DNA from: Clostridia bacterium
GTDB lineage: Bacteria; Bacillota; Clostridia; Monoglobales; Monoglobaceae
Assembly: GCA_017546205.1 (NCBI GenBank)
Contig: JAFYXJ010000006.1
Span: 1-64,000 of the forward strand
Reading direction: 5' to 3'
Length of the DNA stretch: 64,000 bases
Shown: one piece after another, positions 1 to 64,000 of the stretch
Numbering within the stretch: position 1 is the stretch's first letter
Layout: every line of letters begins with the position of its first letter
Made by a program: the position numbers and the translations under genes
The notes under the pieces: generated by a model
Seen by the model: the letters and a program-made list of their open reading frames with translations, nothing else
Told to the model about the DNA's origin: nothing
The model's database searches: none

Positions 1-2
1 AT

Positions 3-203
3 TATCTCCTGAACGAGTTTGAAAGTGATACCAAGAAAATCTGGGATTCCAACATCTTTGGAAAATCTCTCCATGAACTGGTGGGAGAGGGGCTTCACAA
101 CAAACTCTATCGCATGCCTGACGATGCGCGAATGAAACTGCAGGAAACCTTGCAGAAGATCATCAATGAAGGCTCCGGCGGTATGATTTGTATTATTCTA
201 TAA
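3..203 (+). CDS. spoIVA: Stage IV sporulation protein A, C-terminal end (partial)
   Basis: The frame beginning at base 3 is open to a TAA at 201-203 and encodes 66 residues with the very conserved SpoIVA ending: NIFGKSLHELVGEG, then NKLYRMPDDARMKLQETL and a terminal EGSGGMICIIL. SpoIVA is a cytoplasmic ATPase made in the mother cell that polymerises on the forespore surface as the basement layer of the spore coat. The N-terminal ATPase part lies outside the window. The gene marks the organism as an endospore former. An intrinsic terminator follows directly. Identification rests on remembered family sequence, but the ending is distinctive. Confidence 0.9.
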   Translation, partial: YLLNEFESDTKKIWDSNIFGKSLHELVGEGLHNKLYRMPDDARMKLQETLQKIINEGSGGMICIIL

Positions 204-204
204 A

Positions 205-240
205 AAAATGGTATAGAGCAAACCTGCTCTATACCATTTT
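205..240. terminator. Bidirectional intrinsic terminator after spoIVA
   Basis: A 16 bp perfect inverted repeat (205-220 with 225-240) closes a 4-base AACC loop. It starts with an A run and ends with a T run, so it can stop transcription of spoIVA on the plus strand and of the convergent minus-strand gene that ends at 242. Confidence 0.9.
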
Positions 241-241
241 A

Positions 242-1153
242 TTACCATTCATCAATTGCATTGTCCGGTGTGGATTCCGGTGTGGGGGCAGGTGCATCTT
301 CACTGCCAAAGGTCTGGTAGGTCATGCTAAGCCCTCTCATATACGCATCATAATGTCCCAGAGAACGGATACCGGTGGTGGTTTTGTTAATCAAAAGATG
401 TTGAACACCCTCCACCAGAGTATTGATACCGGTAAAGCAAACTACAGTTCCTGACGGATTGTCCGTGCCGAACTGTTCCTGCCAGTACGCGGTAATATAT
501 TCGCTGTAAGAAGTATCTGTAGAAATAGAAGTCTTACTGGGGGTGCAGAAATTCACTCTATCAAAACTTCCGCTCAGATTTTTCTGCAAAGAACGGAGAT
601 AAAATGCGCCGGTGGAAGCATCTTTACAGATAACGCCGGTAATAGCACAAAGGGTACCGTCACTCTGGTAAGAAACCTCGGAAAGCAGTAATTTGTTCTC
701 CTTGGGAATCACCGGAATAATGGTGGCTGTGCGGTTGGGGTTGTCCCATTGAATGGTAGCGGAAAACGCTTCCGAAATGGCACGCACCGGAACATAGGTA
801 CGATCATTCTGAATGGTCGGCGGAACATCCATCTCAATATTTTCTTTGGGTTCTGCCTTACCGTTTTTAATCTCATACTTTGCCATAATGCTGTTGCCGA
901 TCTGGAGAGAAAGCAGCGTGTCATAGCGGACAATCTGGATTCTCTTATCCTCACCGAACCAATAGATGGTAGCATCCAACGCTTCAGACACAGCACGGAG
1001 CGGAAGCATCAATCGTTCATTGATAATCACCGGTCCGCTGCCCTCCTGAAATGCCAGTTGTTCCCCCACAACCACTTTGTTCTCTGCAGCAAATGCCGGA
1101 ACCATGTTGCAAACAAGAACACATATAACTAAAAGGAATGCTGTTTTTCTCAT
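242..1153 (-). CDS. Secreted copper-amine-oxidase-N (stalk) domain protein
   Basis: Of 303 residues, the first about 22 form a signal peptide (MRKTAFLLVICVLVCNMV then AFA). Two copies of the stalk domain follow, with the hallmark segments RLMLPLRAVSEALDATIYW and RTYVPVRAISEAFSATIQWD and, after each, a short strand ending in valine or isoleucine. The last about 150 residues match nothing I recognise. Such domains are common in exported clostridial proteins and are thought to attach them to the cell wall or to partners; no enzyme motif is visible. I chose the ATG at 1153 because an AGGAGG lies just upstream and the signal peptide begins there; the 20 extra codons further upstream are implausible. 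Confidence 0.8.
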   Translation of the reverse strand: MRKTAFLLVICVLVCNMVPAFAAENKVVVGEQLAFQEGSGPVIINERLMLPLRAVSEALDATIYWFGEDKRIQIVRYDTLLSLQIGNSIMAKYEIKNGKAEPKENIEMDVPPTIQNDRTYVPVRAISEAFSATIQWDNPNRTATIIPVIPKENKLLLSEVSYQSDGTLCAITGVICKDASTGAFYLRSLQKNLSGSFDRVNFCTPSKTSISTDTSYSEYITAYWQEQFGTDNPSGTVVCFTGINTLVEGVQHLLINKTTTGIRSLGHYDAYMRGLSMTYQTFGSEDAPAPTPESTPDNAIDEW

Positions 1154-1272
1154 AAAAATCCTCCTGACTTCAAGTTCTTTTATCATTATATCGCAGATGA
1201 TGCATAAAATCAATATAAAAAGGAGAAAAATTTATAAAGTATTTTTTCTTCCGTCAGAAAGGGGCTGCCGCC

Positions 1273-2082
1273 ATGACATACACCTACGATTATCAGGAAC
1301 TGGAAAAAGACCTTGCCTTATTCCGCCTTGCCTATCCGCTGATTCCCGTATTCTCCATCGGGAAAAGCCGTGAGGGAAGACACCTCTACGGCATCAAACT
1401 GGGTCGTGGCGAAAAACGCATCTTTTTCAATGGCGCCCATCACGGCATGGAATGGTTGACCGCCAAGCTGCTGATGCAGTTTGCCTTTGATCTGGCAGAG
1501 GGAAAACATCTGGCATCTTCTTTACTGGCAGGCAGGTGTCTTTATCTGGTTCCCATGGTGAACCCTGACGGGGTGGAGATTGCCAAAACCGGAAAGCGTT
1601 GGCAGGCAAACGCCACCGGCGTGGATTTGAACCATAACTATGATGCTTTATGGCATCTTTCCAAACAGGCAGAAAAAGATAACGGGATTACGGGGCCGGG
1701 GCCTACCCGTTTTTCGGGCGCCTTTCCCGAATCGGAACCGGAAAGCCGCAGCGTTGCAGATTTTACCAGACAGAATGGCTTTGACCTTGCCCTTGCATTT
1801 CACAGTCAGGGCGAGGTGATTTACTGGGATTTTTGTGGGTTTGCACCGGATAAATCCTACACTATCGCCAAACGATTTGAGGAAATCAGTCCCTATCAAA
1901 TGGATTCTGCATCAGGGATCGCATCATTCGGAGGATATAAGGATTGGTTTATCCGCACCTTTAAGCGCCCTGCCTTTACCATTGAAATCGGGATGGGAGA
2001 AAATCCTCTGCCCATTGAAGATTTGCCTGAGGTATACCGCCGGACATTACCATTGATGTTGGAGGCAATTCGTTTGGCGTAG
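1273..2082 (+). CDS. M14 family zinc carboxypeptidase
   Basis: A 269-residue protein of the M14 carboxypeptidase fold, closest in size and motifs to cytoplasmic MpaA-like or gamma-D-glutamyl-diamino-acid peptidases that trim peptidoglycan peptides. Zinc ligands are seen in HHGMEW (about residue 56) and in the later FHSQGEVIYWD; the PMVNPDGVE and GVDLNHNYD segments are the family substrate-binding strands, and the FTIEIGMGENPLP region carries the catalytic glutamate. No signal peptide is present, so it probably acts in the cytoplasm on recycled muropeptides. It is transcribed divergently from the stalk-domain gene. Exact substrate is inferred. Confidence 0.85.
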   Translation: MTYTYDYQELEKDLALFRLAYPLIPVFSIGKSREGRHLYGIKLGRGEKRIFFNGAHHGMEWLTAKLLMQFAFDLAEGKHLASSLLAGRCLYLVPMVNPDGVEIAKTGKRWQANATGVDLNHNYDALWHLSKQAEKDNGITGPGPTRFSGAFPESEPESRSVADFTRQNGFDLALAFHSQGEVIYWDFCGFAPDKSYTIAKRFEEISPYQMDSASGIASFGGYKDWFIRTFKRPAFTIEIGMGENPLPIEDLPEVYRRTLPLMLEAIRLA

Positions 2083-2162
2083 GGAAACGGGATCTTTTTA
2101 ATCAAAAAGCAAACAAATATTTCGGATACTTCTCTACTATGACATGCATGCCACATTGTCTC

Positions 2163-2187
2163 CCTTGCCTCATTGACATTGACTCTT
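2163..2187 (+). repeat. 25 bp direct repeat, left copy
   Basis: The 25 bases here recur exactly at 2479-2503, 316 bp downstream. The repeat contains CATTGACATTGACTC, and its 3' end runs into the -35 element of the small-RNA promoter. Two exact copies bounding a short noncoding cassette look like the scar of a duplication or insertion. I recognise no named element. Confidence 0.8.
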
Positions 2188-2214
2188 GCAAATGAAACGC
2201 AGGTGTGTTATACT
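2186..2214 (+). promoter_or_regulatory. Strong promoter for small RNA
   Basis: The -35 is TTGCAA (2186-2191) and the -10 is TATACT (2209-2214) with a 17 bp spacer. A TGT just before the -10 makes an extended -10. Predicted transcription start is near 2221, exactly where the RNA hairpin begins. Confidence 0.75.
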
Positions 2215-2220
2215 ATCCTT

Positions 2221-2360
2221 ACCACACCAGTTTCATATACCAAGTTTGCGTTAGGTAAAAACGCACGCTTTGTTTTCTATGCTTGGTATATGGCAGAAAC
2301 TGTGTGGTAACAGGTCAAAGCTGCGTTTTTCGGTGCGTGGCTTTGGCTACGCACTTTTTT
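2221..2360 (+). ncRNA. Structured small RNA candidate
   Basis: The predicted transcript opens with a strand (2221-2244, beginning ACCACACCAGTTTC) that pairs with 2282-2308 (CTTGGTATATGG, then CAGAAACTGTGTGGT), giving a long imperfect stem. Inside it is a smaller hairpin, TGCGTT with AACGCA, around 2247-2265. A 24-base linker leads to an intrinsic terminator (GTGCGTGGC / GCTACGCAC, then six T) at 2333-2360. A dedicated promoter, paired 5' end and terminator make a roughly 140 nt RNA. The 5' end locked in a long rod is reminiscent of 6S RNA, but I cannot confirm the family; a riboswitch-like leader for the tiny ORF at 2382 is the other possibility. Confidence 0.65.
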
Positions 2361-2438
2361 ATTTGCAAAGGAGATGAATTTATGCCATATCATCCATAGC
2401 TTCCCATGCGTTGCTCAAATTCTACCACAGGCTCTATT

Positions 2439-2462
2439 AAAAACCGCCTTCGGGCGGTTTTT
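2439..2462 (+). terminator. Intrinsic terminator
   Basis: AAAAACCGCC, TTCG tetraloop, GGCGGTTTTT: a 10 bp perfect stem with U tract. It would catch read-through from the small-RNA promoter. Between it and the RNA lies only a 5-codon ORF (2382-2399) with a good AAAGGAG site. Confidence 0.85.
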
Positions 2463-2478
2463 CCTTCCTCATTGCCTT

Positions 2479-2503
2479 CCTTGCCTCATTGACATTGACT
2501 CTT
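2479..2503 (+). repeat. 25 bp direct repeat, right copy
   Basis: Exact copy of 2163-2187. Downstream to 2700 there is no convincing gene; a further imperfect pair (TTTTTCTAGCCG... at 2537-2558 and 2681-2703, both ending GTCAATGC) is the only other structure I see in this stretch. Confidence 0.8.
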
Positions 2504-2703
2504 CACAAAGCCGCATCGGCGGAGGAAGATTGCCTGTTTTTCTAGCCGCCGTCAATGCCCCACCAACCCCGGCAACGAAAAATTGCCGTAGTTTCCTTGC
2601 CACAAGTCTTTGGGGTGAGGGAGTGTACTCTGTGTACATGACCGGGGCACAAAGGCGATGGGGCGAGGGAAGAACGGTGATTTTTCTAGCCGGCTGTCAA
2701 TGC

Positions 2704-2740
2704 AAAAAAAAGGCGTTCACTTCCGTGAACGCCCATTTTT
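2704..2740 (-). terminator. Terminator of the DUF177-rpmF operon
   Basis: GGCGTTCAC (2712-2720), TTCC loop, GTGAACGCC (2725-2733). On the minus strand the hairpin follows the rpmF stop codon directly and is followed by eight T. Confidence 0.9.
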
Positions 2741-2919
2741 TACGCCTCTGTGGAGATAACTTCCTTACCCTTGTAGGTACCACAAGCCTTGCAGGCTCTG
2801 TGCGGCATTTTGAACTCGCCGCAGTTGGGGCATTTTACCATGCCCGGAATTACCAACTTCCAGTTTGCTCTTCTCTTATCTCTTCTTGCTTTAGAAGTTT
2901 TTCTCTTTGGAACTGCCAT
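2740..2919 (-). CDS. rpmF: 50S ribosomal protein L32
   Basis: A 59-residue L32 starting [17 protein letters not shown] and carrying the zinc-ribbon cysteines CPNC and, ten residues later, CKAC, the four-cysteine form. L32 is a component of the large ribosomal subunit near the peptidyl-transferase region. The ATG at 2919 gives the canonical N-terminus; the longer open frame upstream is not coding. It follows the DUF177 gene with a 73 bp gap, the usual clostridial arrangement, and ends at a strong terminator. Confidence 0.97.
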
Positions 2920-2992
2920 GTGTCTACACCTCTTTCCATCTTTACTCAAATATTGGGATTTGACTCCCCAACAAAGAAAATCTTTGCATATT

Positions 2993-3487
2993 CTACAACA
3001 GTTGATCCAATGCGTCAAACCGCGGGTCAACAGGTCTGGTATCGCATCCGCAATCTCCCAGATTCAGGTTTTTACCGCAATTTGCGCAAATGCCCTTGCA
3101 ATCTTCCCTGCAGAGAATCTTACTGGGCAACGCCATTACCAAGGCGTCATAGGTAAGTTCCGCAAGGTCAATGACGCTTCCCGCCAAAGGAATAATATCA
3201 GGGTTGGAGTCCTCCCCGATGGCGTCTTCCTTTTTGAACCGTTCTGCAATCACAAAAGGAATCTGACTTTCAAACTCCTCAGTACAGCGGTCACAGGAAA
3301 GTGCCACACTCGCTTCTCCCTCTGCCTGAAGTTCCAGAGAACCGCCGATATTGACAACTTCTCCTTTTACAGCAACGGGTGCAAGTACCTTGAAATTATC
3401 GCCGTCACGCATAGCAACAGCAACCGTTGCATCAATAGCGAGACGCTTCCCCTCACAGTTGAGGATGGGCAATAAATTAAGTTCCAT
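2993..3487 (-). CDS. DUF177 / YceD family protein
   Basis: A 164-residue acidic protein of the YceD family, nearly always encoded just upstream of rpmF. The signature is the CDRCTEEFE motif (about residues 66-74), later echoed by [17 protein letters not shown] near the C-terminus: two cysteine pairs that look metal-binding. The family is linked to 23S rRNA accumulation or ribosome assembly in plants and bacteria; the molecular function is not settled. It starts at the ATG at 3487 and heads the two-gene operon driven by the palindromic promoter at 3510-3554. Confidence 0.88.
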
Positions 3488-3509
3488 CTGTATTTCCTTT
3501 CTAAGGTCG

Positions 3510-3554
3510 AAACAGACGGTAACTATTATATAATAACTACCGTCTGTTTGTCAA
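3510..3554 (-). promoter_or_regulatory. Promoter with embedded inverted repeat for DUF177-rpmF
   Basis: On the minus strand TTGACA (3554-3549) and TATAAT (3530-3525) are separated by 18 bp. A perfect 12 bp inverted repeat, AAACAGACGGTA (3510-3521) and TACCGTCTGTTT (3538-3549), spans the promoter from the -35 to about the start site. That placement suits an operator, or a cruciform or leader hairpin. I do not recognise the regulator. Confidence 0.65.
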
Positions 3555-3578
3555 GAGTTTTTTTCAATTCCTTTGGCT

Positions 3579-3782
3579 TTATTTGGATTCCAGATAAGCA
3601 TTGATTTTGTCAATCAGTTCATCGGCATCTACGCCATGAACCATACAAGCCTGTTCAATGCTCTCTCCGCTTGCGGAAGGGCAGCCCAGACAGTGCATGC
3701 CGATTCCCAAAAAGAATTCTGCTGTACCGGGATCCATTCTCAGCGCATCCATAATAATGGTATCTTTGGTTACTTTTGCCAT
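3579..3782 (-). CDS. DUF1858 domain protein
   Basis: A 67-residue protein with the DUF1858 core: a helix ending in a conserved acidic-proline pair (MDPGTAEFF), then GMHCLGCP, which carries a CxxC pair, then a helix rich in acidic residues. Such domains are often stand-alone or fused to hybrid-cluster or redox proteins in anaerobes; a redox or metal-sulfur role is suspected but unproven. AAAGGAT lies 12 bases before the ATG at 3782. It stands alone between the rpmF operon and the M13 peptidase. Confidence 0.85.
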   Translation of the reverse strand: MAKVTKDTIIMDALRMDPGTAEFFLGIGMHCLGCPSASGESIEQACMVHGVDADELIDKINAYLESK

Positions 3783-3853
3783 TGGTCATTCATCCTTTCT
3801 CATTTACTGATGATATTATAACTCATTTTCCCGAAAAAATCAAGTCTTTTCGA

Positions 3854-5902
3854 CTACCAAATCGATATCCGTTCTTTTTTAGGCAGGAACATGCCGTCCC
3901 CCCACCGGAGCCGGTAATAATTCTGAAAGGCATCAAAATTGGAAAGCACCCGATTGACCCGTACTTTGTCAGGGGCATGGCTGTCGGTCATAATCTGCTT
4001 TTGCAGATAGGCAGGGGTGGTTTTTGCCCGCCATGTAGCGGCATAGCCGGCAAACAATTCTTCCAGATTGGGGTTTTCTTCTCCTGCAATATCCAAAATA
4101 CATGTCATCCCCGCAAGGTCGGCAAGGTTTTCAGATAGGGTACTTGCGCCATTGACCGCCAGGTTGGGGGCAACCCCGATACCGTCATAGGCGGTAAGCA
4201 CCTGCCGGCAGATTTCCCCAAAGGCTTGTTTGTCGCTTTTCTGCCACCAGTCTTTCAGATTTCCGTTTTCATCAAACTGGGAGCCCAACGCATCCAGTGC
4301 ATGGCTGATTTCATGGGCAATCACCGTTCCGATTCTTCCCAACTTGCTCTCCCAACTATCCTCTTTCCGATAAAAGGGGTCATCCAAAAGTCCTAAGGGA
4401 ATGGTGATACTATTGGTGCTGGGTTCATACAAAGCATTCACCGTCTGGGGACAGATGCTCCACCGGTCTTTGTCCGTCTTCTCTTTCAGGGATATTTTCG
4501 CCAAATCAAAATAACGGTTGCAGTATCCGGTCCGGTATTCCATAAGGTTCCCTCCCTTTCGGACGGGACGGATGGTATACCCCTGATCCATATAACGGTC
4601 CATATTGTCGGGGTAGGCAACTCGTACACGGAGGGTTTCCAGTTTCTTCAATGATGCCGTTTTGCTGGCGTTACTGAGCCAGGTATTGGCACGAATTCTG
4701 GTTTGATAGGCTTTCAGAATCACTTCGGTCATCCGGGTAATTTCCTGTTTGATATCCATATCGGCATAGGCTTTGACATACAGCTCCGCCAACTCCCATC
4801 CCAGAAGTTCCTCCACCATGCTGATCGCATAGTCTGCCGGAAGCACACCGCTTTCCACTCCATTGAGGGTATCCTGATATTCTCTCCAAATCAAAAAAGC
4901 ATCGGTGTTAAGATAAACGGAACTACCGTCCATGACACTGGCACGGAGGTAATCTTTCAATATAGAAAAATTTTCCTCTGTCCAGATGGTGTCGACTTCT
5001 TTGGCAAGGGATAAATCATAAAACAGTACATCTTCACCGGAACCAAATCCCAGTTCTTTCAAATATTTTTCGATATCCAGACGGAAAAATAGTTTTTCCC
5101 GGTCTTTTTTACTGCAAACGGTATAATGGCTTGCAACTTGGTTATGTTCCGGCATAGGCATCGAGGCAAGGGCAAGGCTGACGCAAAGGTCAGTTACCTG
5201 TTCTGCCCGTTGTTCCGGCTGAGAAAACCCAAACAGTTGAAACAAATTTTGAAGATACGCCCGATACACAGAAACCGTCTGTTCCTTATTTCCCTCTTGT
5301 ATCGCCCCTACATCCATTCCGGTATAACATTCGGAAAAGGTAAGCATCTGGCGGGAAGAATTTTTCATATCCGCCGTAATGCTAATGGGGAAGAGTCCGT
5401 GAAAACCATTGTATTCCAGTTTTGCCATTACCAAAAGCAGTTCCTCCAAGGTAGAGGCGTCATCAATCATGGCAAGGTAAGGTTTGACCGGATTCAGCCC
5501 CAGACTGTCCCTGAGTGCGATATTGCTCCCTGCCAAAAAGACATCGGCAATCTTCTGTTCCTTGCTTCCGTAAGGGAACGGGGCACCGGTTTTGTTTTCC
5601 CGATGGATGGCATAGACAATAGAACCGATTTCCTGCATCCGTCTTAATACCATGGTATTCAGGTCAGACCATGCATTTTGTCCATAGGGCAGCGAAGTCT
5701 CGTCAATCCATTTGCCGTTGATGTAATCATAATAGTCCCCATAGGGGCCTGCATCCCGTTCTTCCCACCGCTGTTCCAGTTCCTTTCGCAACGGCACAAT
5801 CGTCAATGCGGTGAGGGATTCCCGAGGGGTTCCAAAAACAAAAGGAGTGCCCAGATGAAGCAACATCCCTACAATCAAAACCATTGCAACGATTCGCTTC
5901 AC
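3854..5902 (-). CDS. M13 family (neprilysin-like) metallopeptidase, secreted
   Basis: About 682 residues, matching the usual M13 length. An N-terminal hydrophobic signal (VAMVLIVGMLLHLGTPFVFG) predicts export. The M13 N-terminal helical domain follows (YDYINGKWIDETSLPYGQNAW), then the catalytic zinc site HEISH in VIAHEISHALDALG and the third ligand in ENLADLAGM, with the downstream R-V-N substrate motif (KVRVNRVLSNFDAF). It should cleave short extracellular peptides. I prefer the GTG at 5902: AAGGAG lies eight bases upstream. The GTG at 5911 overlaps that site. Confidence 0.9.
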   Translation of the reverse strand: MKRIVAMVLIVGMLLHLGTPFVFGTPRESLTALTIVPLRKELEQRWEERDAGPYGDYYDYINGKWIDETSLPYGQNAWSDLNTMVLRRMQEIGSIVYAIHRENKTGAPFPYGSKEQKIADVFLAGSNIALRDSLGLNPVKPYLAMIDDASTLEELLLVMAKLEYNGFHGLFPISITADMKNSSRQMLTFSECYTGMDVGAIQEGNKEQTVSVYRAYLQNLFQLFGFSQPEQRAEQVTDLCVSLALASMPMPEHNQVASHYTVCSKKDREKLFFRLDIEKYLKELGFGSGEDVLFYDLSLAKEVDTIWTEENFSILKDYLRASVMDGSSVYLNTDAFLIWREYQDTLNGVESGVLPADYAISMVEELLGWELAELYVKAYADMDIKQEITRMTEVILKAYQTRIRANTWLSNASKTASLKKLETLRVRVAYPDNMDRYMDQGYTIRPVRKGGNLMEYRTGYCNRYFDLAKISLKEKTDKDRWSICPQTVNALYEPSTNSITIPLGLLDDPFYRKEDSWESKLGRIGTVIAHEISHALDALGSQFDENGNLKDWWQKSDKQAFGEICRQVLTAYDGIGVAPNLAVNGASTLSENLADLAGMTCILDIAGEENPNLEELFAGYAATWRAKTTPAYLQKQIMTDSHAPDKVRVNRVLSNFDAFQNYYRLRWGDGMFLPKKERISIW

Positions 5903-5934
5903 TCTGCTCACTCCTTCATTTGATGGTTCCGCAA

Positions 5935-6219
5935 TCAGTCCTCAAACTCGAACATATCTGCGTTTCTGTCCTGAAACATCCGGTACACAGCCGCCAAAAC
6001 ATCGGTGTCTTCCACCTGCTCCAGACAGTCTTCTTCTTTTTCCTTGTGAATCTGGAAAATCACAACTTCAGTTACCACTTCTTCCTCATCATCGTAAGGA
6101 ATACAAATGATGTAATCCTTGCCCTGATACTGTACCGTATCCAGATGTTCAAAGGTAACCGTGTTGCCATCCTCATCAATCAAGTCAACCAAATGGTTGT
6201 TTTCCGGTAATTCTGCCAT
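5935..6219 (-). CDS. DUF1292 family protein (YrzB-like)
   Basis: A very acidic 94-residue protein with the DUF1292 pattern: an N-terminal strand LIDEDGNTVTFEHLDTVQYQGKDY, then a central acidic stretch (PYDDEEE) and VVIFQIHKE. It sits 12 bp downstream of ruvX, the standard Firmicute order alaS-ireB-ruvX-yrzB. Function is unknown; conservation with ruvX suggests a housekeeping role. Confidence 0.88.
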   Translation of the reverse strand: MAELPENNHLVDLIDEDGNTVTFEHLDTVQYQGKDYIICIPYDDEEEVVTEVVIFQIHKEKEEDCLEQVEDTDVLAAVYRMFQDRNADMFEFED

Positions 6220-6231
6220 CTTTTTTTCCTC

Positions 6232-6648
6232 CTATCTTATGCTGTCCAGATATCCCTGCAGAATATACGCTGCAGAGATACTGTCCACGCTATCTTTTCG
6301 TTTCTGTCCTCTGACATTGGTCTCATTCATCAGATTGTGTGCCGAAACCGTGGTCAGCCGTTCATCCCAGAGAAGAATAGGAAACTCCTCCCCAAGCCGT
6401 TCCTTCAGCTGTTGAAAAAATGCTTTGGTTTTTTCTCCCCGGGGACCTACGGTGCCGTTCATGTTTTTGGGAAACCCCAGAACAATCCTCTCTGCACCGG
6501 TTTGCCGTACTACTTCCACGGCATAATCTGCCACTTTCAGCATATTTTTTTCCTTACAGGCAGGCAGGGAGGTTGCCCCGAATCCCAACGGATCCGATAT
6601 GGCAAACCCTGTCCGGCTGTCGCCGAAATCAATGCCCAATATGCGCAT
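6232..6648 (-). CDS. ruvX: Holliday junction resolvase-like protein RuvX/YqgF
   Basis: A 138-residue RNase H-fold protein. The first strand MRILGIDFGDSRTGFAISDP carries the catalytic aspartate (D7); ERIVLGFPKNMNG is the central conserved segment; LLWDERLTTVSAHNLM and, near the end, KDSVDSISAAYILQGYLD hold the remaining acidic residues. The family acts in 5' pre-16S rRNA maturation and has been proposed as a Holliday junction resolvase. Its neighbour is DUF1292, 12 bp downstream. Confidence 0.95.
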   Translation of the reverse strand: MRILGIDFGDSRTGFAISDPLGFGATSLPACKEKNMLKVADYAVEVVRQTGAERIVLGFPKNMNGTVGPRGEKTKAFFQQLKERLGEEFPILLWDERLTTVSAHNLMNETNVRGQKRKDSVDSISAAYILQGYLDSIR

Positions 6649-6662
6649 ATTGTTTCCTCACT

Positions 6663-7298
6663 TTACTTGCCGGTTCTCTTTTTGCTTAACAACCACTCCA
6701 TCAATTCTTTTCCGTAGGTATGGTCCCATACCCCATGTCTGACCCCGTCAAGACGTGTATAGGTAACATCTGCCTGAAGCCCTTTCAGTTTTTCCACCAT
6801 CTCATCGGATTGGTTTACGCTGACAACTTCGTCCTCTGCCCCATGAAATACCCAGATGGGCATGGTTAACACGCCGGCATTCCACGCCATACCGCCGCCG
6901 CACACCGGTGCGATGGCAGCAAACAGGTCAGGTCTTGCCATTGCAGTATACCATGTGCCGTAACCGCCCATACTCAAGCCGGTAAGGTATACCCGGTCTT
7001 CATCAATGTCATATTCCTGAATCAACTGCTCAATAAATGCCGCAATGGACTCAACCCGTGCAGCCCAGAAAGTTTCCGGAGGGCATTGGGGCATAATCAC
7101 AATACAGTTGTGTTCGGCATCTTGTAAATACTTGGAAAATCCGTGCACATCCACTTTGTCAAGGTCTTCTTTGCCGCAGCCTCTCTCTCCCGCGCCGTGC
7201 AGTTGAATAATCAAAGGTAATTTTCCACTCTTTTCCTCACAGGAATACTCTACAAACGGAAATGCCCATGTTTCTTCTCTGTGCTCAATTCGTTTCAT
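6663..7298 (-). CDS. Alpha/beta hydrolase, phospholipase/carboxylesterase or PHB-depolymerase type
   Basis: A 211-residue alpha/beta hydrolase. The oxyanion segment is LIIQLHGAGERG, the nucleophile elbow is GLSMGGYGTW, the acid lies near WVFHGAEDEVV, and the histidine is in GVRHGVWDHTY. The pattern resembles peptidase-S9-like esterases that act on short acyl or feruloyl esters. There is no signal peptide. The ATG at 7298 is chosen because GAGGAGAAAG lies just upstream. It borders virion island 1; 72 bp separate it from the terminase stop codon. Confidence 0.85.
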   Translation of the reverse strand: MKRIEHREETWAFPFVEYSCEEKSGKLPLIIQLHGAGERGCGKEDLDKVDVHGFSKYLQDAEHNCIVIMPQCPPETFWAARVESIAAFIEQLIQEYDIDEDRVYLTGLSMGGYGTWYTAMARPDLFAAIAPVCGGGMAWNAGVLTMPIWVFHGAEDEVVSVNQSDEMVEKLKGLQADVTYTRLDGVRHGVWDHTYGKELMEWLLSKKRTGK

Positions 7299-7370
7299 TC
7301 GATCTTTCTCCTCTGTTATGATACTCTCATGTTGATTTATTATAACACACACCATACAAAGAATCAAGAC

Positions 7371-8771
7371 TTAAAACACAAACCGTTTTTCCACGGCGGA
7401 TGGTTCCTCCATCAAAGGGTGGTAGGAAACCGAAGGGGGAGAAACCGACGCCCTGGGCGCAATGGGATCGCTCATAAGAACGTATTTCATGGCATCGTAA
7501 AGATGGTCTTCCTGACGGGTGTCCACATCTTCGGGGGAAACGGAATCATACCGAAGCCCCGGCAGGGTACGGATCATGTGCTTGCAGGTATCAAAGAAAT
7601 AGAGCATAGGAAGCCCCTCTTCATCAAAGGCAAGGCGGTAATGCACCTGCATCTTGCCTGCAAGCCGTTGGTTTTTTCCTTTTTCAAAATAGACGCCCTC
7701 CCGCTCCATCATTTCGGCAATACTGCCCTCATTGGAGCCGGTGGCATTCCAGATGGCAGGGTCGGCATAACCGGTTATCGTTCTGCCTTTTTCCTCTCGC
7801 TCCTCAATCTCGCGGATGGCACGGGCAATCTTCTGGGCAGTCCACCGGACCCCCTCATCGGGAGTTCCCGTACAGCCGTAAAGTTCCCGATAATTGTAGG
7901 CTCTGCCGTCCTCATCCATGGCAAACCAGGAAACCGCAAAGGGTTTGGCATACCCAAAGTCAAAGGTACGGAACCTCCGCCAATGAGGAGGAATAGGGAA
8001 GGGGGAAATCACATGGCTGAACCGGCGGTTCAGGTACCCTTTGGGGTTGTTTTTCCATTCTGCAAACACCTGCCCGTCAAAAATCTCCCATTCTCCGTAA
8101 AGAAGCGCTTTCCTCTCTGCCTCAGGCAAGAGTTCCAACCGCTTTTGATAGCCTTTGTCCGCCTCCATCAAAAACAGATTGTCCTGCACAAAGGAGGGGA
8201 TAAATATCCGGCGCATACCGCTTTCCTTGTCGGTCTGTACCTTGTTGGGTTCTGTTCCGTCAATAAACCGCCGTTTTACCCAACTGTGCCCGATTCCCCC
8301 GGGATTGGTACTGGATTTGACCTGTTTGGGATAGTTGTTGACACCGCGGATTCTGGACATCAGGTAGGTATACTGTTCCTCGGTAAAATGGGTCAACTCG
8401 TCAAAGCGTACCACGTCATATTCTGCTCCCTGATACCGAAGCATATCCTTTTCGTTTGCCAGATATCCAAATTCAATCAATGATTGGTTGGTGAATTCCC
8501 ATGTGTGGGCACCGCTTTTGTATTTGGCAACCTTGGTGGGATAAAACTTTAACGAGGAAAAAATGATGGAGTGTTCCAGTTCCGGAAAACTCCGCCGGAG
8601 TATCAATTGCCGGCTTTGGGGGTATTTTAAGGCATACAACAAAGCATCCACCAACTGTCCGTAGGACTTTCCGCCTCCTGCCGCACCCCCGAACAGCACT
8701 TCGTCTGCATCGGCATCCATAAATTGTTTCTGGGTTGCCGTCACGGTCAGGGTTAAATCAGCCATTGGCAT
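7371..8771 (-). CDS. terL: Phage terminase large subunit (TerL)
   Basis: A 466-residue packaging motor. The ATPase domain has Walker A GGAAGGGKS (28-36), Walker B VVRFDE (121-126) and a coupling motif near SSTNPGG (154-160). The RNase H-like nuclease domain starts at FDFGYAKP (D272) and continues with GYADPA (D338) and HLYDAMK (D427). All the expected acidic residues are present, so the enzyme looks active. It would recognise and cut DNA and pump it through the portal. It overlaps the 3' end of the preceding 63-residue gene by 14 bp, and is last in an operon with that gene, the ArpU-like regulator and the zinc protein, under the S24 operator. Confidence 0.93.
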   Translation of the reverse strand: MPMADLTLTVTATQKQFMDADADEVLFGGAAGGGKSYGQLVDALLYALKYPQSRQLILRRSFPELEHSIIFSSLKFYPTKVAKYKSGAHTWEFTNQSLIEFGYLANEKDMLRYQGAEYDVVRFDELTHFTEEQYTYLMSRIRGVNNYPKQVKSSTNPGGIGHSWVKRRFIDGTEPNKVQTDKESGMRRIFIPSFVQDNLFLMEADKGYQKRLELLPEAERKALLYGEWEIFDGQVFAEWKNNPKGYLNRRFSHVISPFPIPPHWRRFRTFDFGYAKPFAVSWFAMDEDGRAYNYRELYGCTGTPDEGVRWTAQKIARAIREIEEREEKGRTITGYADPAIWNATGSNEGSIAEMMEREGVYFEKGKNQRLAGKMQVHYRLAFDEEGLPMLYFFDTCKHMIRTLPGLRYDSVSPEDVDTRQEDHLYDAMKYVLMSDPIAPRASVSPPSVSYHPLMEEPSAVEKRFVF

Positions 8772-8949
8772 CCGTCCTCTCTATCACACGGATTTCCACC
8801 GTAAAGGGAGCATCGCTTTCTTTGGCATCCTGACTTTCTTCTTTTAAGGATAGCAATTCCTTTGCCGCCGAAAGTTCCACCCGTTCATTGCCGCAGTGGA
8901 GCAATTCCTCCAGTTTCTTTACTGCATCAGGCTTTTCCGCGGTAGACAT
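8758..8949 (-). CDS. Small phage protein upstream of TerL (possible small terminase component)
   Basis: 63 residues, two predicted amphipathic helices (AVKKLEELLHCGNERVELSA, then KELLSLKEE) and a short beta-rich tail (FTVEIRVIER). Position directly before terL, with a 14 bp overlap, is where small terminase subunits sit, but the protein is far shorter than a normal TerS and shows no helix-turn-helix. It may be a TerS relict, an adaptor or an unrelated phage protein. An AGGAGGTG precedes the ATG at 8949, which overlaps the previous gene by 23 bp. Confidence 0.55.
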   Translation of the reverse strand: MSTAEKPDAVKKLEELLHCGNERVELSAAKELLSLKEESQDAKESDAPFTVEIRVIERTDANG

Positions 8950-9328
8950 CGCAGTCCACCTCCTGCCCAATCAGTTTTTCTACGGCACGGTCATGAATCC
9001 TTATGGAATGACGTTTGCTGTAATGGACCTGAAACTCCATAGCATCCCAGAACTTGTCCCGTATGTATCTTGCCGTCAGCACAGCACGTTCCTCCGGCCA
9101 CAAGGTGTTCATCACCCGTTCAATATCTTCAGCCAGCAGCTGGATTCTCCGGTGCAGTTCCTGTATCTTTTCCAGATAATAGGCCTCATGCTTCTTCCCG
9201 CTTTCGCCCAGATTACGGCTCATCCATACCAACTCGCCGTAAAACGCCGACTTCATTTCCAAATCCTTCTTCATCAGGTCCAGACCTCTGAACCACGCTT
9301 TTACTTCTTCTTTTGTTTTTAATATCAT
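8927..9328 (-). CDS. ArpU/RinA-like late transcriptional activator (DUF1492 type)
   Basis: 133 residues: a long helical N-terminal half (residues 10-80, coiled-coil-like) and a C-terminal sigma-region-4-like HTH. The segment WPEERAVLTARYIRDKFW, then YSKRHSIRIHDRAVEKLIG, matches the pattern of ArpU/RinA/DUF1492 regulators, which switch on phage packaging and morphogenesis genes. Here it lies in the terminase operon, while the structural genes have three look-alike activator-dependent promoters elsewhere; I infer that this protein is their activator. The alternative is a regulator of only its own operon. Confidence 0.7.
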   Translation of the reverse strand: MILKTKEEVKAWFRGLDLMKKDLEMKSAFYGELVWMSRNLGESGKKHEAYYLEKIQELHRRIQLLAEDIERVMNTLWPEERAVLTARYIRDKFWDAMEFQVHYSKRHSIRIHDRAVEKLIGQEVDCDVYRGKA

Positions 9329-9353
9329 TGCTTAACCCTCTCTTTCTTCTGTT

Positions 9354-9548
9354 TTATCTTCTTCCGATTCCGTAATGTTCGTGACAGCAAGTAAGGTCAC
9401 AGAACATCCCGTCGGTGCTTTCTGTTAATTCCGGCATATCATCGTAAAGCGGACTGTCACAGTACAGACAGGTACCTATCCGTCTGGGCAATACACTTGG
9501 GTTAAGGGTGCCGAAACGTTCCATCTTCAAAATATCGGGGTCTGTCAT
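9354..9548 (-). CDS. Small zinc-ribbon-like protein
   Basis: 64 residues with two cysteine pairs: CLYC (about residue 28) and CDLTCC near the C-terminus, followed by HEHYG. The spacing fits one zinc site. I do not recognise a family. It is the first gene of the terminase operon, with AAAGGAG before the ATG at 9548, and its promoter contains the repressor palindrome. Possible DNA-binding or anti-repressor roles are guesses. Confidence 0.6.
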   Translation of the reverse strand: MTDPDILKMERFGTLNPSVLPRRIGTCLYCDSPLYDDMPELTESTDGMFCDLTCCHEHYGIGRR

Positions 9549-9624
9549 ATTCGCTCCTTTCCGCCACAGCCGTCCTCACCGTTTACTGCTTGTGTTATCC
9601 CAACAATTTGAATGATATATTTTT

Positions 9625-9652
9625 ATTATACAACGATTCTATCGTTTGTCAA
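9625..9652 (-). promoter_or_regulatory. Terminase-operon promoter with repressor operator in the spacer
   Basis: On the minus strand TTGACA (9652-9647) and TATAAT (9630-9625) are both consensus, with a 16 bp spacer. The spacer is almost exactly the palindrome AACGATTCTATCGTT (9632-9646). An operator in this position blocks RNA polymerase directly. The neighbouring S24 repressor is the obvious ligand. A further CGACAA / TTGTCG pair (about 9664 and 9715) flanks the repressor's own promoter. Confidence 0.78.
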
Positions 9653-9683
9653 GAAAAAAATAACGACAAATTTGTTTTTATTC

Positions 9684-9712
9684 TTGCAAAATATCAAAAT
9701 ATATGATAAACT
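9684..9712 (+). promoter_or_regulatory. Promoter of the S24 repressor gene
   Basis: TTGCAA (9684-9689) and TAAACT (9707-9712) with a 17 bp spacer, in an AT-rich stretch divergent from the terminase promoter. The transcript would have a short leader to the GTG at 9735. Confidence 0.6.
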
Positions 9713-9734
9713 GATTGTCGAAGAGGTGATTTTT

Positions 9735-10448
9735 GTGGCAAATATGAATATCAGCAAAAAATTACGCGAAGCACGAAAGGCGGCAGGCTTTACCCAGAAG
9801 GATGTGTATGAATGGCTGGGCATCGGTCAGTCTACCTTTAGCGCATGGGAAACCGGACTTGGTGAACCTTCGGTGGAAGTGTTTCTGAAACTCTGCCAGA
9901 AGTATGGCATTGAGCAACCGCCTTCCTATTTTCTCCCTGACCCTGTCAGCGGACAGACCGCACAGCAACTGGACCCTGTCTTTGTGACCAAGATGCTTTC
10001 TCTGCCTAAGCGAAGTCAGGATGCGGTGCGGAATTGTCTGGAATTCGAATACAGCAACAGCCCTCTTCGGGTTCTGCATCCCGGAAGGCGGGTGCGGAAA
10101 ATTCCGCTGTATACCCAGGTGGCAACCGCAGGATTTGGCAACTATCTGGATGATCAGGATGTGGAAATCCGACAGTTGGAAGCCCCTGAAGATGCCACCT
10201 TTGCCGTTAAGATTTCCGGTAACAGTATGGAGCCTTTGATTCACGACGGGGACATTGTGTTTGTTCACCGCCAGAATGAACTTGCATCCGGTGAAATCGG
10301 CATTTTCTCCTATAACGGGGAAAGTTTTTGCAAGGTCTGGGACAACCGCACCGGCACACCCAAACTGGTTTCTCTCAACAAACGGTTTGCGCCTATTTTC
10401 TTAAAGGCGTCAGACAGTCTGGTTATCCACGGGAAGGTTCTTCTCTAA
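9735..10448 (+). CDS. XRE-HTH / S24 (LexA-like) self-cleaving repressor
   Basis: 237 residues from a GTG start, chosen because AGAGGTGA lies 5 bases upstream; an ATG three codons on is too far. Residues 7-62 form an XRE helix-turn-helix (LREARKAAGFTQKDVYEWLG). The C-terminal S24 peptidase has a candidate cleavage site Ala132-Gly133 in VATAGFG, nucleophile Ser164 in SGNSMEPLIHDGD and general base Lys200 in FCKVWD. Such repressors are cleaved with RecA during DNA damage. It is divergent from the terminase operon and its 3' end overlaps the portal gene end-to-end by 39 bp. Confidence 0.92.
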   Translation: MANMNISKKLREARKAAGFTQKDVYEWLGIGQSTFSAWETGLGEPSVEVFLKLCQKYGIEQPPSYFLPDPVSGQTAQQLDPVFVTKMLSLPKRSQDAVRNCLEFEYSNSPLRVLHPGRRVRKIPLYTQVATAGFGNYLDDQDVEIRQLEAPEDATFAVKISGNSMEPLIHDGDIVFVHRQNELASGEIGIFSYNGESFCKVWDNRTGTPKLVSLNKRFAPIFLKASDSLVIHGKVLL

Positions 10449-11978
10449 CTGTTCCAACAGTTTCTCCTTGCCGTCAAAATACATGTGAGACAGCAGAACC
10501 TGAGCGGATTCTGCCATGTCAGGACGAAATACCCCCAACTTCCAGAGTTCAAGCAGAGTTTGATTCTGTGCGACACGGTTGTAGGGGTTATTTTTTTCTG
10601 CACTGACCGCCACATCCAGTTCCAGAGGATGACAGATGGCATCGCCGTTCCATACACTGTTGGAAAAAGAGAGATATTTCTCCTTATCCACCCGATACGC
10701 ATGAGGACGGTCATAAAACTGACGCATCAGTTCCATACACAGATAAATAATTTCCTGAAAGGCAGAATAACTTTCTGCAATCATGTCACGGCTGAGTTTC
10801 TCCCCTGCCTGCTGGAGAGCAACAATGGCAGAATATGCCGTAACACCCCCTGCAGTTCCACCCTGTTGGAAGTCACGGTTGCCCACAACCTCTTTCAGTT
10901 CTTCAATTTTGTTACTGCGGTGCTGAATGATAAAACTATGTAAAGGCTTTGCCTGAAGTTCCCGGATATTTTCTTCTCCTACCGAACCTGCCACATGGAT
11001 AATATCCTTGGAACAATCGGTGAGTTCATACTCGTTAATACCGCCGTTGTCTTTGACCATATAACGGGTTTTTCCCGAAACCATCGCGTTCCGACTGATA
11101 ATCCAGTCCAGACGGTCAATATAACATTGCGGGTTTTTGATGATATCCACCAACCCAAAGCCTACCGGGGTATCCTCATCGGGATACAAAACATCCATAA
11201 CAAAAGGATATTTTCCATGGGCATACAGACCGCTGTTTCCGTGATTCTCGGTTGCGTCAAGCAAGGTGTCTGAGCAGAATTTTGCCAATTCCACCGTGGT
11301 ATGGGTACCCTGTTTCTTCTTATAATAACAATCTACTACCAACAGTTTGTCACGGGTGACGGTTTCACCATGCTCATCATAGGTTTCCACCGTGACTCTG
11401 CCATCCTCCAGAAAGGCATCGGCACAATGGGGGTAACGGCGGCGAAGTTCCTCCCTGTCAATCAGGGCGGTCAGAAACAGAAACCGGCTGTCCTGCAAAT
11501 CGGTAACTCCCGGTTCCCAAAAAAGATTCAGTAAGTCAATTTTACGGATATCAATTTCTCCGATACCGCCCCGCAGTTCGGGGTTGAAAAACACACCATA
11601 GCAGGCAGCACCATTTTTCAATTTGTACCACCATGCACGGCTGTAGGTTTTGCGGAATCTGCAGTAATCCAGTTGCAGGGGCAGAATCCGCGTCAGGGTT
11701 TCCGCAAGGTCTTTGTCCTCCGGTCTTCGCTCCAGAACATTGGGGGAGGGATAATTGTCCATGGCGTCTGCGTGCTTGTTGGCAATAGCATTGAACAGAT
11801 AGGGTGTCGCCGGCGTGGGCATCTCTCCTGTCATTTCCTCGCCGTAGCGGGATTTAAACCATCGGTTGTTCTCAATAATCCGGCGGTCTAAAGGTTGCTT
11901 GTGCTCCTTATACCGACGGAATTCCTCCTGCATCAGTTGAAAAAATTCTTCTTTTACCTTTCCTAATGAATTACTCAT
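10410..11978 (-). CDS. Phage portal protein
   Basis: 522 residues from the ATG at 11978 (AGGAGGAG just before it). The N-terminal helix (GKVKEEFFQLMQEEFRRYKE), NNRWFKSRYGEE and NAIANKHADAMDNYPSP resemble portal proteins of podovirus-like clostridial phages. The central CYIDRLDWIISRNAMVSG and the long helix with GGVTAYSAIVALQQAGEK fit the portal wing and stem. It forms the DNA entry ring and binds TerL. It overlaps the upstream fibre gene by 8 bp (ATGAGTAA type), so the two are translationally coupled. Its end overlaps the convergent repressor gene, an odd arrangement. Confidence 0.82.
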   Translation of the reverse strand: MSNSLGKVKEEFFQLMQEEFRRYKEHKQPLDRRIIENNRWFKSRYGEEMTGEMPTPATPYLFNAIANKHADAMDNYPSPNVLERRPEDKDLAETLTRILPLQLDYCRFRKTYSRAWWYKLKNGAACYGVFFNPELRGGIGEIDIRKIDLLNLFWEPGVTDLQDSRFLFLTALIDREELRRRYPHCADAFLEDGRVTVETYDEHGETVTRDKLLVVDCYYKKKQGTHTTVELAKFCSDTLLDATENHGNSGLYAHGKYPFVMDVLYPDEDTPVGFGLVDIIKNPQCYIDRLDWIISRNAMVSGKTRYMVKDNGGINEYELTDCSKDIIHVAGSVGEENIRELQAKPLHSFIIQHRSNKIEELKEVVGNRDFQQGGTAGGVTAYSAIVALQQAGEKLSRDMIAESYSAFQEIIYLCMELMRQFYDRPHAYRVDKEKYLSFSNSVWNGDAICHPLELDVAVSAEKNNPYNRVAQNQTLLELWKLGVFRPDMAESAQVLLSHMYFDGKEKLLEQLEKNLPVDNQTV

Positions 11979-12873
11979 TTGTTTCTCCTCCTTGTATAGA
12001 TATTTGGTCAATACGATTGGAAAGTGCCTGCAATTCAGCCAGCACATCAACCCCGTTGATTCTGACACGGCTTCCTGATATCCAAAGTTCGCCATTATCT
12101 TCCCACAGGAAAATCTGGGGTTCATATCCTACCAGTCCCAGCATGGCACCGGCATCGTTTTTTTCAATCTTGAATGCACCGTTGGTATACACCACTCCGT
12201 TAATCACACGGGTATCTTCTCCGTTGCCTGCCCCCAATACCATGTAAGCAGTCCCGTCATCACCCACCGACATCCCCAGTTTCTGGAGCCGTCTTTTTGC
12301 AGTATCATGCATAATTTTAAGTCCGGTGGTGTTCAGTTCTGCAAAAACACCTCCGGTTTCATTGATATAGGATTCGCTGTCGGTACCGATGATGGTGGAT
12401 GCATACACGGTGGAACTTTCCACCTGCCCCGAAAACACAGCGTTTCCATCACTGTCCAGCGAAGTGGTGGGAATTCCGTCTTTGTTGCAAAGCAGAAAAT
12501 CAAAGTCGTACGTCTTAGGGTCCAACGCCGCCAAAAACCGCACATGTTCTCCGTCGGAAATGGCAATGCGGGAGCCTTCCAGATGGAGACATCCGTTACC
12601 GCTTTGCACCTTGACTAAATTGGAATTGATGGTTCCTGCTTTCAATTTATCTGCAGACAGATCACCGATCTGAGCATTCTCGATTCTGGCAGTGTTGGTA
12701 TCAATATTTTCTGCCTTGACCGAAGCCGCTTCCATGACATTGCCGACATCCAGATGGGAAAGCAGATAGTTAAGTTCATCTACCAGTGCTACGCCCCACT
12801 CCCGGAGCCGGACTAAATCTGTGGCGGTATCCCCCGACAAGCGGGGCGGTATCGCCGTTGTTACATTTGGCAT
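11971..12873 (-). CDS. Fibre- or spike-like virion protein
   Basis: 300 residues. Positions 1-45 are a short attachment-like segment, then comes a helix and the repetitive IENAQIGDLSADKLKAGTIN, a pattern typical of phage tail fibres and host-specificity proteins, followed by beta-rich repeats (SGQVESSTVYASTIIGTDSE) and a final short helix (LAELQALSNRIDQISI) that looks like a trimeric coiled coil. It probably recognises the cell surface. First gene of the fibre-portal operon. I prefer the ATG at 12873 because the ATG at 12879 overlaps the AGGAGG. Confidence 0.7.
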   Translation of the reverse strand: MPNVTTAIPPRLSGDTATDLVRLREWGVALVDELNYLLSHLDVGNVMEAASVKAENIDTNTARIENAQIGDLSADKLKAGTINSNLVKVQSGNGCLHLEGSRIAISDGEHVRFLAALDPKTYDFDFLLCNKDGIPTTSLDSDGNAVFSGQVESSTVYASTIIGTDSESYINETGGVFAELNTTGLKIMHDTAKRRLQKLGMSVGDDGTAYMVLGAGNGEDTRVINGVVYTNGAFKIEKNDAGAMLGLVGYEPQIFLWEDNGELWISGSRVRINGVDVLAELQALSNRIDQISIQGGETNE

Positions 12874-12898
12874 AAACATTCCTCCTTTTGATACTTCT

Positions 12899-12931
12899 AT
12901 TATTCAGGAAAAAGAGTGCCATAAATTGCCA
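12899..12931 (-). promoter_or_regulatory. Late promoter 1 (fibre-portal operon)
   Basis: On the minus strand TGGCA (12931-12927), 5 bp, TGGCAC (12921-12916), 11 bp, then AATAAT (12904-12899) as the -10. There is no good -35 hexamer at the usual distance; the second TGGCA occupies its place. The same layout occurs at 29465-29497 and 37237-37269. The flanking T-rich stretch (TCTTTTTCC) is shared with late promoter 2. Confidence 0.7.
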
Positions 12932-13032
12932 TGTTTTTTGAAAAAAAGATTTTCTTTTGTAACTTTCTGTAATATTATTGTAAACCTTTTGTAACCCTTT
13001 GCCTGTCCAACTTTTCCCATAAATTCGTTACC

Positions 13033-13132
13033 TGTGGAAAACTTCCTTTTTTTCACTTTCCACCGTTAAAAATTGTGGAAAATGTGTATAACTTTGTGAA
13101 TAACTAGTGTTTTCGGCACATTGTTTTCCACA
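13033..13132. other. oriC: DnaA-box cluster, candidate replication origin
   Basis: Five nine-mers one mismatch from TGTGGATAA or its complement lie in 100 bp: TGTGGAAAA (13033-13041 and 13074-13082), TGTGTATAA (13083-13091), TGTGAATAA (13095-13103) and, inverted, TTTTCCACA (13124-13132). TTTTCCACA and TTATACACA types are common in Firmicute origins. AT-rich sequence follows to 13430, suitable for unwinding. Most genes to the left run leftward and the large operons to the right run rightward. There is no dnaA gene in the window, so a regulatory DnaA-binding cluster remains possible. Confidence 0.6.
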
Positions 13133-13378
13133 TCCCTCTGTGAAGAAAATTTTTATCCTCCCTCTTTTGTTACAGTTATGTTACAAACAAGTTTACATAA
13201 CATTTATTTTTTCTTCTTGACAAATTCTCTTTTTTATGGTTGAACCCTCCGTGCCGTTTGAGCAAATCCTTTTTCTTCCTAATAATATGTCATTATAGTG
13301 CAGTTGCATAAATCAAAATTTATTTTTGTTCTCTTTTTGTGATTTGTAATAAAAATATAACAATTGTGCTTTTTACTC

Positions 13379-13407
13379 TTGCATTGCATCAAGTTGTGTG
13401 TTAAAAT
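13379..13407 (+). promoter_or_regulatory. Probable adhE promoter
   Basis: TTGCAT (13379-13384) and TAAAAT (13402-13407), spacer 17 bp, ending about 40 bases before the adhE ATG. The 250 bp upstream to the DnaA boxes are AT-rich and otherwise featureless, apart from a loose TTGTAATAAAAATATAACAA repeat at about 13345. Confidence 0.55.
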
Positions 13408-13446
13408 AATAACAATCTCGGAAACAAAAGTTTGGAGGAGAGTATT

Positions 13447-16059
13447 ATGAAACCATTGAATTTGATTGACAGCGTAGAAAACTTAGAACAAGCCTTTCGT
13501 GAGGTACGGGCAGCACAGCAGATTTTCGCCGGCTATACTCAGGAACAGGTAGATAAAATTTTCCTTGCGGCGGCATCTGCTGCCAACCAGATGCGGATCC
13601 CTCTTGCGAAAATGGCAGTTGAGGAAACCGGCATGGGTATTGTGGAAGATAAGGTAATCAAAAACAACTATGCATCCGAATATATTTACAACGCCTATAA
13701 AGATACCAAGACCTGCGGCGTCATTGAAGAAGACTCCGCATTTGGCATCAAAAAGATTGCAGAGCCGATCGGTGTGATTGCGGCAGTTATCCCCACCACC
13801 AATCCTACCTCTACCGCAATCTTTAAGACCTTGCTGGCATTGAAGACCAGAAACGGCATTATCATCAGCCCCCATCCCCGTGCAAAGAATGCCACCATCG
13901 CGGCAGCCAGAGTCGTTCTGGAAGCAGCGGTAAAAGCCGGCGCACCGGAGGGAATCATCCGCTGGATTGATGTTCCCAGTCTGGATATGACCAATCTGGT
14001 TATGAAAGAATCCGACCTGATTCTGGCAACCGGCGGTCCCGGCATGGTAAAAGCCGCATATTCCAGCGGTAAACCCGCTGTTGGCGTAGGTGCCGGAAAC
14101 ACACCCGCCATCATTGATGACAGTGCCGACATTCTTCTTGCGGTCAACTCCATTATCCTTTCCAAGACCTTTGACAACGGTATGATTTGTGCATCTGAGC
14201 AATCGGTCATTGTACTTGACAAGATTTACAAAGCCGTAAAACAGGAGTTCTTGGCACGGGGTTGTTACTTCCTTACCCCCGAAGAGACAGAAAAGGTGCG
14301 GAAAACCATTATCATCAACGGTTCGCTCAATGCAAAAATCGTTGGACAGACCGCTCACACCATTGCAACTCTTGCAGGCGTGGATGTTCCCAAAACCTGT
14401 AAAATCCTTATTGGCGAGGTTGAATCTGTGGAACTTACCGAGGAGTTTGCACACGAAAAGTTGTCTCCCGTTCTTGCTATGTACAAGGCAAAGGACATTC
14501 AGGATGCCTTTCAGAAAGCAGAACAGTTGGTTGCAGACGGCGGATACGGGCACACATCTTCCATTTACCTGAACCCGGTAACCGAACAGGCAAAACTTGA
14601 CGAATTTGCCGCACGGATGAAAACCTGCCGTATTCTGGTCAACACCCCCTCTTCCCACGGCGGTATCGGTGACCTTTACAACTTTAAGTTGGCACCGTCT
14701 TTGACCCTTGGCTGTGGTTCCTGGGGCGGAAACTCGGTCAGCGAAAACGTTGGCGTGAAACATCTGCTGAACATCAAAACTGTAGCAGAGAGGAGAGAGA
14801 ATATGCTTTGGTTCCGTGCACCTGAGAAAATTTATATCAAAAAGGGCTGTCTGCCCGTTGCCCTTGACGAACTGAAAACTGTCATGGGAAAGAAAAGAGC
14901 CTTTATCGTTACCGATACCTTCCTGTATCAGAACGGATACACCAAACCCATCACCGACAAACTGGACCAGATGGGTATTGCACACACCACCTTCTTTGAC
15001 GTACAGCCTGACCCCACCTTGCTGAATGCGAAAAACGGTGCGGCACAGATGGCTGCATTCCAGCCTGACACCATCATCGCTCTGGGCGGCGGTTCTGCTA
15101 TGGACGCAGCAAAGATTATGTGGGTGCTGTACGAACATCCTGAGGTTGACTTTATGGATATGGCAATGCGGTTCATGGATATCAGAAAACGTATCTACAC
15201 CTTCCCCAGGATGGGTGAAAAAGCATACTTCATTGCAATTCCCACATCGGCAGGTACCGGTTCCGAGGTAACACCTTTTGCAGTTATTACCGATGAAGAG
15301 ACCGGCGTAAAATACCCTCTGGCAGACTATGAACTGCTTCCCAACATGGCAATTGTGGACACCGATTTCCACATGTCTGCACCCAAGGGGCTGACCGCCG
15401 CATCCGGTATTGACGCAGTGACCCATGCATTGGAGGCTTATGCCGCAATGCTGGCAACCGACTACACCGACGGACTTGCCCTCAAGGCACTCAAAACCAT
15501 TTTTGAATATCTGCCCCGTGCGTACGAAAACGGTGCAACCGACATTGAGGCAAGAGAAAAAATGGCAAACGCCGCTACCATTGCCGGTATGGCATTTGCC
15601 AATGCATTCTTAGGTATCTGCCATTCGATGGCACACAAGTTGGGTGCGTTCCACCATCTGCCCCACGGCGTTGCCAACGCATTGATGATTGAAGAAGTGC
15701 TTCGGTTCAACGCAAGTGAAGCACCGGTCAAGATGGGAACATTCTCTCAGTATGACCATCCCCACACGCTGGCTCGTTACGGCGAGGTTGCCGATTATCT
15801 GGGACTGAAAGGCAAGAATGACAGCGAAAAACTGGAAAGCCTGATTGCCGCCATCAATCAACTGAAAACCACCGTTGGTATCAAGGGTTGCATCAAAGAT
15901 TACGGCATTGACGAACAGGTCTTCCTTGACAATCTGGACGCTATGGTGGAACAGGCGTTTGACGACCAGTGCACCGGTGCAAACCCCAGATACCCGCTGA
16001 TGAGCGAAATTAAGCAAATGTATCTCAACGCTTACTACGGCACCCATACCGAAGTATAA
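13447..16059 (+). CDS. adhE: Bifunctional acetaldehyde-CoA/alcohol dehydrogenase
   Basis: 870 residues, full length. The N-terminal half is the CoA-acylating aldehyde dehydrogenase: catalytic Cys in NGMICASEQSV, NAD-binding ATGGPGMVKAAYSSG. The C-terminal half is an iron-dependent alcohol dehydrogenase: GGGSAMDAAK, then PTSAGTGSEVTPFAV and metal ligands in GICHSMAHKLGAFHHLPHG. It reduces acetyl-CoA to ethanol, regenerating NAD+ in fermentation, and such proteins form spirosomes. The ATG at 13447 follows GGAGGAG; the earlier TTG lies inside that site. It stands apart as a monocistronic or two-gene unit with the kinase-like gene 17 bp downstream. Confidence 0.97.
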   Translation: MKPLNLIDSVENLEQAFREVRAAQQIFAGYTQEQVDKIFLAAASAANQMRIPLAKMAVEETGMGIVEDKVIKNNYASEYIYNAYKDTKTCGVIEEDSAFGIKKIAEPIGVIAAVIPTTNPTSTAIFKTLLALKTRNGIIISPHPRAKNATIAAARVVLEAAVKAGAPEGIIRWIDVPSLDMTNLVMKESDLILATGGPGMVKAAYSSGKPAVGVGAGNTPAIIDDSADILLAVNSIILSKTFDNGMICASEQSVIVLDKIYKAVKQEFLARGCYFLTPEETEKVRKTIIINGSLNAKIVGQTAHTIATLAGVDVPKTCKILIGEVESVELTEEFAHEKLSPVLAMYKAKDIQDAFQKAEQLVADGGYGHTSSIYLNPVTEQAKLDEFAARMKTCRILVNTPSSHGGIGDLYNFKLAPSLTLGCGSWGGNSVSENVGVKHLLNIKTVAERRENMLWFRAPEKIYIKKGCLPVALDELKTVMGKKRAFIVTDTFLYQNGYTKPITDKLDQMGIAHTTFFDVQPDPTLLNAKNGAAQMAAFQPDTIIALGGGSAMDAAKIMWVLYEHPEVDFMDMAMRFMDIRKRIYTFPRMGEKAYFIAIPTSAGTGSEVTPFAVITDEETGVKYPLADYELLPNMAIVDTDFHMSAPKGLTAASGIDAVTHALEAYAAMLATDYTDGLALKALKTIFEYLPRAYENGATDIEAREKMANAATIAGMAFANAFLGICHSMAHKLGAFHHLPHGVANALMIEEVLRFNASEAPVKMGTFSQYDHPHTLARYGEVADYLGLKGKNDSEKLESLIAAINQLKTTVGIKGCIKDYGIDEQVFLDNLDAMVEQAFDDQCTGANPRYPLMSEIKQMYLNAYYGTHTEV

Positions 16060-16076
16060 GAAAGGAGTCGATTGCA

Positions 16077-16826
16077 ATGAAGCAGGAACAAATCGTTTCT
16101 ATCGGAAAACACAAGACAGTCTACCGCGACGGAGATGCTGCCATCAAAGTATTTGATGCAGATTTTTCCAAAGCGGATGTTCTCAACGAGGCACTCAATC
16201 AGGCTCGTATCGAAACCATAGGACTGAATATTCCCAAAATCCACGAGGTACTGACCATTGACGGAAAATGGGCAATTGTCTCAGACTTTATTGAGGGAAA
16301 AACCCTGGCACAACTGATGGAAGAAAATCCTGATAAGAAAGAGGAATATCTGGAACTTCTGGTGGATCTACAGTTGACTATGCACGAAAAAACCTGCACA
16401 CTTCTGAACAAACTGCGGGACAAAATGCATCGTAAAATCAGCGAGACCACACTGGATGCTACCTGCCGGTATGAACTTCATAACCGTCTGGAGGGGATGC
16501 CCCGCCACAACAAAGTATGTCACGGCGACTTTAACCCCAGCAACATCATCATCCGTGAGGACGGTACCCCGTTCATTGTGGACTGGGCACACGCAACCCA
16601 GGGAAACGCTTCGGCAGATGCCGCAAGGACCTATCTGCTGTTCTGCCTGAACGGAGATGAAGATGGTGCAAAGATGTATCTGAATATCTTCTGTAAAAAG
16701 AGCAATACCGCCCGCCAGTATGTTGAAAAATGGATGCCCATTGTTGCCGCATCCCAATCGGTAAAAGGCAACGAAGAAGAGAGAGAATTCCTCTTATCTT
16801 GGGCAGATGTTATGGACTACGAATAA
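16077..16826 (+). CDS. APH/choline-kinase family phosphotransferase
   Basis: 249 residues of the aminoglycoside phosphotransferase/choline kinase fold. The catalytic loop is CHGDFNPSNIII (D in HGD) and the metal-binding segment is PFIVDWAHATQGN; a glycine-poor N-terminal lobe carries the ATP lysine (AAIKVFDADF). Family members phosphorylate small alcohols, sugars or antibiotics, or are of unknown substrate; this one cannot be assigned. The ATG follows AAAGGAG and lies 17 bp after adhE, so co-transcription is likely. Confidence 0.8.
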   Translation: MKQEQIVSIGKHKTVYRDGDAAIKVFDADFSKADVLNEALNQARIETIGLNIPKIHEVLTIDGKWAIVSDFIEGKTLAQLMEENPDKKEEYLELLVDLQLTMHEKTCTLLNKLRDKMHRKISETTLDATCRYELHNRLEGMPRHNKVCHGDFNPSNIIIREDGTPFIVDWAHATQGNASADAARTYLLFCLNGDEDGAKMYLNIFCKKSNTARQYVEKWMPIVAASQSVKGNEEEREFLLSWADVMDYE

Positions 16827-16864
16827 AAAAAGATAGTACCCTTTGATGGGTACTATCTTTTTTT
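16825..16864. terminator. Bidirectional intrinsic terminator
   Basis: A stem of AAAAAAAGATAGTACC with GGTACTATCTTTTTTT around a short loop lies between the convergent kinase-like and DUF523 genes, and serves both. Confidence 0.9.
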
Positions 16865-17307
16865 CATAATAGTTCTATCCGGCTTTCGCCAAAGATTGCG
16901 ATTCCCTGACGGGAAAGGGCATCGGCAGTTGCGCCGTTTCCGGCAACCAACCGTTTTTCAAAACTTCCGTCGTAAATTTCCCCGTATCCGCAGGAGGGAC
17001 TTTTCTCTTTCAGCAATGCCCGCTTCACTCCAAAAAGCAGAGCAAGGGCAACGCTTTCTTCCGCCCCTTTTCGGTATTGTTCCGTCACATCGGTTCCATC
17101 CTGACACACAAACCGTTCCCCGTTGTATTCGGCAGGCTTTCTCGGCGTACTCAACCCGCCTAACTGTTCCGGACAGACGGGAATCAGCCAATAGGCATCC
17201 TGTAACTGTTCCAGAACCTCTTTGGAAAGGGGCTTCCGTTTTCCATCATACCGGCACCCCGTCCCCAACAGGCAGGCACTTATCAGCAATGGTTCTTTTT
17301 TCCCCAT
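16864..17307 (-). CDS. DUF523 family protein
   Basis: 147 residues with the DUF523 pattern: LLISACLLGTGCRYDG near the N-terminus, VCPEQLGGLSTPR in the middle and ALLKEKSPSCGYGEIYDG after it. Three conserved cysteines and the SPSCG motif suggest metal or substrate binding. The family is found alone or fused to other domains; function is unknown. The ATG at 17307 gives the family start and has a GGGGTGA site; the longer reading has no good ribosome site. Confidence 0.88.
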   Translation of the reverse strand: MGKKEPLLISACLLGTGCRYDGKRKPLSKEVLEQLQDAYWLIPVCPEQLGGLSTPRKPAEYNGERFVCQDGTDVTEQYRKGAEESVALALLFGVKRALLKEKSPSCGYGEIYDGSFEKRLVAGNGATADALSRQGIAIFGESRIELL

Positions 17308-17375
17308 ACATTCACCCCGTTTGTGTAGTCTTGTTACGGAACCCATTGTACCACAAAAAGCAGGATGGTTGCAAC

Positions 17376-18053
17376 CTATTTTTCTTTGGGAATCACCACC
17401 GTCTCCCCCGTTCCTTTATCGAAACTGAGATAATACACCTGCCGATAGGAAGAAAGTTTATGTTGTTTCAACTGTTTTTTTAGCCAGTTTTGATTTAGTC
17501 CCAACTGTTTCAGCCGTTTTTTCATCAAATGTCCGTTGTCTACCAATACATAATTCAGGTCGCTGTTATCCTCCGGTTCTGCCTGACTTTTGGGGGTCAA
17601 GGGGGATTCCTCACTGCGGAGAATGACACTGATCTTCCCGTTGGTTTCCATAATCACATAGTCTACCTGACTTAGGCTGATCACACCCTGATTTCGCAAC
17701 TCCTCCATCAAATCTCCCAGATTAAATCTTTGACGGCGCATTTCTTTCTGGTTGAGTTTTCCTTTTTGATAGAGCATGCTGGGTTTTCCGTACAATGCCG
17801 AACGGATATGGACGCTGCGATAGGCAAGATAAGAAATCACATGTTCCATCACCAACAGGATACCAATGGGCAGAAACACATGGTGCAACGGAATCTTGGT
17901 ATCGGTAATGGGCAAAGCGGCAATCTCCGAGATGATGATGGTGACCACCAGTTCCGATGCTTCCAGTTCCCCAATCTGCCGTTTTCCCATCAACCGCAGT
18001 GTTAAAATTACAAATAGATAAATGACTATCGTACGCCATACCAATCCTATCAT
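17376..18053 (-). CDS. DUF421 / YetF family membrane protein
   Basis: 225 residues. Three N-terminal membrane helices (WRTIVIYLFVILTLRLMG, then VVTIIISEIAALPI and a third ending LVMEHVISYLA) are followed by the conserved GKPSMLYQKGKLNQKEMRR and LRNQGVISLSQVDYVIME cytoplasmic domain, typical of YetF. A polar C-terminal extension of about 80 residues follows. YetF-like proteins contribute to spore germination or membrane function in bacilli; role here is unknown. The ATG at 18053 follows AGAGGTGA. Confidence 0.88.
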   Translation of the reverse strand: MIGLVWRTIVIYLFVILTLRLMGKRQIGELEASELVVTIIISEIAALPITDTKIPLHHVFLPIGILLVMEHVISYLAYRSVHIRSALYGKPSMLYQKGKLNQKEMRRQRFNLGDLMEELRNQGVISLSQVDYVIMETNGKISVILRSEESPLTPKSQAEPEDNSDLNYVLVDNGHLMKKRLKQLGLNQNWLKKQLKQHKLSSYRQVYYLSFDKGTGETVVIPKEK

Positions 18054-18090
18054 TTTTTTCACCTCTTTCACCAGTATCTGCAAAAAACGG

Positions 18091-18119
18091 TTTACAAATA
18101 CATAAAAAAGAGGTATACT
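18091..18119 (+). promoter_or_regulatory. Promoter of the ROK glucokinase gene
   Basis: TTTACA (18091-18096), 17 bp, TATACT (18114-18119); the start codon is about 35 bases further on. Confidence 0.65.
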
Positions 18120-18154
18120 GAAAGTATAATGATTGAATTTGGAGGAATCTTACT

Positions 18155-19096
18155 ATGTTTCTTGGAATTGATTTAGGCGGAACCAACATTGCAGTAGGAT
18201 TGGTTGACAACACTCCCAAAGTGGTTTCCAATGCTTCCTGTCCCACCGATTCCGGCCGTCCCTATCAGGAAATTGTCAAAGATATGGCAGACCTTTGCCA
18301 AAAAGTTATGGCAGAAGGCGGTGCTACGATTGCAGATATTGAAGGTATCGGCATCGGCAGTCCCGGCTCTATTGACAGCAAAAACGGGGTTGTTCTTTAT
18401 GCCAATAACCTGGGATGGGAGAATGTTCCGCTCCGCACCGAACTGGGCAAATACTTCCCCAATATTCCCATCGGCGTAGAAAATGACGCAAACGCTGCGG
18501 CTTACGGCGAATATGTCGTCAACGGCCACGGTTCTGACAGTTTTGTTGCCATCACGTTAGGAACCGGTATCGGCGGCGGTATTGTTCTGGACAAAAAAAT
18601 CTACCGGGGTCACAACGGCAGCGGCGGTGAGTTGGGACACACCACGCTGGTATTCGGCGGAGAGCCCTGTACCTGCGGAAAGCCCGGTTGCTGGGAGGCG
18701 TACGCATCGGTAACTGCCCTGATTCGCCAGACCAAGGCAGCCATTGCGGCAAATCCTGATTCCCTGATGGCAAAACTGGCAGAAGATGCCGGAAAGGTAA
18801 GCGGAAGAACCTCCTTTGACGCCGCAAAGCAAGGCGACAAGGCAGCACAAGAGGTGGTAGACACCTATATCCGCTACGTGGCAGAGGGTATTGTCAACGT
18901 GATTAATATTTTCCAACCGGAAACTCTGGTCATCGGCGGCGGTATCAGCAAAGAGGGTGACTACCTTTTGACACCTATTCAGAAATATGTAGACACCTAC
19001 ACCTACGGCGGTGTAGAACCCAGAACCAAACTGATGATTGCAACCCTGTTCAATGATGCAGGAATTATTGGTGCAGCGCTGGCATCTACCTTATAA
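18155..19096 (+). CDS. glcK: ROK family glucokinase
   Basis: 313 residues. The N-terminal phosphate loop is FLGIDLGGTNIAVGLVD; sugar-binding and catalytic residues lie in VENDANAAAYGEY (catalytic Asp) and GTGIGGGIVLDKKIYRG; the ROK zinc motif is seen as GELGHTTL with CTCGKPGCWE (three cysteines); the C-terminal EGIVNVINIFQPETLVIGGGIS is typical. It phosphorylates glucose with ATP in the cytoplasm. A GGAGGAA site precedes the ATG. Monocistronic, ending near a strong terminator. Confidence 0.93.
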   Translation: MFLGIDLGGTNIAVGLVDNTPKVVSNASCPTDSGRPYQEIVKDMADLCQKVMAEGGATIADIEGIGIGSPGSIDSKNGVVLYANNLGWENVPLRTELGKYFPNIPIGVENDANAAAYGEYVVNGHGSDSFVAITLGTGIGGGIVLDKKIYRGHNGSGGELGHTTLVFGGEPCTCGKPGCWEAYASVTALIRQTKAAIAANPDSLMAKLAEDAGKVSGRTSFDAAKQGDKAAQEVVDTYIRYVAEGIVNVINIFQPETLVIGGGISKEGDYLLTPIQKYVDTYTYGGVEPRTKLMIATLFNDAGIIGAALASTL

Positions 19097-19145
19097 AACT
19101 TGGTCTATCACCAAGGGGATGGAGCATCCTCATGGTTTATAACAC

Positions 19146-19184
19146 AAAACCGCAAGGGAACTTAAAGTTCCTCTTGCGGTTTTT
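19146..19184. terminator. Intrinsic terminator shared by glcK and the CorC-type gene
   Basis: AAAACCGCAAGGGAACT with AGTTCCTCTTGCGGTTTT, 17 bp stem with one mismatch. The last codons of the minus-strand gene lie inside the hairpin. Confidence 0.85.
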
Positions 19185-20490
19185 CTTCGCGTATGAAACA
19201 AACAATGGTTTCTTCAATCCGGTGTTCCTGAATGGATGTCACCTTGATTTGCAACTGACCGATTTCGGTTTCCACCGTCTCCCCGTCTTCCGGCAGGGTT
19301 TCAATGGCATCCAGAATCAAGCCGGCAAAGGTATTGTAATCCCCCTCGGGGATTGTAATATTCAAGGCTTCTTCCACATCTTCAATCAGGGTCGCTCCCT
19401 TAATTTTCCATGTGTTTTCGTCAATATTCAGAATATCGGTGTCTTTTTCTTCAATCTCGTCGTACTCGCTGTAGAGTTCTCCTACGATTTCTTCCAGCAA
19501 ATCTTCCTGAGTCACCAACCCCTGAAACCCGCCGTACTCATCCAGAACCAACACCATATGGGTGTTCTTCTGTTGCATACGGGAAAATAATTCATCCGCT
19601 TTCATACTGTCAGGCACAAAATAGGGTTCCCGAAAGATACTGCGCAGGCTGTTTTTCTGCCCCCCGCTTAATAAGAACCGGTAAAAATCACGGGTGTTGA
19701 CGATCCCCACCACATTGTCAATTTCCTCGTCACAGACGGGATATCTGGTGTGATTGGTTTCATCAATAAAAGTTTTCCATTCTTCCAGAGAATCTTCCAT
19801 CCAGAGCACGCACGCCTCGGTACGGTGAGTCATAATATCCCCGACCGGCTTGTCATCCATCTCAAAAATATTGTGAATCATCTCTTTTTCGTCATCGTCA
19901 ATGGCACCGCTTTCCAATCCCATATCCACCATCATCCGGATTTCTTCCTCGGTAACTTCTTCTTCCAGGTCATGAGGTTTGACCCCGAACAGACGGGCAA
20001 TCAGGTTGGCAAGCACCGTGGGAATCAAAACCAGCGGTTTTCCCAAAACGGTCAGCACCCCTGTCACACCCACACAGGATACTGCCACAGCCTCCGCCCA
20101 TTTGGCGCCCAGCCGTTTGGGCAGAAGTTCAAAAATAAAAAGGGAAATCAGCAGATAGCATAGCGCCAGCACGGCGCCGGAAAGCCAGTAGCAAAACGCT
20201 CCCGTCTCTGCCAGCCATTGGGTAAGATACGGAAAGAATCCCAAAGCCATAAACACCAGCACGCCGTATGCAATCAGCTGGCGCCACGCGCTCAATCCAC
20301 CGATCACTTCCGTGGGTTGTTCTTCCAGAAGTTCCCAAAGGCGTTTCGCTTTTTCAAGTTCTTCTGCCAGAGTGCCAAGCCGTGCATCATTGACGGTGAC
20401 ACTCGCCTCTTTCAAAAGCGCAATCAAAAAGCCGATAACAATTAAAATTCCGAGTACAGGTAACAACAGTTGCAAAGGCACTGTGTCCAC
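19162..20490 (-). CDS. CorC/HlyC family transporter (CNNM, CBS pair, CorC_HlyC domain)
   Basis: 442 residues. An N-terminal DUF21/CNNM membrane domain with about four helices and the cytoplasmic loop, then a CBS pair (GDIMTHRTEACVLWMEDSLE and MADELFSRMQQKNTHMVLVLDE-type segments) and a C-terminal CorC_HlyC domain containing the EYGGFQGLVTQEDLLEEIVG motif. Such proteins mediate magnesium or cobalt efflux or sensing. It stands alone, convergent with glcK. Old annotations call the family hemolysin C; that name should not be used. Confidence 0.9.
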   Translation of the reverse strand: MDTVPLQLLLPVLGILIVIGFLIALLKEASVTVNDARLGTLAEELEKAKRLWELLEEQPTEVIGGLSAWRQLIAYGVLVFMALGFFPYLTQWLAETGAFCYWLSGAVLALCYLLISLFIFELLPKRLGAKWAEAVAVSCVGVTGVLTVLGKPLVLIPTVLANLIARLFGVKPHDLEEEVTEEEIRMMVDMGLESGAIDDDEKEMIHNIFEMDDKPVGDIMTHRTEACVLWMEDSLEEWKTFIDETNHTRYPVCDEEIDNVVGIVNTRDFYRFLLSGGQKNSLRSIFREPYFVPDSMKADELFSRMQQKNTHMVLVLDEYGGFQGLVTQEDLLEEIVGELYSEYDEIEEKDTDILNIDENTWKIKGATLIEDVEEALNITIPEGDYNTFAGLILDAIETLPEDGETVETEIGQLQIKVTSIQEHRIEETIVCFIREEKPQEEL

Positions 20491-20627
20491 AGTTCATCCA
20501 CCCCTTTTACAAGTTATGTTCCCAGTATAGCAGATATTTCCTTATTTGTCAAAAGTGTATTTTCTCACTGTTTTTTTCTGTCGAAAAAACACCTACGGAA
20601 ATTCCCACCATTATTTTTGAAAAACCC

Positions 20628-20764
20628 TTGCATTTTCTGGAAGAATGTGCTATACTTTTTTCATGTATTCCAAAAAACGTAATTCATGCAACGTTTGTTG
20701 CGGTTTTTGAATTCACGAAATGTTCAGCCGGGTATACAAAATTTCTATTTGGAGGTTCCACAAC
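20628..20764 (+). promoter_or_regulatory. Cold-shock promoter and structured 5' leader
   Basis: TTGCAT (20628-20633), 17 bp, TATACT (20651-20656). The leader of about 100 bases holds an outer stem CGTAATTCA / TGAATTCACG (20678-20686 with 20708-20717) enclosing GCAACGTTTGTTGC (20688-20701), followed by GG and five T. Long structured leaders are typical of cspA mRNAs, where they switch stability or translation with temperature. Confidence 0.6.
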
Positions 20765-20977
20765 ATGAATCAGGGCACAGTAAAATGGTTTAACCCCGCG
20801 AAAGGCTTCGGCTTTATTTCCGACGATAACGGCGGTGACGATGTATTCGTTCACTTCTCCGCAATCATCGCTGACGGTTTCAAGACTCTGGAAGAGGGTC
20901 AGAAAGTTACCTACAGCACCGAGCCGGATCCCAAGGATTCCAGCAAATTGCGGGCTGTTGATGTTCGCGCTATCTAA
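20765..20977 (+). CDS. csp: Cold shock protein (CspA family)
   Basis: 70 residues with both RNA-binding motifs: KGFGFIS (RNP1) and DVFVHFSAI (RNP2). It begins [13 protein letters not shown] and ends with the usual VDVRAI. It is an RNA chaperone that melts structures in mRNA. GGAGGT precedes the ATG at 20765; the longer frame is not coding. It is single and has its own leader. Confidence 0.96.
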
Positions 20978-21074
20978 GCGGAGCGGGTTCCACCTATCAT
21001 CTTTGCGTTATATCGGCTGAAAAGAACTTTTCAGACTTGAAACTTGCGTACAAATGATAAATGGACAAAAAAAT

Positions 21075-21107
21075 CCCTCAGTCGCTATGACTGAGGGTTC
21101 TTTTTTT
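21075..21107. terminator. Bidirectional intrinsic terminator
   Basis: CCCTCAGTC, GCTAT loop, GACTGAGGG, then TTC and seven T; eight A precede it. It serves csp and the convergent panT-coaX operon. A second hairpin, CTGAAAAGAACTTTTCAG, lies just upstream. Confidence 0.88.
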
Positions 21108-21681
21108 ATGCTTTTTCACGAATTTTTAACAACCGTACAACCACCGGACTTAAAATCAGGGAGGTCAAAACTTCTACAATAAAGTTTCCGCCAACTAATC
21201 CGTAAATCATGTACCCTGCAGTATCTCCGCCAAATCCTGCCGCCTGTGTCCACTGGGCAATGGGTTCCATAAAGAATGCCAGACAACCCAGCAAAAAGAC
21301 AACGGTATTCACCACCGGACAAACCAGAGCCGCTGTCAGCACCGCTGCCAGACTGTTTTTGGTCAGGTTCAGCATCAACTTGTACACAAGGGCTGCGCAA
21401 AGTCCTGAGAGGATACCCTTACAGAATACTGTAATCACGGTCCCCAAAGGGGTTACTGCCAGAAATGCCGCCGCATCGCCGCATAAAAGCACCGCTGCGC
21501 CAAACACAAATCCAAGCCAGGTTGCCACACCCACTCCGCAGGTTGCCGCACCGATGACAATGGGGATCAGCACCGGAGAGATGGCAAAAGGTCCCAACTT
21601 CACAAAGGCTCCCAGATACTGGAGCAGGAATACCAACGCCGTCAGAACGGCGCCCAAAACCATAGTTTTGGTATTTTTCAT
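21106..21681 (-). CDS. panT: ECF transporter S component, probable pantothenate transporter
   Basis: 191 very hydrophobic residues, about six membrane helices, starting MKNTKTMVLGAVLTALVFLL, the typical S-component start with the A-L-x-x-A interaction face. S components bind vitamins and share the EcfA/A'/T energy module encoded elsewhere. It lies 52 bp downstream of coaX, the kinase that uses pantothenate, so pantothenate is the probable ligand; substrate assignment is by context, not by motif. Confidence 0.75.
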   Translation of the reverse strand: MKNTKTMVLGAVLTALVFLLQYLGAFVKLGPFAISPVLIPIVIGAATCGVGVATWLGFVFGAAVLLCGDAAAFLAVTPLGTVITVFCKGILSGLCAALVYKLMLNLTKNSLAAVLTAALVCPVVNTVVFLLGCLAFFMEPIAQWTQAAGFGGDTAGYMIYGLVGGNFIVEVLTSLILSPVVVRLLKIREKA

Positions 21682-21732
21682 AAAAATTCCTCCTTGCTGT
21701 CGCTCTCATTTCGAGATACAACGCATAAAATT

Positions 21733-22497
21733 TTATTTATTTTTTTCGTAAATCATGTAGAGCCCTTTCAGAATCAAGTGCTCATCCAGAACAAAGTCAG
21801 TCTTACAATGAGGGATAATAAATTTGGAGATTCCCCCTGTTGCCACCTTGTGAAGGGGTGCGCCGAACTCTGCTTCCATCCTCTCTGCCATGCCATCAAT
21901 CAGGCAGGCATTGCCGTAAACCACACCGGACTGCATACTGTCTACGGTGTTTTTCCCAATGATTGTTTTGGGTGCTTTCAAACTAATTTGGGGCAGTTGT
22001 GCCGTTCCGCCGGACAGGGCGGACAAGGCAATCTGCACGCCGGGGATAATGGATACCCCCCGAAATGCCCCCGTTTCGTCAATGACCGATATCTTGGTTG
22101 CGGTTCCCATATCCACCACCAATGCAGGGAGAGGATGACGCTGCGCGACTGCCGCCGCCGAACACACAAGATCGGCACCTACCTGTTGCGGGTTATCTAC
22201 CAGAAGATTGACCCCGCTTTTGATACCGGGACCCACAATCATAGGTGTAATCCCATACACCTTTTCAATGGCTTGGGTCAAGGTTGCATTAAGGGGCGGA
22301 ACCACCGACGAAATGATGGCGCCCCGCACCTCCGGTTTCTTCACATCTTCCAATCGGGTGATGTCATACAACAATGCCGCATACTCATCTTCCGTCTTTT
22401 TTGCATTGGTGGAGAGACGGGACACAAACTGCAGTTCCCCATCCAAAAAACCACCGATTACAATATGAGTATTTCCTATATCCAAGGTAAGAATCAT
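21733..22497 (-). CDS. coaX: Type III pantothenate kinase
   Basis: 254 residues: N-terminal phosphate loop LTLDIGNTHIVIGGF, catalytic aspartate in VDNPQQVGADLVC, ATP and pantothenate contacts in VDMGTATKISV and GVSIIPGVQIAL, and TGGISKFI near the end. It catalyses the first step of coenzyme A synthesis, in the form that does not respond to CoA feedback. It starts one base after the DUF6062 stop, so they are one operon with panT. Confidence 0.95.
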   Translation of the reverse strand: MILTLDIGNTHIVIGGFLDGELQFVSRLSTNAKKTEDEYAALLYDITRLEDVKKPEVRGAIISSVVPPLNATLTQAIEKVYGITPMIVGPGIKSGVNLLVDNPQQVGADLVCSAAAVAQRHPLPALVVDMGTATKISVIDETGAFRGVSIIPGVQIALSALSGGTAQLPQISLKAPKTIIGKNTVDSMQSGVVYGNACLIDGMAERMEAEFGAPLHKVATGGISKFIIPHCKTDFVLDEHLILKGLYMIYEKNK

Positions 22498-22498
22498 C

Positions 22499-23149
22499 TT
22501 AGTTTCCTCCCTCTAAAAGTTCTACTCCCGACACTTTCTGGATACTGCGTTCCACCGCGTCTTTGGAGTTCTTCCAAGGTTCATCCTTAAACCGATAATC
22601 AAATTTACGAACAAACCAGTCCAAATCTTCTTCCACCCGTTCCATATGCTCCCGATGAAAGGGTTCCAGGGTTTCCATCATGGAACGGTAAGGTTTTTTC
22701 ATCAAATACTTTCTGCCTTTTTCCATCAGTTCCTGAAAATGCACCTGACAGAATCCCTGACCGGAAAGCACCTTTGCCCGAAACTCTTCTTCGGTTTTCC
22801 AAAGATAACAAAAGGTGGAAATATAACTTTCCATTCGCCCGTTCATCCGGTTGCAGGCATAGCAACTGTCGGTATGCTTTTCTTTGGCATTGCTGTTTAA
22901 GTACCGGAGTCTGGTCTGCAACATCAGAGCAAGGCCCAAACGGTTGCCCGATGCAAACATTTTGCGGTAATGGTGAGGGCAGAAGCCTGCCTTGTCCATC
23001 TCACCTCTGACATCTTCCTCCATGTAGGCAGGGCCTGTCACATAATCCAGAATTTCTTTTTCCAGTTTCCGCCAGAGTACACAGAATCCGCATTCTCCCG
23101 GATGGTCAAAGGCTTCATTGACCGGGATGGTATAAATTTTTTCTTTCAT
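22499..23149 (-). CDS. DUF6062 family cysteine-rich protein
   Basis: 216 residues with three repeated cysteine/histidine motifs: CGFCVLWRKLE, then GFCPHHYRKM, later CYACNRM and GFCQVHFQEL. These suggest two metal sites in a helical scaffold. It matches a family of unknown function common in Clostridia. The ATG at 23149 gives the natural start with an AAAGGA site. First gene of the coaX-panT operon; link to CoA metabolism is unknown. Confidence 0.8.
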   Translation of the reverse strand: MKEKIYTIPVNEAFDHPGECGFCVLWRKLEKEILDYVTGPAYMEEDVRGEMDKAGFCPHHYRKMFASGNRLGLALMLQTRLRYLNSNAKEKHTDSCYACNRMNGRMESYISTFCYLWKTEEEFRAKVLSGQGFCQVHFQELMEKGRKYLMKKPYRSMMETLEPFHREHMERVEEDLDWFVRKFDYRFKDEPWKNSKDAVERSIQKVSGVELLEGGN

Positions 23150-23210
23150 GGGCAATCGGTCCTTTCCCCCGTATTCTATCACAAAAAAACCATCAGGGCA
23201 AGGGGAAACT

Positions 23211-23239
23211 TGACAAATTTTGCAAAATTGGCTATAATC
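23211..23239 (+). promoter_or_regulatory. Promoter of the SLH protein gene
   Basis: TTGACA (23211-23216) and TATAAT (23234-23239), both consensus, spacer 17 bp. One of the best sigma-A promoters in the window. Confidence 0.85.
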
Positions 23240-23265
23240 ACCATGGAAAACAAGGAGGTATCTCT

Positions 23266-23904
23266 ATGCGAAATAAGTTGACAGCAGGCGTTCTTTGCTT
23301 GACACTTTGCCTGCTCACTCTTTGCACTCCCGTGTTTGCTGACAAAATTTCTTTTACCGACGTTCCTGCCAATGCATGGGAAGCACCTTATGTATATGAG
23401 CTGGCAAGCCGTAAGGTTGTCAGCGGATTCGGCGATGGAACCTTTGGCCCCAATCTGCCCGTTCAGCGGTGCGAATACGCCAAAATGCTGGTGGGTCTGG
23501 TTCCTCTTCCTTTAAGTGAAAGTCTGGTTTCTCCCTATGCGGACGTACCCAGAGACCAGTGGTATTTCCCCTATGTGAACAGTTGCCTGAAATACATTCC
23601 CGGCTATACCGTGAACGGAACGTTGCAGTTCCGTCCCGAATGGGATGCCACCCGTGAAGACGTGGCAACAGCACTGGTTAAGGTAAAGAAAATCAATCTG
23701 GAACCTTACAGCGATGCAGAATCCTATCTCAGAGAACGGTTTTCCGATGTGGATACCATCTCCACGCACAACCGCATCTATATTGCGGCGGCGGTGGATA
23801 AAGGTTACCTCACCGGCGATCAGGAAGGTACATTCCGCGGCAGTGCTTTGATTACCCGTGCAGAAGTATCTGCCATTCTCTGCCGTGCATTTCCAAGAAA
23901 ATAA
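23266..23904 (+). CDS. Secreted S-layer homology (SLH) domain protein
   Basis: 212 residues. A signal peptide (LTAGVLCLTLCLLTLC, then TPVFA) is followed by three SLH modules, each starting with an FTDV or YADV type turn (SFTDVPANAWEAPYVYELA; SPYADVPRDQWYFPYVN; FSDVDTISTHNRIYIAAAV) and containing G-x-G-D or similar loops. SLH modules bind pyruvylated wall polymers. With no other domain, it may be a minimal surface protein. Strong promoter and terminator suggest high expression. Confidence 0.9.
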   Translation: MRNKLTAGVLCLTLCLLTLCTPVFADKISFTDVPANAWEAPYVYELASRKVVSGFGDGTFGPNLPVQRCEYAKMLVGLVPLPLSESLVSPYADVPRDQWYFPYVNSCLKYIPGYTVNGTLQFRPEWDATREDVATALVKVKKINLEPYSDAESYLRERFSDVDTISTHNRIYIAAAVDKGYLTGDQEGTFRGSALITRAEVSAILCRAFPRK

Positions 23905-23942
23905 AAAATATCCACTCGCCTAGCCGAGTGGATATTTTTTTT
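23903..23942. terminator. Bidirectional intrinsic terminator
   Basis: AAAAAATATCCACTCG with CGAGTGGATATTTTTT, 16 bp perfect stem. It closes the SLH gene and virion island 2, whose last gene ends at 23947. Confidence 0.92.
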
Positions 23943-23946
23943 GCAC

Positions 23947-25050
23947 CTATTTGTAGAGTTTCACCTGGCTCAGACGGTTGCTGAGTTGCTCTCCTTCCAG
24001 TTGTTCCTGAAGCAGCGTTTCATAATACTTCAGGTACATCTGTTTCTGCAGATTGCCAAGGGCAAGCCCCTCCATCTGCAACAGGTTCTTTTCAGCAGTC
24101 TGATTGTTTTGCAGTTCTTTCCAGTTTTGTTCCCGATTCACTTTGTCCCGCTCCACATTGGATGCGTAAGTGCTGTTCAGGTTATCCCGCTCCTCCCGGT
24201 TGGCTTCTCTGGCATCCTGATACGCCAGTTTATACATATTGATAGCGGTCTCCAACAGTTTGACATCGTTCTGATACTCATCCCGATACTGCTGATAGGC
24301 ACGCTGTGCCAGTTGGGGAATGGTGTCGGCAATCTTCTTTGCATAGTACTGCTCCGCTTGTGCGGCAGCAGTAATTGCCGCTGAATTGGGAAGTCCGCCG
24401 GTCAGGGTTGCGTATTCTGCCAAAGCATTTTGCGATGCCCGGTTTCCTTCTGCCATGTATTGCTCTTTGTAGGCAAGGTAGACAGGATCCGACTCCGGGT
24501 CGTATTGAAACTCTTCCCGATTCTGCAACTGCTTCAGCAAATGATTGGCACGGGTGAGATACTGTTTCTGATACCCGTCCATCACTTCATTGGGAGATTC
24601 CAGTTGATTCCTTTGAGCAAGATTTTCTACCGATTGCTCTACTGCATCCCGATACGCCCAGGATTTCCCCTCATCGTCAATATACAGAATATCCAACGGC
24701 TTTCCGCCGATGGAAACGGTGCCGTTTCCGTAAGTCAGGGCATCAGCAGAAATTCCGTATCTGCCGGCACTGTCAGAAAAAGCATCACTGACACGGACAA
24801 TGGGATTTTTGCTGTCTTTGTAAAAGTTGACCAGACTTTGCTGAATGGCTTTTCCCGATGCGTAGGAAACCCCGTTCTCCTCATCCAGATAGGTGGGTGT
24901 CATCAACTTTTTTCCATCCAGCGTCACGGTATTATCGGCTTCATTATAGCCGATACGGTCATTGGAAAACCCCATGTTATTGAGGGTTTCCCTAATTTTG
25001 ACCGTTTCCCCCTCTGCGGGGGTTTTTTCTTTGTAAAACTTAAAAGGCAT
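23947..25050 (-). CDS. Coiled-coil virion protein with N-terminal repeats
   Basis: 367 residues. The first 150 contain two similar segments: NTVTLDGKKLMTPTYLDEEN, and later GTVSIGGKPLDILYIDDEG, each followed by a helix beginning near KA or RDAVEQS. Residues about 160-360 are almost all charged helix (EANREERDNLNSTYASNVER, KVNREQNWKELQNNQTAEKN), a coiled coil. Last gene of the operon. It could be an internal virion or ejection protein, or a tail needle; I do not recognise the family. The ATG at 25050 follows AGGAGG and overlaps the previous gene by 11 bp. Confidence 0.6.
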   Translation of the reverse strand: MPFKFYKEKTPAEGETVKIRETLNNMGFSNDRIGYNEADNTVTLDGKKLMTPTYLDEENGVSYASGKAIQQSLVNFYKDSKNPIVRVSDAFSDSAGRYGISADALTYGNGTVSIGGKPLDILYIDDEGKSWAYRDAVEQSVENLAQRNQLESPNEVMDGYQKQYLTRANHLLKQLQNREEFQYDPESDPVYLAYKEQYMAEGNRASQNALAEYATLTGGLPNSAAITAAAQAEQYYAKKIADTIPQLAQRAYQQYRDEYQNDVKLLETAINMYKLAYQDAREANREERDNLNSTYASNVERDKVNREQNWKELQNNQTAEKNLLQMEGLALGNLQKQMYLKYYETLLQEQLEGEQLSNRLSQVKLYK

Positions 25051-26689
25051 AGGTTTTTCCTCCTTGATAAACAGTGAGTTCCAGACCGTGAAGCACCACA
25101 GGTCCCTGCCCCTCAACACGAATGCGGAAACTGTCGCAGTTCTGGAACCGAATAGGCAGACGATGGCTTTTTCTGCCCTTAGAGGCGGAAAGCTCTCCGC
25201 AAGGGACAAACTCCCCGCCATCATGGGAAACCGAGACAGAAACCCTTGTTTTTTCTTCGGTATCCAGAAGCAAACGCAAGCAATTCGCTCCCTTTTGACG
25301 CATAGTCTCATAGGAAAGAGGCTGGGTCACCATCGACCAGTTCACCTGCTCTTCTCCTGCGTTGAATTGGAAAATCCCGTCTTTACAAACCCCGTAGAAT
25401 TTGCCGTCTGCCTGCATAAATTTGATAAAGGGCGTGTCATCCTCCCGTTGCCAGAGGTTTTTTTCCGGATCGTAAACAAGGAGATGTTTCTCCCCGTACC
25501 GCTGGGTAATGGCTAAGTAATAGCGCCTTCCGTCGGTGCCTCCGATTCCTCCCGCCATATTGATAGGCAATGCCTGGCTGATACAATAAGGTTCTCCGCC
25601 GGTATAGGCATATACCCCGTCAGGGGCAAGATAGTAAAGGACGCCCTGCAGTTGTACAAGACTTCGTCCATCCAGACAACCGCTCTCGGTATGTTTGGGA
25701 ATGGAAAAGTTTGCCGGACGGTCTCCGTACACATGATGGAGACAGGTTTGTTTGGTTGCAATGACCGCATTGCGGTAAGCGGTGATTCCGGTAAAGTCGC
25801 CGGGCGTGGTTACCGGTGCGTACCAACTGTCGCCGGCAAGTCCCTGAAAGGAATAAAAACTGCGAAAATCCCCCAGTGCTGACGCATAGATGTTTTCACC
25901 ATAAGCATCCGTTCCCCATAGCCGATTGTTATGAACCATAACATAGTTCATATCGGGGATATTGACGCTGACGGTGATGTCTCCCGGTTCTGTCACATTG
26001 CTGAAAACCGTTCTTTTTCCGTTTTTCGTATACAAAAGCAACTGTAGTTTTTGATCCGTTACATCATCTACCACAGCACTGACAATGGCATCTTCAAAAG
26101 CATAATCATTCCTGTTCGTCAGATTCACAGTATTGTTCCGAGCAATTCTGGATCCCTCAATCTGGACGCTTTCCCCTTTGCAGAAACTGCTGAATCCTCC
26201 GCCGTTGAACCGTTCCAGACAAGCGGTGCAGACTCCGGTCGCCGCATCCTGTTTGCCGTAAAAAGTGACGTCGGTCAGGGTGACACTTTTCTGTATCGGT
26301 TGCAAGGCATGGACCGCCTCTCCGGTTTCAGGATCCGGAGAGGAATCATAGTAAAGTTTATCAGGGAAAATCAGGATTTTCCCATTCATTTCCACCAAAG
26401 AGGTTCCGTTCAGGGAGCGATGAAAGGGCACCAGTTTTCCCTGATAATAAAATTGTCCGTCCTGCATGCCGGTAAACTTCAGAGGATCGCCGATAACGGA
26501 CGAAATACCCTGATACTGTGCCACTGTTTTTCTTGAGGGGCGTGCCGTCAGTGCCGGATATGCAGCGGCAGACAAATTCTCTGCCGCAGAAAGACTTTCC
26601 GGTGCCGGTGCATGCCGTAAATCAAGACCGCCAAACCGGAAAGTCAGATGAGTTTCGCTGCCGTTTGTCTTGATAGGCGGCAAAAACAT
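25040..26689 (-). CDS. Beta-propeller-like phage tail or stabilisation protein
   Basis: 549 residues, beta-rich throughout. Repeated short strands with aromatic endings (QDGQFYYQGKLVPF, VEMNGKILIFPDKLYYDS, VMVHNNRLWGTDAYGENIY, LVQLQGVLYYLAPDGVYAYT, KFYGVCKDGIFQFN) suggest a propeller, as in podovirus tail-hub or nozzle-plug proteins. It is encoded after the adaptor, which fits a tail position. Function is inferred from composition and order. Confidence 0.6.
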   Translation of the reverse strand: MFLPPIKTNGSETHLTFRFGGLDLRHAPAPESLSAAENLSAAAYPALTARPSRKTVAQYQGISSVIGDPLKFTGMQDGQFYYQGKLVPFHRSLNGTSLVEMNGKILIFPDKLYYDSSPDPETGEAVHALQPIQKSVTLTDVTFYGKQDAATGVCTACLERFNGGGFSSFCKGESVQIEGSRIARNNTVNLTNRNDYAFEDAIVSAVVDDVTDQKLQLLLYTKNGKRTVFSNVTEPGDITVSVNIPDMNYVMVHNNRLWGTDAYGENIYASALGDFRSFYSFQGLAGDSWYAPVTTPGDFTGITAYRNAVIATKQTCLHHVYGDRPANFSIPKHTESGCLDGRSLVQLQGVLYYLAPDGVYAYTGGEPYCISQALPINMAGGIGGTDGRRYYLAITQRYGEKHLLVYDPEKNLWQREDDTPFIKFMQADGKFYGVCKDGIFQFNAGEEQVNWSMVTQPLSYETMRQKGANCLRLLLDTEEKTRVSVSVSHDGGEFVPCGELSASKGRKSHRLPIRFQNCDSFRIRVEGQGPVVLHGLELTVYQGGKTYAF

Positions 26690-26734
26690 AGAACATTCCT
26701 CCTTTTACAGGATTGGCTGTACTGTAACGGGCGG

Positions 26735-27484
26735 TTACCAATACTTGCGAAACTGTGCTGCAGAGGTCAAGGGCGCACGGTTTTTGTAGTCCCTGCGCAA
26801 GGCGTCCCACAGTTGATTATACTGTGCCATGTGAGCGCCGTATGCGGCATAATCATGCTGATAAAGTGCCATCTTGGCAAGCATATATTCCACATACATG
26901 CCGTCATAAGGTGCCTCTACCTGAAGTTCGTCGCATGCTACCCGCCGAATGGCGAGGGGCACGGCGGACTCGGATACAAAAGTATCCTCGTCCACCACCA
27001 GCCCGTCATAGACTGTATCCACGACAGCACAGCGTTTTGCCTTGCTCCAGTCCGGCGTATCCTTGACGGAATCCAGCCGTACCCATTCCAGAATATCCCC
27101 GTCCTCGAAAGGGGTTGGTGCGGTGCGGATAAAATTCTCACTCAGGTCAAAACAACCTACCAGTTCTATCTGGCGGGTAGGCTGATGGGATTCCAGAAAT
27201 ACCAGACGCAGCCGACCGCTTCCGCCCAATGCCGAAAAGGAGCGTAAATCTTCTTTATCCAGAGGTTTCCCGTTCAAAAAGGCAATCTCCACATCATCAG
27301 GAGATACCCCGTCGGGCATATCCACCTCTCCGTCGGTCATCACCGTTTCCACAGCGAGATACCGCTTGATAATTTCCCGTCGGATGGAGGCGCTGACCTC
27401 ATCACACCAACGGATTTTTTCTTCCAGCGTGTAGGCGTTGGGGGAAAGACTGTCCGCCATGGCAATTGCTTCTGTCAATTGCAT
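26735..27484 (-). CDS. Head-tail adaptor-like protein
   Basis: 249 residues. The N-terminal helices (LTEAIAMADSLSPNAYTLEE, KIRWCDEVSASIRREIIKRY) resemble adaptor (gp4/gp6-like) connectors, followed by a beta-rich insert and a C-terminal helical part (MYVEYMLAKMALYQHDYAAY, YNQLWDALRRDYKNR). It follows the capsid and a 78-residue protein, the usual place for a connector. The ATG at 27484 is preferred; the GTG at 27493 lies in the AGGTGA ribosome site. Confidence 0.65.
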   Translation of the reverse strand: MQLTEAIAMADSLSPNAYTLEEKIRWCDEVSASIRREIIKRYLAVETVMTDGEVDMPDGVSPDDVEIAFLNGKPLDKEDLRSFSALGGSGRLRLVFLESHQPTRQIELVGCFDLSENFIRTAPTPFEDGDILEWVRLDSVKDTPDWSKAKRCAVVDTVYDGLVVDEDTFVSESAVPLAIRRVACDELQVEAPYDGMYVEYMLAKMALYQHDYAAYGAHMAQYNQLWDALRRDYKNRAPLTSAAQFRKYW

Positions 27485-27493
27485 CTTGATCAC

Positions 27494-27730
27494 CTACCCC
27501 TTCAGACTTTCCAGATACTCCTCCGCCGCAAGTTCCTGCTTGTGACTGCGTTCCAGAACCAATGCCACATTTCTGGGCACCATAACCGAAACGCCTCTTT
27601 GAATCTGGTAATTGACACCGTTGACGGTAACCGTCACAGCATCTTTGTAACGACTGTTGTCTTTCATCAAAAGCACCGGAACCAGTTCCTTATAGTAGGC
27701 CTCAGGTGCTGTTTTCTTTTTTGCTGCCAT
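27494..27730 (-). CDS. Small conserved phage protein next to N4gp56-type capsid
   Basis: 78 residues, basic start (MAAKKKTAPEAYYKELVPVL) and a short beta-strand core (AVTVTVNGVNYQIQRGVSVM, VPRNVALVLERS). Proteins of this type regularly sit beside N4gp56-family capsid genes; the compact beta fold suggests a capsid-decoration or structural role, which is inference. Confidence 0.65.
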   Translation of the reverse strand: MAAKKKTAPEAYYKELVPVLLMKDNSRYKDAVTVTVNGVNYQIQRGVSVMVPRNVALVLERSHKQELAAEEYLESLKG

Positions 27731-27748
27731 GGATATCTACCTCCTGAA

Positions 27749-28981
27749 TTAGTAACTTGAAGTGGTCTCTACCCGAACCATAAATTCAGGAGAGAGAATT
27801 TCTGCAGTCTGGGTCGCTTTCCAACCAACGGTGCTTCTCTGGTCCAGAGGATCCCCGGTGCCGGCGCTTCCCTTCTGTTTCAAAATGGTGGTCAGACCGC
27901 CGCCCTCAACTGAAGTGACACCATATGCGTTCTGTCCCAAAAAGAGTGTGGAATATACCGCTCTGCCGTCTTTACCGGTGCCGGATGCATAAATCGCAGA
28001 ACCTGCCGCTACCGTTGCATCAGGGTTTTCACTGAGGGTAATGGTTGCATCTCCTGCAGGACCTGCAGTAAAGCCCGCTACGGTATAATCAAAGCCGTTG
28101 ATATTGATGCTTGCGCCGTTTAAGTAGGTACTGTCGGATTCCAGAACCTCTTCGCAAAGAGTAAGTACCTTACCCTCCACCTTGGCAATGGTCAATACAT
28201 TGGGGTCGCCGGATGTAAGGGTTTCGGGGTTTCTTAAGGGGTTGGCACGGAAAATCTTTGCCTCGGTGGATTCAACGAAAACCACACCGTGAATTTTTCC
28301 GATGGTTCCCTGATACCAGTCTTCCGGATCCACATTCTGCTTAATGGCTTTCCATTCCGGGTCGTTGGTCAGGTCGTTTGCCACATCCGGATGGATAATA
28401 GCAACATAACAACCATCCTTAAAAGGTGTTGCATTGTTTCGTTTCAGGGTTGCAACGGCTCTCTTGACTGCCGCAACGGTCAGGTAATCGTTTTCGCCGT
28501 CGGCATTTCCGCCTACCAGCAAACTGCGGTCTGCTTTGCCGTCGCCGTACTGCACATTGGTGCCTGCACTGATTTTTTCACGAATGACCGTGTCCAGGGT
28601 TCTGCCTGCCTGGTCGCCCAGAACAGCCTGTGTTTCGCTGATAACCGCGTCAACCGAGGTCAAAGTCAGCATATCGGACAAGGTTACGTAGTCACCGTAC
28701 TGTTCTACGGTAGATTCTACTGTGGTTACATTCAGGGTGTTGCCCTTGGGGGTTACGCCCTCAGACAGCGGAACCAACGCTTTGGGAAGCGGGCTGAAAC
28801 GACGGAACTCGATGGTTTTGCCGTTACCCTGGGGAATGGGTTTCTGCTGGCCGAACTGTGCGTGTACCAGTTTGGGACTGGCGAAACGAATCAACGCACG
28901 GTCATAATAAGTTTTCATTTCCGGTGTCAGGTCATTGCCCAACCGGTTGGTCTGGGTTGTCTGTACATTGAGATTACTCAT
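27749..28981 (-). CDS. N4gp56-family major capsid protein
   Basis: 410 residues. The N-terminus (LGNDLTPEMKTYYDRALIRF, FASPKLVHAQFGQQKPIPQG) and the core (GKTIEFRRFSPLPKALVPL, SEGVTPKGNTLNVTTVESTV, GRTLDTVIREKISAGTNVQY) are hallmarks of the N4gp56 HK97-fold capsid family, found in podovirus-like clostridial phages. Length is normal. The ATG at 28981 has AGGAGG at good distance; the ATG six bases upstream is too close. It is the strongest evidence that the island encodes particles. Confidence 0.92.
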   Translation of the reverse strand: MSNLNVQTTQTNRLGNDLTPEMKTYYDRALIRFASPKLVHAQFGQQKPIPQGNGKTIEFRRFSPLPKALVPLSEGVTPKGNTLNVTTVESTVEQYGDYVTLSDMLTLTSVDAVISETQAVLGDQAGRTLDTVIREKISAGTNVQYGDGKADRSLLVGGNADGENDYLTVAAVKRAVATLKRNNATPFKDGCYVAIIHPDVANDLTNDPEWKAIKQNVDPEDWYQGTIGKIHGVVFVESTEAKIFRANPLRNPETLTSGDPNVLTIAKVEGKVLTLCEEVLESDSTYLNGASININGFDYTVAGFTAGPAGDATITLSENPDATVAAGSAIYASGTGKDGRAVYSTLFLGQNAYGVTSVEGGGLTTILKQKGSAGTGDPLDQRSTVGWKATQTAEILSPEFMVRVETTSSY

Positions 28982-29005
28982 AGACATGTTCCTCCTTTGG
29001 TTTGA

Positions 29006-29404
29006 TTAAAATGTGATAGTTTCGCCTTTCTTGACACGCTCGATGATGGCATCGATTTCTTTGTCAGAAAGGTCTTTCGGGTTTTTTCTGGCAATGGCGG
29101 GACGGCTTTTGCCGGCACCGTTTTCCAGAACCCTTTCCTGCTTGTTCTGTTGTGTCTGAGTTTCTTCTTTGGGAGCAGTTTTTAAAAGTTCCTCTTTGTG
29201 GCACAACAGATAGGCGTCCTCCACCGAAATGCCGTTTCCCCAGACATAATTGACAAACTGAGAATTCTCCATCTCCTTCGCCATATCAAAGTTGGGATTT
29301 TTTTCGGCAAACGCCTTTCTTTCTTCCTCAATCTCCGCATTTCTGCGAGCGATTTCGGGGTTTTCTTTGGCAACCTTTTCTTTGTTGCCGTTTGCATGAA
29401 ACAT
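29006..29404 (-). CDS. Putative capsid scaffold protein
   Basis: 132 residues, highly charged helix throughout (KEKVAKENPEIARRNAEIEE, ERKAFAEKNPNFDMAKEMEN), with a basic C-terminal tail (SRPAIARKNPKDLSDKEIDA, then IIERVKKGETITF). Charged helical proteins with a short basic end directly upstream of the capsid gene are usually scaffolds. First gene of the operon; AAGGAGGAA precedes the ATG at 29404. No sequence family recognised, so the role rests on position and composition. Confidence 0.65.
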   Translation of the reverse strand: MFHANGNKEKVAKENPEIARRNAEIEEERKAFAEKNPNFDMAKEMENSQFVNYVWGNGISVEDAYLLCHKEELLKTAPKEETQTQQNKQERVLENGAGKSRPAIARKNPKDLSDKEIDAIIERVKKGETITF

Positions 29405-29464
29405 GCAAATTCCTCCTTTCGGGACAATGTAAACAGGAAGTGGCATCTCCCCGTTCCATGTTCC

Positions 29465-29497
29465 ATTGTAAAAGAAAAAAAGTGCCACCGATTGCCA
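29465..29497 (-). promoter_or_regulatory. Late promoter 2 (scaffold-capsid operon)
   Basis: Minus strand: TGGCA (29497-29493), 5 bp, TGGCAC (29487-29482), 11 bp, TACAAT (29470-29465). Same spacing as late promoters 1 and 3, and like 1 it is preceded by an A/T-rich run ending in TTTTTTC. Confidence 0.72.
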
Positions 29498-29563
29498 TGG
29501 TTGAAAAAAGATTTTTTCCTAAAAATTTTTTAGAAAAAAGTTTGAAAAATAAGGAAAAAATGC

Positions 29564-29592
29564 TTGCCCTTCCGCACCCCTTATGGTATAAT
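29564..29592 (+). promoter_or_regulatory. dnaN promoter
   Basis: TTGCCC (29564-29569), 17 bp, TATAAT (29587-29592), about 50 bases before dnaN. It lies right after the divergent late promoter 2, so dnaN has its own promoter instead of reading through from dnaA. Confidence 0.75.
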
Positions 29593-29644
29593 AAACACAA
29601 TATGATTTGTAACTTCTGTTCCGTTTTTAAGGAGGCATTTTCGG

Positions 29645-30757
29645 ATGAAAATTTTATGCGATTGCGACAGACTACACGAGGCGGTTTCCACCGTTTCCAG
29701 AGCCGTTTCCGGCAGAAGCAGTCTGAGTGTTCTGGAGGGTATTTTCTTCAAAGCATCGGCAGACGGCACCCTGACTTTGGTGGGCAACGATCTGGAAATC
29801 GGGATTGAGGCAACCATGGAAGCGACCGTGCACGAGGCGGGCGAGGTTGTGCTCAATGCCAAAATGATTGCGGGCATTGTCCGCGCCCTGCCTGACCAAC
29901 GTGTCAGCATTGAAGTCAACGACAAGCATCTGGCTTTGATTAAAAGCGGTTCTGCAAAATTTGAAATTGCAGGCATCTCTCCTGCAGAATTTCCGGATTT
30001 GCCGGTGGTGGAATCGGAATACGCCATCGCCCTTCCCGGTGCTATGTTAAAAGACATGATTGCCAAAACCATTTTTGCAGTTGCCGTTACCGACAACAAC
30101 CCCATCTTGACCGGCTGTCTTCTGGAAATTTCCAAGCAGGGGCTGACCATGGTTGCTCTGGACGGATATCGGATGGCAATCCGCCGTGCGGAACTGGCGA
30201 ATGATTTTGAAGAGAAAAAGATGATTATCCCCGAAAAGTCTCTGGCAGAGCTTGCGCGGATTCTGGGTGATACGGAGGAAGATGTCAACATTCTGGCAAC
30301 CGGCCGTCATGCAATCTTTATGTTCCGCAACTACCGGATGGTTACCCGCCTGATTGAGGGCAACTACTTTAACTATGAAGCGGCAATCCCCAAAGATTAT
30401 GAAATGGAAATTGCCTGCTCCTCCAAAAAACTCACCGACTCCATCCAGCGTGCATCCTTGATTATCTTAAACGACATGGTGAAAAGTCCGGTGAAATTCC
30501 TGGTGGAGGACGGCAACATCAACATTTCCGGTACCACCCCTGCCGGAAGCGTGGACGACAATATTCCTGTCAACATTAAGGACAAGTCCTTGGAAATCGG
30601 TTTCTACAACCGGTATCTTCTGGAGGCATTCCGTGTGATTGATACCGACGAGGTGCGTCTGCAGTTGAAGGCACCCACCTCTCCGCTGGTGATTCTTCCG
30701 CCGGAGGGTGACGGATTCCTTTACCTGATTCTGCCTCTGAGACTGAAGACAGAATAA
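29645..30757 (+). CDS. dnaN: DNA polymerase III beta subunit (sliding clamp)
   Basis: 370 residues, three tandem clamp domains. The start MKILCDCDRLHEAVSTVSRA and the end GDGFLYLILPLRL are typical, with FEIAGISPAEFPDLP in domain 2 and the clamp pocket residues near KSPVKFLVEDG. Homodimeric ring that tethers polymerase to DNA. Ends with TAATG overlapping the recF start. In most Firmicutes dnaA precedes it; here it is preceded by virion island 2. Confidence 0.97.
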   Translation: MKILCDCDRLHEAVSTVSRAVSGRSSLSVLEGIFFKASADGTLTLVGNDLEIGIEATMEATVHEAGEVVLNAKMIAGIVRALPDQRVSIEVNDKHLALIKSGSAKFEIAGISPAEFPDLPVVESEYAIALPGAMLKDMIAKTIFAVAVTDNNPILTGCLLEISKQGLTMVALDGYRMAIRRAELANDFEEKKMIIPEKSLAELARILGDTEEDVNILATGRHAIFMFRNYRMVTRLIEGNYFNYEAAIPKDYEMEIACSSKKLTDSIQRASLIILNDMVKSPVKFLVEDGNINISGTTPAGSVDDNIPVNIKDKSLEIGFYNRYLLEAFRVIDTDEVRLQLKAPTSPLVILPPEGDGFLYLILPLRLKTE

Positions 30758-31854
30758 TGCAGGCAAAAGAACTGACATTAACCAATTTTCGAAATTACGA
30801 AAGCGCGCATCTTTCTTTCTCTGACGGCATCAACATCCTATACGGAGACAACGCCCAAGGGAAAACCAATATTCTGGAGGCTGTGTATCTGTTCTCCATG
30901 GGAAAATCCAACCGTGCCCATCGGGACGGGGAACTGATTCTCCACGGACAGCCATCGGCAGACCTTTCGCTGACCTTTGCCGATTCCATACGGGAAAGTC
31001 AGGCGGACATCCGCCTCTTTCGCAGCCGCAGAAAGCAGATTGCGGTCAATGAGATTCCCGTCCGCAAAAACAGCGAACTGGTAGGCAGATTTCGGGTGGT
31101 TTACTTCGGGCCCGAATATCTGGGTCTGGTGAAAGAGGGTCCCAAGGCACGGCGGAAAAATATGGACATTGTCATCAGCCAGTTAAAACCCGCTTATTTT
31201 TCGGCACTTTCGGAGTTAAAGAAAATTGTAGAAAGCAAAAACGCATTGTTGAAGATGGAACATCCCAATCAGGCAATGCTGGAAATTATGAACGAAAAAC
31301 TGATTGCTGTTTCGACGGAAATTATCGCCTGCCGCAGTCAGTACATTCAGAAAATCGGTTCCTTGGCAAAGGAAATCCAGAACGAGATTTCTATGGGAAA
31401 AGAAGACCTTTCCCTGACCTATCAATCATCGGTAGGAACTGCGGACAATCTTTCCCGTGAAGAAATTGCCGACACGCTCCGCTTAAGACTTTCCGATGCA
31501 TGGCAGCGGGAACTGGATTTGAGAGAGTCGGTCATCGGTCCTCATCGGGAAGATATTGACTATACCATCAACGGCAAGGACGCCAAGGCGTTTGCATCCC
31601 AAGGTCAGCAAAAAACCATTGTTCTGGTGCAGAAACTTGCTGAGGTTCACCTGATGAAACAGGAAACCGGGGAACTTCCGGTGCTTTTGCTGGACGATAT
31701 TATGAGTGAACTGGATAAAAAGCGTCAGGGGTTTATCTTAAGCCACATTCGGGATATGCAGATTTTGATTACCTGTACCGATGTGGACGGATTCTCTCTG
31801 GATGCTGATGCCCGTCTCTTTTCCATCGAAAACGGGCAGATTACCAACTGTTAA
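30757..31854 (+). CDS. recF: DNA replication and repair protein RecF
   Basis: 365 residues. Walker A GDNAQGKTNILEAVY, signature LYLFSMGKSNRAH region, ABC-like LTFADS and the C-terminal Walker B VLLLDDIMSELDKKRQG. RecF loads RecA at gaps with RecO and RecR. The start codon overlaps the dnaN stop, indicating translational coupling. Confidence 0.96.
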   Translation: MQAKELTLTNFRNYESAHLSFSDGINILYGDNAQGKTNILEAVYLFSMGKSNRAHRDGELILHGQPSADLSLTFADSIRESQADIRLFRSRRKQIAVNEIPVRKNSELVGRFRVVYFGPEYLGLVKEGPKARRKNMDIVISQLKPAYFSALSELKKIVESKNALLKMEHPNQAMLEIMNEKLIAVSTEIIACRSQYIQKIGSLAKEIQNEISMGKEDLSLTYQSSVGTADNLSREEIADTLRLRLSDAWQRELDLRESVIGPHREDIDYTINGKDAKAFASQGQQKTIVLVQKLAEVHLMKQETGELPVLLLDDIMSELDKKRQGFILSHIRDMQILITCTDVDGFSLDADARLFSIENGQITNC

Positions 31855-31870
31855 ATAAGGAGGAAGCCGT

Positions 31871-34092
<2,222 letters not shown>

Positions 34093-34101
34093 AGGTGTGT
34101 T

Positions 34102-34719
34102 ATGATTACCATTGAAAAATCCGTAGTCATGAATCTGGAAGGTGCCATCCGCGGTGCCCGCAATCCCCTGAACAGTTGGGACAGGATGGACAGTTTCTAT
34201 GACGGAGACGGCAACTATATCTTGGGCGAGAACGATTTGTCCCTTGCCAAACGTCTTTGCAAGGCAGGCAGTGACCATCGGAAATTTATCCGCCAGATTC
34301 TGGTGTCGGTGGATATTACCGCCCCCATGTACTGGTGGAAAGAGTTTGACACCTACAAGGTTGCAACGGTTGCCAACTCCACCAGCACCATGCATAAGAT
34401 TCATTCCAAACCTTTCGAACTGGACGATTTCAGCCACGACCATCTGAGCAAAGACGCAGAAGAGGCGTTGCTGGCGTTTATCAAGGTTCTGGAACAGAAA
34501 CGGCTGTCCTTTGTAGAGACCAAGGACAAGGCAGACTGGTATGACATCATCCAGTTGTTGCCCTCCAGTTACAACCAGACCAGAACGGTGACCATGAACT
34601 ACGAAAATCTTCTGAATATGTATTTTGCAAGAAGAAACCACAAACTGACCGAATGGCACACCTACTGCGACTGGATTATGCGTCTGCCCTACACTCAGGA
34701 ACTTTTTCTGCAAGACTGA
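34102..34719 (+). CDS. ThyX-like fold protein of unknown function
   Basis: 205 residues. The central RQILVSVDITAPMYWWKEFD, TYKVATVANSTSTMHK resembles the segment around the ThyX flavin and dUMP site (RHRxxSxNExSxR), but the RHR and catalytic serine pattern are changed to YKVATVANSTSTMHK. The family recurs in Firmicute genomes and phages near DNA metabolism genes. Active thymidylate synthase activity is doubtful; a flavin or nucleotide-binding role is possible. It starts 9 bp after gyrB, so it is probably co-transcribed with it. Confidence 0.6.
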   Translation: MITIEKSVVMNLEGAIRGARNPLNSWDRMDSFYDGDGNYILGENDLSLAKRLCKAGSDHRKFIRQILVSVDITAPMYWWKEFDTYKVATVANSTSTMHKIHSKPFELDDFSHDHLSKDAEEALLAFIKVLEQKRLSFVETKDKADWYDIIQLLPSSYNQTRTVTMNYENLLNMYFARRNHKLTEWHTYCDWIMRLPYTQELFLQD

Positions 34720-34737
34720 CAGATTCTCTTCCCATAC

Positions 34738-34766
34738 TTGACAAAATGAAAAAAATGTATTATGAT
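34738..34766 (+). promoter_or_regulatory. Ferredoxin promoter
   Basis: TTGACA (34738-34743), 17 bp, TATGAT (34761-34766), about 30 bases before the ferredoxin ATG. Confidence 0.7.
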
Positions 34767-34798
34767 ACAACTATATTATCTGAGTGAGGTGAATACAA

Positions 34799-34966
34799 AT
34801 GGCTTACATAATCAATGATGATTGCATTAAGTGCGGTGTATGCGCAGGTGAATGTCCTGTTTCCTGCATTACCGAGGGCGATGCAAAGTACGAGATCAAT
34901 GCAGATGAGTGCATCGATTGCGGCAACTGTGCAAACGTTTGTCCGGTAGACGCTCCGCAGGCGTAA
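34799..34966 (+). CDS. fdx: 2x[4Fe-4S] ferredoxin
   Basis: 55 residues. Two classic clusters: CIKCGVCAGECP and, after about 25 residues, CIDCGNCANVCPV, the eight cysteines of a clostridial ferredoxin. GAGTGAGGTGA lies just before the ATG. It carries low-potential electrons between pyruvate oxidation, hydrogenases and other reductases. Strong promoter and terminator. It is too short for most ORF thresholds but is certain from the cluster pattern. Confidence 0.95.
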   Translation: MAYIINDDCIKCGVCAGECPVSCITEGDAKYEINADECIDCGNCANVCPVDAPQA

Positions 34967-34976
34967 GTGATTTTCA

Positions 34977-35013
34977 AAAAGGGGTGTGTCCAGTACACAC
35001 CCTTTTCTTTTTG
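34977..35013 (+). terminator. Intrinsic terminator after ferredoxin
   Basis: AAAAGGGGTGTGT, CCAG, TACACACCCTTTT then CTTTTT. Stem 12 bp. Confidence 0.85.
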
Positions 35014-35025
35014 TAAGGAGATATT

Positions 35026-35727
35026 ATGAATCCATCCATATTTTCACAAGGTTTGTCTCAACTCAAACTTTCTGTATCCGAGACACAACTTTCCCAATTT
35101 TCAGCCTACTCCTCCCTCTTAAAAGAGTGGAACGAAAAAATGAACCTGACCGCCATTGTGGACGATGACGGCATCGCTGTCAAACATTTTCTGGACAGCA
35201 TCCTCCCTCTTGCCCATATTCAGGTTCCGGAGGGGGCTTCCCTTGCCGATGTGGGAACCGGCGCCGGATTCCCCGGTGTTCCGCTGAAACTGATGCGTCC
35301 CGACCTTTCGGTAACCCTGATTGATTCTTTGAGAAAACGCATCGGATTTTTAGAGACGGTCTGCGAAACGCTTTCCTTGAATCAGGTAACCTGTATTCAC
35401 GGCAGAGCCGAAGAACTGGGCAAGGACAAGGCATATCGGGAACAGTTTGACATTCTGGTTTCCCGTGCGGTGGCAAACCTCAAGGCACTTTCGGAATACT
35501 GTCTCCCCTTTGTCAAAACAGGCGGACTTTTTGTCGCCCTGAAAGCCGATGATGTGGAACAGGAACTGCAGGACGCCAAAGCCATGATTGGAACCTTAGG
35601 CGGAAAGGTGGAGGATATCATCAAAGCCCCCCTTCCCATGAGCGAGATGACAAGGACTTTGGTGGTAATTCGGAAAACAGACGCCACGCCGTCCCAATTC
35701 CCCCGTCGGGCAAATAAGATAAAATAG
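35026..35727 (+). CDS. rsmG: 16S rRNA m7G527 methyltransferase RsmG
   Basis: 233 residues. SAM-binding ADVGTGAGFPGVPLKLMRP (motif I), LTVLIDSLRKRIGFLE-type motif II (seen as VTLIDSLRKRIGFL), DILVSRAVANLKAL (motif IV), then the C-terminal strand MTRTLVVIRK. It methylates N7 of G527 in 16S rRNA; loss gives streptomycin resistance. Often found near the chromosomal origin, as here near gyrB. Confidence 0.95.
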   Translation: MNPSIFSQGLSQLKLSVSETQLSQFSAYSSLLKEWNEKMNLTAIVDDDGIAVKHFLDSILPLAHIQVPEGASLADVGTGAGFPGVPLKLMRPDLSVTLIDSLRKRIGFLETVCETLSLNQVTCIHGRAEELGKDKAYREQFDILVSRAVANLKALSEYCLPFVKTGGLFVALKADDVEQELQDAKAMIGTLGGKVEDIIKAPLPMSEMTRTLVVIRKTDATPSQFPRRANKIK

Positions 35728-35757
35728 AAAAGGCACTGCATCACGCAGTGCCTTTTT
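35728..35757. terminator. Bidirectional intrinsic terminator
   Basis: AAAAGGCACTGC, ATCAC loop, GCAGTGCCTTTT then T. It ends rsmG; the stop codon of the convergent membrane gene lies in its loop. Confidence 0.88.
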
Positions 35758-36130
35758 GTTTCCTAAATTTTGCGATGATACTTTTGATAATGATACCAAC
35801 GATGGAAAGAAGAAGATTCAGCATAGCAGTAATCAGCATTGCAAGCTGACCTATCATAAGTTCTTCACTTATGAAATGGTAATATAGCATAGTATTTATC
35901 CATATACCCAATATCTGTATTACAGCAGATACGAAGTACAGCAATAAAAGTTTTTTTATTCGTGATTCTGCAAAGGAATTGACCACAAACATAATAACAG
36001 GTATAGCAAACCACAGGTAAATATTTATCAATCCATAATCCAACCTGCCAACTTCATATAACATGATAAAAAACATGATAATCCACAAAACAGGTATGAA
36101 CACGTGAAGTATGATGCTGCCTTTTTTCAT
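35741..36130 (-). CDS. Small four-helix membrane protein, candidate holin or immunity protein
   Basis: 129 residues with four predicted membrane helices (SIILHVFIPVLWIIMFFIML; GLINIYLWFAIPVIMFVV; LLLYFVSAVIQILGIWINT; MLITAMLNLLLSIVGIIIKS) and a short basic C-terminus. It lies 81 bp downstream of the papain-like gene on the same strand, which starts at late promoter 3. A holin for particle release fits that context; an immunity protein for a toxin is the other reading. GAGGTGA precedes the ATG at 36130. Confidence 0.6.
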   Translation of the reverse strand: MKKGSIILHVFIPVLWIIMFFIMLYEVGRLDYGLINIYLWFAIPVIMFVVNSFAESRIKKLLLLYFVSAVIQILGIWINTMLYYHFISEELMIGQLAMLITAMLNLLLSIVGIIIKSIIAKFRKQKGTA

Positions 36131-36211
36131 AATTTTCACCTCAAGCAAAGTATAGCATAAACCGAAAATTTACACAAGATATATTTTAACTTTGCAGATT
36201 ACTCTGCATTT

Positions 36212-37204
36212 CTACTCACTCCATGACTGATTTTCCCAGTAAGTTTTTCCTTCTTTTAATAGTTCAAACGAATCATTAGGACGCAGTTTCTGTTCATATT
36301 CAATTCCGCCGGCTGCTAAAATCTGTGATGCAACATAATCACATTGTTTCCCCCGGAATTTCCACAACGCATTATAATGCCCCGGGTTGGAAAAGATCTC
36401 CGCGGCGTATTGAAACATACGCTCCCCCGCATCACTGTCCGGCACATCATACCATACAAATCTGTCATAGGCGTATTTACCTTCTTCCCAGCGTCTGTCC
36501 CCATATATCGTCACAGACTCATGAACTTCTCCGCTTCTGTCTTTGAGTTCATTCACTTCTTCTGCATTCAGAATAGAAAATCTCATTTCCCCTATATCAT
36601 CAATATATCCGTTTGCAGAAGAATAACTGAAATAAAACCCCTGACCGCTTGCGTTCATAAGCAATACCGCATTGTGGCCATTATAACTAGCACCTTGCCA
36701 ATTGTTCATCAAAATAACATCGGTAATATTTGTGTCAGTAACCTTCAGTGTCGCCGCAATATCGGCAATTCGTTCCTTATCTCCTGACCAATGACCATAA
36801 ATATTTGCCCGTTCGTAAGCTGTGTTCAATCCGGAAAGCATTTTGTATACCGAAGAATCCTCTCCAAATTCTTCAGCATCCCAATCATGCCACACCCCGA
36901 ATGAATCATATCCTGTATTTAAGATGCCACTTGAATATGTTTTGGGTTCTGCATTGTAGTCTTCCGTTGACATACTGGCGACTTCGGTGATTTTGGGCAT
37001 ATCTTTTGATAAATAAGTTTCTGTATACGCACTATAACCTTTTAGCGTATTCTCATCCAGAAGAGATGCCATTTCCTGATAGGTATTCTGTCCCACAATT
37101 TCTGCACAACGCCATCCATAGATATCGCTGGGATTGCTGAGCGGTCTGTCACATCTCCTGCACCGATTTTGTCCGTCATCTACAATTTTTGTTTCTTTCG
37201 ACAT
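36212..37204 (-). CDS. Zinc-ribbon protein with possible permuted papain-like (NlpC/P60-type) domain
   Basis: 330 residues. N-terminal zinc motif CRRCDRPLSNPSDIYGWRC (about 17-36), like the phage-associated DUF6011. The C-terminal half has a histidine in SYNGHNAVLLMNASGQGFYF and later the cysteine motif KQCDYVASQILAAGG, the order seen in permuted NlpC/P60-like enzymes (histidine before cysteine). No signal peptide. A lysin, a toxin or another amidohydrolase are all possible. It has late promoter 3 in front. The ATG at 37204 follows AAAGGAG; the GTG 9 bases upstream overlaps it. Confidence 0.55.
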   Translation of the reverse strand: MSKETKIVDDGQNRCRRCDRPLSNPSDIYGWRCAEIVGQNTYQEMASLLDENTLKGYSAYTETYLSKDMPKITEVASMSTEDYNAEPKTYSSGILNTGYDSFGVWHDWDAEEFGEDSSVYKMLSGLNTAYERANIYGHWSGDKERIADIAATLKVTDTNITDVILMNNWQGASYNGHNAVLLMNASGQGFYFSYSSANGYIDDIGEMRFSILNAEEVNELKDRSGEVHESVTIYGDRRWEEGKYAYDRFVWYDVPDSDAGERMFQYAAEIFSNPGHYNALWKFRGKQCDYVASQILAAGGIEYEQKLRPNDSFELLKEGKTYWENQSWSE

Positions 37205-37236
37205 TTCTGTCACTCCTTTTTTGAGTTTTTGATTTT

Positions 37237-37269
37237 ATCATAAACCAAAAAAGTTGCCATGGCGTGCCC
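37237..37269 (-). promoter_or_regulatory. Late promoter 3 (papain-like gene)
   Basis: Minus strand: GGGCA (37269-37265), 5 bp, TGGCAA (37259-37254), 11 bp, TATGAT (37242-37237). Same spacing and -10 position as promoters 1 and 2; one half-site differs in its first base. A poly-T (CTTTTTTGG) follows the second half-site as in the others. Confidence 0.65.
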
Positions 37270-37289
37270 TCTTTCAAACAGTTACACAA

Positions 37290-37593
37290 GAAAAGACCTC
37301 CCGTGGGAGGTCTTTTCAGACCGCTGACAAACTCGGTCTACCGCAAGCAAAAGAATTTTATATGCACAATACAGGGACATTTGTCCACCCGCAGTGAGAT
37401 GTGAAAATTGAGAAAACGGCGAGGAAAACATCGAGTTTTCCTCGCCGTTGCTTGCTTTTTGCGAAATCGTTCTCTGCAGTACCATCGTACAGCGACGAAA
37501 ACGCTTTCACAAAATATACGCTTCGTTTCTCAGCATCTGCTCAACTTAATGACTTTGTCATTAAGTTGAAAGGACCTCCCGTGGGAGGTCCTT
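37290..37593. repeat. Noncoding hairpin cassette with repeated palindromic ends
   Basis: Four strong hairpins in 304 bp and no gene. The palindrome GACCTCCCGTGGGAGGTC occurs at both ends (37295-37312 and 37573-37590), each with A and T flanks. Between are a perfect 15 bp stem, AACGGCGAGGAAAAC / GTTTTCCTCGCCGTT (37415-37449), and a 12 bp stem, CAACTTAATGAC / GTCATTAAGTTG (37542-37568). The right palindrome ends the gene at 37596 as a terminator. It may be a small mobile cassette or a series of RNA-processing or binding sites. Confidence 0.6.
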
Positions 37594-37595
37594 CA

Positions 37596-37976
37596 TCATA
37601 ATCCGCCGTAAATAAAATGCCACCAGTATGGCCAGATAACCTCCGACGCACTGCCGCCAACGCCCGACCAAATGACGGTCCAAGAAATCTCATCCCATAC
37701 ATGTGTTTCATAATTATACTGAAATGTTAATACATATCCTCCGGCATAATCTTTTCCTACATAATACACTTGCGCAAAATCGTGCGTTCTGTACGGAGCG
37801 TAACTAAGTACCTTAAAATACTCCATTTCCCCCAGCATTGTGTTTTGTTTGTATGCATCCCTGAACTCATCAGCATGCTGATTGGTAAGAATCTCACATC
37901 GAATCAGTGCCCCTATCCATTGGATGAGAAAAACACATACCAAAGCCAACAGGATATTACGAACCACTTTCATCAT
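37596..37976 (-). CDS. Membrane-anchored protein of unknown function
   Basis: 126 residues. One N-terminal membrane helix (RNILLALVCVFLIQWIGALI) and an extracytoplasmic beta-rich domain with many aromatics (AQVYYVGKDYAGGYVLTFQY, DEISWTVIWSGVGG, WPYWWHFIYGGL). No family recognised. It ends just before the right palindrome of the hairpin cassette and starts 10 bp after the AraC regulator, possibly in the same transcript. Confidence 0.6.
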   Translation of the reverse strand: MMKVVRNILLALVCVFLIQWIGALIRCEILTNQHADEFRDAYKQNTMLGEMEYFKVLSYAPYRTHDFAQVYYVGKDYAGGYVLTFQYNYETHVWDEISWTVIWSGVGGSASEVIWPYWWHFIYGGL

Positions 37977-37986
37977 CTTTCCCCCC

Positions 37987-38751
37987 CTATTCTACCCGTT
38001 CCCGGTATTCTTTTGGAGTAATGGACAGCACACTCATAAAATTCCGGTTGAAACTCCGCACCGACTTATATCCGCTCTCCAAAGCACATTCCAGAATGGA
38101 TTTTTTTGTGTTATTCAAAAGATAGCAGGCGTTACTGACACGAGACCTGTTCACATAGGTATTAAAGGAAATTCCGGTAATTTTTTTGAAGCAGCGGGAC
38201 AGGTAGGAGTAACTGTACCCCGTCTTTTGTGCAAGGTCATTGAGTTCGCATTCACCGCTGAAATTCTCCTCCACAAAGGCAAAAATGGTGTGGAGCAAAC
38301 TCTCATCGTACGCCATCCGTTCCTGATACTCCGCCCCTTTGTCAAAGGCGGCACAGATGGAATACAAAATCCCTTTTTTCTGGAATCCGGAAGACTCAGA
38401 TAAAAGATTGTCCAATGCATCCACCAGATACCCGTCCAACACAAACTGGTTGCTCACCGGTTTTTTGTGTTGCATTTTGGAAAAATACGCCTGCACCAAA
38501 TCCGTGGAAAAAATGCAGAGCACGTGTTTGCTGTTTCTACTCTCAATGGAGTGAATCTGGTTGGGGAAAATCAGGATAGATTGCCCTTTCCACAAGGAGT
38601 AGAGCGTATCATCCACCTGCACTTGCATCTCCCCGTCCAGCGCAATCAAAAGTTCAAATCCCTGATGGAGATGCAGAGGGAAATTAAAGTTCTCCCCATA
38701 CTCCTTACAAAAGTATTCCGAAATCCCGAAATGTTGAAACTGATAAATCAT
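37987..38751 (-). CDS. AraC family transcriptional regulator
   Basis: 254 residues. An N-terminal cupin domain for sugar binding (HLHQGFELLIALDGEMQVQV, QSILIFPNQIHSIESR) and a C-terminal AraC domain with both HTHs (CELNDLAQKTGYSYSYLSRC, SILECALESGYKSVRSFNRN), ending ITPKEYRERVE. It is divergent from the GH38-xyl operon and is its likely activator. ATG at 38751 is preferred; the GTG at 38760 overlaps the AGGTGA ribosome site. Confidence 0.9.
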   Translation of the reverse strand: MIYQFQHFGISEYFCKEYGENFNFPLHLHQGFELLIALDGEMQVQVDDTLYSLWKGQSILIFPNQIHSIESRNSKHVLCIFSTDLVQAYFSKMQHKKPVSNQFVLDGYLVDALDNLLSESSGFQKKGILYSICAAFDKGAEYQERMAYDESLLHTIFAFVEENFSGECELNDLAQKTGYSYSYLSRCFKKITGISFNTYVNRSRVSNACYLLNNTKKSILECALESGYKSVRSFNRNFMSVLSITPKEYRERVE

Positions 38752-38865
38752 ACCTATCACCTGTAGGACAAATTCTGTCTATATATTATATCTTTTTTTG
38801 CGAGCATTGTCAATAGCACTGTGATACAATCTTCCTATACTATGATACATTAGGAGGGAACTAGT

Positions 38866-41800
38866 ATGATTCCTGAATACGAAAGAGCCATAACCCGATT
38901 TGCTGAATTTTTGCCCAAGCGGATTTACCATCCCGCACAGACGGCGGAATTCACCGGCTTTTTTACCTTTGACCACATGACCCTTGAAGAGGCAGAGCAG
39001 ACCCCTCGTCAGCCCATGCCCGACGGACTTGCATGGGGCGTCAAATGGGAATACGGTTGGTTCTTCACCGACTTTACCGTGCCGGCAGAATGCGAGGGCA
39101 AACACCTGATGTTCCATGCGGCATTGGGCGAATGTATTGTCTTTGTCAACGGTAAAATTGTAGGTTCTTTGGATAGAGAACACTCCCATATCTCCCTGAC
39201 CAAATCCGCAAAGGCAGGAGAGCATTTTTCCATTGCTATGGAAGTCTATGCAGGACACAGCAACGGATTCCGTTTTAATGAGGAACCTATGCTCCTGCTT
39301 CCGGAACTGGATGTAAAAGAGTTCCCTGAGGGTATCACCCAACAAACCGTGAAAAACGGAAGTTTCGGCGTTTTCTTTGAAGATGGGTTCCAACTCTGGA
39401 TGGATATTCAGGTTCTGATGGATTTGAGACAACATCTCAGCGAATCGTCTCTGCGGTATGCTTTGATTGATAAAGCCCTTGTCTCCATGTACAATAAAGT
39501 AGATATCGAGGCTCCTCACGACACATTCTTAGAGCAGGTCAAAGAGGGAAGAGAACTTCTCCGTCCCGTTATGGAAGCCAAGAACGGAACATCTGCTCCC
39601 GTTGGATTTGCCGCAAGCAACTCCCACTTAGACTTGGAATGGCTGTGGACCAAAGAAGAAACCCGCAGAAAAGCCGCAAGAACCATCGGCAACCAGATTA
39701 CCTTGATGAAAGAATATCCCGACTACAAATATGTACAAGGTCAGCCCTGGCTCCTTGCCTCCATCAAAGAAGATTACCCCGAACTGTACGCCGAGGTGAA
39801 AGAGGCTGTCAAACGCGGACAGTTTCTGCCAGACGGTGGTATGTGGGTGCAATCCGATACCAATATGCCTATGGGCGAAAGTCTGATCCGGCAGTTTTTG
39901 GTTGGCAAAAAATTCATACAGGACGAGTTTGGCATTGACAGCAAAATCGCATGGCTCCCCGACACCTTTGGTGCAACGGGAGCCCTGCCCCAGATTATGA
40001 AAGGGTGCGGCGTGGACTACTTCTTCAGTTCCAAACTGAAGTGGCAGTACAACGGCGGCGACCCCTTCCCCCAGACTACCTTTATCTGGGAGGGTGTAGA
40101 CGGAAGTGAAGTTCTCTGTTATGTGGGCGAAGACTATGCTGCGCAGGCGTTTCCTTCCAATGTGATTGCCCGTTGGAATCAAAATGTGCAGGCGGCAGAT
40201 GTGCCTGCCATCATCTTCCCCTACGGTTGGGGTGACGGTGGCGGCGGTGCAACCCGTGTGCATCTGGAAGCCATCCGCCGTCAGGAAGACTTAGAGGGGG
40301 CGCCCAAACTGAAGATGGCAGACCCCATGGACTTCTTCCGATATGTAGAAAATGAATGTACCATTGATAAAAAAGTGGTGGGCGAACTGTACTATTCCGA
40401 ACACCGAGGTTCTTACACCTCTCAGGGAAGAACCAAACTGCTTAGCAGAAAGAGCGAGTTGGGGCTTCGTGATGCAGAGTTCTGGAGTGCAATCCTTGGC
40501 AAAGATACCAAGGCAGAAACCGACAAACTCTGGAAAGAAGTCCTCTTTAACCACTTCCATGACATTCTGCCCGGAACATCCATTCAGGCAGTACACGACC
40601 GTGCCGAAGCAAGTTTCCAAAAGGTCATCGACGACACAACCGCGTTGGTTTCCGGTGCAGTCAGCACCATGCTTGACCCCAATAAGGAATGTCTGACCGT
40701 GTTCAACTCCCTCTCTTGGGAGAGAACCGCTTATGTTACCTTACCGGAGGGTTACACCTCTCTTGGGGACTGCCCCACTCAGAAAGTCGGCAACAACGTG
40801 ATTGCGCAAGTAACCATTCCTGCCTGCGGATGCATCGCCCACCCCTTGGGCAAAGCGTCTGCTCCTGTTGCAGAGAAGAACCAATCTCTGGTGCTTGCCA
40901 ACAATCTGCTCCGTGCGGAATTTAATGAAAACGGATTTCTGATCAGCCTGATGGATCAAAAATCCGGCACCGAGTTTATCGATGCACCCTCCAATATGTT
41001 CAAGATGTATCGGGATTTACCCAGTTGGTGGGATCCCACCGATCTGGAGAGCCATTACCAGAACATCGAAATTCCCCTTTCCACCGATGCAGAGGTTCAG
41101 CCGGAATACTGTTCCGACCTGTACTCCAGTCTGACCATCAAACGGAAGGTGAACAACTCCGATATCTTCCAGCGGGTTATTCTGAGAAAAGACTGCCCCT
41201 ATCTGGAATTTGAAACCGAGATTGACTGGCACGAAGACCACAAACTCCTGAAACTGGATGTTGCAACCAATATCCACGCCGAGGATTTGGTTTCCGAGAT
41301 TCAGTACGGTCACGTGAAGAGACCTACCCACAGAAACAGAAAGTTTGACCAAGATCGTTTTGAAGTTTCTCAGCACAGATGGTCTGCCCTTTGCGAAGCA
41401 AAACGCGGTGTCGCTCTGCTGAACGACTGCAAATACGGCATCAGCGCCCTTGGAGGACGGATCAGCCTGACCCTGTTAAAATCTTTCTGTAACCCTGTGG
41501 TACATGCCAATAACGGTCATCACAAGCTCACCTTTGCCATCATGCCCTTTACTGAGAGTCTGGCAGACAGCGGTGTTATTCAGGCAGGCTATGAACTGAA
41601 CTGCCCCATCTCCGCTTTCAACGGTTGCGGAGAAACCACTTCCTTTGCAAGCCTCTCCCACAGCAACATCATTTTGGAATGGGCAAAACAAGCAGAGGAC
41701 GGAAGCGGAGACATTATTCTCCGTCTCTATGAGAGTACCAACAGCAAGACCGTATGCACCTTAAATCTGGGCTTTGCCGTCAAGGAAGCATACCTGACCA

Positions 41801-41901
41801 ACATGGCAGAGACAGAACAAACACCCGTTCCCGTAAATAATAATCAGATCCCCCTCACGTTGGGCGGATTTGAAGTTATAACCCTACGGTTAAAAAAATA
41901 A
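38866..41901 (+). CDS. Alpha-mannosidase, GH38
   Basis: 1011 residues. The GH38 core: SHLDLEWLWTKEETRRK with the metal His-Asp pair, GQPWLLASIKEDYPELYAEV, DGGMWVQSDTNMPMGESL, and nucleophile Asp in AWLPDTFGATGALPQI, then DILPGTSIQAVHDRAE. It hydrolyses alpha-mannose linkages. It lacks a signal peptide and may act on imported oligosaccharides. First gene of the xyl operon, preceded by AGGAGGGA and divergent from the AraC regulator. Confidence 0.92.
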   Translation: MIPEYERAITRFAEFLPKRIYHPAQTAEFTGFFTFDHMTLEEAEQTPRQPMPDGLAWGVKWEYGWFFTDFTVPAECEGKHLMFHAALGECIVFVNGKIVGSLDREHSHISLTKSAKAGEHFSIAMEVYAGHSNGFRFNEEPMLLLPELDVKEFPEGITQQTVKNGSFGVFFEDGFQLWMDIQVLMDLRQHLSESSLRYALIDKALVSMYNKVDIEAPHDTFLEQVKEGRELLRPVMEAKNGTSAPVGFAASNSHLDLEWLWTKEETRRKAARTIGNQITLMKEYPDYKYVQGQPWLLASIKEDYPELYAEVKEAVKRGQFLPDGGMWVQSDTNMPMGESLIRQFLVGKKFIQDEFGIDSKIAWLPDTFGATGALPQIMKGCGVDYFFSSKLKWQYNGGDPFPQTTFIWEGVDGSEVLCYVGEDYAAQAFPSNVIARWNQNVQAADVPAIIFPYGWGDGGGGATRVHLEAIRRQEDLEGAPKLKMADPMDFFRYVENECTIDKKVVGELYYSEHRGSYTSQGRTKLLSRKSELGLRDAEFWSAILGKDTKAETDKLWKEVLFNHFHDILPGTSIQAVHDRAEASFQKVIDDTTALVSGAVSTMLDPNKECLTVFNSLSWERTAYVTLPEGYTSLGDCPTQKVGNNVIAQVTIPACGCIAHPLGKASAPVAEKNQSLVLANNLLRAEFNENGFLISLMDQKSGTEFIDAPSNMFKMYRDLPSWWDPTDLESHYQNIEIPLSTDAEVQPEYCSDLYSSLTIKRKVNNSDIFQRVILRKDCPYLEFETEIDWHEDHKLLKLDVATNIHAEDLVSEIQYGHVKRPTHRNRKFDQDRFEVSQHRWSALCEAKRGVALLNDCKYGISALGGRISLTLLKSFCNPVVHANNGHHKLTFAIMPFTESLADSGVIQAGYELNCPISAFNGCGETTSFASLSHSNIILEWAKQAEDGSGDIILRLYESTNSKTVCTLNLGFAVKEAYLTNMAETEQTPVPVNNNQIPLTLGGFEVITLRLKK

Positions 41902-41917
41902 GAAAGGAAAGTGTATT

Positions 41918-43393
41918 ATGAACTACTACATTGGTGCAGACCTTGGTACCTCCGCCCTGAAACTTCTGCTTCTGGACAGAGAGGGCACCATCGTCAACAC
42001 AGTAACCAAAGCCTATGATGTTCATTATCCCAACCCCGGTTGGAGTGAACAAAATCCGGAAGACTGGTGGAACGCACTGGTCAGCGGTATCAAGGAACTG
42101 ATTGCGGATGTGGATGCAAAAAACATTCGTGGTCTTTCCACCGCCGGACAGATGCACGGTCTGGTGGTTCTGGACAAGGATGACGCGGTTATCCGCCCCA
42201 CCATCCTCTGGAACGACGGCAGAACCTGGCAGGAAACCGAATACCTGAACACGGTTATCGGCAAAGAAACCTTGTCCGACCGGACAGCAAATATTGCTTT
42301 TGCCGGATTTACCGCACCCAAAATTCTCTGGATGAAGAACAACGAAAAGGAGAATTTTGACAAGATTGAAAAAATCATGCTCCCCAAAGACTTTATTACC
42401 TATCGTCTGACCGGACAACACGTGACCGACTATTCCGACGCATCCGGCATGTTGCTTCTGGATGTGAAGAACAAATGCTGGTCCAAGGAAATGATTGAGG
42501 TTTGTGGCATCACCGAAACTATGCTCCCCAAACTTCTGGAAAGTTACGACAGCATGCCCATCTCCAAAGAGGCGGCAGCCCTGTTGGGTCTTCCCGAGGA
42601 CTGCCTGATTGCAGCAGGTACCGGCGACAATGCCGGTGCAGCAATCGGTACCGGAACCATCGGCGAGGGAAAATGCAACATCTCTCTGGGTACCTCCGGC
42701 ACCATCTTCATTGCATCGGAAAACTTCTCCGTTGACAGCAACAACGCACTGCATTCTTTCTGCCACTCTGATGGCGGATACCACCTGATGGCATGTATGC
42801 TTTCGGCTGCATCCTGTAATAAATGGTTCTGCGGTGAAATTCTGAAAACCGACGATTACAAGACTGAAGAAGCTGCCATCACCCCCGACAAACTGGGTAA
42901 CAACCATGTATTCTTCCTGCCCTATCTCATGGGTGAGAGAAGCCCCATCAACGATACCGACGCAAGAGGTTTGTTTATCGGGATGCGTCCCGACACCACT
43001 CGTGCCGATATGCTTCAGGCTGTATTGGAGGGTGTTGCTTTTGCAGCCCGCGACAATCTGGAGATTGCCAAAGCACTGGGCATTGACATTCAAAAGAGTA
43101 CCGTCTGCGGCGGCGGTGCCAAATCTCCCCTCTGGAGAGAGATTCTCTGTAACATTTTGGGCATTGATTTGGAAGTTCCCGCTTGCGAGGAGGGCCCCGG
43201 TTTCGGCGTAGGTATGCTGGCCATGGTTGCCTGCGGTGAATACGCATCCTTAAACGAATGTGCTGAAAAACTGGTTAAGAAAAAGGAAGTCATTCATCCC
43301 GATCCTGAAACCAAAGAGCGATACAACCAGCAGTACGAGAAATTCAAAAAAATATATCCTTCTTTGAAGGAACTTTATAAAAATTTAATTTAG
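41918..43393 (+). CDS. xylB: Xylulokinase (FGGY family)
   Basis: 491 residues. N-terminal phosphate loop YIGADLGTSALKLLLLD, WSEQNPEDWW, STAGQMHGLVV with substrate contacts, ILWNDGRT, SLGTSGTIFIAS and a C-terminal GGGAKSPLWREILCNIL motif. Phosphorylates D-xylulose from the next enzyme. The start codon lies 16 bp after GH38 with AAAGGAAAG just before it. Confidence 0.93.
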   Translation: MNYYIGADLGTSALKLLLLDREGTIVNTVTKAYDVHYPNPGWSEQNPEDWWNALVSGIKELIADVDAKNIRGLSTAGQMHGLVVLDKDDAVIRPTILWNDGRTWQETEYLNTVIGKETLSDRTANIAFAGFTAPKILWMKNNEKENFDKIEKIMLPKDFITYRLTGQHVTDYSDASGMLLLDVKNKCWSKEMIEVCGITETMLPKLLESYDSMPISKEAAALLGLPEDCLIAAGTGDNAGAAIGTGTIGEGKCNISLGTSGTIFIASENFSVDSNNALHSFCHSDGGYHLMACMLSAASCNKWFCGEILKTDDYKTEEAAITPDKLGNNHVFFLPYLMGERSPINDTDARGLFIGMRPDTTRADMLQAVLEGVAFAARDNLEIAKALGIDIQKSTVCGGGAKSPLWREILCNILGIDLEVPACEEGPGFGVGMLAMVACGEYASLNECAEKLVKKKEVIHPDPETKERYNQQYEKFKKIYPSLKELYKNLI

Positions 43394-43405
43394 GAGGAAA
43401 CTTCA

Positions 43406-44719
43406 ATGAGTGAAATTTTCGCAAACATTCCAACCATTAAGTATGAAGGAAAGGACAGCACCAATCCTCTGGCATTCAAATACTATGATCCGGAACGGGT
43501 AATCATGGGCAAAAAGATGAAAGAGCATCTGCCCTTTGCTATGGCATGGTGGCACAACCTCTGTGCAGCAGGTACCGATATGTTCGGCCGTGATACTGCT
43601 GACAAATCCTTTGGCGCAGAAAAAGGCACCATGGAACATGCAAAAGCAAAAGTAGACGCAGGTTTTGAATTTATGCAGAAACTGGGTATTGAATACTTCT
43701 GTTTCCATGATGTAGACCTGGTTCCCGAGGCTGATGACATCAACGAAACCAACAGAAGACTGGATGAAATCACCGATTACATTCTGGAGAAAATGCAAGG
43801 CACCAACATCAAATGTCTGTGGGGTACTGCAAATATGTTCTCCAACCCCCGCTTCATGAGCGGTGCAGGAAGCACCTGTTCTGCTGATGTATTCTGTTTT
43901 GCTGCAGCACAGGTGAAAAAAGCACTGGAACTGACCGTAAAACTGGGCGGCAGAGGCTACGTATTCTGGGGTGGCAGAGAGGGTTATGAAACTCTGCTCA
44001 ATACCGACATGAAATTCGAGCAGGAAAACATCGCACGTCTGATGAAAATGGCAGTAACTTACGGCCGTTCTATTGGTTTTGAGGGCGACTTCTATATCGA
44101 ACCCAAGCCGAAAGAACCCATGAAACATCAGTACGACTTTGACGCTGCAACCGCAATCGGTTTCTTGAAAGCACACGGTCTGGACAAGGACTTCAAGATG
44201 AACATTGAAGCAAACCACGCAACACTGGCAGGTCACACCTTCCAGCACGAACTCCGCGTTTCTGCCATCAACGGCATGCTGGGTTCTATCGACGCAAATC
44301 AGGGCGATATGCTCCTTGGATGGGACACCGATGAGTTCCCCTCTGATGTTTACAGTGCAACCCTTTGTATGTACGAAGTGCTGAAGGCAGGCGGTCTCAC
44401 CGGCGGTCTGAACTTTGACTCTAAAAACCGTCGTCCCAGCAATACCTTTGAAGATATGTTCTATGCATTCATTCTGGGTATGGACACCTTTGCTCTGGGT
44501 CTGATTAAAGCAGCAGAACTGATTGAAGACGGCAGAATCGACAACTTTGTAAAAGAAAAATACTCCAGTTTCGATTCCGAAATCGGCAAGACGATTCTGG
44601 CAGGCACCACTTTGGAAGAACTGGCAGATTACGCTGCAAAACTGGGCACCGTGGCATCTCCCATTAGCGGAAGACAGGAATATCTGGAGAGCGTTCTTAA
44701 CTCTGTAATGTTTCGTTAA
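43406..44719 (+). CDS. xylA: Xylose isomerase
   Basis: 437 residues, class II length. Conserved active-site segments: [37 protein letters not shown] (catalytic His in FHD), [53 protein letters not shown] and [11 protein letters not shown]. Interconverts D-xylose and D-xylulose. Follows xylB by 12 bp with GGAGGAA, so xylulose is made and phosphorylated in one operon. Confidence 0.96.
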
Positions 44720-44722
44720 GCC

Positions 44723-46729
44723 ATGAACTATTTTGAGAGAGACAACAATTCGTTGCTGTTCCGTTCTGCCGGAGAGACGGTAAAACTTTGTCCTTGGGGC
44801 AAAAACAGTCTCCGTGTCAGAGCAACCTTTATGGGTGATATTCAGGAGGGGGAGATTGCTCTTCTCCCCCCCGAAGATTCTCAGGTTCTGATTGTGATTG
44901 GTGAGGAGTCTGCCTCCATCACCAACGGAACCCTGACCGCAACTCTGACTCCGGTAGAGGATCCGTTTGCGGCAGACACAGTACGGATTGAATACACAAA
45001 CCAACGGGGTGAGGTTCTGCTTCGGGAAGTGATGCCCGGCGCACCTCTTCACATCATGCCCCGGGAATTTAAGGTTCTTGCAGGAGGCAGTTTCCGCATC
45101 CGCCAAACCTTTGATTCTGACGCAGATGAAAAAATTTACGGCATGGGCCAGTATCAGCAGGAGGTTCTCAACCTGAAAGGCTGTAATCTGGAACTTGCCC
45201 ACCGGAATTCTCAAGCAAGCATTCCTTTCTATATTTCCAGCAAAGGCTACGGCTTTTTGTGGCACAATGCCGCCATTGGCGAGGTGCATTTCGGCGTCAA
45301 CACCACCCAGTGGGTTGCTGACATCAGCAAACAGTTGGATTACTGGATTTGTGCCGGAGACACGCCACAGGAACTGATTTCCGCTTATACCGCTGTAACG
45401 GGCAGACCGCCCATGATGCCGGAATACGGATTGGGTTACTGGCAGTGTAAACTCCGTTACTACAATCAGGAGGAAGTTCTGCGTATTGCCAGAGAACACA
45501 AAGAGAGAAATATCCCTCTGGATGTTCTGGTTATTGACTACTATCACTGGCCCAGATGCGGTGATTTCCGCTTTGATGAAGAATTCTTCCCCAACCCCAA
45601 AGAGATGGTCGATGAACTGAAAGCAATGGGCATCCGCCCCATGGTTTCGTTCTGGCCTCAGGTAGATTGGCGGAGCGAAAACTATCAGGAAATGAAACAG
45701 CAGGGCTTGTTGGTTAAGAGCAACAACGGCGTGGATACCCAGATGACCTTCCACGGCAACAACGTGTTCTTAGACCCCACCAATCCCCGCACCCGTGACT
45801 ATGTCTGGGAAAAATGTAAGAAAAACTACTTTGATCTTGGCATCGAAAACTTCTGGTTGGATGAAGCAGAACCGGAATTTATCCCCTATGATTTTGAGAA
45901 ATACCGCTACCATTTGGGTCCAGTTTCCGAAATCGGCAACGTATTCCCCAGAGAATATGAACGATTATTCTTTGAAGGACTGCAAAAAGAGGGCAGAGAC
46001 GACATCGTCAGCCTTTGCCGTTGTGCGTGGGTTGGCAGTCAGCGGTACGGCGCTCTGGTCTGGTCGGGAGATATTCATTCCAATTATGAAGATTTTCGGA
46101 AACAGATTTGCGCCGGAATCCATATGGGTATTTCCGGCATTCCCTGGTGGACAACCGATATCGGCGGTTTTGCTGACGGTGATGTACGAGAGGACAGTTT
46201 TAAGGAACTGTTGGTTCGCTGGTTCCAGTACGGCACATTTTTGCCGGTGATGCGGATGCATGGGGCACGGCTTCCCCATACCGACATCTACAACAAGGCA
46301 GGAGAACTGCGGGAAAAAACCGGTGCCGACAACGAAATCTGGTCCTTTGGCGAGGAGAATTACCGCATCCTCAGAAAGTTCATTGACATTCGTGAACAAA
46401 TGCGGGATTACACCCGTTCTGTCATGAAAGAAGCCCACGAAACCGGCGCTCCGGTTATCCGCGGACTCTTCTATGAATTCCCCGAGGACGCTCCTTGTTG
46501 GGATATTAAAGACCAATACCTGTTCGGTGGAGATATTCTGGTTGCTCCCATCTGTCATGAAGGCGCAACACAGCGTGACGTGTATCTCCCCCAAGGTGCA
46601 AGTTGGACCGACGCAAGAGACGGCAAGGTGTACGAGGGCGGACAAACCGTTACGGTGGATGCACCCATCGATACCCTCCCCATTTTCTTACGCAACGGTG
46701 CACAGGATTTCCTGATTGGAAAAATATAG
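44723..46729 (+). CDS. GH31 alpha-xylosidase-type glycosidase
   Basis: 668 residues. GH31 hallmarks: GMGQYQQEVLNLKGCNLELA, DVLVIDYYHWPRCGDFRFDE, nucleophile in NFWLDEAEPEFIPYDF, acid/base in ALVWSGDIHSNYEDF, GIPWWTTDIGGF and VMRMHGARLPH. Alpha-xylosidase is inferred from context with xylose genes; alpha-glucosidase cannot be excluded. It starts 3 bp after xylA with no good ribosome site, indicating coupling. No signal peptide. It probably acts on imported xyloglucan oligosaccharides. Confidence 0.9.
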   Translation: MNYFERDNNSLLFRSAGETVKLCPWGKNSLRVRATFMGDIQEGEIALLPPEDSQVLIVIGEESASITNGTLTATLTPVEDPFAADTVRIEYTNQRGEVLLREVMPGAPLHIMPREFKVLAGGSFRIRQTFDSDADEKIYGMGQYQQEVLNLKGCNLELAHRNSQASIPFYISSKGYGFLWHNAAIGEVHFGVNTTQWVADISKQLDYWICAGDTPQELISAYTAVTGRPPMMPEYGLGYWQCKLRYYNQEEVLRIAREHKERNIPLDVLVIDYYHWPRCGDFRFDEEFFPNPKEMVDELKAMGIRPMVSFWPQVDWRSENYQEMKQQGLLVKSNNGVDTQMTFHGNNVFLDPTNPRTRDYVWEKCKKNYFDLGIENFWLDEAEPEFIPYDFEKYRYHLGPVSEIGNVFPREYERLFFEGLQKEGRDDIVSLCRCAWVGSQRYGALVWSGDIHSNYEDFRKQICAGIHMGISGIPWWTTDIGGFADGDVREDSFKELLVRWFQYGTFLPVMRMHGARLPHTDIYNKAGELREKTGADNEIWSFGEENYRILRKFIDIREQMRDYTRSVMKEAHETGAPVIRGLFYEFPEDAPCWDIKDQYLFGGDILVAPICHEGATQRDVYLPQGASWTDARDGKVYEGGQTVTVDAPIDTLPIFLRNGAQDFLIGKI

Positions 46730-46731
46730 TT

Positions 46732-46771
46732 AAAAAGGATTCTACTCTACGAGTAGAATCCTTCTTTTTCG
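46732..46771. terminator. Bidirectional intrinsic terminator
   Basis: AAAAAGGATTCTACTC, TAC, GAGTAGAATCCTTCTTTTT. It ends the GH38-xyl operon and, on the minus strand, the following regulator, whose last codons lie in the stem. Confidence 0.9.
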
Positions 46772-47151
46772 ACGGGTAGATTCCTTTTATATGTTTCAAC
46801 GGTCATGCCGGTCTCTTTTTCAAAGCAGTACGAAAGCCAGTATCGGCTGACGCCAAGATTGTCCGCAATATCAAAAGCGGTTCTGTCCTCCTCAGGGAAG
46901 GCACGCAGTTCGCTTTTGGTCAATCCAACCACCGGATAGAGTTCTTCCTCCGTTTCTTTCAGAATCAAAAACAATAGTTTCTCCACCGTCGCCCGTCGAT
47001 CAACATCACCGCTTAAACTATCAATCAGCGCATCGATCCGGTGCCCTGTCACATCTGCAATGGTTCTTTTTTCGCATCGGCACAGTTCCATGATTCGCCG
47101 TATTAACTGACCGTTTTCCAGTTGCACCAATTCTTCTAGTTTCAATGACAT
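46747..47151 (-). CDS. Stand-alone protein resembling the C-terminal module of the propeller-HTH fusions
   Basis: 134 residues. Segments RIDALIDSLSGDVDRR, AFDIADNLGVSRYWLSYCFE, KETGMTVETYKRN match the last 140 residues of the proteins at 53629 and 55165 (RLDAYFDSL, AFDVADQLGVSRYWLKYRFE). The propeller is absent and only the first AraC-type HTH is present. It probably is a DNA-binding regulator of unusual, single-HTH form. ATG at 47151 has a very close ribosome site; the TTG at 47145 is possible. Divergent from a ribbon-helix-helix gene. Confidence 0.65.
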   Translation of the reverse strand: MSLKLEELVQLENGQLIRRIMELCRCEKRTIADVTGHRIDALIDSLSGDVDRRATVEKLLFLILKETEEELYPVVGLTKSELRAFPEEDRTAFDIADNLGVSRYWLSYCFEKETGMTVETYKRNLPVEKEGFYS

Positions 47152-47165
47152 TCCTCGCTGTGTAT

Positions 47166-47195
47166 GTTATTTATTATGTTATAAATAATAACATA
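47166..47195. promoter_or_regulatory. AT-rich palindrome between divergent regulators
   Basis: GTTATTTATTATGTTATAAATAATAAC is a near-perfect palindrome in the gap between the HTH and RHH genes. Such spacing is typical for an operator bound by one of the two regulators. Confidence 0.4.
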
Positions 47196-47241
47196 TATTA
47201 ATAACTGATGTCAAGTTATACTATATGTGAGGTGAGTCAGG

Positions 47242-47430
47242 ATGGAAGAGAAATTGATTATCCAAAAAAAGCGGTTAAAAGGTGATGACGGTTACAAAAC
47301 CTTTTCTGTCAGATTGAAAGAGGAAACGGTACATCGTTTGAACCGTCTTTCCAAGGAAACCAATCGTTCACGGAACGAACTGATTAACCTGCTTTTGGAA
47401 TACGCTATTGATAACAGTAAGGTAAAGTAA
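47242..47430 (+). CDS. Ribbon-helix-helix (CopG/Arc-like) protein
   Basis: 62 residues. A basic N-terminus is followed by the RHH pattern: strand KTFSVRLK, helix EETVHRLNRLSKETN, then SRNELINLLLEYAID. Such proteins are dimeric DNA-binding regulators, often with plasmids, toxins or mobile elements. No toxin partner is adjacent. GAGGTGAG precedes the ATG. It has its own terminator immediately after. Confidence 0.8.
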   Translation: MEEKLIIQKKRLKGDDGYKTFSVRLKEETVHRLNRLSKETNRSRNELINLLLEYAIDNSKVK

Positions 47431-47468
47431 AAGAGACATTGTAACACATAGTGTTACAATGTCTCTTT
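47430..47468. terminator. Bidirectional intrinsic terminator
   Basis: AAAGAGACATTGTAACAC, ATA, GTGTTACAATGTCTCTTT, an 18 bp perfect stem between the RHH gene and the alpha-L-rhamnosidase. Confidence 0.92.
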
Positions 47469-47470
47469 GT

Positions 47471-49855
47471 CTATCCAACCATAAATTCTTTTTCTTCTTT
47501 GCCGGTAAAGGCGTATTCCTGCGTTCCGTCCTGGAAGGTATAACCTTTGGGCAAAACCAATTTTCCTTCCATCCCATCCGGAACCGAAACCGTCAGCCTG
47601 ATGGCATCATCACACCGCTCCCAGTTGACCGAAATGGTACCGCCAAGGGGGGATGTATAATATCCCTTTGCGTAGTCCAACTTCTGGATAAAGCCGGGTC
47701 GAATCTCATAATATCGGATATCATCCGCGTGTGGATTGGGCTGAATACCGGTAATACTCTGGATAAACCATGCAGAGATATCACCCAAAAACGGATGGTT
47801 TCTGGAATCGCATCTTCTGGAATACGGATCGCGGAAACTCTCCCACAGGGTGGTGGCTCCCTCCTTCACCCAGTATCCGTAGCAACTGAAGGTGTCTCCG
47901 GTAATCAGTTTGTGGGCAAGGTCATGTTCTTCCATCTCCGCCAATACTCGATAGATAAACCGAAGTCCGGTTCCTCCGCAGGCATTGACATCTCCGTCCC
48001 GATGGATGATTTCCAGCAATTTTTCCTTTGCTTTGGGCATCTCTTCCTCATCAAAAATGCCAAAAGCAATACCGATGGTCTGGGATGTCTGGCAGTTCCC
48101 CTGAACCGTCATAGTCTCAAAATCCACCAGATGGGTACGGATATTCTGTCTCATAGTATCGGCAAAAGATTGCAGGAACTCTGCCCGCTCTACATCTCCG
48201 ATTTCTCCCATCAGGAATGCACCTTTTTGTGCCGCATCATAAAACGACAGAGAGGTAACAACCTCTACAGGGCATTGCGCCGCATAGTTGTTTTCCAGAC
48301 AGGAGAATGGGTCACGCCAGTCTCCCAACCCAAAATCCGTCAGCCCCTTCTCGTTGAGTCTGGGAATATAAAACCGAACCAACTTTTCCATCATTTCGGC
48401 ATTTTCCCTTATGATATCTTTGTTTCCGGTATACTGATACAGATAATACGGAAGCAAAATGGCAATCGCATCCCAGATAGGACCGGAGCCGCATCCGCCA
48501 CCGGTAGCATAGCCCCATTCTGCCGAAGGAATAATCGAAGGCATATCCCCATTGGGCTTTTGTGCCACACGGATGTTGTGCAGCCACTCTCTCAGGCTAT
48601 CTTCCACCGTCAGATTCATCAGCATATGTTCTGCAACTTCCCATGCGTCGGCTGTCCAGCCGTTCTTTTCCCGATGGGGACAATCCAACGGAAAATACTG
48701 AAAATTGGATAAATCCGAGTTTCTTGCACAGAATTGCAGTTGATTGATCACCGGGTCGGAACATGTAAAGTTTCCCCGTTCCTTTACATCGGAGTTGGTT
48801 ACCAGACAAACCACCGCATCATCGGTCGCTTGTCCCTCTTCCAGTCCCTCAACATAGGCATAACGGAAACCATCGTATTTGAATCTTGGGGTCAGGACTT
48901 CCTCGCCGCCCTTGCAGATAAACACATCGGTCTGTCCGTAATCCAGATACCATTGTGTTCTTGGGTCATGTTTTCTTAAAAAGATGGTGGTGTTCACCGA
49001 AAACTCGCCCTTGACCAGATTATCTGCATGGCGAACCACAATTTTCTGTCCCGGTTTGAAGTTACCTTTGATACGGGTAATTCCTGCCGTTCCGAACCCA
49101 AAGTCATAGACATACACATTTTCCCGTCGGGTACTCTCCAAGGGCTGAATATCATCGTCCGGATAGTCCAGCAGAGGTTCATAGTTATCATGGGCAAAAC
49201 AAAGAGAGTCGTAATGCTTGATTTTGACCGCCTTAACCTCACGGGTTACCGCCATTGGGGTTGCTTCGCAAAGTTTTGCCATGCCTGACGGGGTTTTCCC
49301 CATCATGGCGTTGTTCCACCGGCTGTCATCAAAGCCAACTTCATTCCAGCCGGGAAGTTCCAACCGTGCATCATAGCCATATCCCATCCGCATATCATTC
49401 CAAAGAACGGGGGACGGATGCGTTTTGAAGCTTTCGTCTGCTTCCAGTTCAAATTTATGTTCGCCCTGTTCTGCCTCAAGGCAAAGGGCTACCGTTACCG
49501 GGCCACGGTCAGGAATGGTATCAAATTCCCAGATAAATCCGCCATAGCAGTTGCGGAATCCGTTGCCCAGCAAAATACCAATGACATTTTCCCCCTTGTG
49601 GAGCAGGTGGGCAATGTCATACCTATCATAGTAGCAGATGTGCCCGGGATTGCTGACATAGGGCGCCAACGGGCCCTTGGTAATATCCACCCCATTGATT
49701 GAAAGTTCATAAAATCCCAGTCCGCAAATGGTGATTTCCGCCCTATCCGGCTGAAAATCCAAAGAAAATTCTTTACGGAAATAGGGTGCCGGTTCAAATC
49801 CGTCAAAACTGCACATCTTGTCATTGGCAACAATGAATTTGTTTGAAAACTTCAT
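47471..49855 (-). CDS. Alpha-L-rhamnosidase, GH78
   Basis: 794 residues. The N-terminal beta domains (ITICGLGFYELSINGVDITK, ENVIGILLGNGFRN) precede the (alpha/alpha)6 barrel with GH78 segments: CPHREKNGWTADAWEVAEHM (acidic residues), NGDMPSIIPSAEWGYATGGG, WDAIAILLPYYLYQYTGNKD, GLGDWRDPFS, then GATTLWESF and SRNHPFLGDISAWF. It removes terminal alpha-L-rhamnose. No signal peptide, so it acts on imported rhamnosyl-oligosaccharides. Last gene of the minus-strand operon; AGGTGAAG precedes the ATG. Confidence 0.92.
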   Translation of the reverse strand: MKFSNKFIVANDKMCSFDGFEPAPYFRKEFSLDFQPDRAEITICGLGFYELSINGVDITKGPLAPYVSNPGHICYYDRYDIAHLLHKGENVIGILLGNGFRNCYGGFIWEFDTIPDRGPVTVALCLEAEQGEHKFELEADESFKTHPSPVLWNDMRMGYGYDARLELPGWNEVGFDDSRWNNAMMGKTPSGMAKLCEATPMAVTREVKAVKIKHYDSLCFAHDNYEPLLDYPDDDIQPLESTRRENVYVYDFGFGTAGITRIKGNFKPGQKIVVRHADNLVKGEFSVNTTIFLRKHDPRTQWYLDYGQTDVFICKGGEEVLTPRFKYDGFRYAYVEGLEEGQATDDAVVCLVTNSDVKERGNFTCSDPVINQLQFCARNSDLSNFQYFPLDCPHREKNGWTADAWEVAEHMLMNLTVEDSLREWLHNIRVAQKPNGDMPSIIPSAEWGYATGGGCGSGPIWDAIAILLPYYLYQYTGNKDIIRENAEMMEKLVRFYIPRLNEKGLTDFGLGDWRDPFSCLENNYAAQCPVEVVTSLSFYDAAQKGAFLMGEIGDVERAEFLQSFADTMRQNIRTHLVDFETMTVQGNCQTSQTIGIAFGIFDEEEMPKAKEKLLEIIHRDGDVNACGGTGLRFIYRVLAEMEEHDLAHKLITGDTFSCYGYWVKEGATTLWESFRDPYSRRCDSRNHPFLGDISAWFIQSITGIQPNPHADDIRYYEIRPGFIQKLDYAKGYYTSPLGGTISVNWERCDDAIRLTVSVPDGMEGKLVLPKGYTFQDGTQEYAFTGKEEKEFMVG

Positions 49856-49863
49856 GTCTTCAC

Positions 49864-50547
49864 CTACTTGTTATATTTCTTATAGCCGGGGTGTTTACCG
49901 GTTACCTTGTAGTAGTTTTCACGCAAATACAAGAGTTTGTCAATCTTGTCTCTGTCGATCTCCTTGGCACCGCCCAAAAGGTGTGCGTTGAGAGAGATTT
50001 TCGCAAACAGTTCCAGACTTTCCATCCGGTAATACGCGGTAATCAAATCGCATCCTACCGACAAAGCTCCGTGGTTTTCCAGCAAAACCACGTCATGCTC
50101 CTGAAGATACGGGGCAATCGCCTCCGGCACCTCATCGGTACTGGGGGTACCGTAGGGAGTTACCGGAATGGAGCCGGTTGCAATCACAGTCTCAATCATG
50201 GAATATTCATCCAGACTGATGCCGGCGACCGCATAACCCGTTGCTGTAGGCGGATGGGCATGCACCACCGCACCTACATCTTCACGCTCTTTGTAGCAAC
50301 GAAGATGCATCTTAATCTCGCTGGAGGGTTTGTAATTCCCCTCTGCCTCCAAAACCTCTCCCTTATCGTTGATGATCACCAACTTTTCAGGGGTGATAAA
50401 ACTTTTGCTGATTCCGGTCGGGGTTGCAAGGAAATTCCCGTCCGGCAACTTCACCGTGATATTGCCGTCGTTTGCCGCAACCCATCCCAAAAGCCACATT
50501 TTATGGCATACATCGCATATTTGTTCTCGTATTTCCTGATACTTCAT
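49864..50547 (-). CDS. Class II aldolase (FucA/AraD/RhaD-type)
   Basis: 227 residues. AAN-DGNITVKLPDGNFLATPTG (phosphate and dihydroxyacetone site), KPSSEIKMHL, HAHPPTATGYAVAGISLDEY with the zinc histidines and LLENHGALSVGCDLITAYYR with the third. Cleaves a ketose or ketose-phosphate to lactaldehyde and dihydroxyacetone phosphate. Fuculose or rhamnulose-phosphate are likely given the context. ATG at 50547 follows AAGGGATAA; upstream codons are not coding. Confidence 0.85.
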   Translation of the reverse strand: MKYQEIREQICDVCHKMWLLGWVAANDGNITVKLPDGNFLATPTGISKSFITPEKLVIINDKGEVLEAEGNYKPSSEIKMHLRCYKEREDVGAVVHAHPPTATGYAVAGISLDEYSMIETVIATGSIPVTPYGTPSTDEVPEAIAPYLQEHDVVLLENHGALSVGCDLITAYYRMESLELFAKISLNAHLLGGAKEIDRDKIDKLLYLRENYYKVTGKHPGYKKYNK

Positions 50548-50551
50548 CTGT

Positions 50552-51106
50552 TTATCCCTTCGATCTGTCAAAAATTTCAGCATCCGCAAGAGGGCCGGTG
50601 GAAATCTTTCTCGGCTCTTCACACCAAACTTTGTCATTCATCATGTAATCCTCTGCTTCCCGAATCAAATCCAGAGATCCGTCGTGGAACATACCGTCAT
50701 ACTCGGTATTGAGGAAGGTCTCCAAAATATCAATGGCTTCCCATTCTCCGATGGTCTTTCCGCCCATACAGAGAATATTGGCATCGTTATGGCGTCTGGT
50801 CATTCTTGCAAGATAGGTACTGTGCACCAGTGCAGCGCGGACACCTCTGAATTTATTTGCTGCAATGCTGATGCCGATACCGGATCCGCAAATCAGCAAA
50901 CCGCATCTTGCTTCACCGCTTGCAACAGCCTTTGCCACCTTTGCAGCAAAGAACGGGTATCTGGTTGCCTCAATGTCCGGATCATCCTCGCTTCCGCAAT
51001 CTACGTAGGGAATCCCTTTTCCCTCCAAATATTCAATACATTTGGTCTTCAAATAATATCCGGCAGTATCATTGCCGATGTAAACTTTCTTTTCCATGTT
51101 ATGCAA
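50552..51106 (-). CDS. RpiB/LacAB family sugar-phosphate isomerase
   Basis: 184 residues. IGNDTAGYYLKTKCIEYLEG, DCGSEDDPDIEATRYPFFA, CGLLICGSGIGISIAANKFR (catalytic cysteine), GVRAALVHSTYLARMTRRHN, DANILCMGG. The family interconverts aldose and ketose phosphates. Here it lies between FucU and a class II aldolase with no FucI/RhaA or kinase in view, suggesting a role in 6-deoxysugar use. The ATG at 51106 overlaps the fucU stop region by 8 bp; the ATG at 51097 is possible. Extra 30-residue C-terminal tail. Confidence 0.85.
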   Translation of the reverse strand: MHNMEKKVYIGNDTAGYYLKTKCIEYLEGKGIPYVDCGSEDDPDIEATRYPFFAAKVAKAVASGEARCGLLICGSGIGISIAANKFRGVRAALVHSTYLARMTRRHNDANILCMGGKTIGEWEAIDILETFLNTEYDGMFHDGSLDLIREAEDYMMNDKVWCEEPRKISTGPLADAEIFDRSKG

Positions 51107-51518
51107 TAACCCCTTTCTTTAAGATAATACAACCGTACAGTGCTGTCTCTCCGGTCATAACTACGGCGTATGCCTTCTTTGCCTTTTCATAAAAGGCATA
51201 TCGTTCCACCTGTTCAATCTTAGCGTCGGTATGCTTTGCCAGAATTTCATCAAAGGTGTCCCAGATTGGTGTTTCCACCGTATCTCCGGGAATCTTCTGG
51301 ATAATAAACGCCGGCTGAGCATAGGTGTCCAGAGGCATCAGCGTCAAAATTGCCTCCATAAGTTCCGGCACACCGTGTCCGTCACAGCGAACACAACGCT
51401 CATTCATGCTTTGTCCGGGGAAGTTGCCGTCACCAATAACGATTTCGTCCCCGTGTCCCATCTCTGCCAGAATCTTTAACAACTCCGGCGAAAGAATACT
51501 TGGAATTCCCTTTAACAT
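51099..51518 (-). CDS. fucU: FucU/RbsD family sugar mutarotase
   Basis: 139 residues. MLKGIPSILSPELLKILAEM, GHGDEIVIGDGNFPGQSMNE with catalytic His and Asp, DGHGVPELMEAILTLMPLDT. This fits L-fucose mutarotase more than RbsD in length and in the SPELLKILAEMGHGDEI start. It interconverts anomers of L-fucose or related 6-deoxysugars. Overlaps its neighbours on both sides (7-8 bp), tightly coupled. Confidence 0.88.
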   Translation of the reverse strand: MLKGIPSILSPELLKILAEMGHGDEIVIGDGNFPGQSMNERCVRCDGHGVPELMEAILTLMPLDTYAQPAFIIQKIPGDTVETPIWDTFDEILAKHTDAKIEQVERYAFYEKAKKAYAVVMTGETALYGCIILKKGVIA

Positions 51519-52360
51519 TTCTTTCCCTCTCCTTTTATTGATGTAATTTCAAACCATTTTTTCAATTGATCCATCCAGTCACCGCCATAGGCTTTCATGG
51601 GGTCTAAATCATTGCAGGTAAGGCAATCAAGTGTAGAAAGCCCATGTTCTCCGGCGGGGTAAATGTGCATGGTGTAAGGGATCTTGTTCCGACTCAGGGC
51701 TGTTGCATACCGGAGACTGTTTTCCACAAACACACATTGATCCTCTGCCGTGTGCCAGATAAAGGTAGGGGGTGTTTTGGAGCTTACCAGATACTCGCAG
51801 GAATATTTCTTACCCTCCTCGCCCTCTGGGTGGTGTCCCAACAGTTGTTCAAAGGAGTCGGTGTTGAGAATAGACAAATCCGCAGAAATCACCGGATAGC
51901 CCAGAACCGCTGTTGCAGGACGGTAGGTCTCCTTAAAATATTGCTTGATTTCCTCTCCGTCATAACAACACGAGTAGTTTGCCGCCAGATGACCGCCGGC
52001 AGAAAATCCCATAATGCCCACTTTATCAGGGTTTACATCCCATTCCTCGTGATGTTGGTGAATCAACGAGAACAGGGCGGCTACCTCAAGCAGTTGGATG
52101 GGGTATCTGAGCGGTGCACAAGAATAGGTGAGCACAAAAACCTGAAATCCCATAGCCAGAAGACGAACCGCAACCGGCTCCGCCTCACGCTTCGCACATT
52201 TGGCATAACCGCTTCCCGGACAGACAACCATACCCGGCTTGGGATAAGATTCATACATCTCCATTTCGGTTTCCTGACTGTAAACCTCTACCGTTGCCAC
52301 AGAACCCATCTCTTTCAAAAACGGAAACCGGTCTGCTAACTGAAACTTTTCATACAACAT
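51512..52360 (-). CDS. Acetyl esterase-like alpha/beta hydrolase
   Basis: 282 residues of the BD-FAE/Axe-like type. GMVVCPGSGYAKCAKREAEP is the first conserved strand with the family's unusual oxyanion segment, GIMGFSAGGHLAANYSC holds the nucleophile, FIWHTAEDQCVFVEN the acid and YPAGEHGLSTLD the histidine. It probably removes acetyl groups from pectic or xylan oligosaccharides in the cytoplasm. 10 bp after the GH28-like gene. Confidence 0.85.
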   Translation of the reverse strand: MLYEKFQLADRFPFLKEMGSVATVEVYSQETEMEMYESYPKPGMVVCPGSGYAKCAKREAEPVAVRLLAMGFQVFVLTYSCAPLRYPIQLLEVAALFSLIHQHHEEWDVNPDKVGIMGFSAGGHLAANYSCCYDGEEIKQYFKETYRPATAVLGYPVISADLSILNTDSFEQLLGHHPEGEEGKKYSCEYLVSSKTPPTFIWHTAEDQCVFVENSLRYATALSRNKIPYTMHIYPAGEHGLSTLDCLTCNDLDPMKAYGGDWMDQLKKWFEITSIKGEGKKC

Positions 52361-52370
52361 AACAATCCCT

Positions 52371-53540
52371 CTATTCTATGATGGTTTTTTCAATACTGCC
52401 CTCGCCGGTAATCAAATCCTCATCATAGTCGATGTTTCTCATATACAACGTGCCGATTTTACCCGCATTGTTCAGAATAGACATTCTCTCGTCGGTGTGA
52501 TTCTCCTGAGAAACATCTGCAACCGACAGTCTCTCAATCTCGGTATCTTCCCAGATGTCAATCAGGGGGATGGAGGTAATTTCCTCAATCCGGTGAATAT
52601 CCCGAATGGTCAGGTGTTTAATCCGAAGTCTCTTATCAATAAAGAGGGGTGCAAACACCACCGTACCATCCTTTTGGTAAATGGTATGACGTTCTGCCTT
52701 GGAGGCATACACATTGTCTATCGTGATATTATCATAAATGCCGTAATCCTTTTCATAGAAGAAACAGGTAACGCCCACACAATACTGGAAGTAAGTGCCA
52801 AACACATTGGTAATATGTATATTCTTTACCTCTGCACCGGCAGACAACACTCTGACCGCACTGTGACAGTCATCCGCAAAGATACCATCCACCACAATAT
52901 CGGAGATGGGGCCATCCAGAAAGTCATCTGCATTGATTGCTACCAAATCGTCGTAGCAAGTACCTTTCAGGTTGCGGATCACGCCGAACTTACATCCGCC
53001 GTCCAAGTGGATACCGTCCATATTGATGGGGAAGGGATTGCCCATGTTAAAGTCAAAGGTAATATCCTCCACCGTAAACTGGGTAACAAATGCAATCTGG
53101 ATACAGAAGGTCACCGGATCTTTCAGGGTCAAATCCCGAATGGTCAGGTTTTTCATGTAGGAAAACCGCATCATTACGCCCAGATACTCATCGCCGTAAT
53201 CCGGATGACGGGTGTTGTTGACCACACCGGTAATGGATCCGGTAGCAAGGGGATTGGCTTTCTGGTTCAGATTGTTAAAATCCCAGATACCGCCAATGAC
53301 GGTTACATTTTCAATGTCTTGTTCTGCATTCATGAGCATAATGCAGTCGCTGTGGTCTGCCAGTTTGATTCTGGTGTAAGGGTCCAGTTTCAGAGTTTGA
53401 TTCCCGTGAATTTTCAGGGGAACATCAATCAGATATTCCTTTTCCGGCTCCGGCAGGTACACCAACCGTGCACCGGAATCCAGCATTTCCTGAATTGCTT
53501 TGGCATCGCTGTGGATACCGTCTCCGTATAATGTTGCCAT
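52371..53540 (-). CDS. GH28-like right-handed beta-helix protein
   Basis: 389 residues. Short repeated strands (NLTIRDLTLKDPVTFCIQIA, DGPISDIVVDGIFADDCHSA, EVKNIHITNVFGTYFQYCVG, NITIDNVYASKAERHTIYQK) give a parallel beta-helix. Acidic residues in INMDGIHLDGGC and VAINADDFLDG correspond loosely to the GH28 N-x-D and D-D motifs, but the G-H-G and R-x-K signatures are not obvious. A polygalacturonase-type or epimerase-like role is likely; specificity is unknown. No signal peptide. ATG at 53540 follows AAGGAGGG. Confidence 0.7.
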   Translation of the reverse strand: MATLYGDGIHSDAKAIQEMLDSGARLVYLPEPEKEYLIDVPLKIHGNQTLKLDPYTRIKLADHSDCIMLMNAEQDIENVTVIGGIWDFNNLNQKANPLATGSITGVVNNTRHPDYGDEYLGVMMRFSYMKNLTIRDLTLKDPVTFCIQIAFVTQFTVEDITFDFNMGNPFPINMDGIHLDGGCKFGVIRNLKGTCYDDLVAINADDFLDGPISDIVVDGIFADDCHSAVRVLSAGAEVKNIHITNVFGTYFQYCVGVTCFFYEKDYGIYDNITIDNVYASKAERHTIYQKDGTVVFAPLFIDKRLRIKHLTIRDIHRIEEITSIPLIDIWEDTEIERLSVADVSQENHTDERMSILNNAGKIGTLYMRNIDYDEDLITGEGSIEKTIIE

Positions 53541-53628
53541 AGATTTTCCCTCCTTGCAAAAAAACATCATATATTCCAGATGATATCACGAACAATATGG
53601 AAATACAATGTTTTTTTACGACATAATT

Positions 53629-55155
53629 TTATTTATTTAAGCTCCGCAAAGTATTTTGATATGCTTCTACTGAAATGTTGGTGGCTTTCTCAAACCGATA
53701 CTTGAGCCAATACCGGCTGACGCCCAGCTGATCTGCCACATCAAATGCGGTCATATCGGTATCAAGGTTTTTCAAAAGAACATCCCGCACCGGTTCCACA
53801 ACTGAATATTCCTCATACCGTGTTTCATAATCAATCAGCGTAGTGAGTTGATGCAAGGTCTCGTACCGGTCACCACAGGTGGGCAGGGAATCAAAATATG
53901 CGTCCAACCGCTTGCCTTCCTCACCGCCAATCACCCGTTCCCAACCGTGATACCAATGGAGAATTCTTTGGGGAAGTTCCTCATCGGGGAACTGAATAAA
54001 GTAATCCGCCAACTCATTCTGACGAATGGGATGCGCAAAGAGATTGTCTTCTCCCTTATACTCACCAAGGGCACACATTACCTGTTTCATTTTGCTGTCG
54101 GGGTTCACCAGTTTTCCGGCGATAATATCTTCCTCGGTGATTTTGGCATACAAAATCTCTCTTGCTTCAGCGCACGCATCCGCCAGACTCTTCTTTCCGC
54201 ATCCCCGTTCTCTGTCATAAGTGATGTAGAGGAATCCGTCCTCTGCCTCCACTCCATCGGGATAAGATACCTGATCCCGCTCATCCAACAAAAGTTTATA
54301 GGGCCATGTCTTACCCTCGTCCTCGGACAGCATAGCGGTCAGGTGGTCACGGTTTATGTATTCGTAATGGTTCACCAGAAGCCATCTTCCGCTCTTCAGT
54401 TTGCGGACAAACACTCTGGAGTTGGGGCCGCCCAATCCGGTGTCCACGCCTTCAGTCCAGGTCACACCTCTGTCATAGGAATAGGCAACGCCCACGCCAT
54501 GCATAATTCTGGAATACATCACAAGGGTGCCATCCTCTTTTTCCAGTACCATATGTTCATCATAGGCATGGTCAGGGTTATACATTCCGCCCAGACGTTC
54601 AAAGGTTTTTCCCTGATCGGCTGTGCGGTACACAAATGCACCAAGTTGCTTCTGGGTGGTTCTTCTGCACGGCATCCAAGACCACACTCTCTCACCCCAG
54701 ACGGAAATCGGCAACAACCACTCTCCGGTAGAAAGCACCGTAGGTTTGTTGAGCATGATATCGTAGCCTATGAAAATTTCTTCACTCCATACCAGTTCCT
54801 CTGCGTCAGGATCCTCGCAGTAAACCGCGTAAGTGCCGTGATTGTCTCCTGTCTTGCTGTCGTAGTCCGGATACACCGCCCAGAACAGCCACAGCCGTCC
54901 CAACGGGTCAATCCAGATACACTCATCAAAGCATCTGGCGTTCTTTTTGTATGCTACTGCAACGGGTTCTGAAAAGTTCACCCCGTCATCGGATTGTATC
55001 AGAACCACATAGTTCTCCAAGGTCTCGGTCACATCACCGGAATAAAATGCAGAGAAAATTCTCCCCTTTTTGGTAACCTCAATACTGGGGATTCCTTGCC
55101 AGATCCGATAGTCCTTGTAATACTGTTTCAGTTGTTCTTTGTCCGTAATTAACAT
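53629..55155 (-). CDS. Sialidase-like propeller fused to single AraC-type HTH (copy 1)
   Basis: 508 residues. Residues 1-365 are a sialidase-fold propeller with Asp-box sequences (SDDGVNF, TADQGKTFERLG, SYDRGVTWTEG, SEDEGKTWPY). The usual RIP arginine is missing: the first strand reads RIWQGIPSIEVTKKGR, so glycine takes its place. After a helical linker, residues about 450-505 are one AraC-type HTH (AFDVADQLGVSRYWLKYRFE, KATNISVEAYQ); the second HTH is absent. No signal peptide. I infer a ligand-sensing cytoplasmic regulator; enzymatic activity is uncertain. Confidence 0.75.
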   Translation of the reverse strand: MLITDKEQLKQYYKDYRIWQGIPSIEVTKKGRIFSAFYSGDVTETLENYVVLIQSDDGVNFSEPVAVAYKKNARCFDECIWIDPLGRLWLFWAVYPDYDSKTGDNHGTYAVYCEDPDAEELVWSEEIFIGYDIMLNKPTVLSTGEWLLPISVWGERVWSWMPCRRTTQKQLGAFVYRTADQGKTFERLGGMYNPDHAYDEHMVLEKEDGTLVMYSRIMHGVGVAYSYDRGVTWTEGVDTGLGGPNSRVFVRKLKSGRWLLVNHYEYINRDHLTAMLSEDEGKTWPYKLLLDERDQVSYPDGVEAEDGFLYITYDRERGCGKKSLADACAEAREILYAKITEEDIIAGKLVNPDSKMKQVMCALGEYKGEDNLFAHPIRQNELADYFIQFPDEELPQRILHWYHGWERVIGGEEGKRLDAYFDSLPTCGDRYETLHQLTTLIDYETRYEEYSVVEPVRDVLLKNLDTDMTAFDVADQLGVSRYWLKYRFEKATNISVEAYQNTLRSLNK

Positions 55156-55164
55156 GTCAATTCC

Positions 55165-56691
55165 TCACTCATGTATGTATAATTTTGTTTTTCTCAAAGT
55201 TTGTTGGTATGTTTCTACCGAAATTCCGGTCTCTCTTTCAAAGCAAAACTTTAGCCAATGTCGGCTGACGCCCAGAATGTCAGCAACCATATCGGCATCC
55301 ATCTCTGTATCCGGTTGTTGCAACAACACTTGCTGAACCTTTTCCACCACCGGATATCGTTCCGGTATGGCCTCATAGGATAACAAGGTCAACACCCTGC
55401 GGAACACCTCAATCCGGTTATCCGGTGTTATCCCATCCAGAAGTGCATCAGCCTGTTCCCCTGTCTGACCGGAAAGGGTCTTTTCCCAACTCCGATACCG
55501 TGTGAACAGCGTTTCTATGGCAACAGAATCTTCAAACTGTATCAGATATTCGGCAATTTCCTGTTCCCTGACAGGGTGTTCAAAGGGATTTTCATCCCCT
55601 GTATATTCCCCAAGCCGACTGATCACCTGCATCTGTTTGCTCTTGGGGTTTTTCACTTCTCCTGCCATAATATCTTCCTCGGTGACCTTGGCATACAAGA
55701 CCTCTCTTGCATGACGGTAAACGGCATCCATGGACTTTTGTCCACCGCCCCGTTCCCGGTCATAGGTGATATAGAGAAATCCATCCTCTGCTTCCACCGC
55801 ATCCGGATAGGAAACCTGATCCCGATCTTCCACCACCAGACTGTAAGGCCATGTTTTTCCCTCGTCTTCAGACAGATAGGCAACCAGTTTGTTTCTGTTG
55901 GTGTTTTCCGGATGGTTCACCAAAAGCCAACGTCCGCTTTTCAGTTTGCGGATATGGAATCTGGAATTGGGTCCCCCCAGTCCACTGTCGATGCCCTGTG
56001 ACCAAGTTTTCCCCCGATCGTAGGAATACGCAACGCCAATGCCGTGCATAATCCGGCTGTAAAGAGCCAATGTCCCATCCTGACATTCCACAAACATATG
56101 CTCATCATAGCAATGGTCAGGATGTATCATCCCTCCCAGACGCTCAAAGGTTTTCCCCCCGTCTGTTGTCCGGTAAGCAAACGCGCCTGCCTCGGCTTGT
56201 TTGGTCCGGCGCTCCGGCATTCTGGTTTCCCAGATTGCCTCGCCCCATACCGAAACGGGGAACAGCCATTCTCCGGTAGAAAGCACCGTTGGCTTGTTCA
56301 TCATCACATCATAGCCAATCAGGAATTCTTCACCCCAGACCAGCCGTTCTGCATCGGGATTGTCGCAAATTGCAGCATAAACCCCGTAATTCCCAAAGGC
56401 GGTGTACTTTGCCCAAATCAACCAAAGTCTGTCCATGGGATCAATCCAAACACAGCCGTCAAAGCATCTGGCGTTTTCCTCAAAGGCAACCGCCACAGGC
56501 TCGCCAAAGGCAACCCCATCGTCCGAGTAAACCAAAGCAACAAAATTTTTCCCCAAATCCTCCTCAATACCACCGGAGTAAAAACAGGAAAAAACTCTTC
56601 CCTTTTTGGTTACTTCAATCCCCGGAACTCCTTGCCAGAGTCGAAAAGGAGCCTGATATTTCTTTAGCTGTTCTTTTTCTGTTATCAGCAT
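55165..56691 (-). CDS. Sialidase-like propeller fused to single AraC-type HTH (copy 2)
   Basis: 508 residues, same design as copy 1 and next to it (9 bp apart). Propeller start RLWQGVPGIEVTKKGRVFSC, again without the RIP arginine; Asp boxes SDDGVAF, TTDGGKTFERLG, SYDRGKTWSQG, SEDEGKTWPY. The YPDAVEAEDGFLYITYDRER block is shared with the other copies. C-terminal MVADILGVSRHWLKFCFERE, TGISVETYQQTL is the single HTH. The ATG at 56691 is preferred; the GTG three codons upstream overlaps the AGGGGTGA site. Tandem duplication of copy 1 is evident. Confidence 0.75.
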   Translation of the reverse strand: MLITEKEQLKKYQAPFRLWQGVPGIEVTKKGRVFSCFYSGGIEEDLGKNFVALVYSDDGVAFGEPVAVAFEENARCFDGCVWIDPMDRLWLIWAKYTAFGNYGVYAAICDNPDAERLVWGEEFLIGYDVMMNKPTVLSTGEWLFPVSVWGEAIWETRMPERRTKQAEAGAFAYRTTDGGKTFERLGGMIHPDHCYDEHMFVECQDGTLALYSRIMHGIGVAYSYDRGKTWSQGIDSGLGGPNSRFHIRKLKSGRWLLVNHPENTNRNKLVAYLSEDEGKTWPYSLVVEDRDQVSYPDAVEAEDGFLYITYDRERGGGQKSMDAVYRHAREVLYAKVTEEDIMAGEVKNPKSKQMQVISRLGEYTGDENPFEHPVREQEIAEYLIQFEDSVAIETLFTRYRSWEKTLSGQTGEQADALLDGITPDNRIEVFRRVLTLLSYEAIPERYPVVEKVQQVLLQQPDTEMDADMVADILGVSRHWLKFCFERETGISVETYQQTLRKTKLYIHE

Positions 56692-56741
56692 TTCTTTCAC
56701 CCCTAAGCCACAAGAGACCCCAAAAGAATCTATTGTGGCTT

Positions 56742-56764
56742 AGGGGCAGACAAAGTCTGCCCCT
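56742..56764 (-). terminator. Hairpin after the solute-binding protein gene
   Basis: AGGGGCAGAC, AAA, GTCTGCCCCT, a 10 bp perfect stem just after the stop codon at 56776. It is joined to a larger imperfect repeat (TAAGCCACAA / TTGTGGCTTA, 56703-56742). No long T run follows, so it may only attenuate, letting the downstream fusion genes be read at lower level. Confidence 0.6.
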
Positions 56765-56775
56765 AATAAAGCCGA

Positions 56776-58179
56776 TTAATAATCGGTGTTATCCAGATAG
56801 TTAGACTGGAAGTCAGCATTTGCTTTCTTCAGCAGTTCTGCACAGTCTGCATCTTTGTTTGCAAACAGTTCCTGAATGCAAGCACCCAGAGTCTCGTAAA
56901 GTTCCTGACAGTTGATGGGCTCTTCTGCCTGAATCTCTGCAGGACAGTCAGCAACATACTCGTTGTACAGTCTTACGAAGTTGGGGTTGGTGTTGCAGTT
57001 AGCATCAATCAGAGCATGCTCAAACTTGTATGCCTCGGAATCAGATTTCCACATGTTGATTTCTTTTGCACCGATCTGGCGGTTGATTTCTTTGTAGTTT
57101 TCAATCTCCAGTTCTTTGGTGGTCTTGAATTCCTCTGTTGCATTGAAGTTAACAGAAGTTTCCAACCAACGGATACCTGCTTCAATCTGGTCAGCAGTTG
57201 CGTTGGGGTTGATACACCATACTTCACCGGTAATCTGAGTTACGTTTCTTGCGGGACCTGCAGGCATAGGAATCATACCAAACTGCATGGGGGTCATTCC
57301 GCGTTTTACAACGCTGGTGGTAACCATGCTGGGTGCACCAAAGGTCATAGCAGCATTACCTGCGCCAAAGATTTCCCACCATTGCTCACCGTCAACCAAA
57401 CTGTTGGGAGGTACAACATCGTGTTCCCATCTCAGGTCTTTGATCCACTGCATTGCAGCAACTGCCTCAGGGCTGTCAAAGGTTGCAATCCATTTGCCGT
57501 TTTCGTCTTTGTGCATGAACTCAACGCCAAAACTCCATCCCAGAATGGTGAAGAACCAGCCGCCATGCTTGGAGGTGGGCAGTACAAATCCGGGTTTGCC
57601 GGTCTTTTCTTTGATCAGTTTTGCAACTTCAACCAACTCATCCCATGTTGCGGGAGCCTTGGGAGTGCCGTCTGCTTCCATCAGACCTGCAGCCTGGAAA
57701 AGTTCAGTATTGTATGTAAGACCCAGAACAGCTGCGCTCTTGGGAAGTGCGTACAATTTGCCGTTTCTCTCCAGTGCTTCCCTTACGGTGGGGTTCATCA
57801 TGTCGTAGATACCACGCTCTTTTACAACGTCAGTCAAATCAGCAGAAAGTTCAGAGTTGATAATCTCACTGATTTCGGTATAGCCTGCCTGATATACACC
57901 GGGAAGCTGTCCGCCTGCTGCCTTTGCGTAGAAAGTTTTTCTGTCAAACTTCCACAGGTCAGGTACGATTTCGATATCGGGGTTTGCCGCATCAAAGTCT
58001 GCTTTTCTCTTGTTCATGTTGTCAAGTTCTGTACCCTCTTTTGCCGGCCATCCGCCAACAGTGATTACAGTCTGACCTTTGTCGTTCTTGTCACTTTTGT
58101 TTACACCACATCCTGCCAGCATAGAAACTGTCAGAACCAGTGCGAGCATCAGTGCCACTGCCTTAAACATTTTTTTCAT
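56776..58179 (-). CDS. Sugar ABC transporter solute-binding lipoprotein (family 1)
   Basis: 467 residues. Signal peptide II MKKMFKAVALMLALVLTVSM with lipobox LAGC (cysteine about residue 24). The mature part follows the family 1 pattern: ADFDAANPDIEIVPDLWKFD, KNGK-like GKLYALPKSAAVLGLTYNTE, LFQAAGLMEADGTPKAPATW, WDELVEVAKLIKEKTGKPGF. Binds oligosaccharides at the outer membrane face of the cytoplasmic membrane. No permease gene lies beside it; they are outside the window or elsewhere. Confidence 0.92.
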   Translation of the reverse strand: MKKMFKAVALMLALVLTVSMLAGCGVNKSDKNDKGQTVITVGGWPAKEGTELDNMNKRKADFDAANPDIEIVPDLWKFDRKTFYAKAAGGQLPGVYQAGYTEISEIINSELSADLTDVVKERGIYDMMNPTVREALERNGKLYALPKSAAVLGLTYNTELFQAAGLMEADGTPKAPATWDELVEVAKLIKEKTGKPGFVLPTSKHGGWFFTILGWSFGVEFMHKDENGKWIATFDSPEAVAAMQWIKDLRWEHDVVPPNSLVDGEQWWEIFGAGNAAMTFGAPSMVTTSVVKRGMTPMQFGMIPMPAGPARNVTQITGEVWCINPNATADQIEAGIRWLETSVNFNATEEFKTTKELEIENYKEINRQIGAKEINMWKSDSEAYKFEHALIDANCNTNPNFVRLYNEYVADCPAEIQAEEPINCQELYETLGACIQELFANKDADCAELLKKANADFQSNYLDNTDY

Positions 58180-58215
58180 TTTTCTTCTCTCCTTTTTGGA
58201 AAATATTTATATTTT

Positions 58216-58773
58216 TTATTTTTTCAAAATATTTTTTACGGATTGAGCAACCAGTTCTGCACAGAAAACCTCGCCTTCTTCAGTCAGGTGATGCAAATCT
58301 TCCGGGCTGATATACTGCTCCATATTGTTATACAAGGGCGTATACAGGTCGTTAATCACAATTCCTTCTTTGACCAGCACTTCGCAAATGGCCTTGTTGT
58401 ATTTCTCAATGTTCTCATTGCAAAGCATCCAGAAATACGGCGGTCTGGTGGGTGTGGTGGTTGCAAAAATAACATTGGGCGTATAAGATTTCAAAATTCT
58501 TGCAATACGCACCATGCATTTACAATAATCCTCAACCTCCGTAAAAGGTCCGTCACCCAAATCGTTGATGTTCCAAAGACCGTTGTTCCAATGAATCACA
58601 TCACATTCTTTCAGCCAGTCTTTGTAATCATACAACACATCTCTCAGGGTTTTGAAGCAGGTCTGTCCGTTTTCTTCTCCCTGCAAAACCTCATACCCAT
58701 CACCGAGGGCCTCCTGAACCTTCTTGCCATATCCTTTCCGGATAGAATCACCCAATAAACCAATCTTCTTCAT
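58216..58773 (-). CDS. SGNH/GDSL hydrolase
   Basis: 185 residues. Block I GLLGDSIRKGYG (nucleophile serine), block II glycine in NGQTCFKTL-like region, block III IHWNNGLWNIND and block V PEDLHHLTEEG with catalytic Asp-His pair. Typical of carbohydrate acetyl-esterases that deacetylate xylan or pectin oligosaccharides. Cytoplasmic. ATG at 58773 follows AGGGAGAA. Confidence 0.82.
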   Translation of the reverse strand: MKKIGLLGDSIRKGYGKKVQEALGDGYEVLQGEENGQTCFKTLRDVLYDYKDWLKECDVIHWNNGLWNINDLGDGPFTEVEDYCKCMVRIARILKSYTPNVIFATTTPTRPPYFWMLCNENIEKYNKAICEVLVKEGIVINDLYTPLYNNMEQYISPEDLHHLTEEGEVFCAELVAQSVKNILKK

Positions 58774-58805
58774 GTCACATTCTCCCTTTTGGAAAATCAT
58801 ATATT

Positions 58806-60476
58806 TTATTTATTTATTTTTAACAATGTCCGATATTCCGAGGGAGAAATACTTTCCACCTCGAAAAAGATTTTAGAAAAATAACTGGCGCTGCCAAATC
58901 CGCACTCATAGGCAATTTCGGCAATCCGTTTTTCGGTATGAATCAACAGATTCTTTGCTTTGGTGATCTTTAATTCATTTTTGTAATCGGTAATGGTCAA
59001 TCCGGTGGTCTTTTTGAAGAGGTGGAGCATGTAATATCGGCTGATGCCCACCCGTTCTGCAATGTAGTCCACCGTCAAATCCTCCGTAATATTCTCTTGA
59101 ATGATGCTTTTGACCTTTTCAATGATAGGTACATCCTGTACCGAAGCATCATCCACCGAACGAATCAAATCAATAATCCGCAGGATATGCTTTTCTTTGT
59201 TCTCCGGTTCAGAATCCAGTTTTTCAATCAAGGAATCCAGTTTGGTGTTATCCACCTTGTGCATATTCATACAGTTGACCTGATAACATTCAAACAGGGC
59301 TGTCAAAACCTCATCCCCCGTTTTGTCCAGCAAACTTTTAATCAGTTCGCTTTCGGAAAGACGGGTAATTTCATGGAAGGGATTTCGGTCTTCCAATGCA
59401 TATTGTTCCAGTTTGGAAACCACCCGTTTCAGGTAACTTCCCTTGTCTTGAACCACACCGCGGATGATGTCATCTTCGGTGATTTTTGCCATCAGCACTT
59501 CCCGTGCGGAACTGTATACCTCATACAAGGAATTGGAGAAGGACCCCCGCTCTCTGTCATAGACAATATGGATATATCCATCCTCTGCCTCCACCGCATC
59601 CGGATAGGATACGCTGGCTCTTTCATCCAGAAGCAAACTGTATTTCCATGTGACGCCCTCATCCTCAGACAGCATCGCGGTCAGATTGTCTCTTTCATTG
59701 GTGTCCTTATGATTGATTAACAGAATTCTGCCGGATTTCAACCGACGGATGAAGAATCTGGAACTGGGGCTCTTGATACCGCTGTCCGTTCCGTGGGTCC
59801 AGGTTTTACCACGGTCGTAGGAATGGGCAACCCCGATTCCGTAACTGGTTCTGACATACATGTTCAGGTATTCATCCTTCATTTCCAGAAGCATGTGTTC
59901 ATCCAAGGTTCGGTGTGTAACATCTGCGCCGCCGATTTTTACAAAAGTTTTTCCTTGATCAATGGTCTTGTAAACAAAGGCTTTTCGCTCATTCTCCGGA
60001 ACCGTGGATTGGATGCCCAGCGACCGCGGTTCTTTTTTCCAGACCGCAATAGGGAACATCCATTCACCGGTAGAAAGGACAATGGGTTTATTCATCATTA
60101 CACCGGTTCCAATCTTAAAGGGCTTACCGAATTTCATTTTAGGTCCGTCCGGATCCTTGCAGATACTTGCCCAGACACTATGTTCCGGTGCACAAGACCA
60201 GATAAACCAGAGTCGGTTTAACGGGTCAATCCACAAACAAGGGTCGTAACAACGATACCCCTCCTGATAGGCAACCAACATGGGTGTATCGCCAAACTCT
60301 TTGCCATCATCTGCCCGAAACAGCATGGCATAGTTTCCAATTCCCTCACTGACACCGCCGGAATAAAAGGCAAGGAACTGTCGTCCTCCCTTCGTAACTT
60401 CAATCGCCGGAATCCCCTGCCACAAGCGGTAGGGCGCACTGTATTTTTCCAGTTCGGCTTTGCCGGTAATCAGCAT
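58806..60476 (-). CDS. Sialidase-like propeller fused to full AraC domain (copy 3)
   Basis: 556 residues. Propeller as in copies 1 and 2 (RLWQGIPAIEVTKGGRQFLA, then SYDRGKTWTHG, SEDEGVTWKY, and YPDAVEAEDGYIHIVYDRER), again with GIP in place of RIP. Here the C-terminus is a complete two-HTH AraC domain (LTVDYIAERVGISRYYMLHL, RIAEIAYECGFGSASYFSKI, ISPSEYRTLL). It is thus the intact form from which the truncated copies may derive. ATG at 60476 is preferred over the GTG inside the GGAGGTGA site. Confidence 0.78.
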   Translation of the reverse strand: MLITGKAELEKYSAPYRLWQGIPAIEVTKGGRQFLAFYSGGVSEGIGNYAMLFRADDGKEFGDTPMLVAYQEGYRCYDPCLWIDPLNRLWFIWSCAPEHSVWASICKDPDGPKMKFGKPFKIGTGVMMNKPIVLSTGEWMFPIAVWKKEPRSLGIQSTVPENERKAFVYKTIDQGKTFVKIGGADVTHRTLDEHMLLEMKDEYLNMYVRTSYGIGVAHSYDRGKTWTHGTDSGIKSPSSRFFIRRLKSGRILLINHKDTNERDNLTAMLSEDEGVTWKYSLLLDERASVSYPDAVEAEDGYIHIVYDRERGSFSNSLYEVYSSAREVLMAKITEDDIIRGVVQDKGSYLKRVVSKLEQYALEDRNPFHEITRLSESELIKSLLDKTGDEVLTALFECYQVNCMNMHKVDNTKLDSLIEKLDSEPENKEKHILRIIDLIRSVDDASVQDVPIIEKVKSIIQENITEDLTVDYIAERVGISRYYMLHLFKKTTGLTITDYKNELKITKAKNLLIHTEKRIAEIAYECGFGSASYFSKIFFEVESISPSEYRTLLKINK

Positions 60477-60500
60477 ATTTTTCACCTCCGGTATGCCATC

Positions 60501-60529
60501 ACAGCAGAGCCACTAGGTGGCTCTGCTGT
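60501..60529. repeat. Palindrome between GH42-like gene and fusion 3
   Basis: ACAGCAGAGCCAC, TAG, GTGGCTCTGCTGT, a 13 bp perfect stem, just after the stop codon at 60539 on the minus strand. There is no T run, so it is an mRNA stem or an operator, not a standard terminator. Confidence 0.6.
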
Positions 60530-60538
60530 CACAGTTAC

Positions 60539-63500
60539 TTAAATATCAAATGTTACAAAAATCGGTCTTAAAGGAAGCAGCGTGTAACTTCCCTGAATCT
60601 CTTCCATGCTACGCATTTCGGTAAAGGTTGCAATCTCCTTGCCCTTATACATGAGTTTCACCGGAATTCTGTTATCGTTGTCAAAACTGGTGATGGAGGC
60701 AACAATTTTGCCCTCATACTCGGTATAGGACCATTCTACATTGTCTACTCTCTCGCCGGTTTCAGCGTGAACCAGTACCAAATCGTTATAGCCCATCTCC
60801 TCAATCTTCTCGGTGACGGTGGAGGTGGTATCTGCATGAGCATAGATATAATCGATGGTTGCCTGATCGTGAGGTCTGTTGTACTCATCTTTCAAGATAC
60901 AGTTTTCACCCACAAGCAGAACTTTACCGCCATTTTCAATGTAGGTCTTTAAGTTATCTACAAAGTCTTTCTTCACATTGGTTGCCTGAGGCACAATCAC
61001 AAGACCGTACTTGTGCATATCCTCCGGCGCACTATCTGCCAGGAATCCTACTCTCTGTCCGCTGTAAACGGCATCTTCATACGCAGATGCAGTCATGAAC
61101 ACATAGTCATCGTGGTAGGTGGTTGCGATTCTGGAATAGAGAATACCAACCTTTCTCTCCTGTTTCTGGATTGCCGCAATCTCTTTGGAGAGGCGGTTTA
61201 CATCCAAGGTTACCTTTGCAGATTCCCACATTCTTAAAGGTTTGTGCATTGCATTGGAAGACGCTACGCTGGCTGATGCACCATACCAAGGCATAACCGT
61301 CACATCGGTTTCCATCCACCACATTGCAGAGAATCCAAGACCTCTCAGACAGCAGTTCCAAAGGTCTGCAGAAGAGAAGTAAGGCTCAATTGCCGGATAA
61401 CTGGGCGGATTGCCGTCGCCGGCGTTGTGGTCCTCTGTATTCCATACAGGTTTGTCGGAAATAGAGGTCAGCATATCATGCCATGCCAGTTTGTCAATAA
61501 TTCTGTTACCGCCGGGGTTGGACCATGCGTCACAACCGTTCACGTCCTCAACCGGCATCAAAAGTTCCGGATTGGTACCCATGGTATAATATCTTGCCCA
61601 GAGCCCGTCTCTGAAATACTGCATCATCTTACTGTGGAGGAACAATTTGGGGTTTTCCGGTTTGATTGCTGCAATCAATGCCTCGTGATAATCTAAGAGC
61701 AGTCCATCGTTAAAGTCACGGTAATCGGTATAAATTGCCGTTTTAACAGGACCGGTGGGCATCTTTACTTCCTCAAAACTCTTGTAGGAACTGCCATAGG
61801 TCGCATTCAGGTTATCAATAGAATTGTCATAACGCTCCTTCAAAAATGCCTGCCAGTGAGGGATATAATAATGTCCCTGGGAGGCGTAAACCTTCGGCTC
61901 GTTGGCAATACACATAGATACCGGCGCCTTGCTTTCCTTGGCAAGGGCTGCAACCAACTTCCCAAAGAATGCCAGAGAGTCAATAATCGTCTGATTATCC
62001 AACGGAACATCAGTAAAGTGCTCGGTTCTGCCTGCTTCCCAGACTGCCGGGTCATGGTACTTCATAAAGTCCGGCATATCGTTAACACCTACGATCAAGT
62101 CATAGGTAACGTTGTACTGTTCTGCCAGACGGAAGGTTTTACGGAGTTTATCTACCCATTGATAATTGTAGTACCAACCGTACTTTTCAATCATCTCTTT
62201 CTCGCTGGGGATGACTTCGCTCTCCTTGGGATAATACTCAAAGTCAGAGTTGTAAATCAGGTTTTTGTCAGTCCCCTTTTCTCTGACATAAATATCATCG
62301 ATGTAGAGTTCATCAATCTTATCCTGCAGACAGAACAAGAATTCCAGAGATTCCTCACCGGGTTTGGTGGTATAGGTAAAGTTGTAGTCCGTCCAGTCTT
62401 TGGTATTATTAATAGCATACCGCAAACCGCTGTAAATACCATTTAAGTTAAACCATGCAGAGGCAATACCGTTTGCCTGTGCCTGCTCGGTCATACCGGA
62501 ACCTTTTGCTTTAAGTCCAAACTCATAGGTGGTATTGGGTTTTGCGTCAAAACGCTGACCCAAGGTTACATAGGTGTTGTGTCTTGCTTTCTGGGGATTT
62601 ACAACCTTCAAAGAGTGGGTTCCGCTATATGCATCTTCGGTGGTGGTTCCCCATACAACCTCCGCAAGGCCGTTCTCCTTACGTCCGCCGGTGGACCAAC
62701 CGCCGCCGCGAACGGGAGAGATAAAGTCATATATTGCAGTTTTGGTCTGAATTGCTGATGCACCGATGGTGGCAAAATGCTCCATGAAACTGGGGCCGTT
62801 CTGCCATGTACAGTAACCAATCAAAAATACCGGCTTTTCTTCTTCAACGCCGTCGGTTACGGTGTTGGCAATGACAGACATACCATCAAGTTTGATTTCG
62901 CCGGTCAGAAACTTGCTGGCATGGCGTTCTGTCTTGGTGCCTGCCAGATATCCCTCAAGGTTTGCTTTACATTCATCGTAAATCTGTTTCAGTTCCTTTT
63001 CGTACTGGAACACACGGGCATAGTCGTTGTTGTTCATCTCGTACTGGGTACGCTCAATAAACTTTTCAATGATAGAGTGTCCTGCTCGTTCGTAGGTTAC
63101 CTCAATGCCCTGATCCTGACACCGGTAAATCAAGGCACTCAAATCATCCGCATATCCCTGCAATTTTGCTACAACTTCATCAAAGTTTTCGGGGGTACGG
63201 ATAACCTCAACTGCGACCATGTTTTCCTGATTCATCTTTTCTCCGCCAACCTGAAGGCTTGTATTGATATACAAATCCTCTGTCTTCTTCACAGTAACGG
63301 GAATCTGAATCTGTTGTTTTTCTCCGGCTTTCAGGGTCACCGATTTCTTGTAGGAAAGTTCGGGGATGGTAATATCCACCGTTTTGGACTCCTTGCCAGG
63401 GTTTCTCAGGTTCACCTCATGGATACGGGTGGTACCATAGTCCATGGTCAGGGGTGATACGATACCGTATTCCACACCCTCAAACGGTGTCCAGAGTACA

Positions 63501-64000
63501 AGGGGATTGTATTTGAAGGCATTTTTACCTCCGGTAACGATACCGGGGGTAATGGAATACGCACTGTCGTGGAATCCCTGACCTACACCGCCGATGTTAT
63601 TATTATATGCCACATTGAAAAGGAGGGACTTGGGAGCAATACCGCTGAAGTTCACACTCCAGGGATATGCCACCTCATAGATACTCTTGTTGCCCTCACG
63701 CTTCATAGAAATCCGGTAATCGGAACTGGACTGATAGGTGCCGCTTCCGTCATGATACAAAACCGCACCTTTCTCTACTCTGGAACCACCGGGATTTCCA
63801 ACCGTTGCTGTGGCAAACTGGATACCGTCATTATTCCAGAAGGACGGGTCGGGAAGCGCAAAGTAGGTGGTGTCATTGATCTCCAGATAGAAATATAGGT
63901 TTTCATCATCAAATCCAAACTTCACCTCACCGCCGGTAACATCACCGGTGGGTTTACAGTTGCCGAAAATCTCCTGAACCGCAACCGGGAAAGGCTCCAC
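60539..64000 (-). CDS. Beta-galactosidase-like glycosidase (GH42 type) with CBM9-like module, 5' end cut off
   Basis: 1153 residues visible; the start lies beyond the right edge. The early part is a CBM9-like domain (DDENLYFYLEINDTTYFALP, FWNNDGIQFA), then Ig-like beta regions, a helical segment, a CBM4-like module (TYEFGLKAKGSGMTEQAQAN, YIDDIYVREK) and a TIM barrel with acid/base glutamate in SMCIANEPKVYAS and nucleophile glutamate in PVWNTEDHNAGDG, then a Rossmann-like trimerisation-type domain. GH42 is my best assignment. No signal visible because the N-terminus is missing. Confidence 0.75.
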   Translation of the reverse strand: MEPFPVAVQEIFGNCKPTGDVTGGEVKFGFDDENLYFYLEINDTTYFALPDPSFWNNDGIQFATATVGNPGGSRVEKGAVLYHDGSGTYQSSSDYRISMKREGNKSIYEVAYPWSVNFSGIAPKSLLFNVAYNNNIGGVGQGFHDSAYSITPGIVTGGKNAFKYNPLVLWTPFEGVEYGIVSPLTMDYGTTRIHEVNLRNPGKESKTVDITIPELSYKKSVTLKAGEKQQIQIPVTVKKTEDLYINTSLQVGGEKMNQENMVAVEVIRTPENFDEVVAKLQGYADDLSALIYRCQDQGIEVTYERAGHSIIEKFIERTQYEMNNNDYARVFQYEKELKQIYDECKANLEGYLAGTKTERHASKFLTGEIKLDGMSVIANTVTDGVEEEKPVFLIGYCTWQNGPSFMEHFATIGASAIQTKTAIYDFISPVRGGGWSTGGRKENGLAEVVWGTTTEDAYSGTHSLKVVNPQKARHNTYVTLGQRFDAKPNTTYEFGLKAKGSGMTEQAQANGIASAWFNLNGIYSGLRYAINNTKDWTDYNFTYTTKPGEESLEFLFCLQDKIDELYIDDIYVREKGTDKNLIYNSDFEYYPKESEVIPSEKEMIEKYGWYYNYQWVDKLRKTFRLAEQYNVTYDLIVGVNDMPDFMKYHDPAVWEAGRTEHFTDVPLDNQTIIDSLAFFGKLVAALAKESKAPVSMCIANEPKVYASQGHYYIPHWQAFLKERYDNSIDNLNATYGSSYKSFEEVKMPTGPVKTAIYTDYRDFNDGLLLDYHEALIAAIKPENPKLFLHSKMMQYFRDGLWARYYTMGTNPELLMPVEDVNGCDAWSNPGGNRIIDKLAWHDMLTSISDKPVWNTEDHNAGDGNPPSYPAIEPYFSSADLWNCCLRGLGFSAMWWMETDVTVMPWYGASASVASSNAMHKPLRMWESAKVTLDVNRLSKEIAAIQKQERKVGILYSRIATTYHDDYVFMTASAYEDAVYSGQRVGFLADSAPEDMHKYGLVIVPQATNVKKDFVDNLKTYIENGGKVLLVGENCILKDEYNRPHDQATIDYIYAHADTTSTVTEKIEEMGYNDLVLVHAETGERVDNVEWSYTEYEGKIVASITSFDNDNRIPVKLMYKGKEIATFTEMRSMEEIQGSYTLLPLRPIFVTFDI

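Follow-up and report, generated by a model that had tools for sequence, protein, structure and literature searches.

Cytoplasmic fusions of a sialidase-fold propeller to an AraC-type domain in gut Clostridia look like self-regulating sugar sensors

In the transcriptional regulators FtrA and GbdR, AraC domains are joined to enzyme-derived sensors of the GATase1/DJ-1-like kind; Ada, similarly, is an enzyme with an AraC-type domain; and the output domain of the hybrid two-component systems of Bacteroidetes is also AraC-type. In these hybrid systems, propeller-fold sensing is joined to transcription output in response to plant cell wall glycans (PMC3243724). Here we describe a locus in which a sialidase-fold propeller and an AraC-type domain are part of the same protein, an architecture on which we found nothing in the open-access literature.

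The window, i.e., the whole stretch of DNA that was analyzed, corresponds to positions 1-64,000 of contig C27 from a 1.48-Mb genome assembly (G000) that is 74% complete. A first-pass annotation had recognized in it three copies of a propeller joined to an AraC-type HTH, a description that is upheld by Pfam, AlphaFold and Foldseek. Not included in that annotation were an orphan gene in the window and two more fusions elsewhere in the genome, on contigs C13 and C20, which bring the propeller-HTH fusion genes of G000 to five. The relevant features of the window are:

58806..60485, minus strand: copy 3, propeller, helical linker and full AraC domain, 559 aa (Pfam, AlphaFold, Foldseek)
59451..60476, minus strand: propeller of copy 3, about aa 4-345 (conservation and alignment)
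59136..59408, minus strand: helical linker of copy 3, about aa 360-450 (sequence and AlphaFold model)
58818..59126, minus strand: AraC domain of copy 3, two HTHs, about aa 454-556 (Pfam and AlphaFold model)
55165..56700, minus strand: copy 2, propeller, linker and HTH1 only, 511 aa (BNR_2, E = 2e-22)
53629..55155, minus strand: copy 1, propeller, linker and HTH1 only, 508 aa (BNR_2, E = 1e-24)
46747..47151, minus strand: orphan, linker and HTH1 with no propeller, same type as copies 1 and 2, 134 aa

Copies 1 and 2 share 62% identity, while copy 3 is 43-45% identical to either. For copy 3, the open-reading-frame call places the start at a GTG at 60485; because the proteins of this family usually begin with MLIT..., we place it at the ATG at 60476, in agreement with the first-pass annotation. 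Pfam matches in this protein comprise BNR_2 (1.8e-26), HTH_18 (1.6e-21) and two HTH_AraC stretches. The AlphaFold model (pLDDT 92.5) consists of the propeller, the helical linker and seven AraC helices, and its best PDB matches by Foldseek are GH33 sialidases (1.9e-15). The domain of about 100 residues with two HTHs that characterizes AraC/XylS proteins is thus present in copy 3 and missing from copies 1 and 2, as Pfam and alignment confirm for what had been proposed. The linker of copy 3 recurs in the orphan and in a permuted protein on contig C25. As to the four Asp boxes previously reported, three are clear (T-x-D-x-G-K-T-F, S-Y-D-R-G-x-T-W and S-E-D-E-G-x-T-W), but the fourth is degenerate (S/A-D-D-G-x-x-F). 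No signal peptide is visible at the N-termini of the three copies, and the natural reading, also that of the first-pass annotation, is therefore that they reside in the cytoplasm.

From the architecture, the fold, the site residues, a motif at a fixed distance from the promoter and the position of this motif before fusion operons, all of them computational results, we arrive at a model for copy 3 that we regard as probable on the whole: it would be a one-component, probably autoregulatory activator of the AraC type with a sialidase-fold sensor. In this model, the sensor is a six-bladed propeller that retains a glycosidase-like site, to which a sugar ligand would bind in the cytoplasm; because this site is rich in invariant arginines, the ligand is probably anionic. 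The helical linker would relay the ligand-induced change to the AraC domain, which in turn would bind a 15-bp site, AGCAATTTTGTTATA, sometimes present as tandem direct repeats, in place of the -35 box. A protein of the copy 3 type would thereby activate its own gene along with the surrounding long operon for glycan use. What we infer is binding of the motif by the fusion protein itself, activation as opposed to repression, and control by a ligand.

Conservation of the propeller site was assessed in an alignment of 94 propellers from fusion, stand-alone and secreted proteins, numbered here as in copy 3. Nine residues are invariant in 94/94, namely Glu196, Arg212, Arg243, Arg265, Arg289, Tyr294, Asp296, Asp310 and Arg313; E47, N51, R78 and D81 are also among the conserved residues of the copy 3 propeller. 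In a profile alignment, E196, R212, R265 and Y294 fall on the catalytic Glu, Arg2, Arg3 and nucleophile Tyr of sialidases, whose role in catalysis is well established. The fusion propellers thus have in common with GH33 sialidases (e.g., the M. viridifaciens sialidase, NanI and BTSA) both the six-bladed Asp-box propeller fold and these four positions. They differ from those enzymes in being intracellular, at a sequence identity of about 15-20%, in having Gly where the RIP motif supplies the triad with its first Arg, and in that the acid/base Asp has no clear aligned counterpart. Specifically, the RIP motif reads G-I-P or G-V-P in copies 1-3 (G24 in copy 3), with the Gly opposite NanI Arg266, while NanI Asp291 falls just behind a gapped stretch, two residues from a conserved Glu (E47). 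The replacement of this Arg in all three copies had been correctly noted. It had also been taken to mark the conversion of an enzyme to a sensor, which does not hold: the RIP position is Gly in 91/94 propellers, including stand-alone and secreted ones, and L, M or a gap in the rest, with Arg in 0. Since the loss is shared by the whole family, it cannot tell a regulator from an enzyme, and we rejected it as a hallmark of regulators. On sequence grounds, the propeller family would not be filed as sialidases, given that the triad lacks its first Arg; an automatic pipeline would probably label its members exo-alpha-sialidase.

The same residues raise the possibility that the fusion is a trigger enzyme, i.e., that the propeller has remained functional as a glycosidase and that its occupancy by substrate sets transcription. 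This reading overlaps with the model above, the sole difference being retained catalysis. Consistent with it, Glu, Arg2, Arg3 and Tyr are invariant in 46/46 fusions and are the same in stand-alone and secreted relatives, and some stand-alone cytoplasmic relatives are placed between genes for a 2-keto-3-deoxy acid kinase and an aldolase, as would be expected of an enzyme. However, the RIP Arg is gone, the acid/base Asp has no clear aligned counterpart, none of the family members identified in this work has an established activity, and the conserved residues may serve binding only. We regard retained catalysis as conceivable, though with the balance tilted against it.

The sensor-activator model for copy 3 is strengthened by a predicted operator. 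Upstream of the fusion gene on contig C20 and of its orthologue in the congeneric genome G020, the motif AGCACTTTTGTTATA is found as a tandem direct repeat with a period of 32 bp; the upstream similarity of this pair is confined to the last ~190 bp, with the repeat at its beginning. A seed motif derived from the pair only was tested on the 400 bp upstream of 43 other fusions, and was found in 10, 15 and 22 of them at ≤1, ≤2 and ≤3 mismatches, respectively, counts that include related species and are thus not fully independent samples. The corresponding numbers are 0, 1 and 1 for 39 propeller-only genes, and on average 0, 0.017 and 0.8 for 60 permuted motifs. The final form of the motif has N at position 5, an adjustment made after several loci had been seen, of which the seed-only test is independent. 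The consensus of 28 anchored sites is AGCAATTTTGTTATA(G/T) behind an A-run. A TATAAT-like box, which played no part in the anchoring, begins 36 bp downstream of the motif start in 14/28 sites at ≤1 mismatch and in 20/28 at ≤2; at any other offset, the numbers are at most 7/28 and 11/28. The predicted site therefore coincides with the -35 position, as would be expected of an activator of the AraC type, and the arrangement typical of AraC/XylS proteins, an operator near -35 and often direct repeats, is seen here at the level of sequence. When direct repeats were sought generically ahead of all fusions, most of the pairs obtained were at chance level, yet the search hinted at a TTTTGTTAT core.

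About half of the fusions have no clear site within 400 bp. Nevertheless, with the motif present ahead of roughly one in two fusions but almost absent ahead of propeller-only genes, regulation by proteins of the copy 3 type is supported; the notion put forward earlier, that a glycosidase-fold sensor controls a glycan operon, accordingly finds support for this type, with its motif and operon setting, and none for copies 1 and 2. A motif upstream of a gene is a correlation, and does not prove that the gene product binds there; the site could instead serve another regulator of the same operons. We consider this improbable, as the motif precedes the fusion gene itself across many lineages, related operator-like sites are found at the corresponding position, -62 to -70, of permuted AraC-propeller genes, and propeller-only genes in comparable operons nearly lack it. 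As a separate observation, the motif AGCACTTTTGTCATA is found about 280 bp upstream of a gene for an msmX/ugpC-like ABC ATPase in G020 (L155, C24:16554). We rejected msmX/ugpC as a firm target, since no such site was recovered near the orthologue in G000; an automatic check of the region upstream of that orthologue found no anchor.

In the G000 genome, five sites match the motif near-exactly, and 3/5 precede gene runs that bear fusions: two lie before the C20 fusion and one, at C27:84649 on the minus strand, is that of the gene run in the window:

C27:84649-84663, minus strand: predicted operator AGCAATTTTGTTGTA, motif match, outside the 64-kb window
60539..64000, minus strand: start of the upstream run, large secreted CBM/GH42M/SLH proteins, continuing to C27:84493
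58216..58800, minus strand: GDSL-like protein, directly downstream of copy 3 (Lipase_GDSL_2 2e-4, under the curated cut-off)
56776..58179, minus strand: lipoprotein sugar-binding (solute-binding) protein of an ABC transporter (SBP_bac_1 5e-23)
47471..53570, minus strand: genes downstream of copy 1, for a GH28-like protein, an alpha/beta hydrolase, a FucU-like mutarotase, an RpiB-like isomerase, a class II aldolase and a GH78-type rhamnosidase

The predicted operator is located about 156 bp ahead of the first gene of a same-strand run of ~37 kb, which extends from C27:84493 to 47471 through copies 3, 2 and 1 with no gap above about 160 bp. Directly upstream of copy 3 there is no motif, and the only predicted site of its run is 24 kb away; that the run is one continuous operon across copy 3 is what the spacing suggests. 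The GDSL-like and solute-binding genes, both inside 53629-60476, stand outside the fusion architecture. Elsewhere in the window, at 10410-12125 and 27749-28987, are phage portal-like and capsid-like genes (Pfam P22_portal and Phage_capsid) that adjoin the dnaN/recF/gyrB region (29645-34092) and look like a prophage.

At other loci, fusions are found in glycan and sugar-acid operons. The commonest recurrent neighbor is a KDPG/KHG aldolase, at 12/78 loci versus 0.73 expected from the measured density of such aldolases (P about 2e-11); it directly follows five fusions, with a spacing of 0-28 bp. KDPG aldolase is part of the 2-keto-3-deoxy acid pathway, and 2-keto-3-deoxy acid kinases recur near family loci as well. 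This association is limited to part of the loci, and the window's own cluster lacks a KDPG aldolase. The neighborhoods are more suggestive of pectin-type sugars and 2-keto-3-deoxy sugar acids than of xyloglucan, which the first-pass annotation had named as a candidate together with rhamnogalacturonan, and our best guess for the ligand, a tentative one, is a 2-keto-3-deoxy sugar acid or a related product of pectin. Rhamnogalacturonan II, with Kdo and Dha, was set aside as a substrate, having been suggested by analogy only.

The gene directly behind the fusion at five loci (L052, L053, L056, L057 and L062) encodes a secreted protein whose propeller is homologous; those delimited are:

L052:2574-7688: secreted protein of about 1700 aa, with a GH51-like arabinofuranosidase domain and a dockerin match
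L057:7586-12694: secreted protein of about 1700 aa
L053:2523-4664: secreted protein with a dockerin match
L056:7665-9953: secreted protein

One could picture the fusions as bifunctional enzyme-regulators, i.e., active sialidase-fold glycosidases of new specificity that control their own operon through the AraC domain, with the secreted relatives acting on the same linkage extracellularly; this specificity would be for glycosides of 2-keto-3-deoxy sugar acids, e.g., from pectin. We find this doubtful.

The sensor-activator model does not extend to copies 1 and 2. In copy 1, Pfam yields a single weak HTH_AraC match (4e-4, under the curated cut-off), and the AlphaFold model (pLDDT 90.6) has one complete HTH; in copy 2 there is no HTH match in Pfam, although the protein aligns to the HTH of copy 1. 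Because copy 1 begins 9 bp downstream, copy 2 has no room for HTH2, and no remnant of HTH2 follows the stop codon in any of the truncated genes, i.e., copies 1 and 2, those on C13 and in G020, and the orphan. In the recognition helix of HTH1, the truncated copies have W, Y/F and E in place of the family residues Tyr485, His488 and Lys491, and no predicted operator was found upstream of copies 1 and 2. Nonetheless, dN/dS of HTH1 is about 0.11 between copy 1 and its C13 paralogue. The truncated copies are maintained, although they are probably unable to bind the family operator on their own. Copies 1 and 2 are derived paralogues with one remodelled HTH and are probably not independent regulators that bind DNA; they may be partner or decoy subunits. 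The earlier attribution of transcription control to copies 1 and 2 thus loses its footing, with HTH2 gone and Tyr485, His488 and Lys491 lost from HTH1.

One HTH might suffice, as in Rob, in which the base contacts are made by one HTH, and copies 1 and 2 would then be ordinary DNA-binding regulators. The confident model of HTH1 in copy 1 and its purifying selection are in line with this idea, which we hold to be unlikely in view of the loss of the three conserved recognition-helix residues and the absence of an upstream operator. Another proposal is that the fusions are mainly cytoplasmic enzymes and that the AraC part is vestigial or an oligomerization aid. HTH2 is indeed missing from copies 1 and 2, from the C13 fusion and from one copy in G020, and numerous close relatives lack an HTH altogether. 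Most fusions, however, retain a complete AraC domain, which proved to be under purifying selection wherever this was assessed. The operator-like motif, moreover, goes with the fusions and not with propeller-only genes. We deem this proposal very unlikely.

Within the same family, clear relatives are found in a single genome, the congeneric G020; across the class, the propeller is detected at 1e-60 in 15/391 genomes, and the full fusion in about seven of these. The first-pass annotation had proposed a database search for the architecture, and a wider scan, with one genome per species, returned at least 244 encoded relatives. About half of the best 80 of these 244 loci are fusions, all from Clostridia-type MAGs and mostly from ruminant gut, while the propeller-only members of this set extend to records from Paenibacillus, Petroclostridium, Spirochaetes and Omnitrophota. 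In all there are about 45 homologous fusions in separate species, and the fusion is therefore not an assembly artefact. No relatives were found on viral contigs or plasmids. In a propeller tree, fusions are interleaved with propeller-only proteins and the fusion label changes 14 times, which fits either one origin with repeated loss or several fusions. Relatives of permuted order, in which the AraC domain precedes a different BNR_2 propeller, are encoded in G000 (C25:25083-26786, equivalent to L023:7083-8786) and at L061:7910-9583 and L056:2228-3901; proteins of 930 aa combine the normal and the permuted order in one propeller-AraC-propeller chain (L051:5983-8775 and L098:5989-8781). At L099:6004-7739, the fusion gene appears as two overlapping ORFs, by frameshift or assembly error, and a separate propeller-only clade (L104, L105, L108, L110, L111 and L112) adjoins a conserved amidohydrolase-like gene of about 468 aa, which makes for a different setting.

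Taken together, gut Clostridia possess a family of cytoplasmic regulators, so far little known, whose members appear to sense sugars and to regulate their own genes. If this is true, a glycosidase-fold sensor is added to the AraC family along with a predicted DNA site, which opens regulator, operon and ligand to direct testing. It would also provide a way to study how uncultured Clostridia of the hindgut perceive sugars from plant cell walls intracellularly, and what role a large sialidase-like family has.

Among known systems, the AraC/XylS one-component regulators (AraC, RhaS, MelR and ChbR) have the same C-terminal two-HTH domain as copy 3, and their -35 operators, some of them tandem direct repeats, and sugar-operon setting are matched here by prediction. 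The sensor, in contrast, is a sialidase-fold propeller rather than a cupin-type AraC_binding domain, and in copies 1 and 2 the second HTH is absent. The Bacteroidetes hybrid systems are histidine kinases that reside in the membrane and whose Reg_prop propellers are 7-bladed, whereas the fusions are soluble, and Pfam finds no histidine kinase or receiver domains in them. With FtrA, GbdR and Ada, lastly, they share the use of an enzyme fold as the sensor of an AraC-type regulator, but differ in the fold and in the class of ligand.
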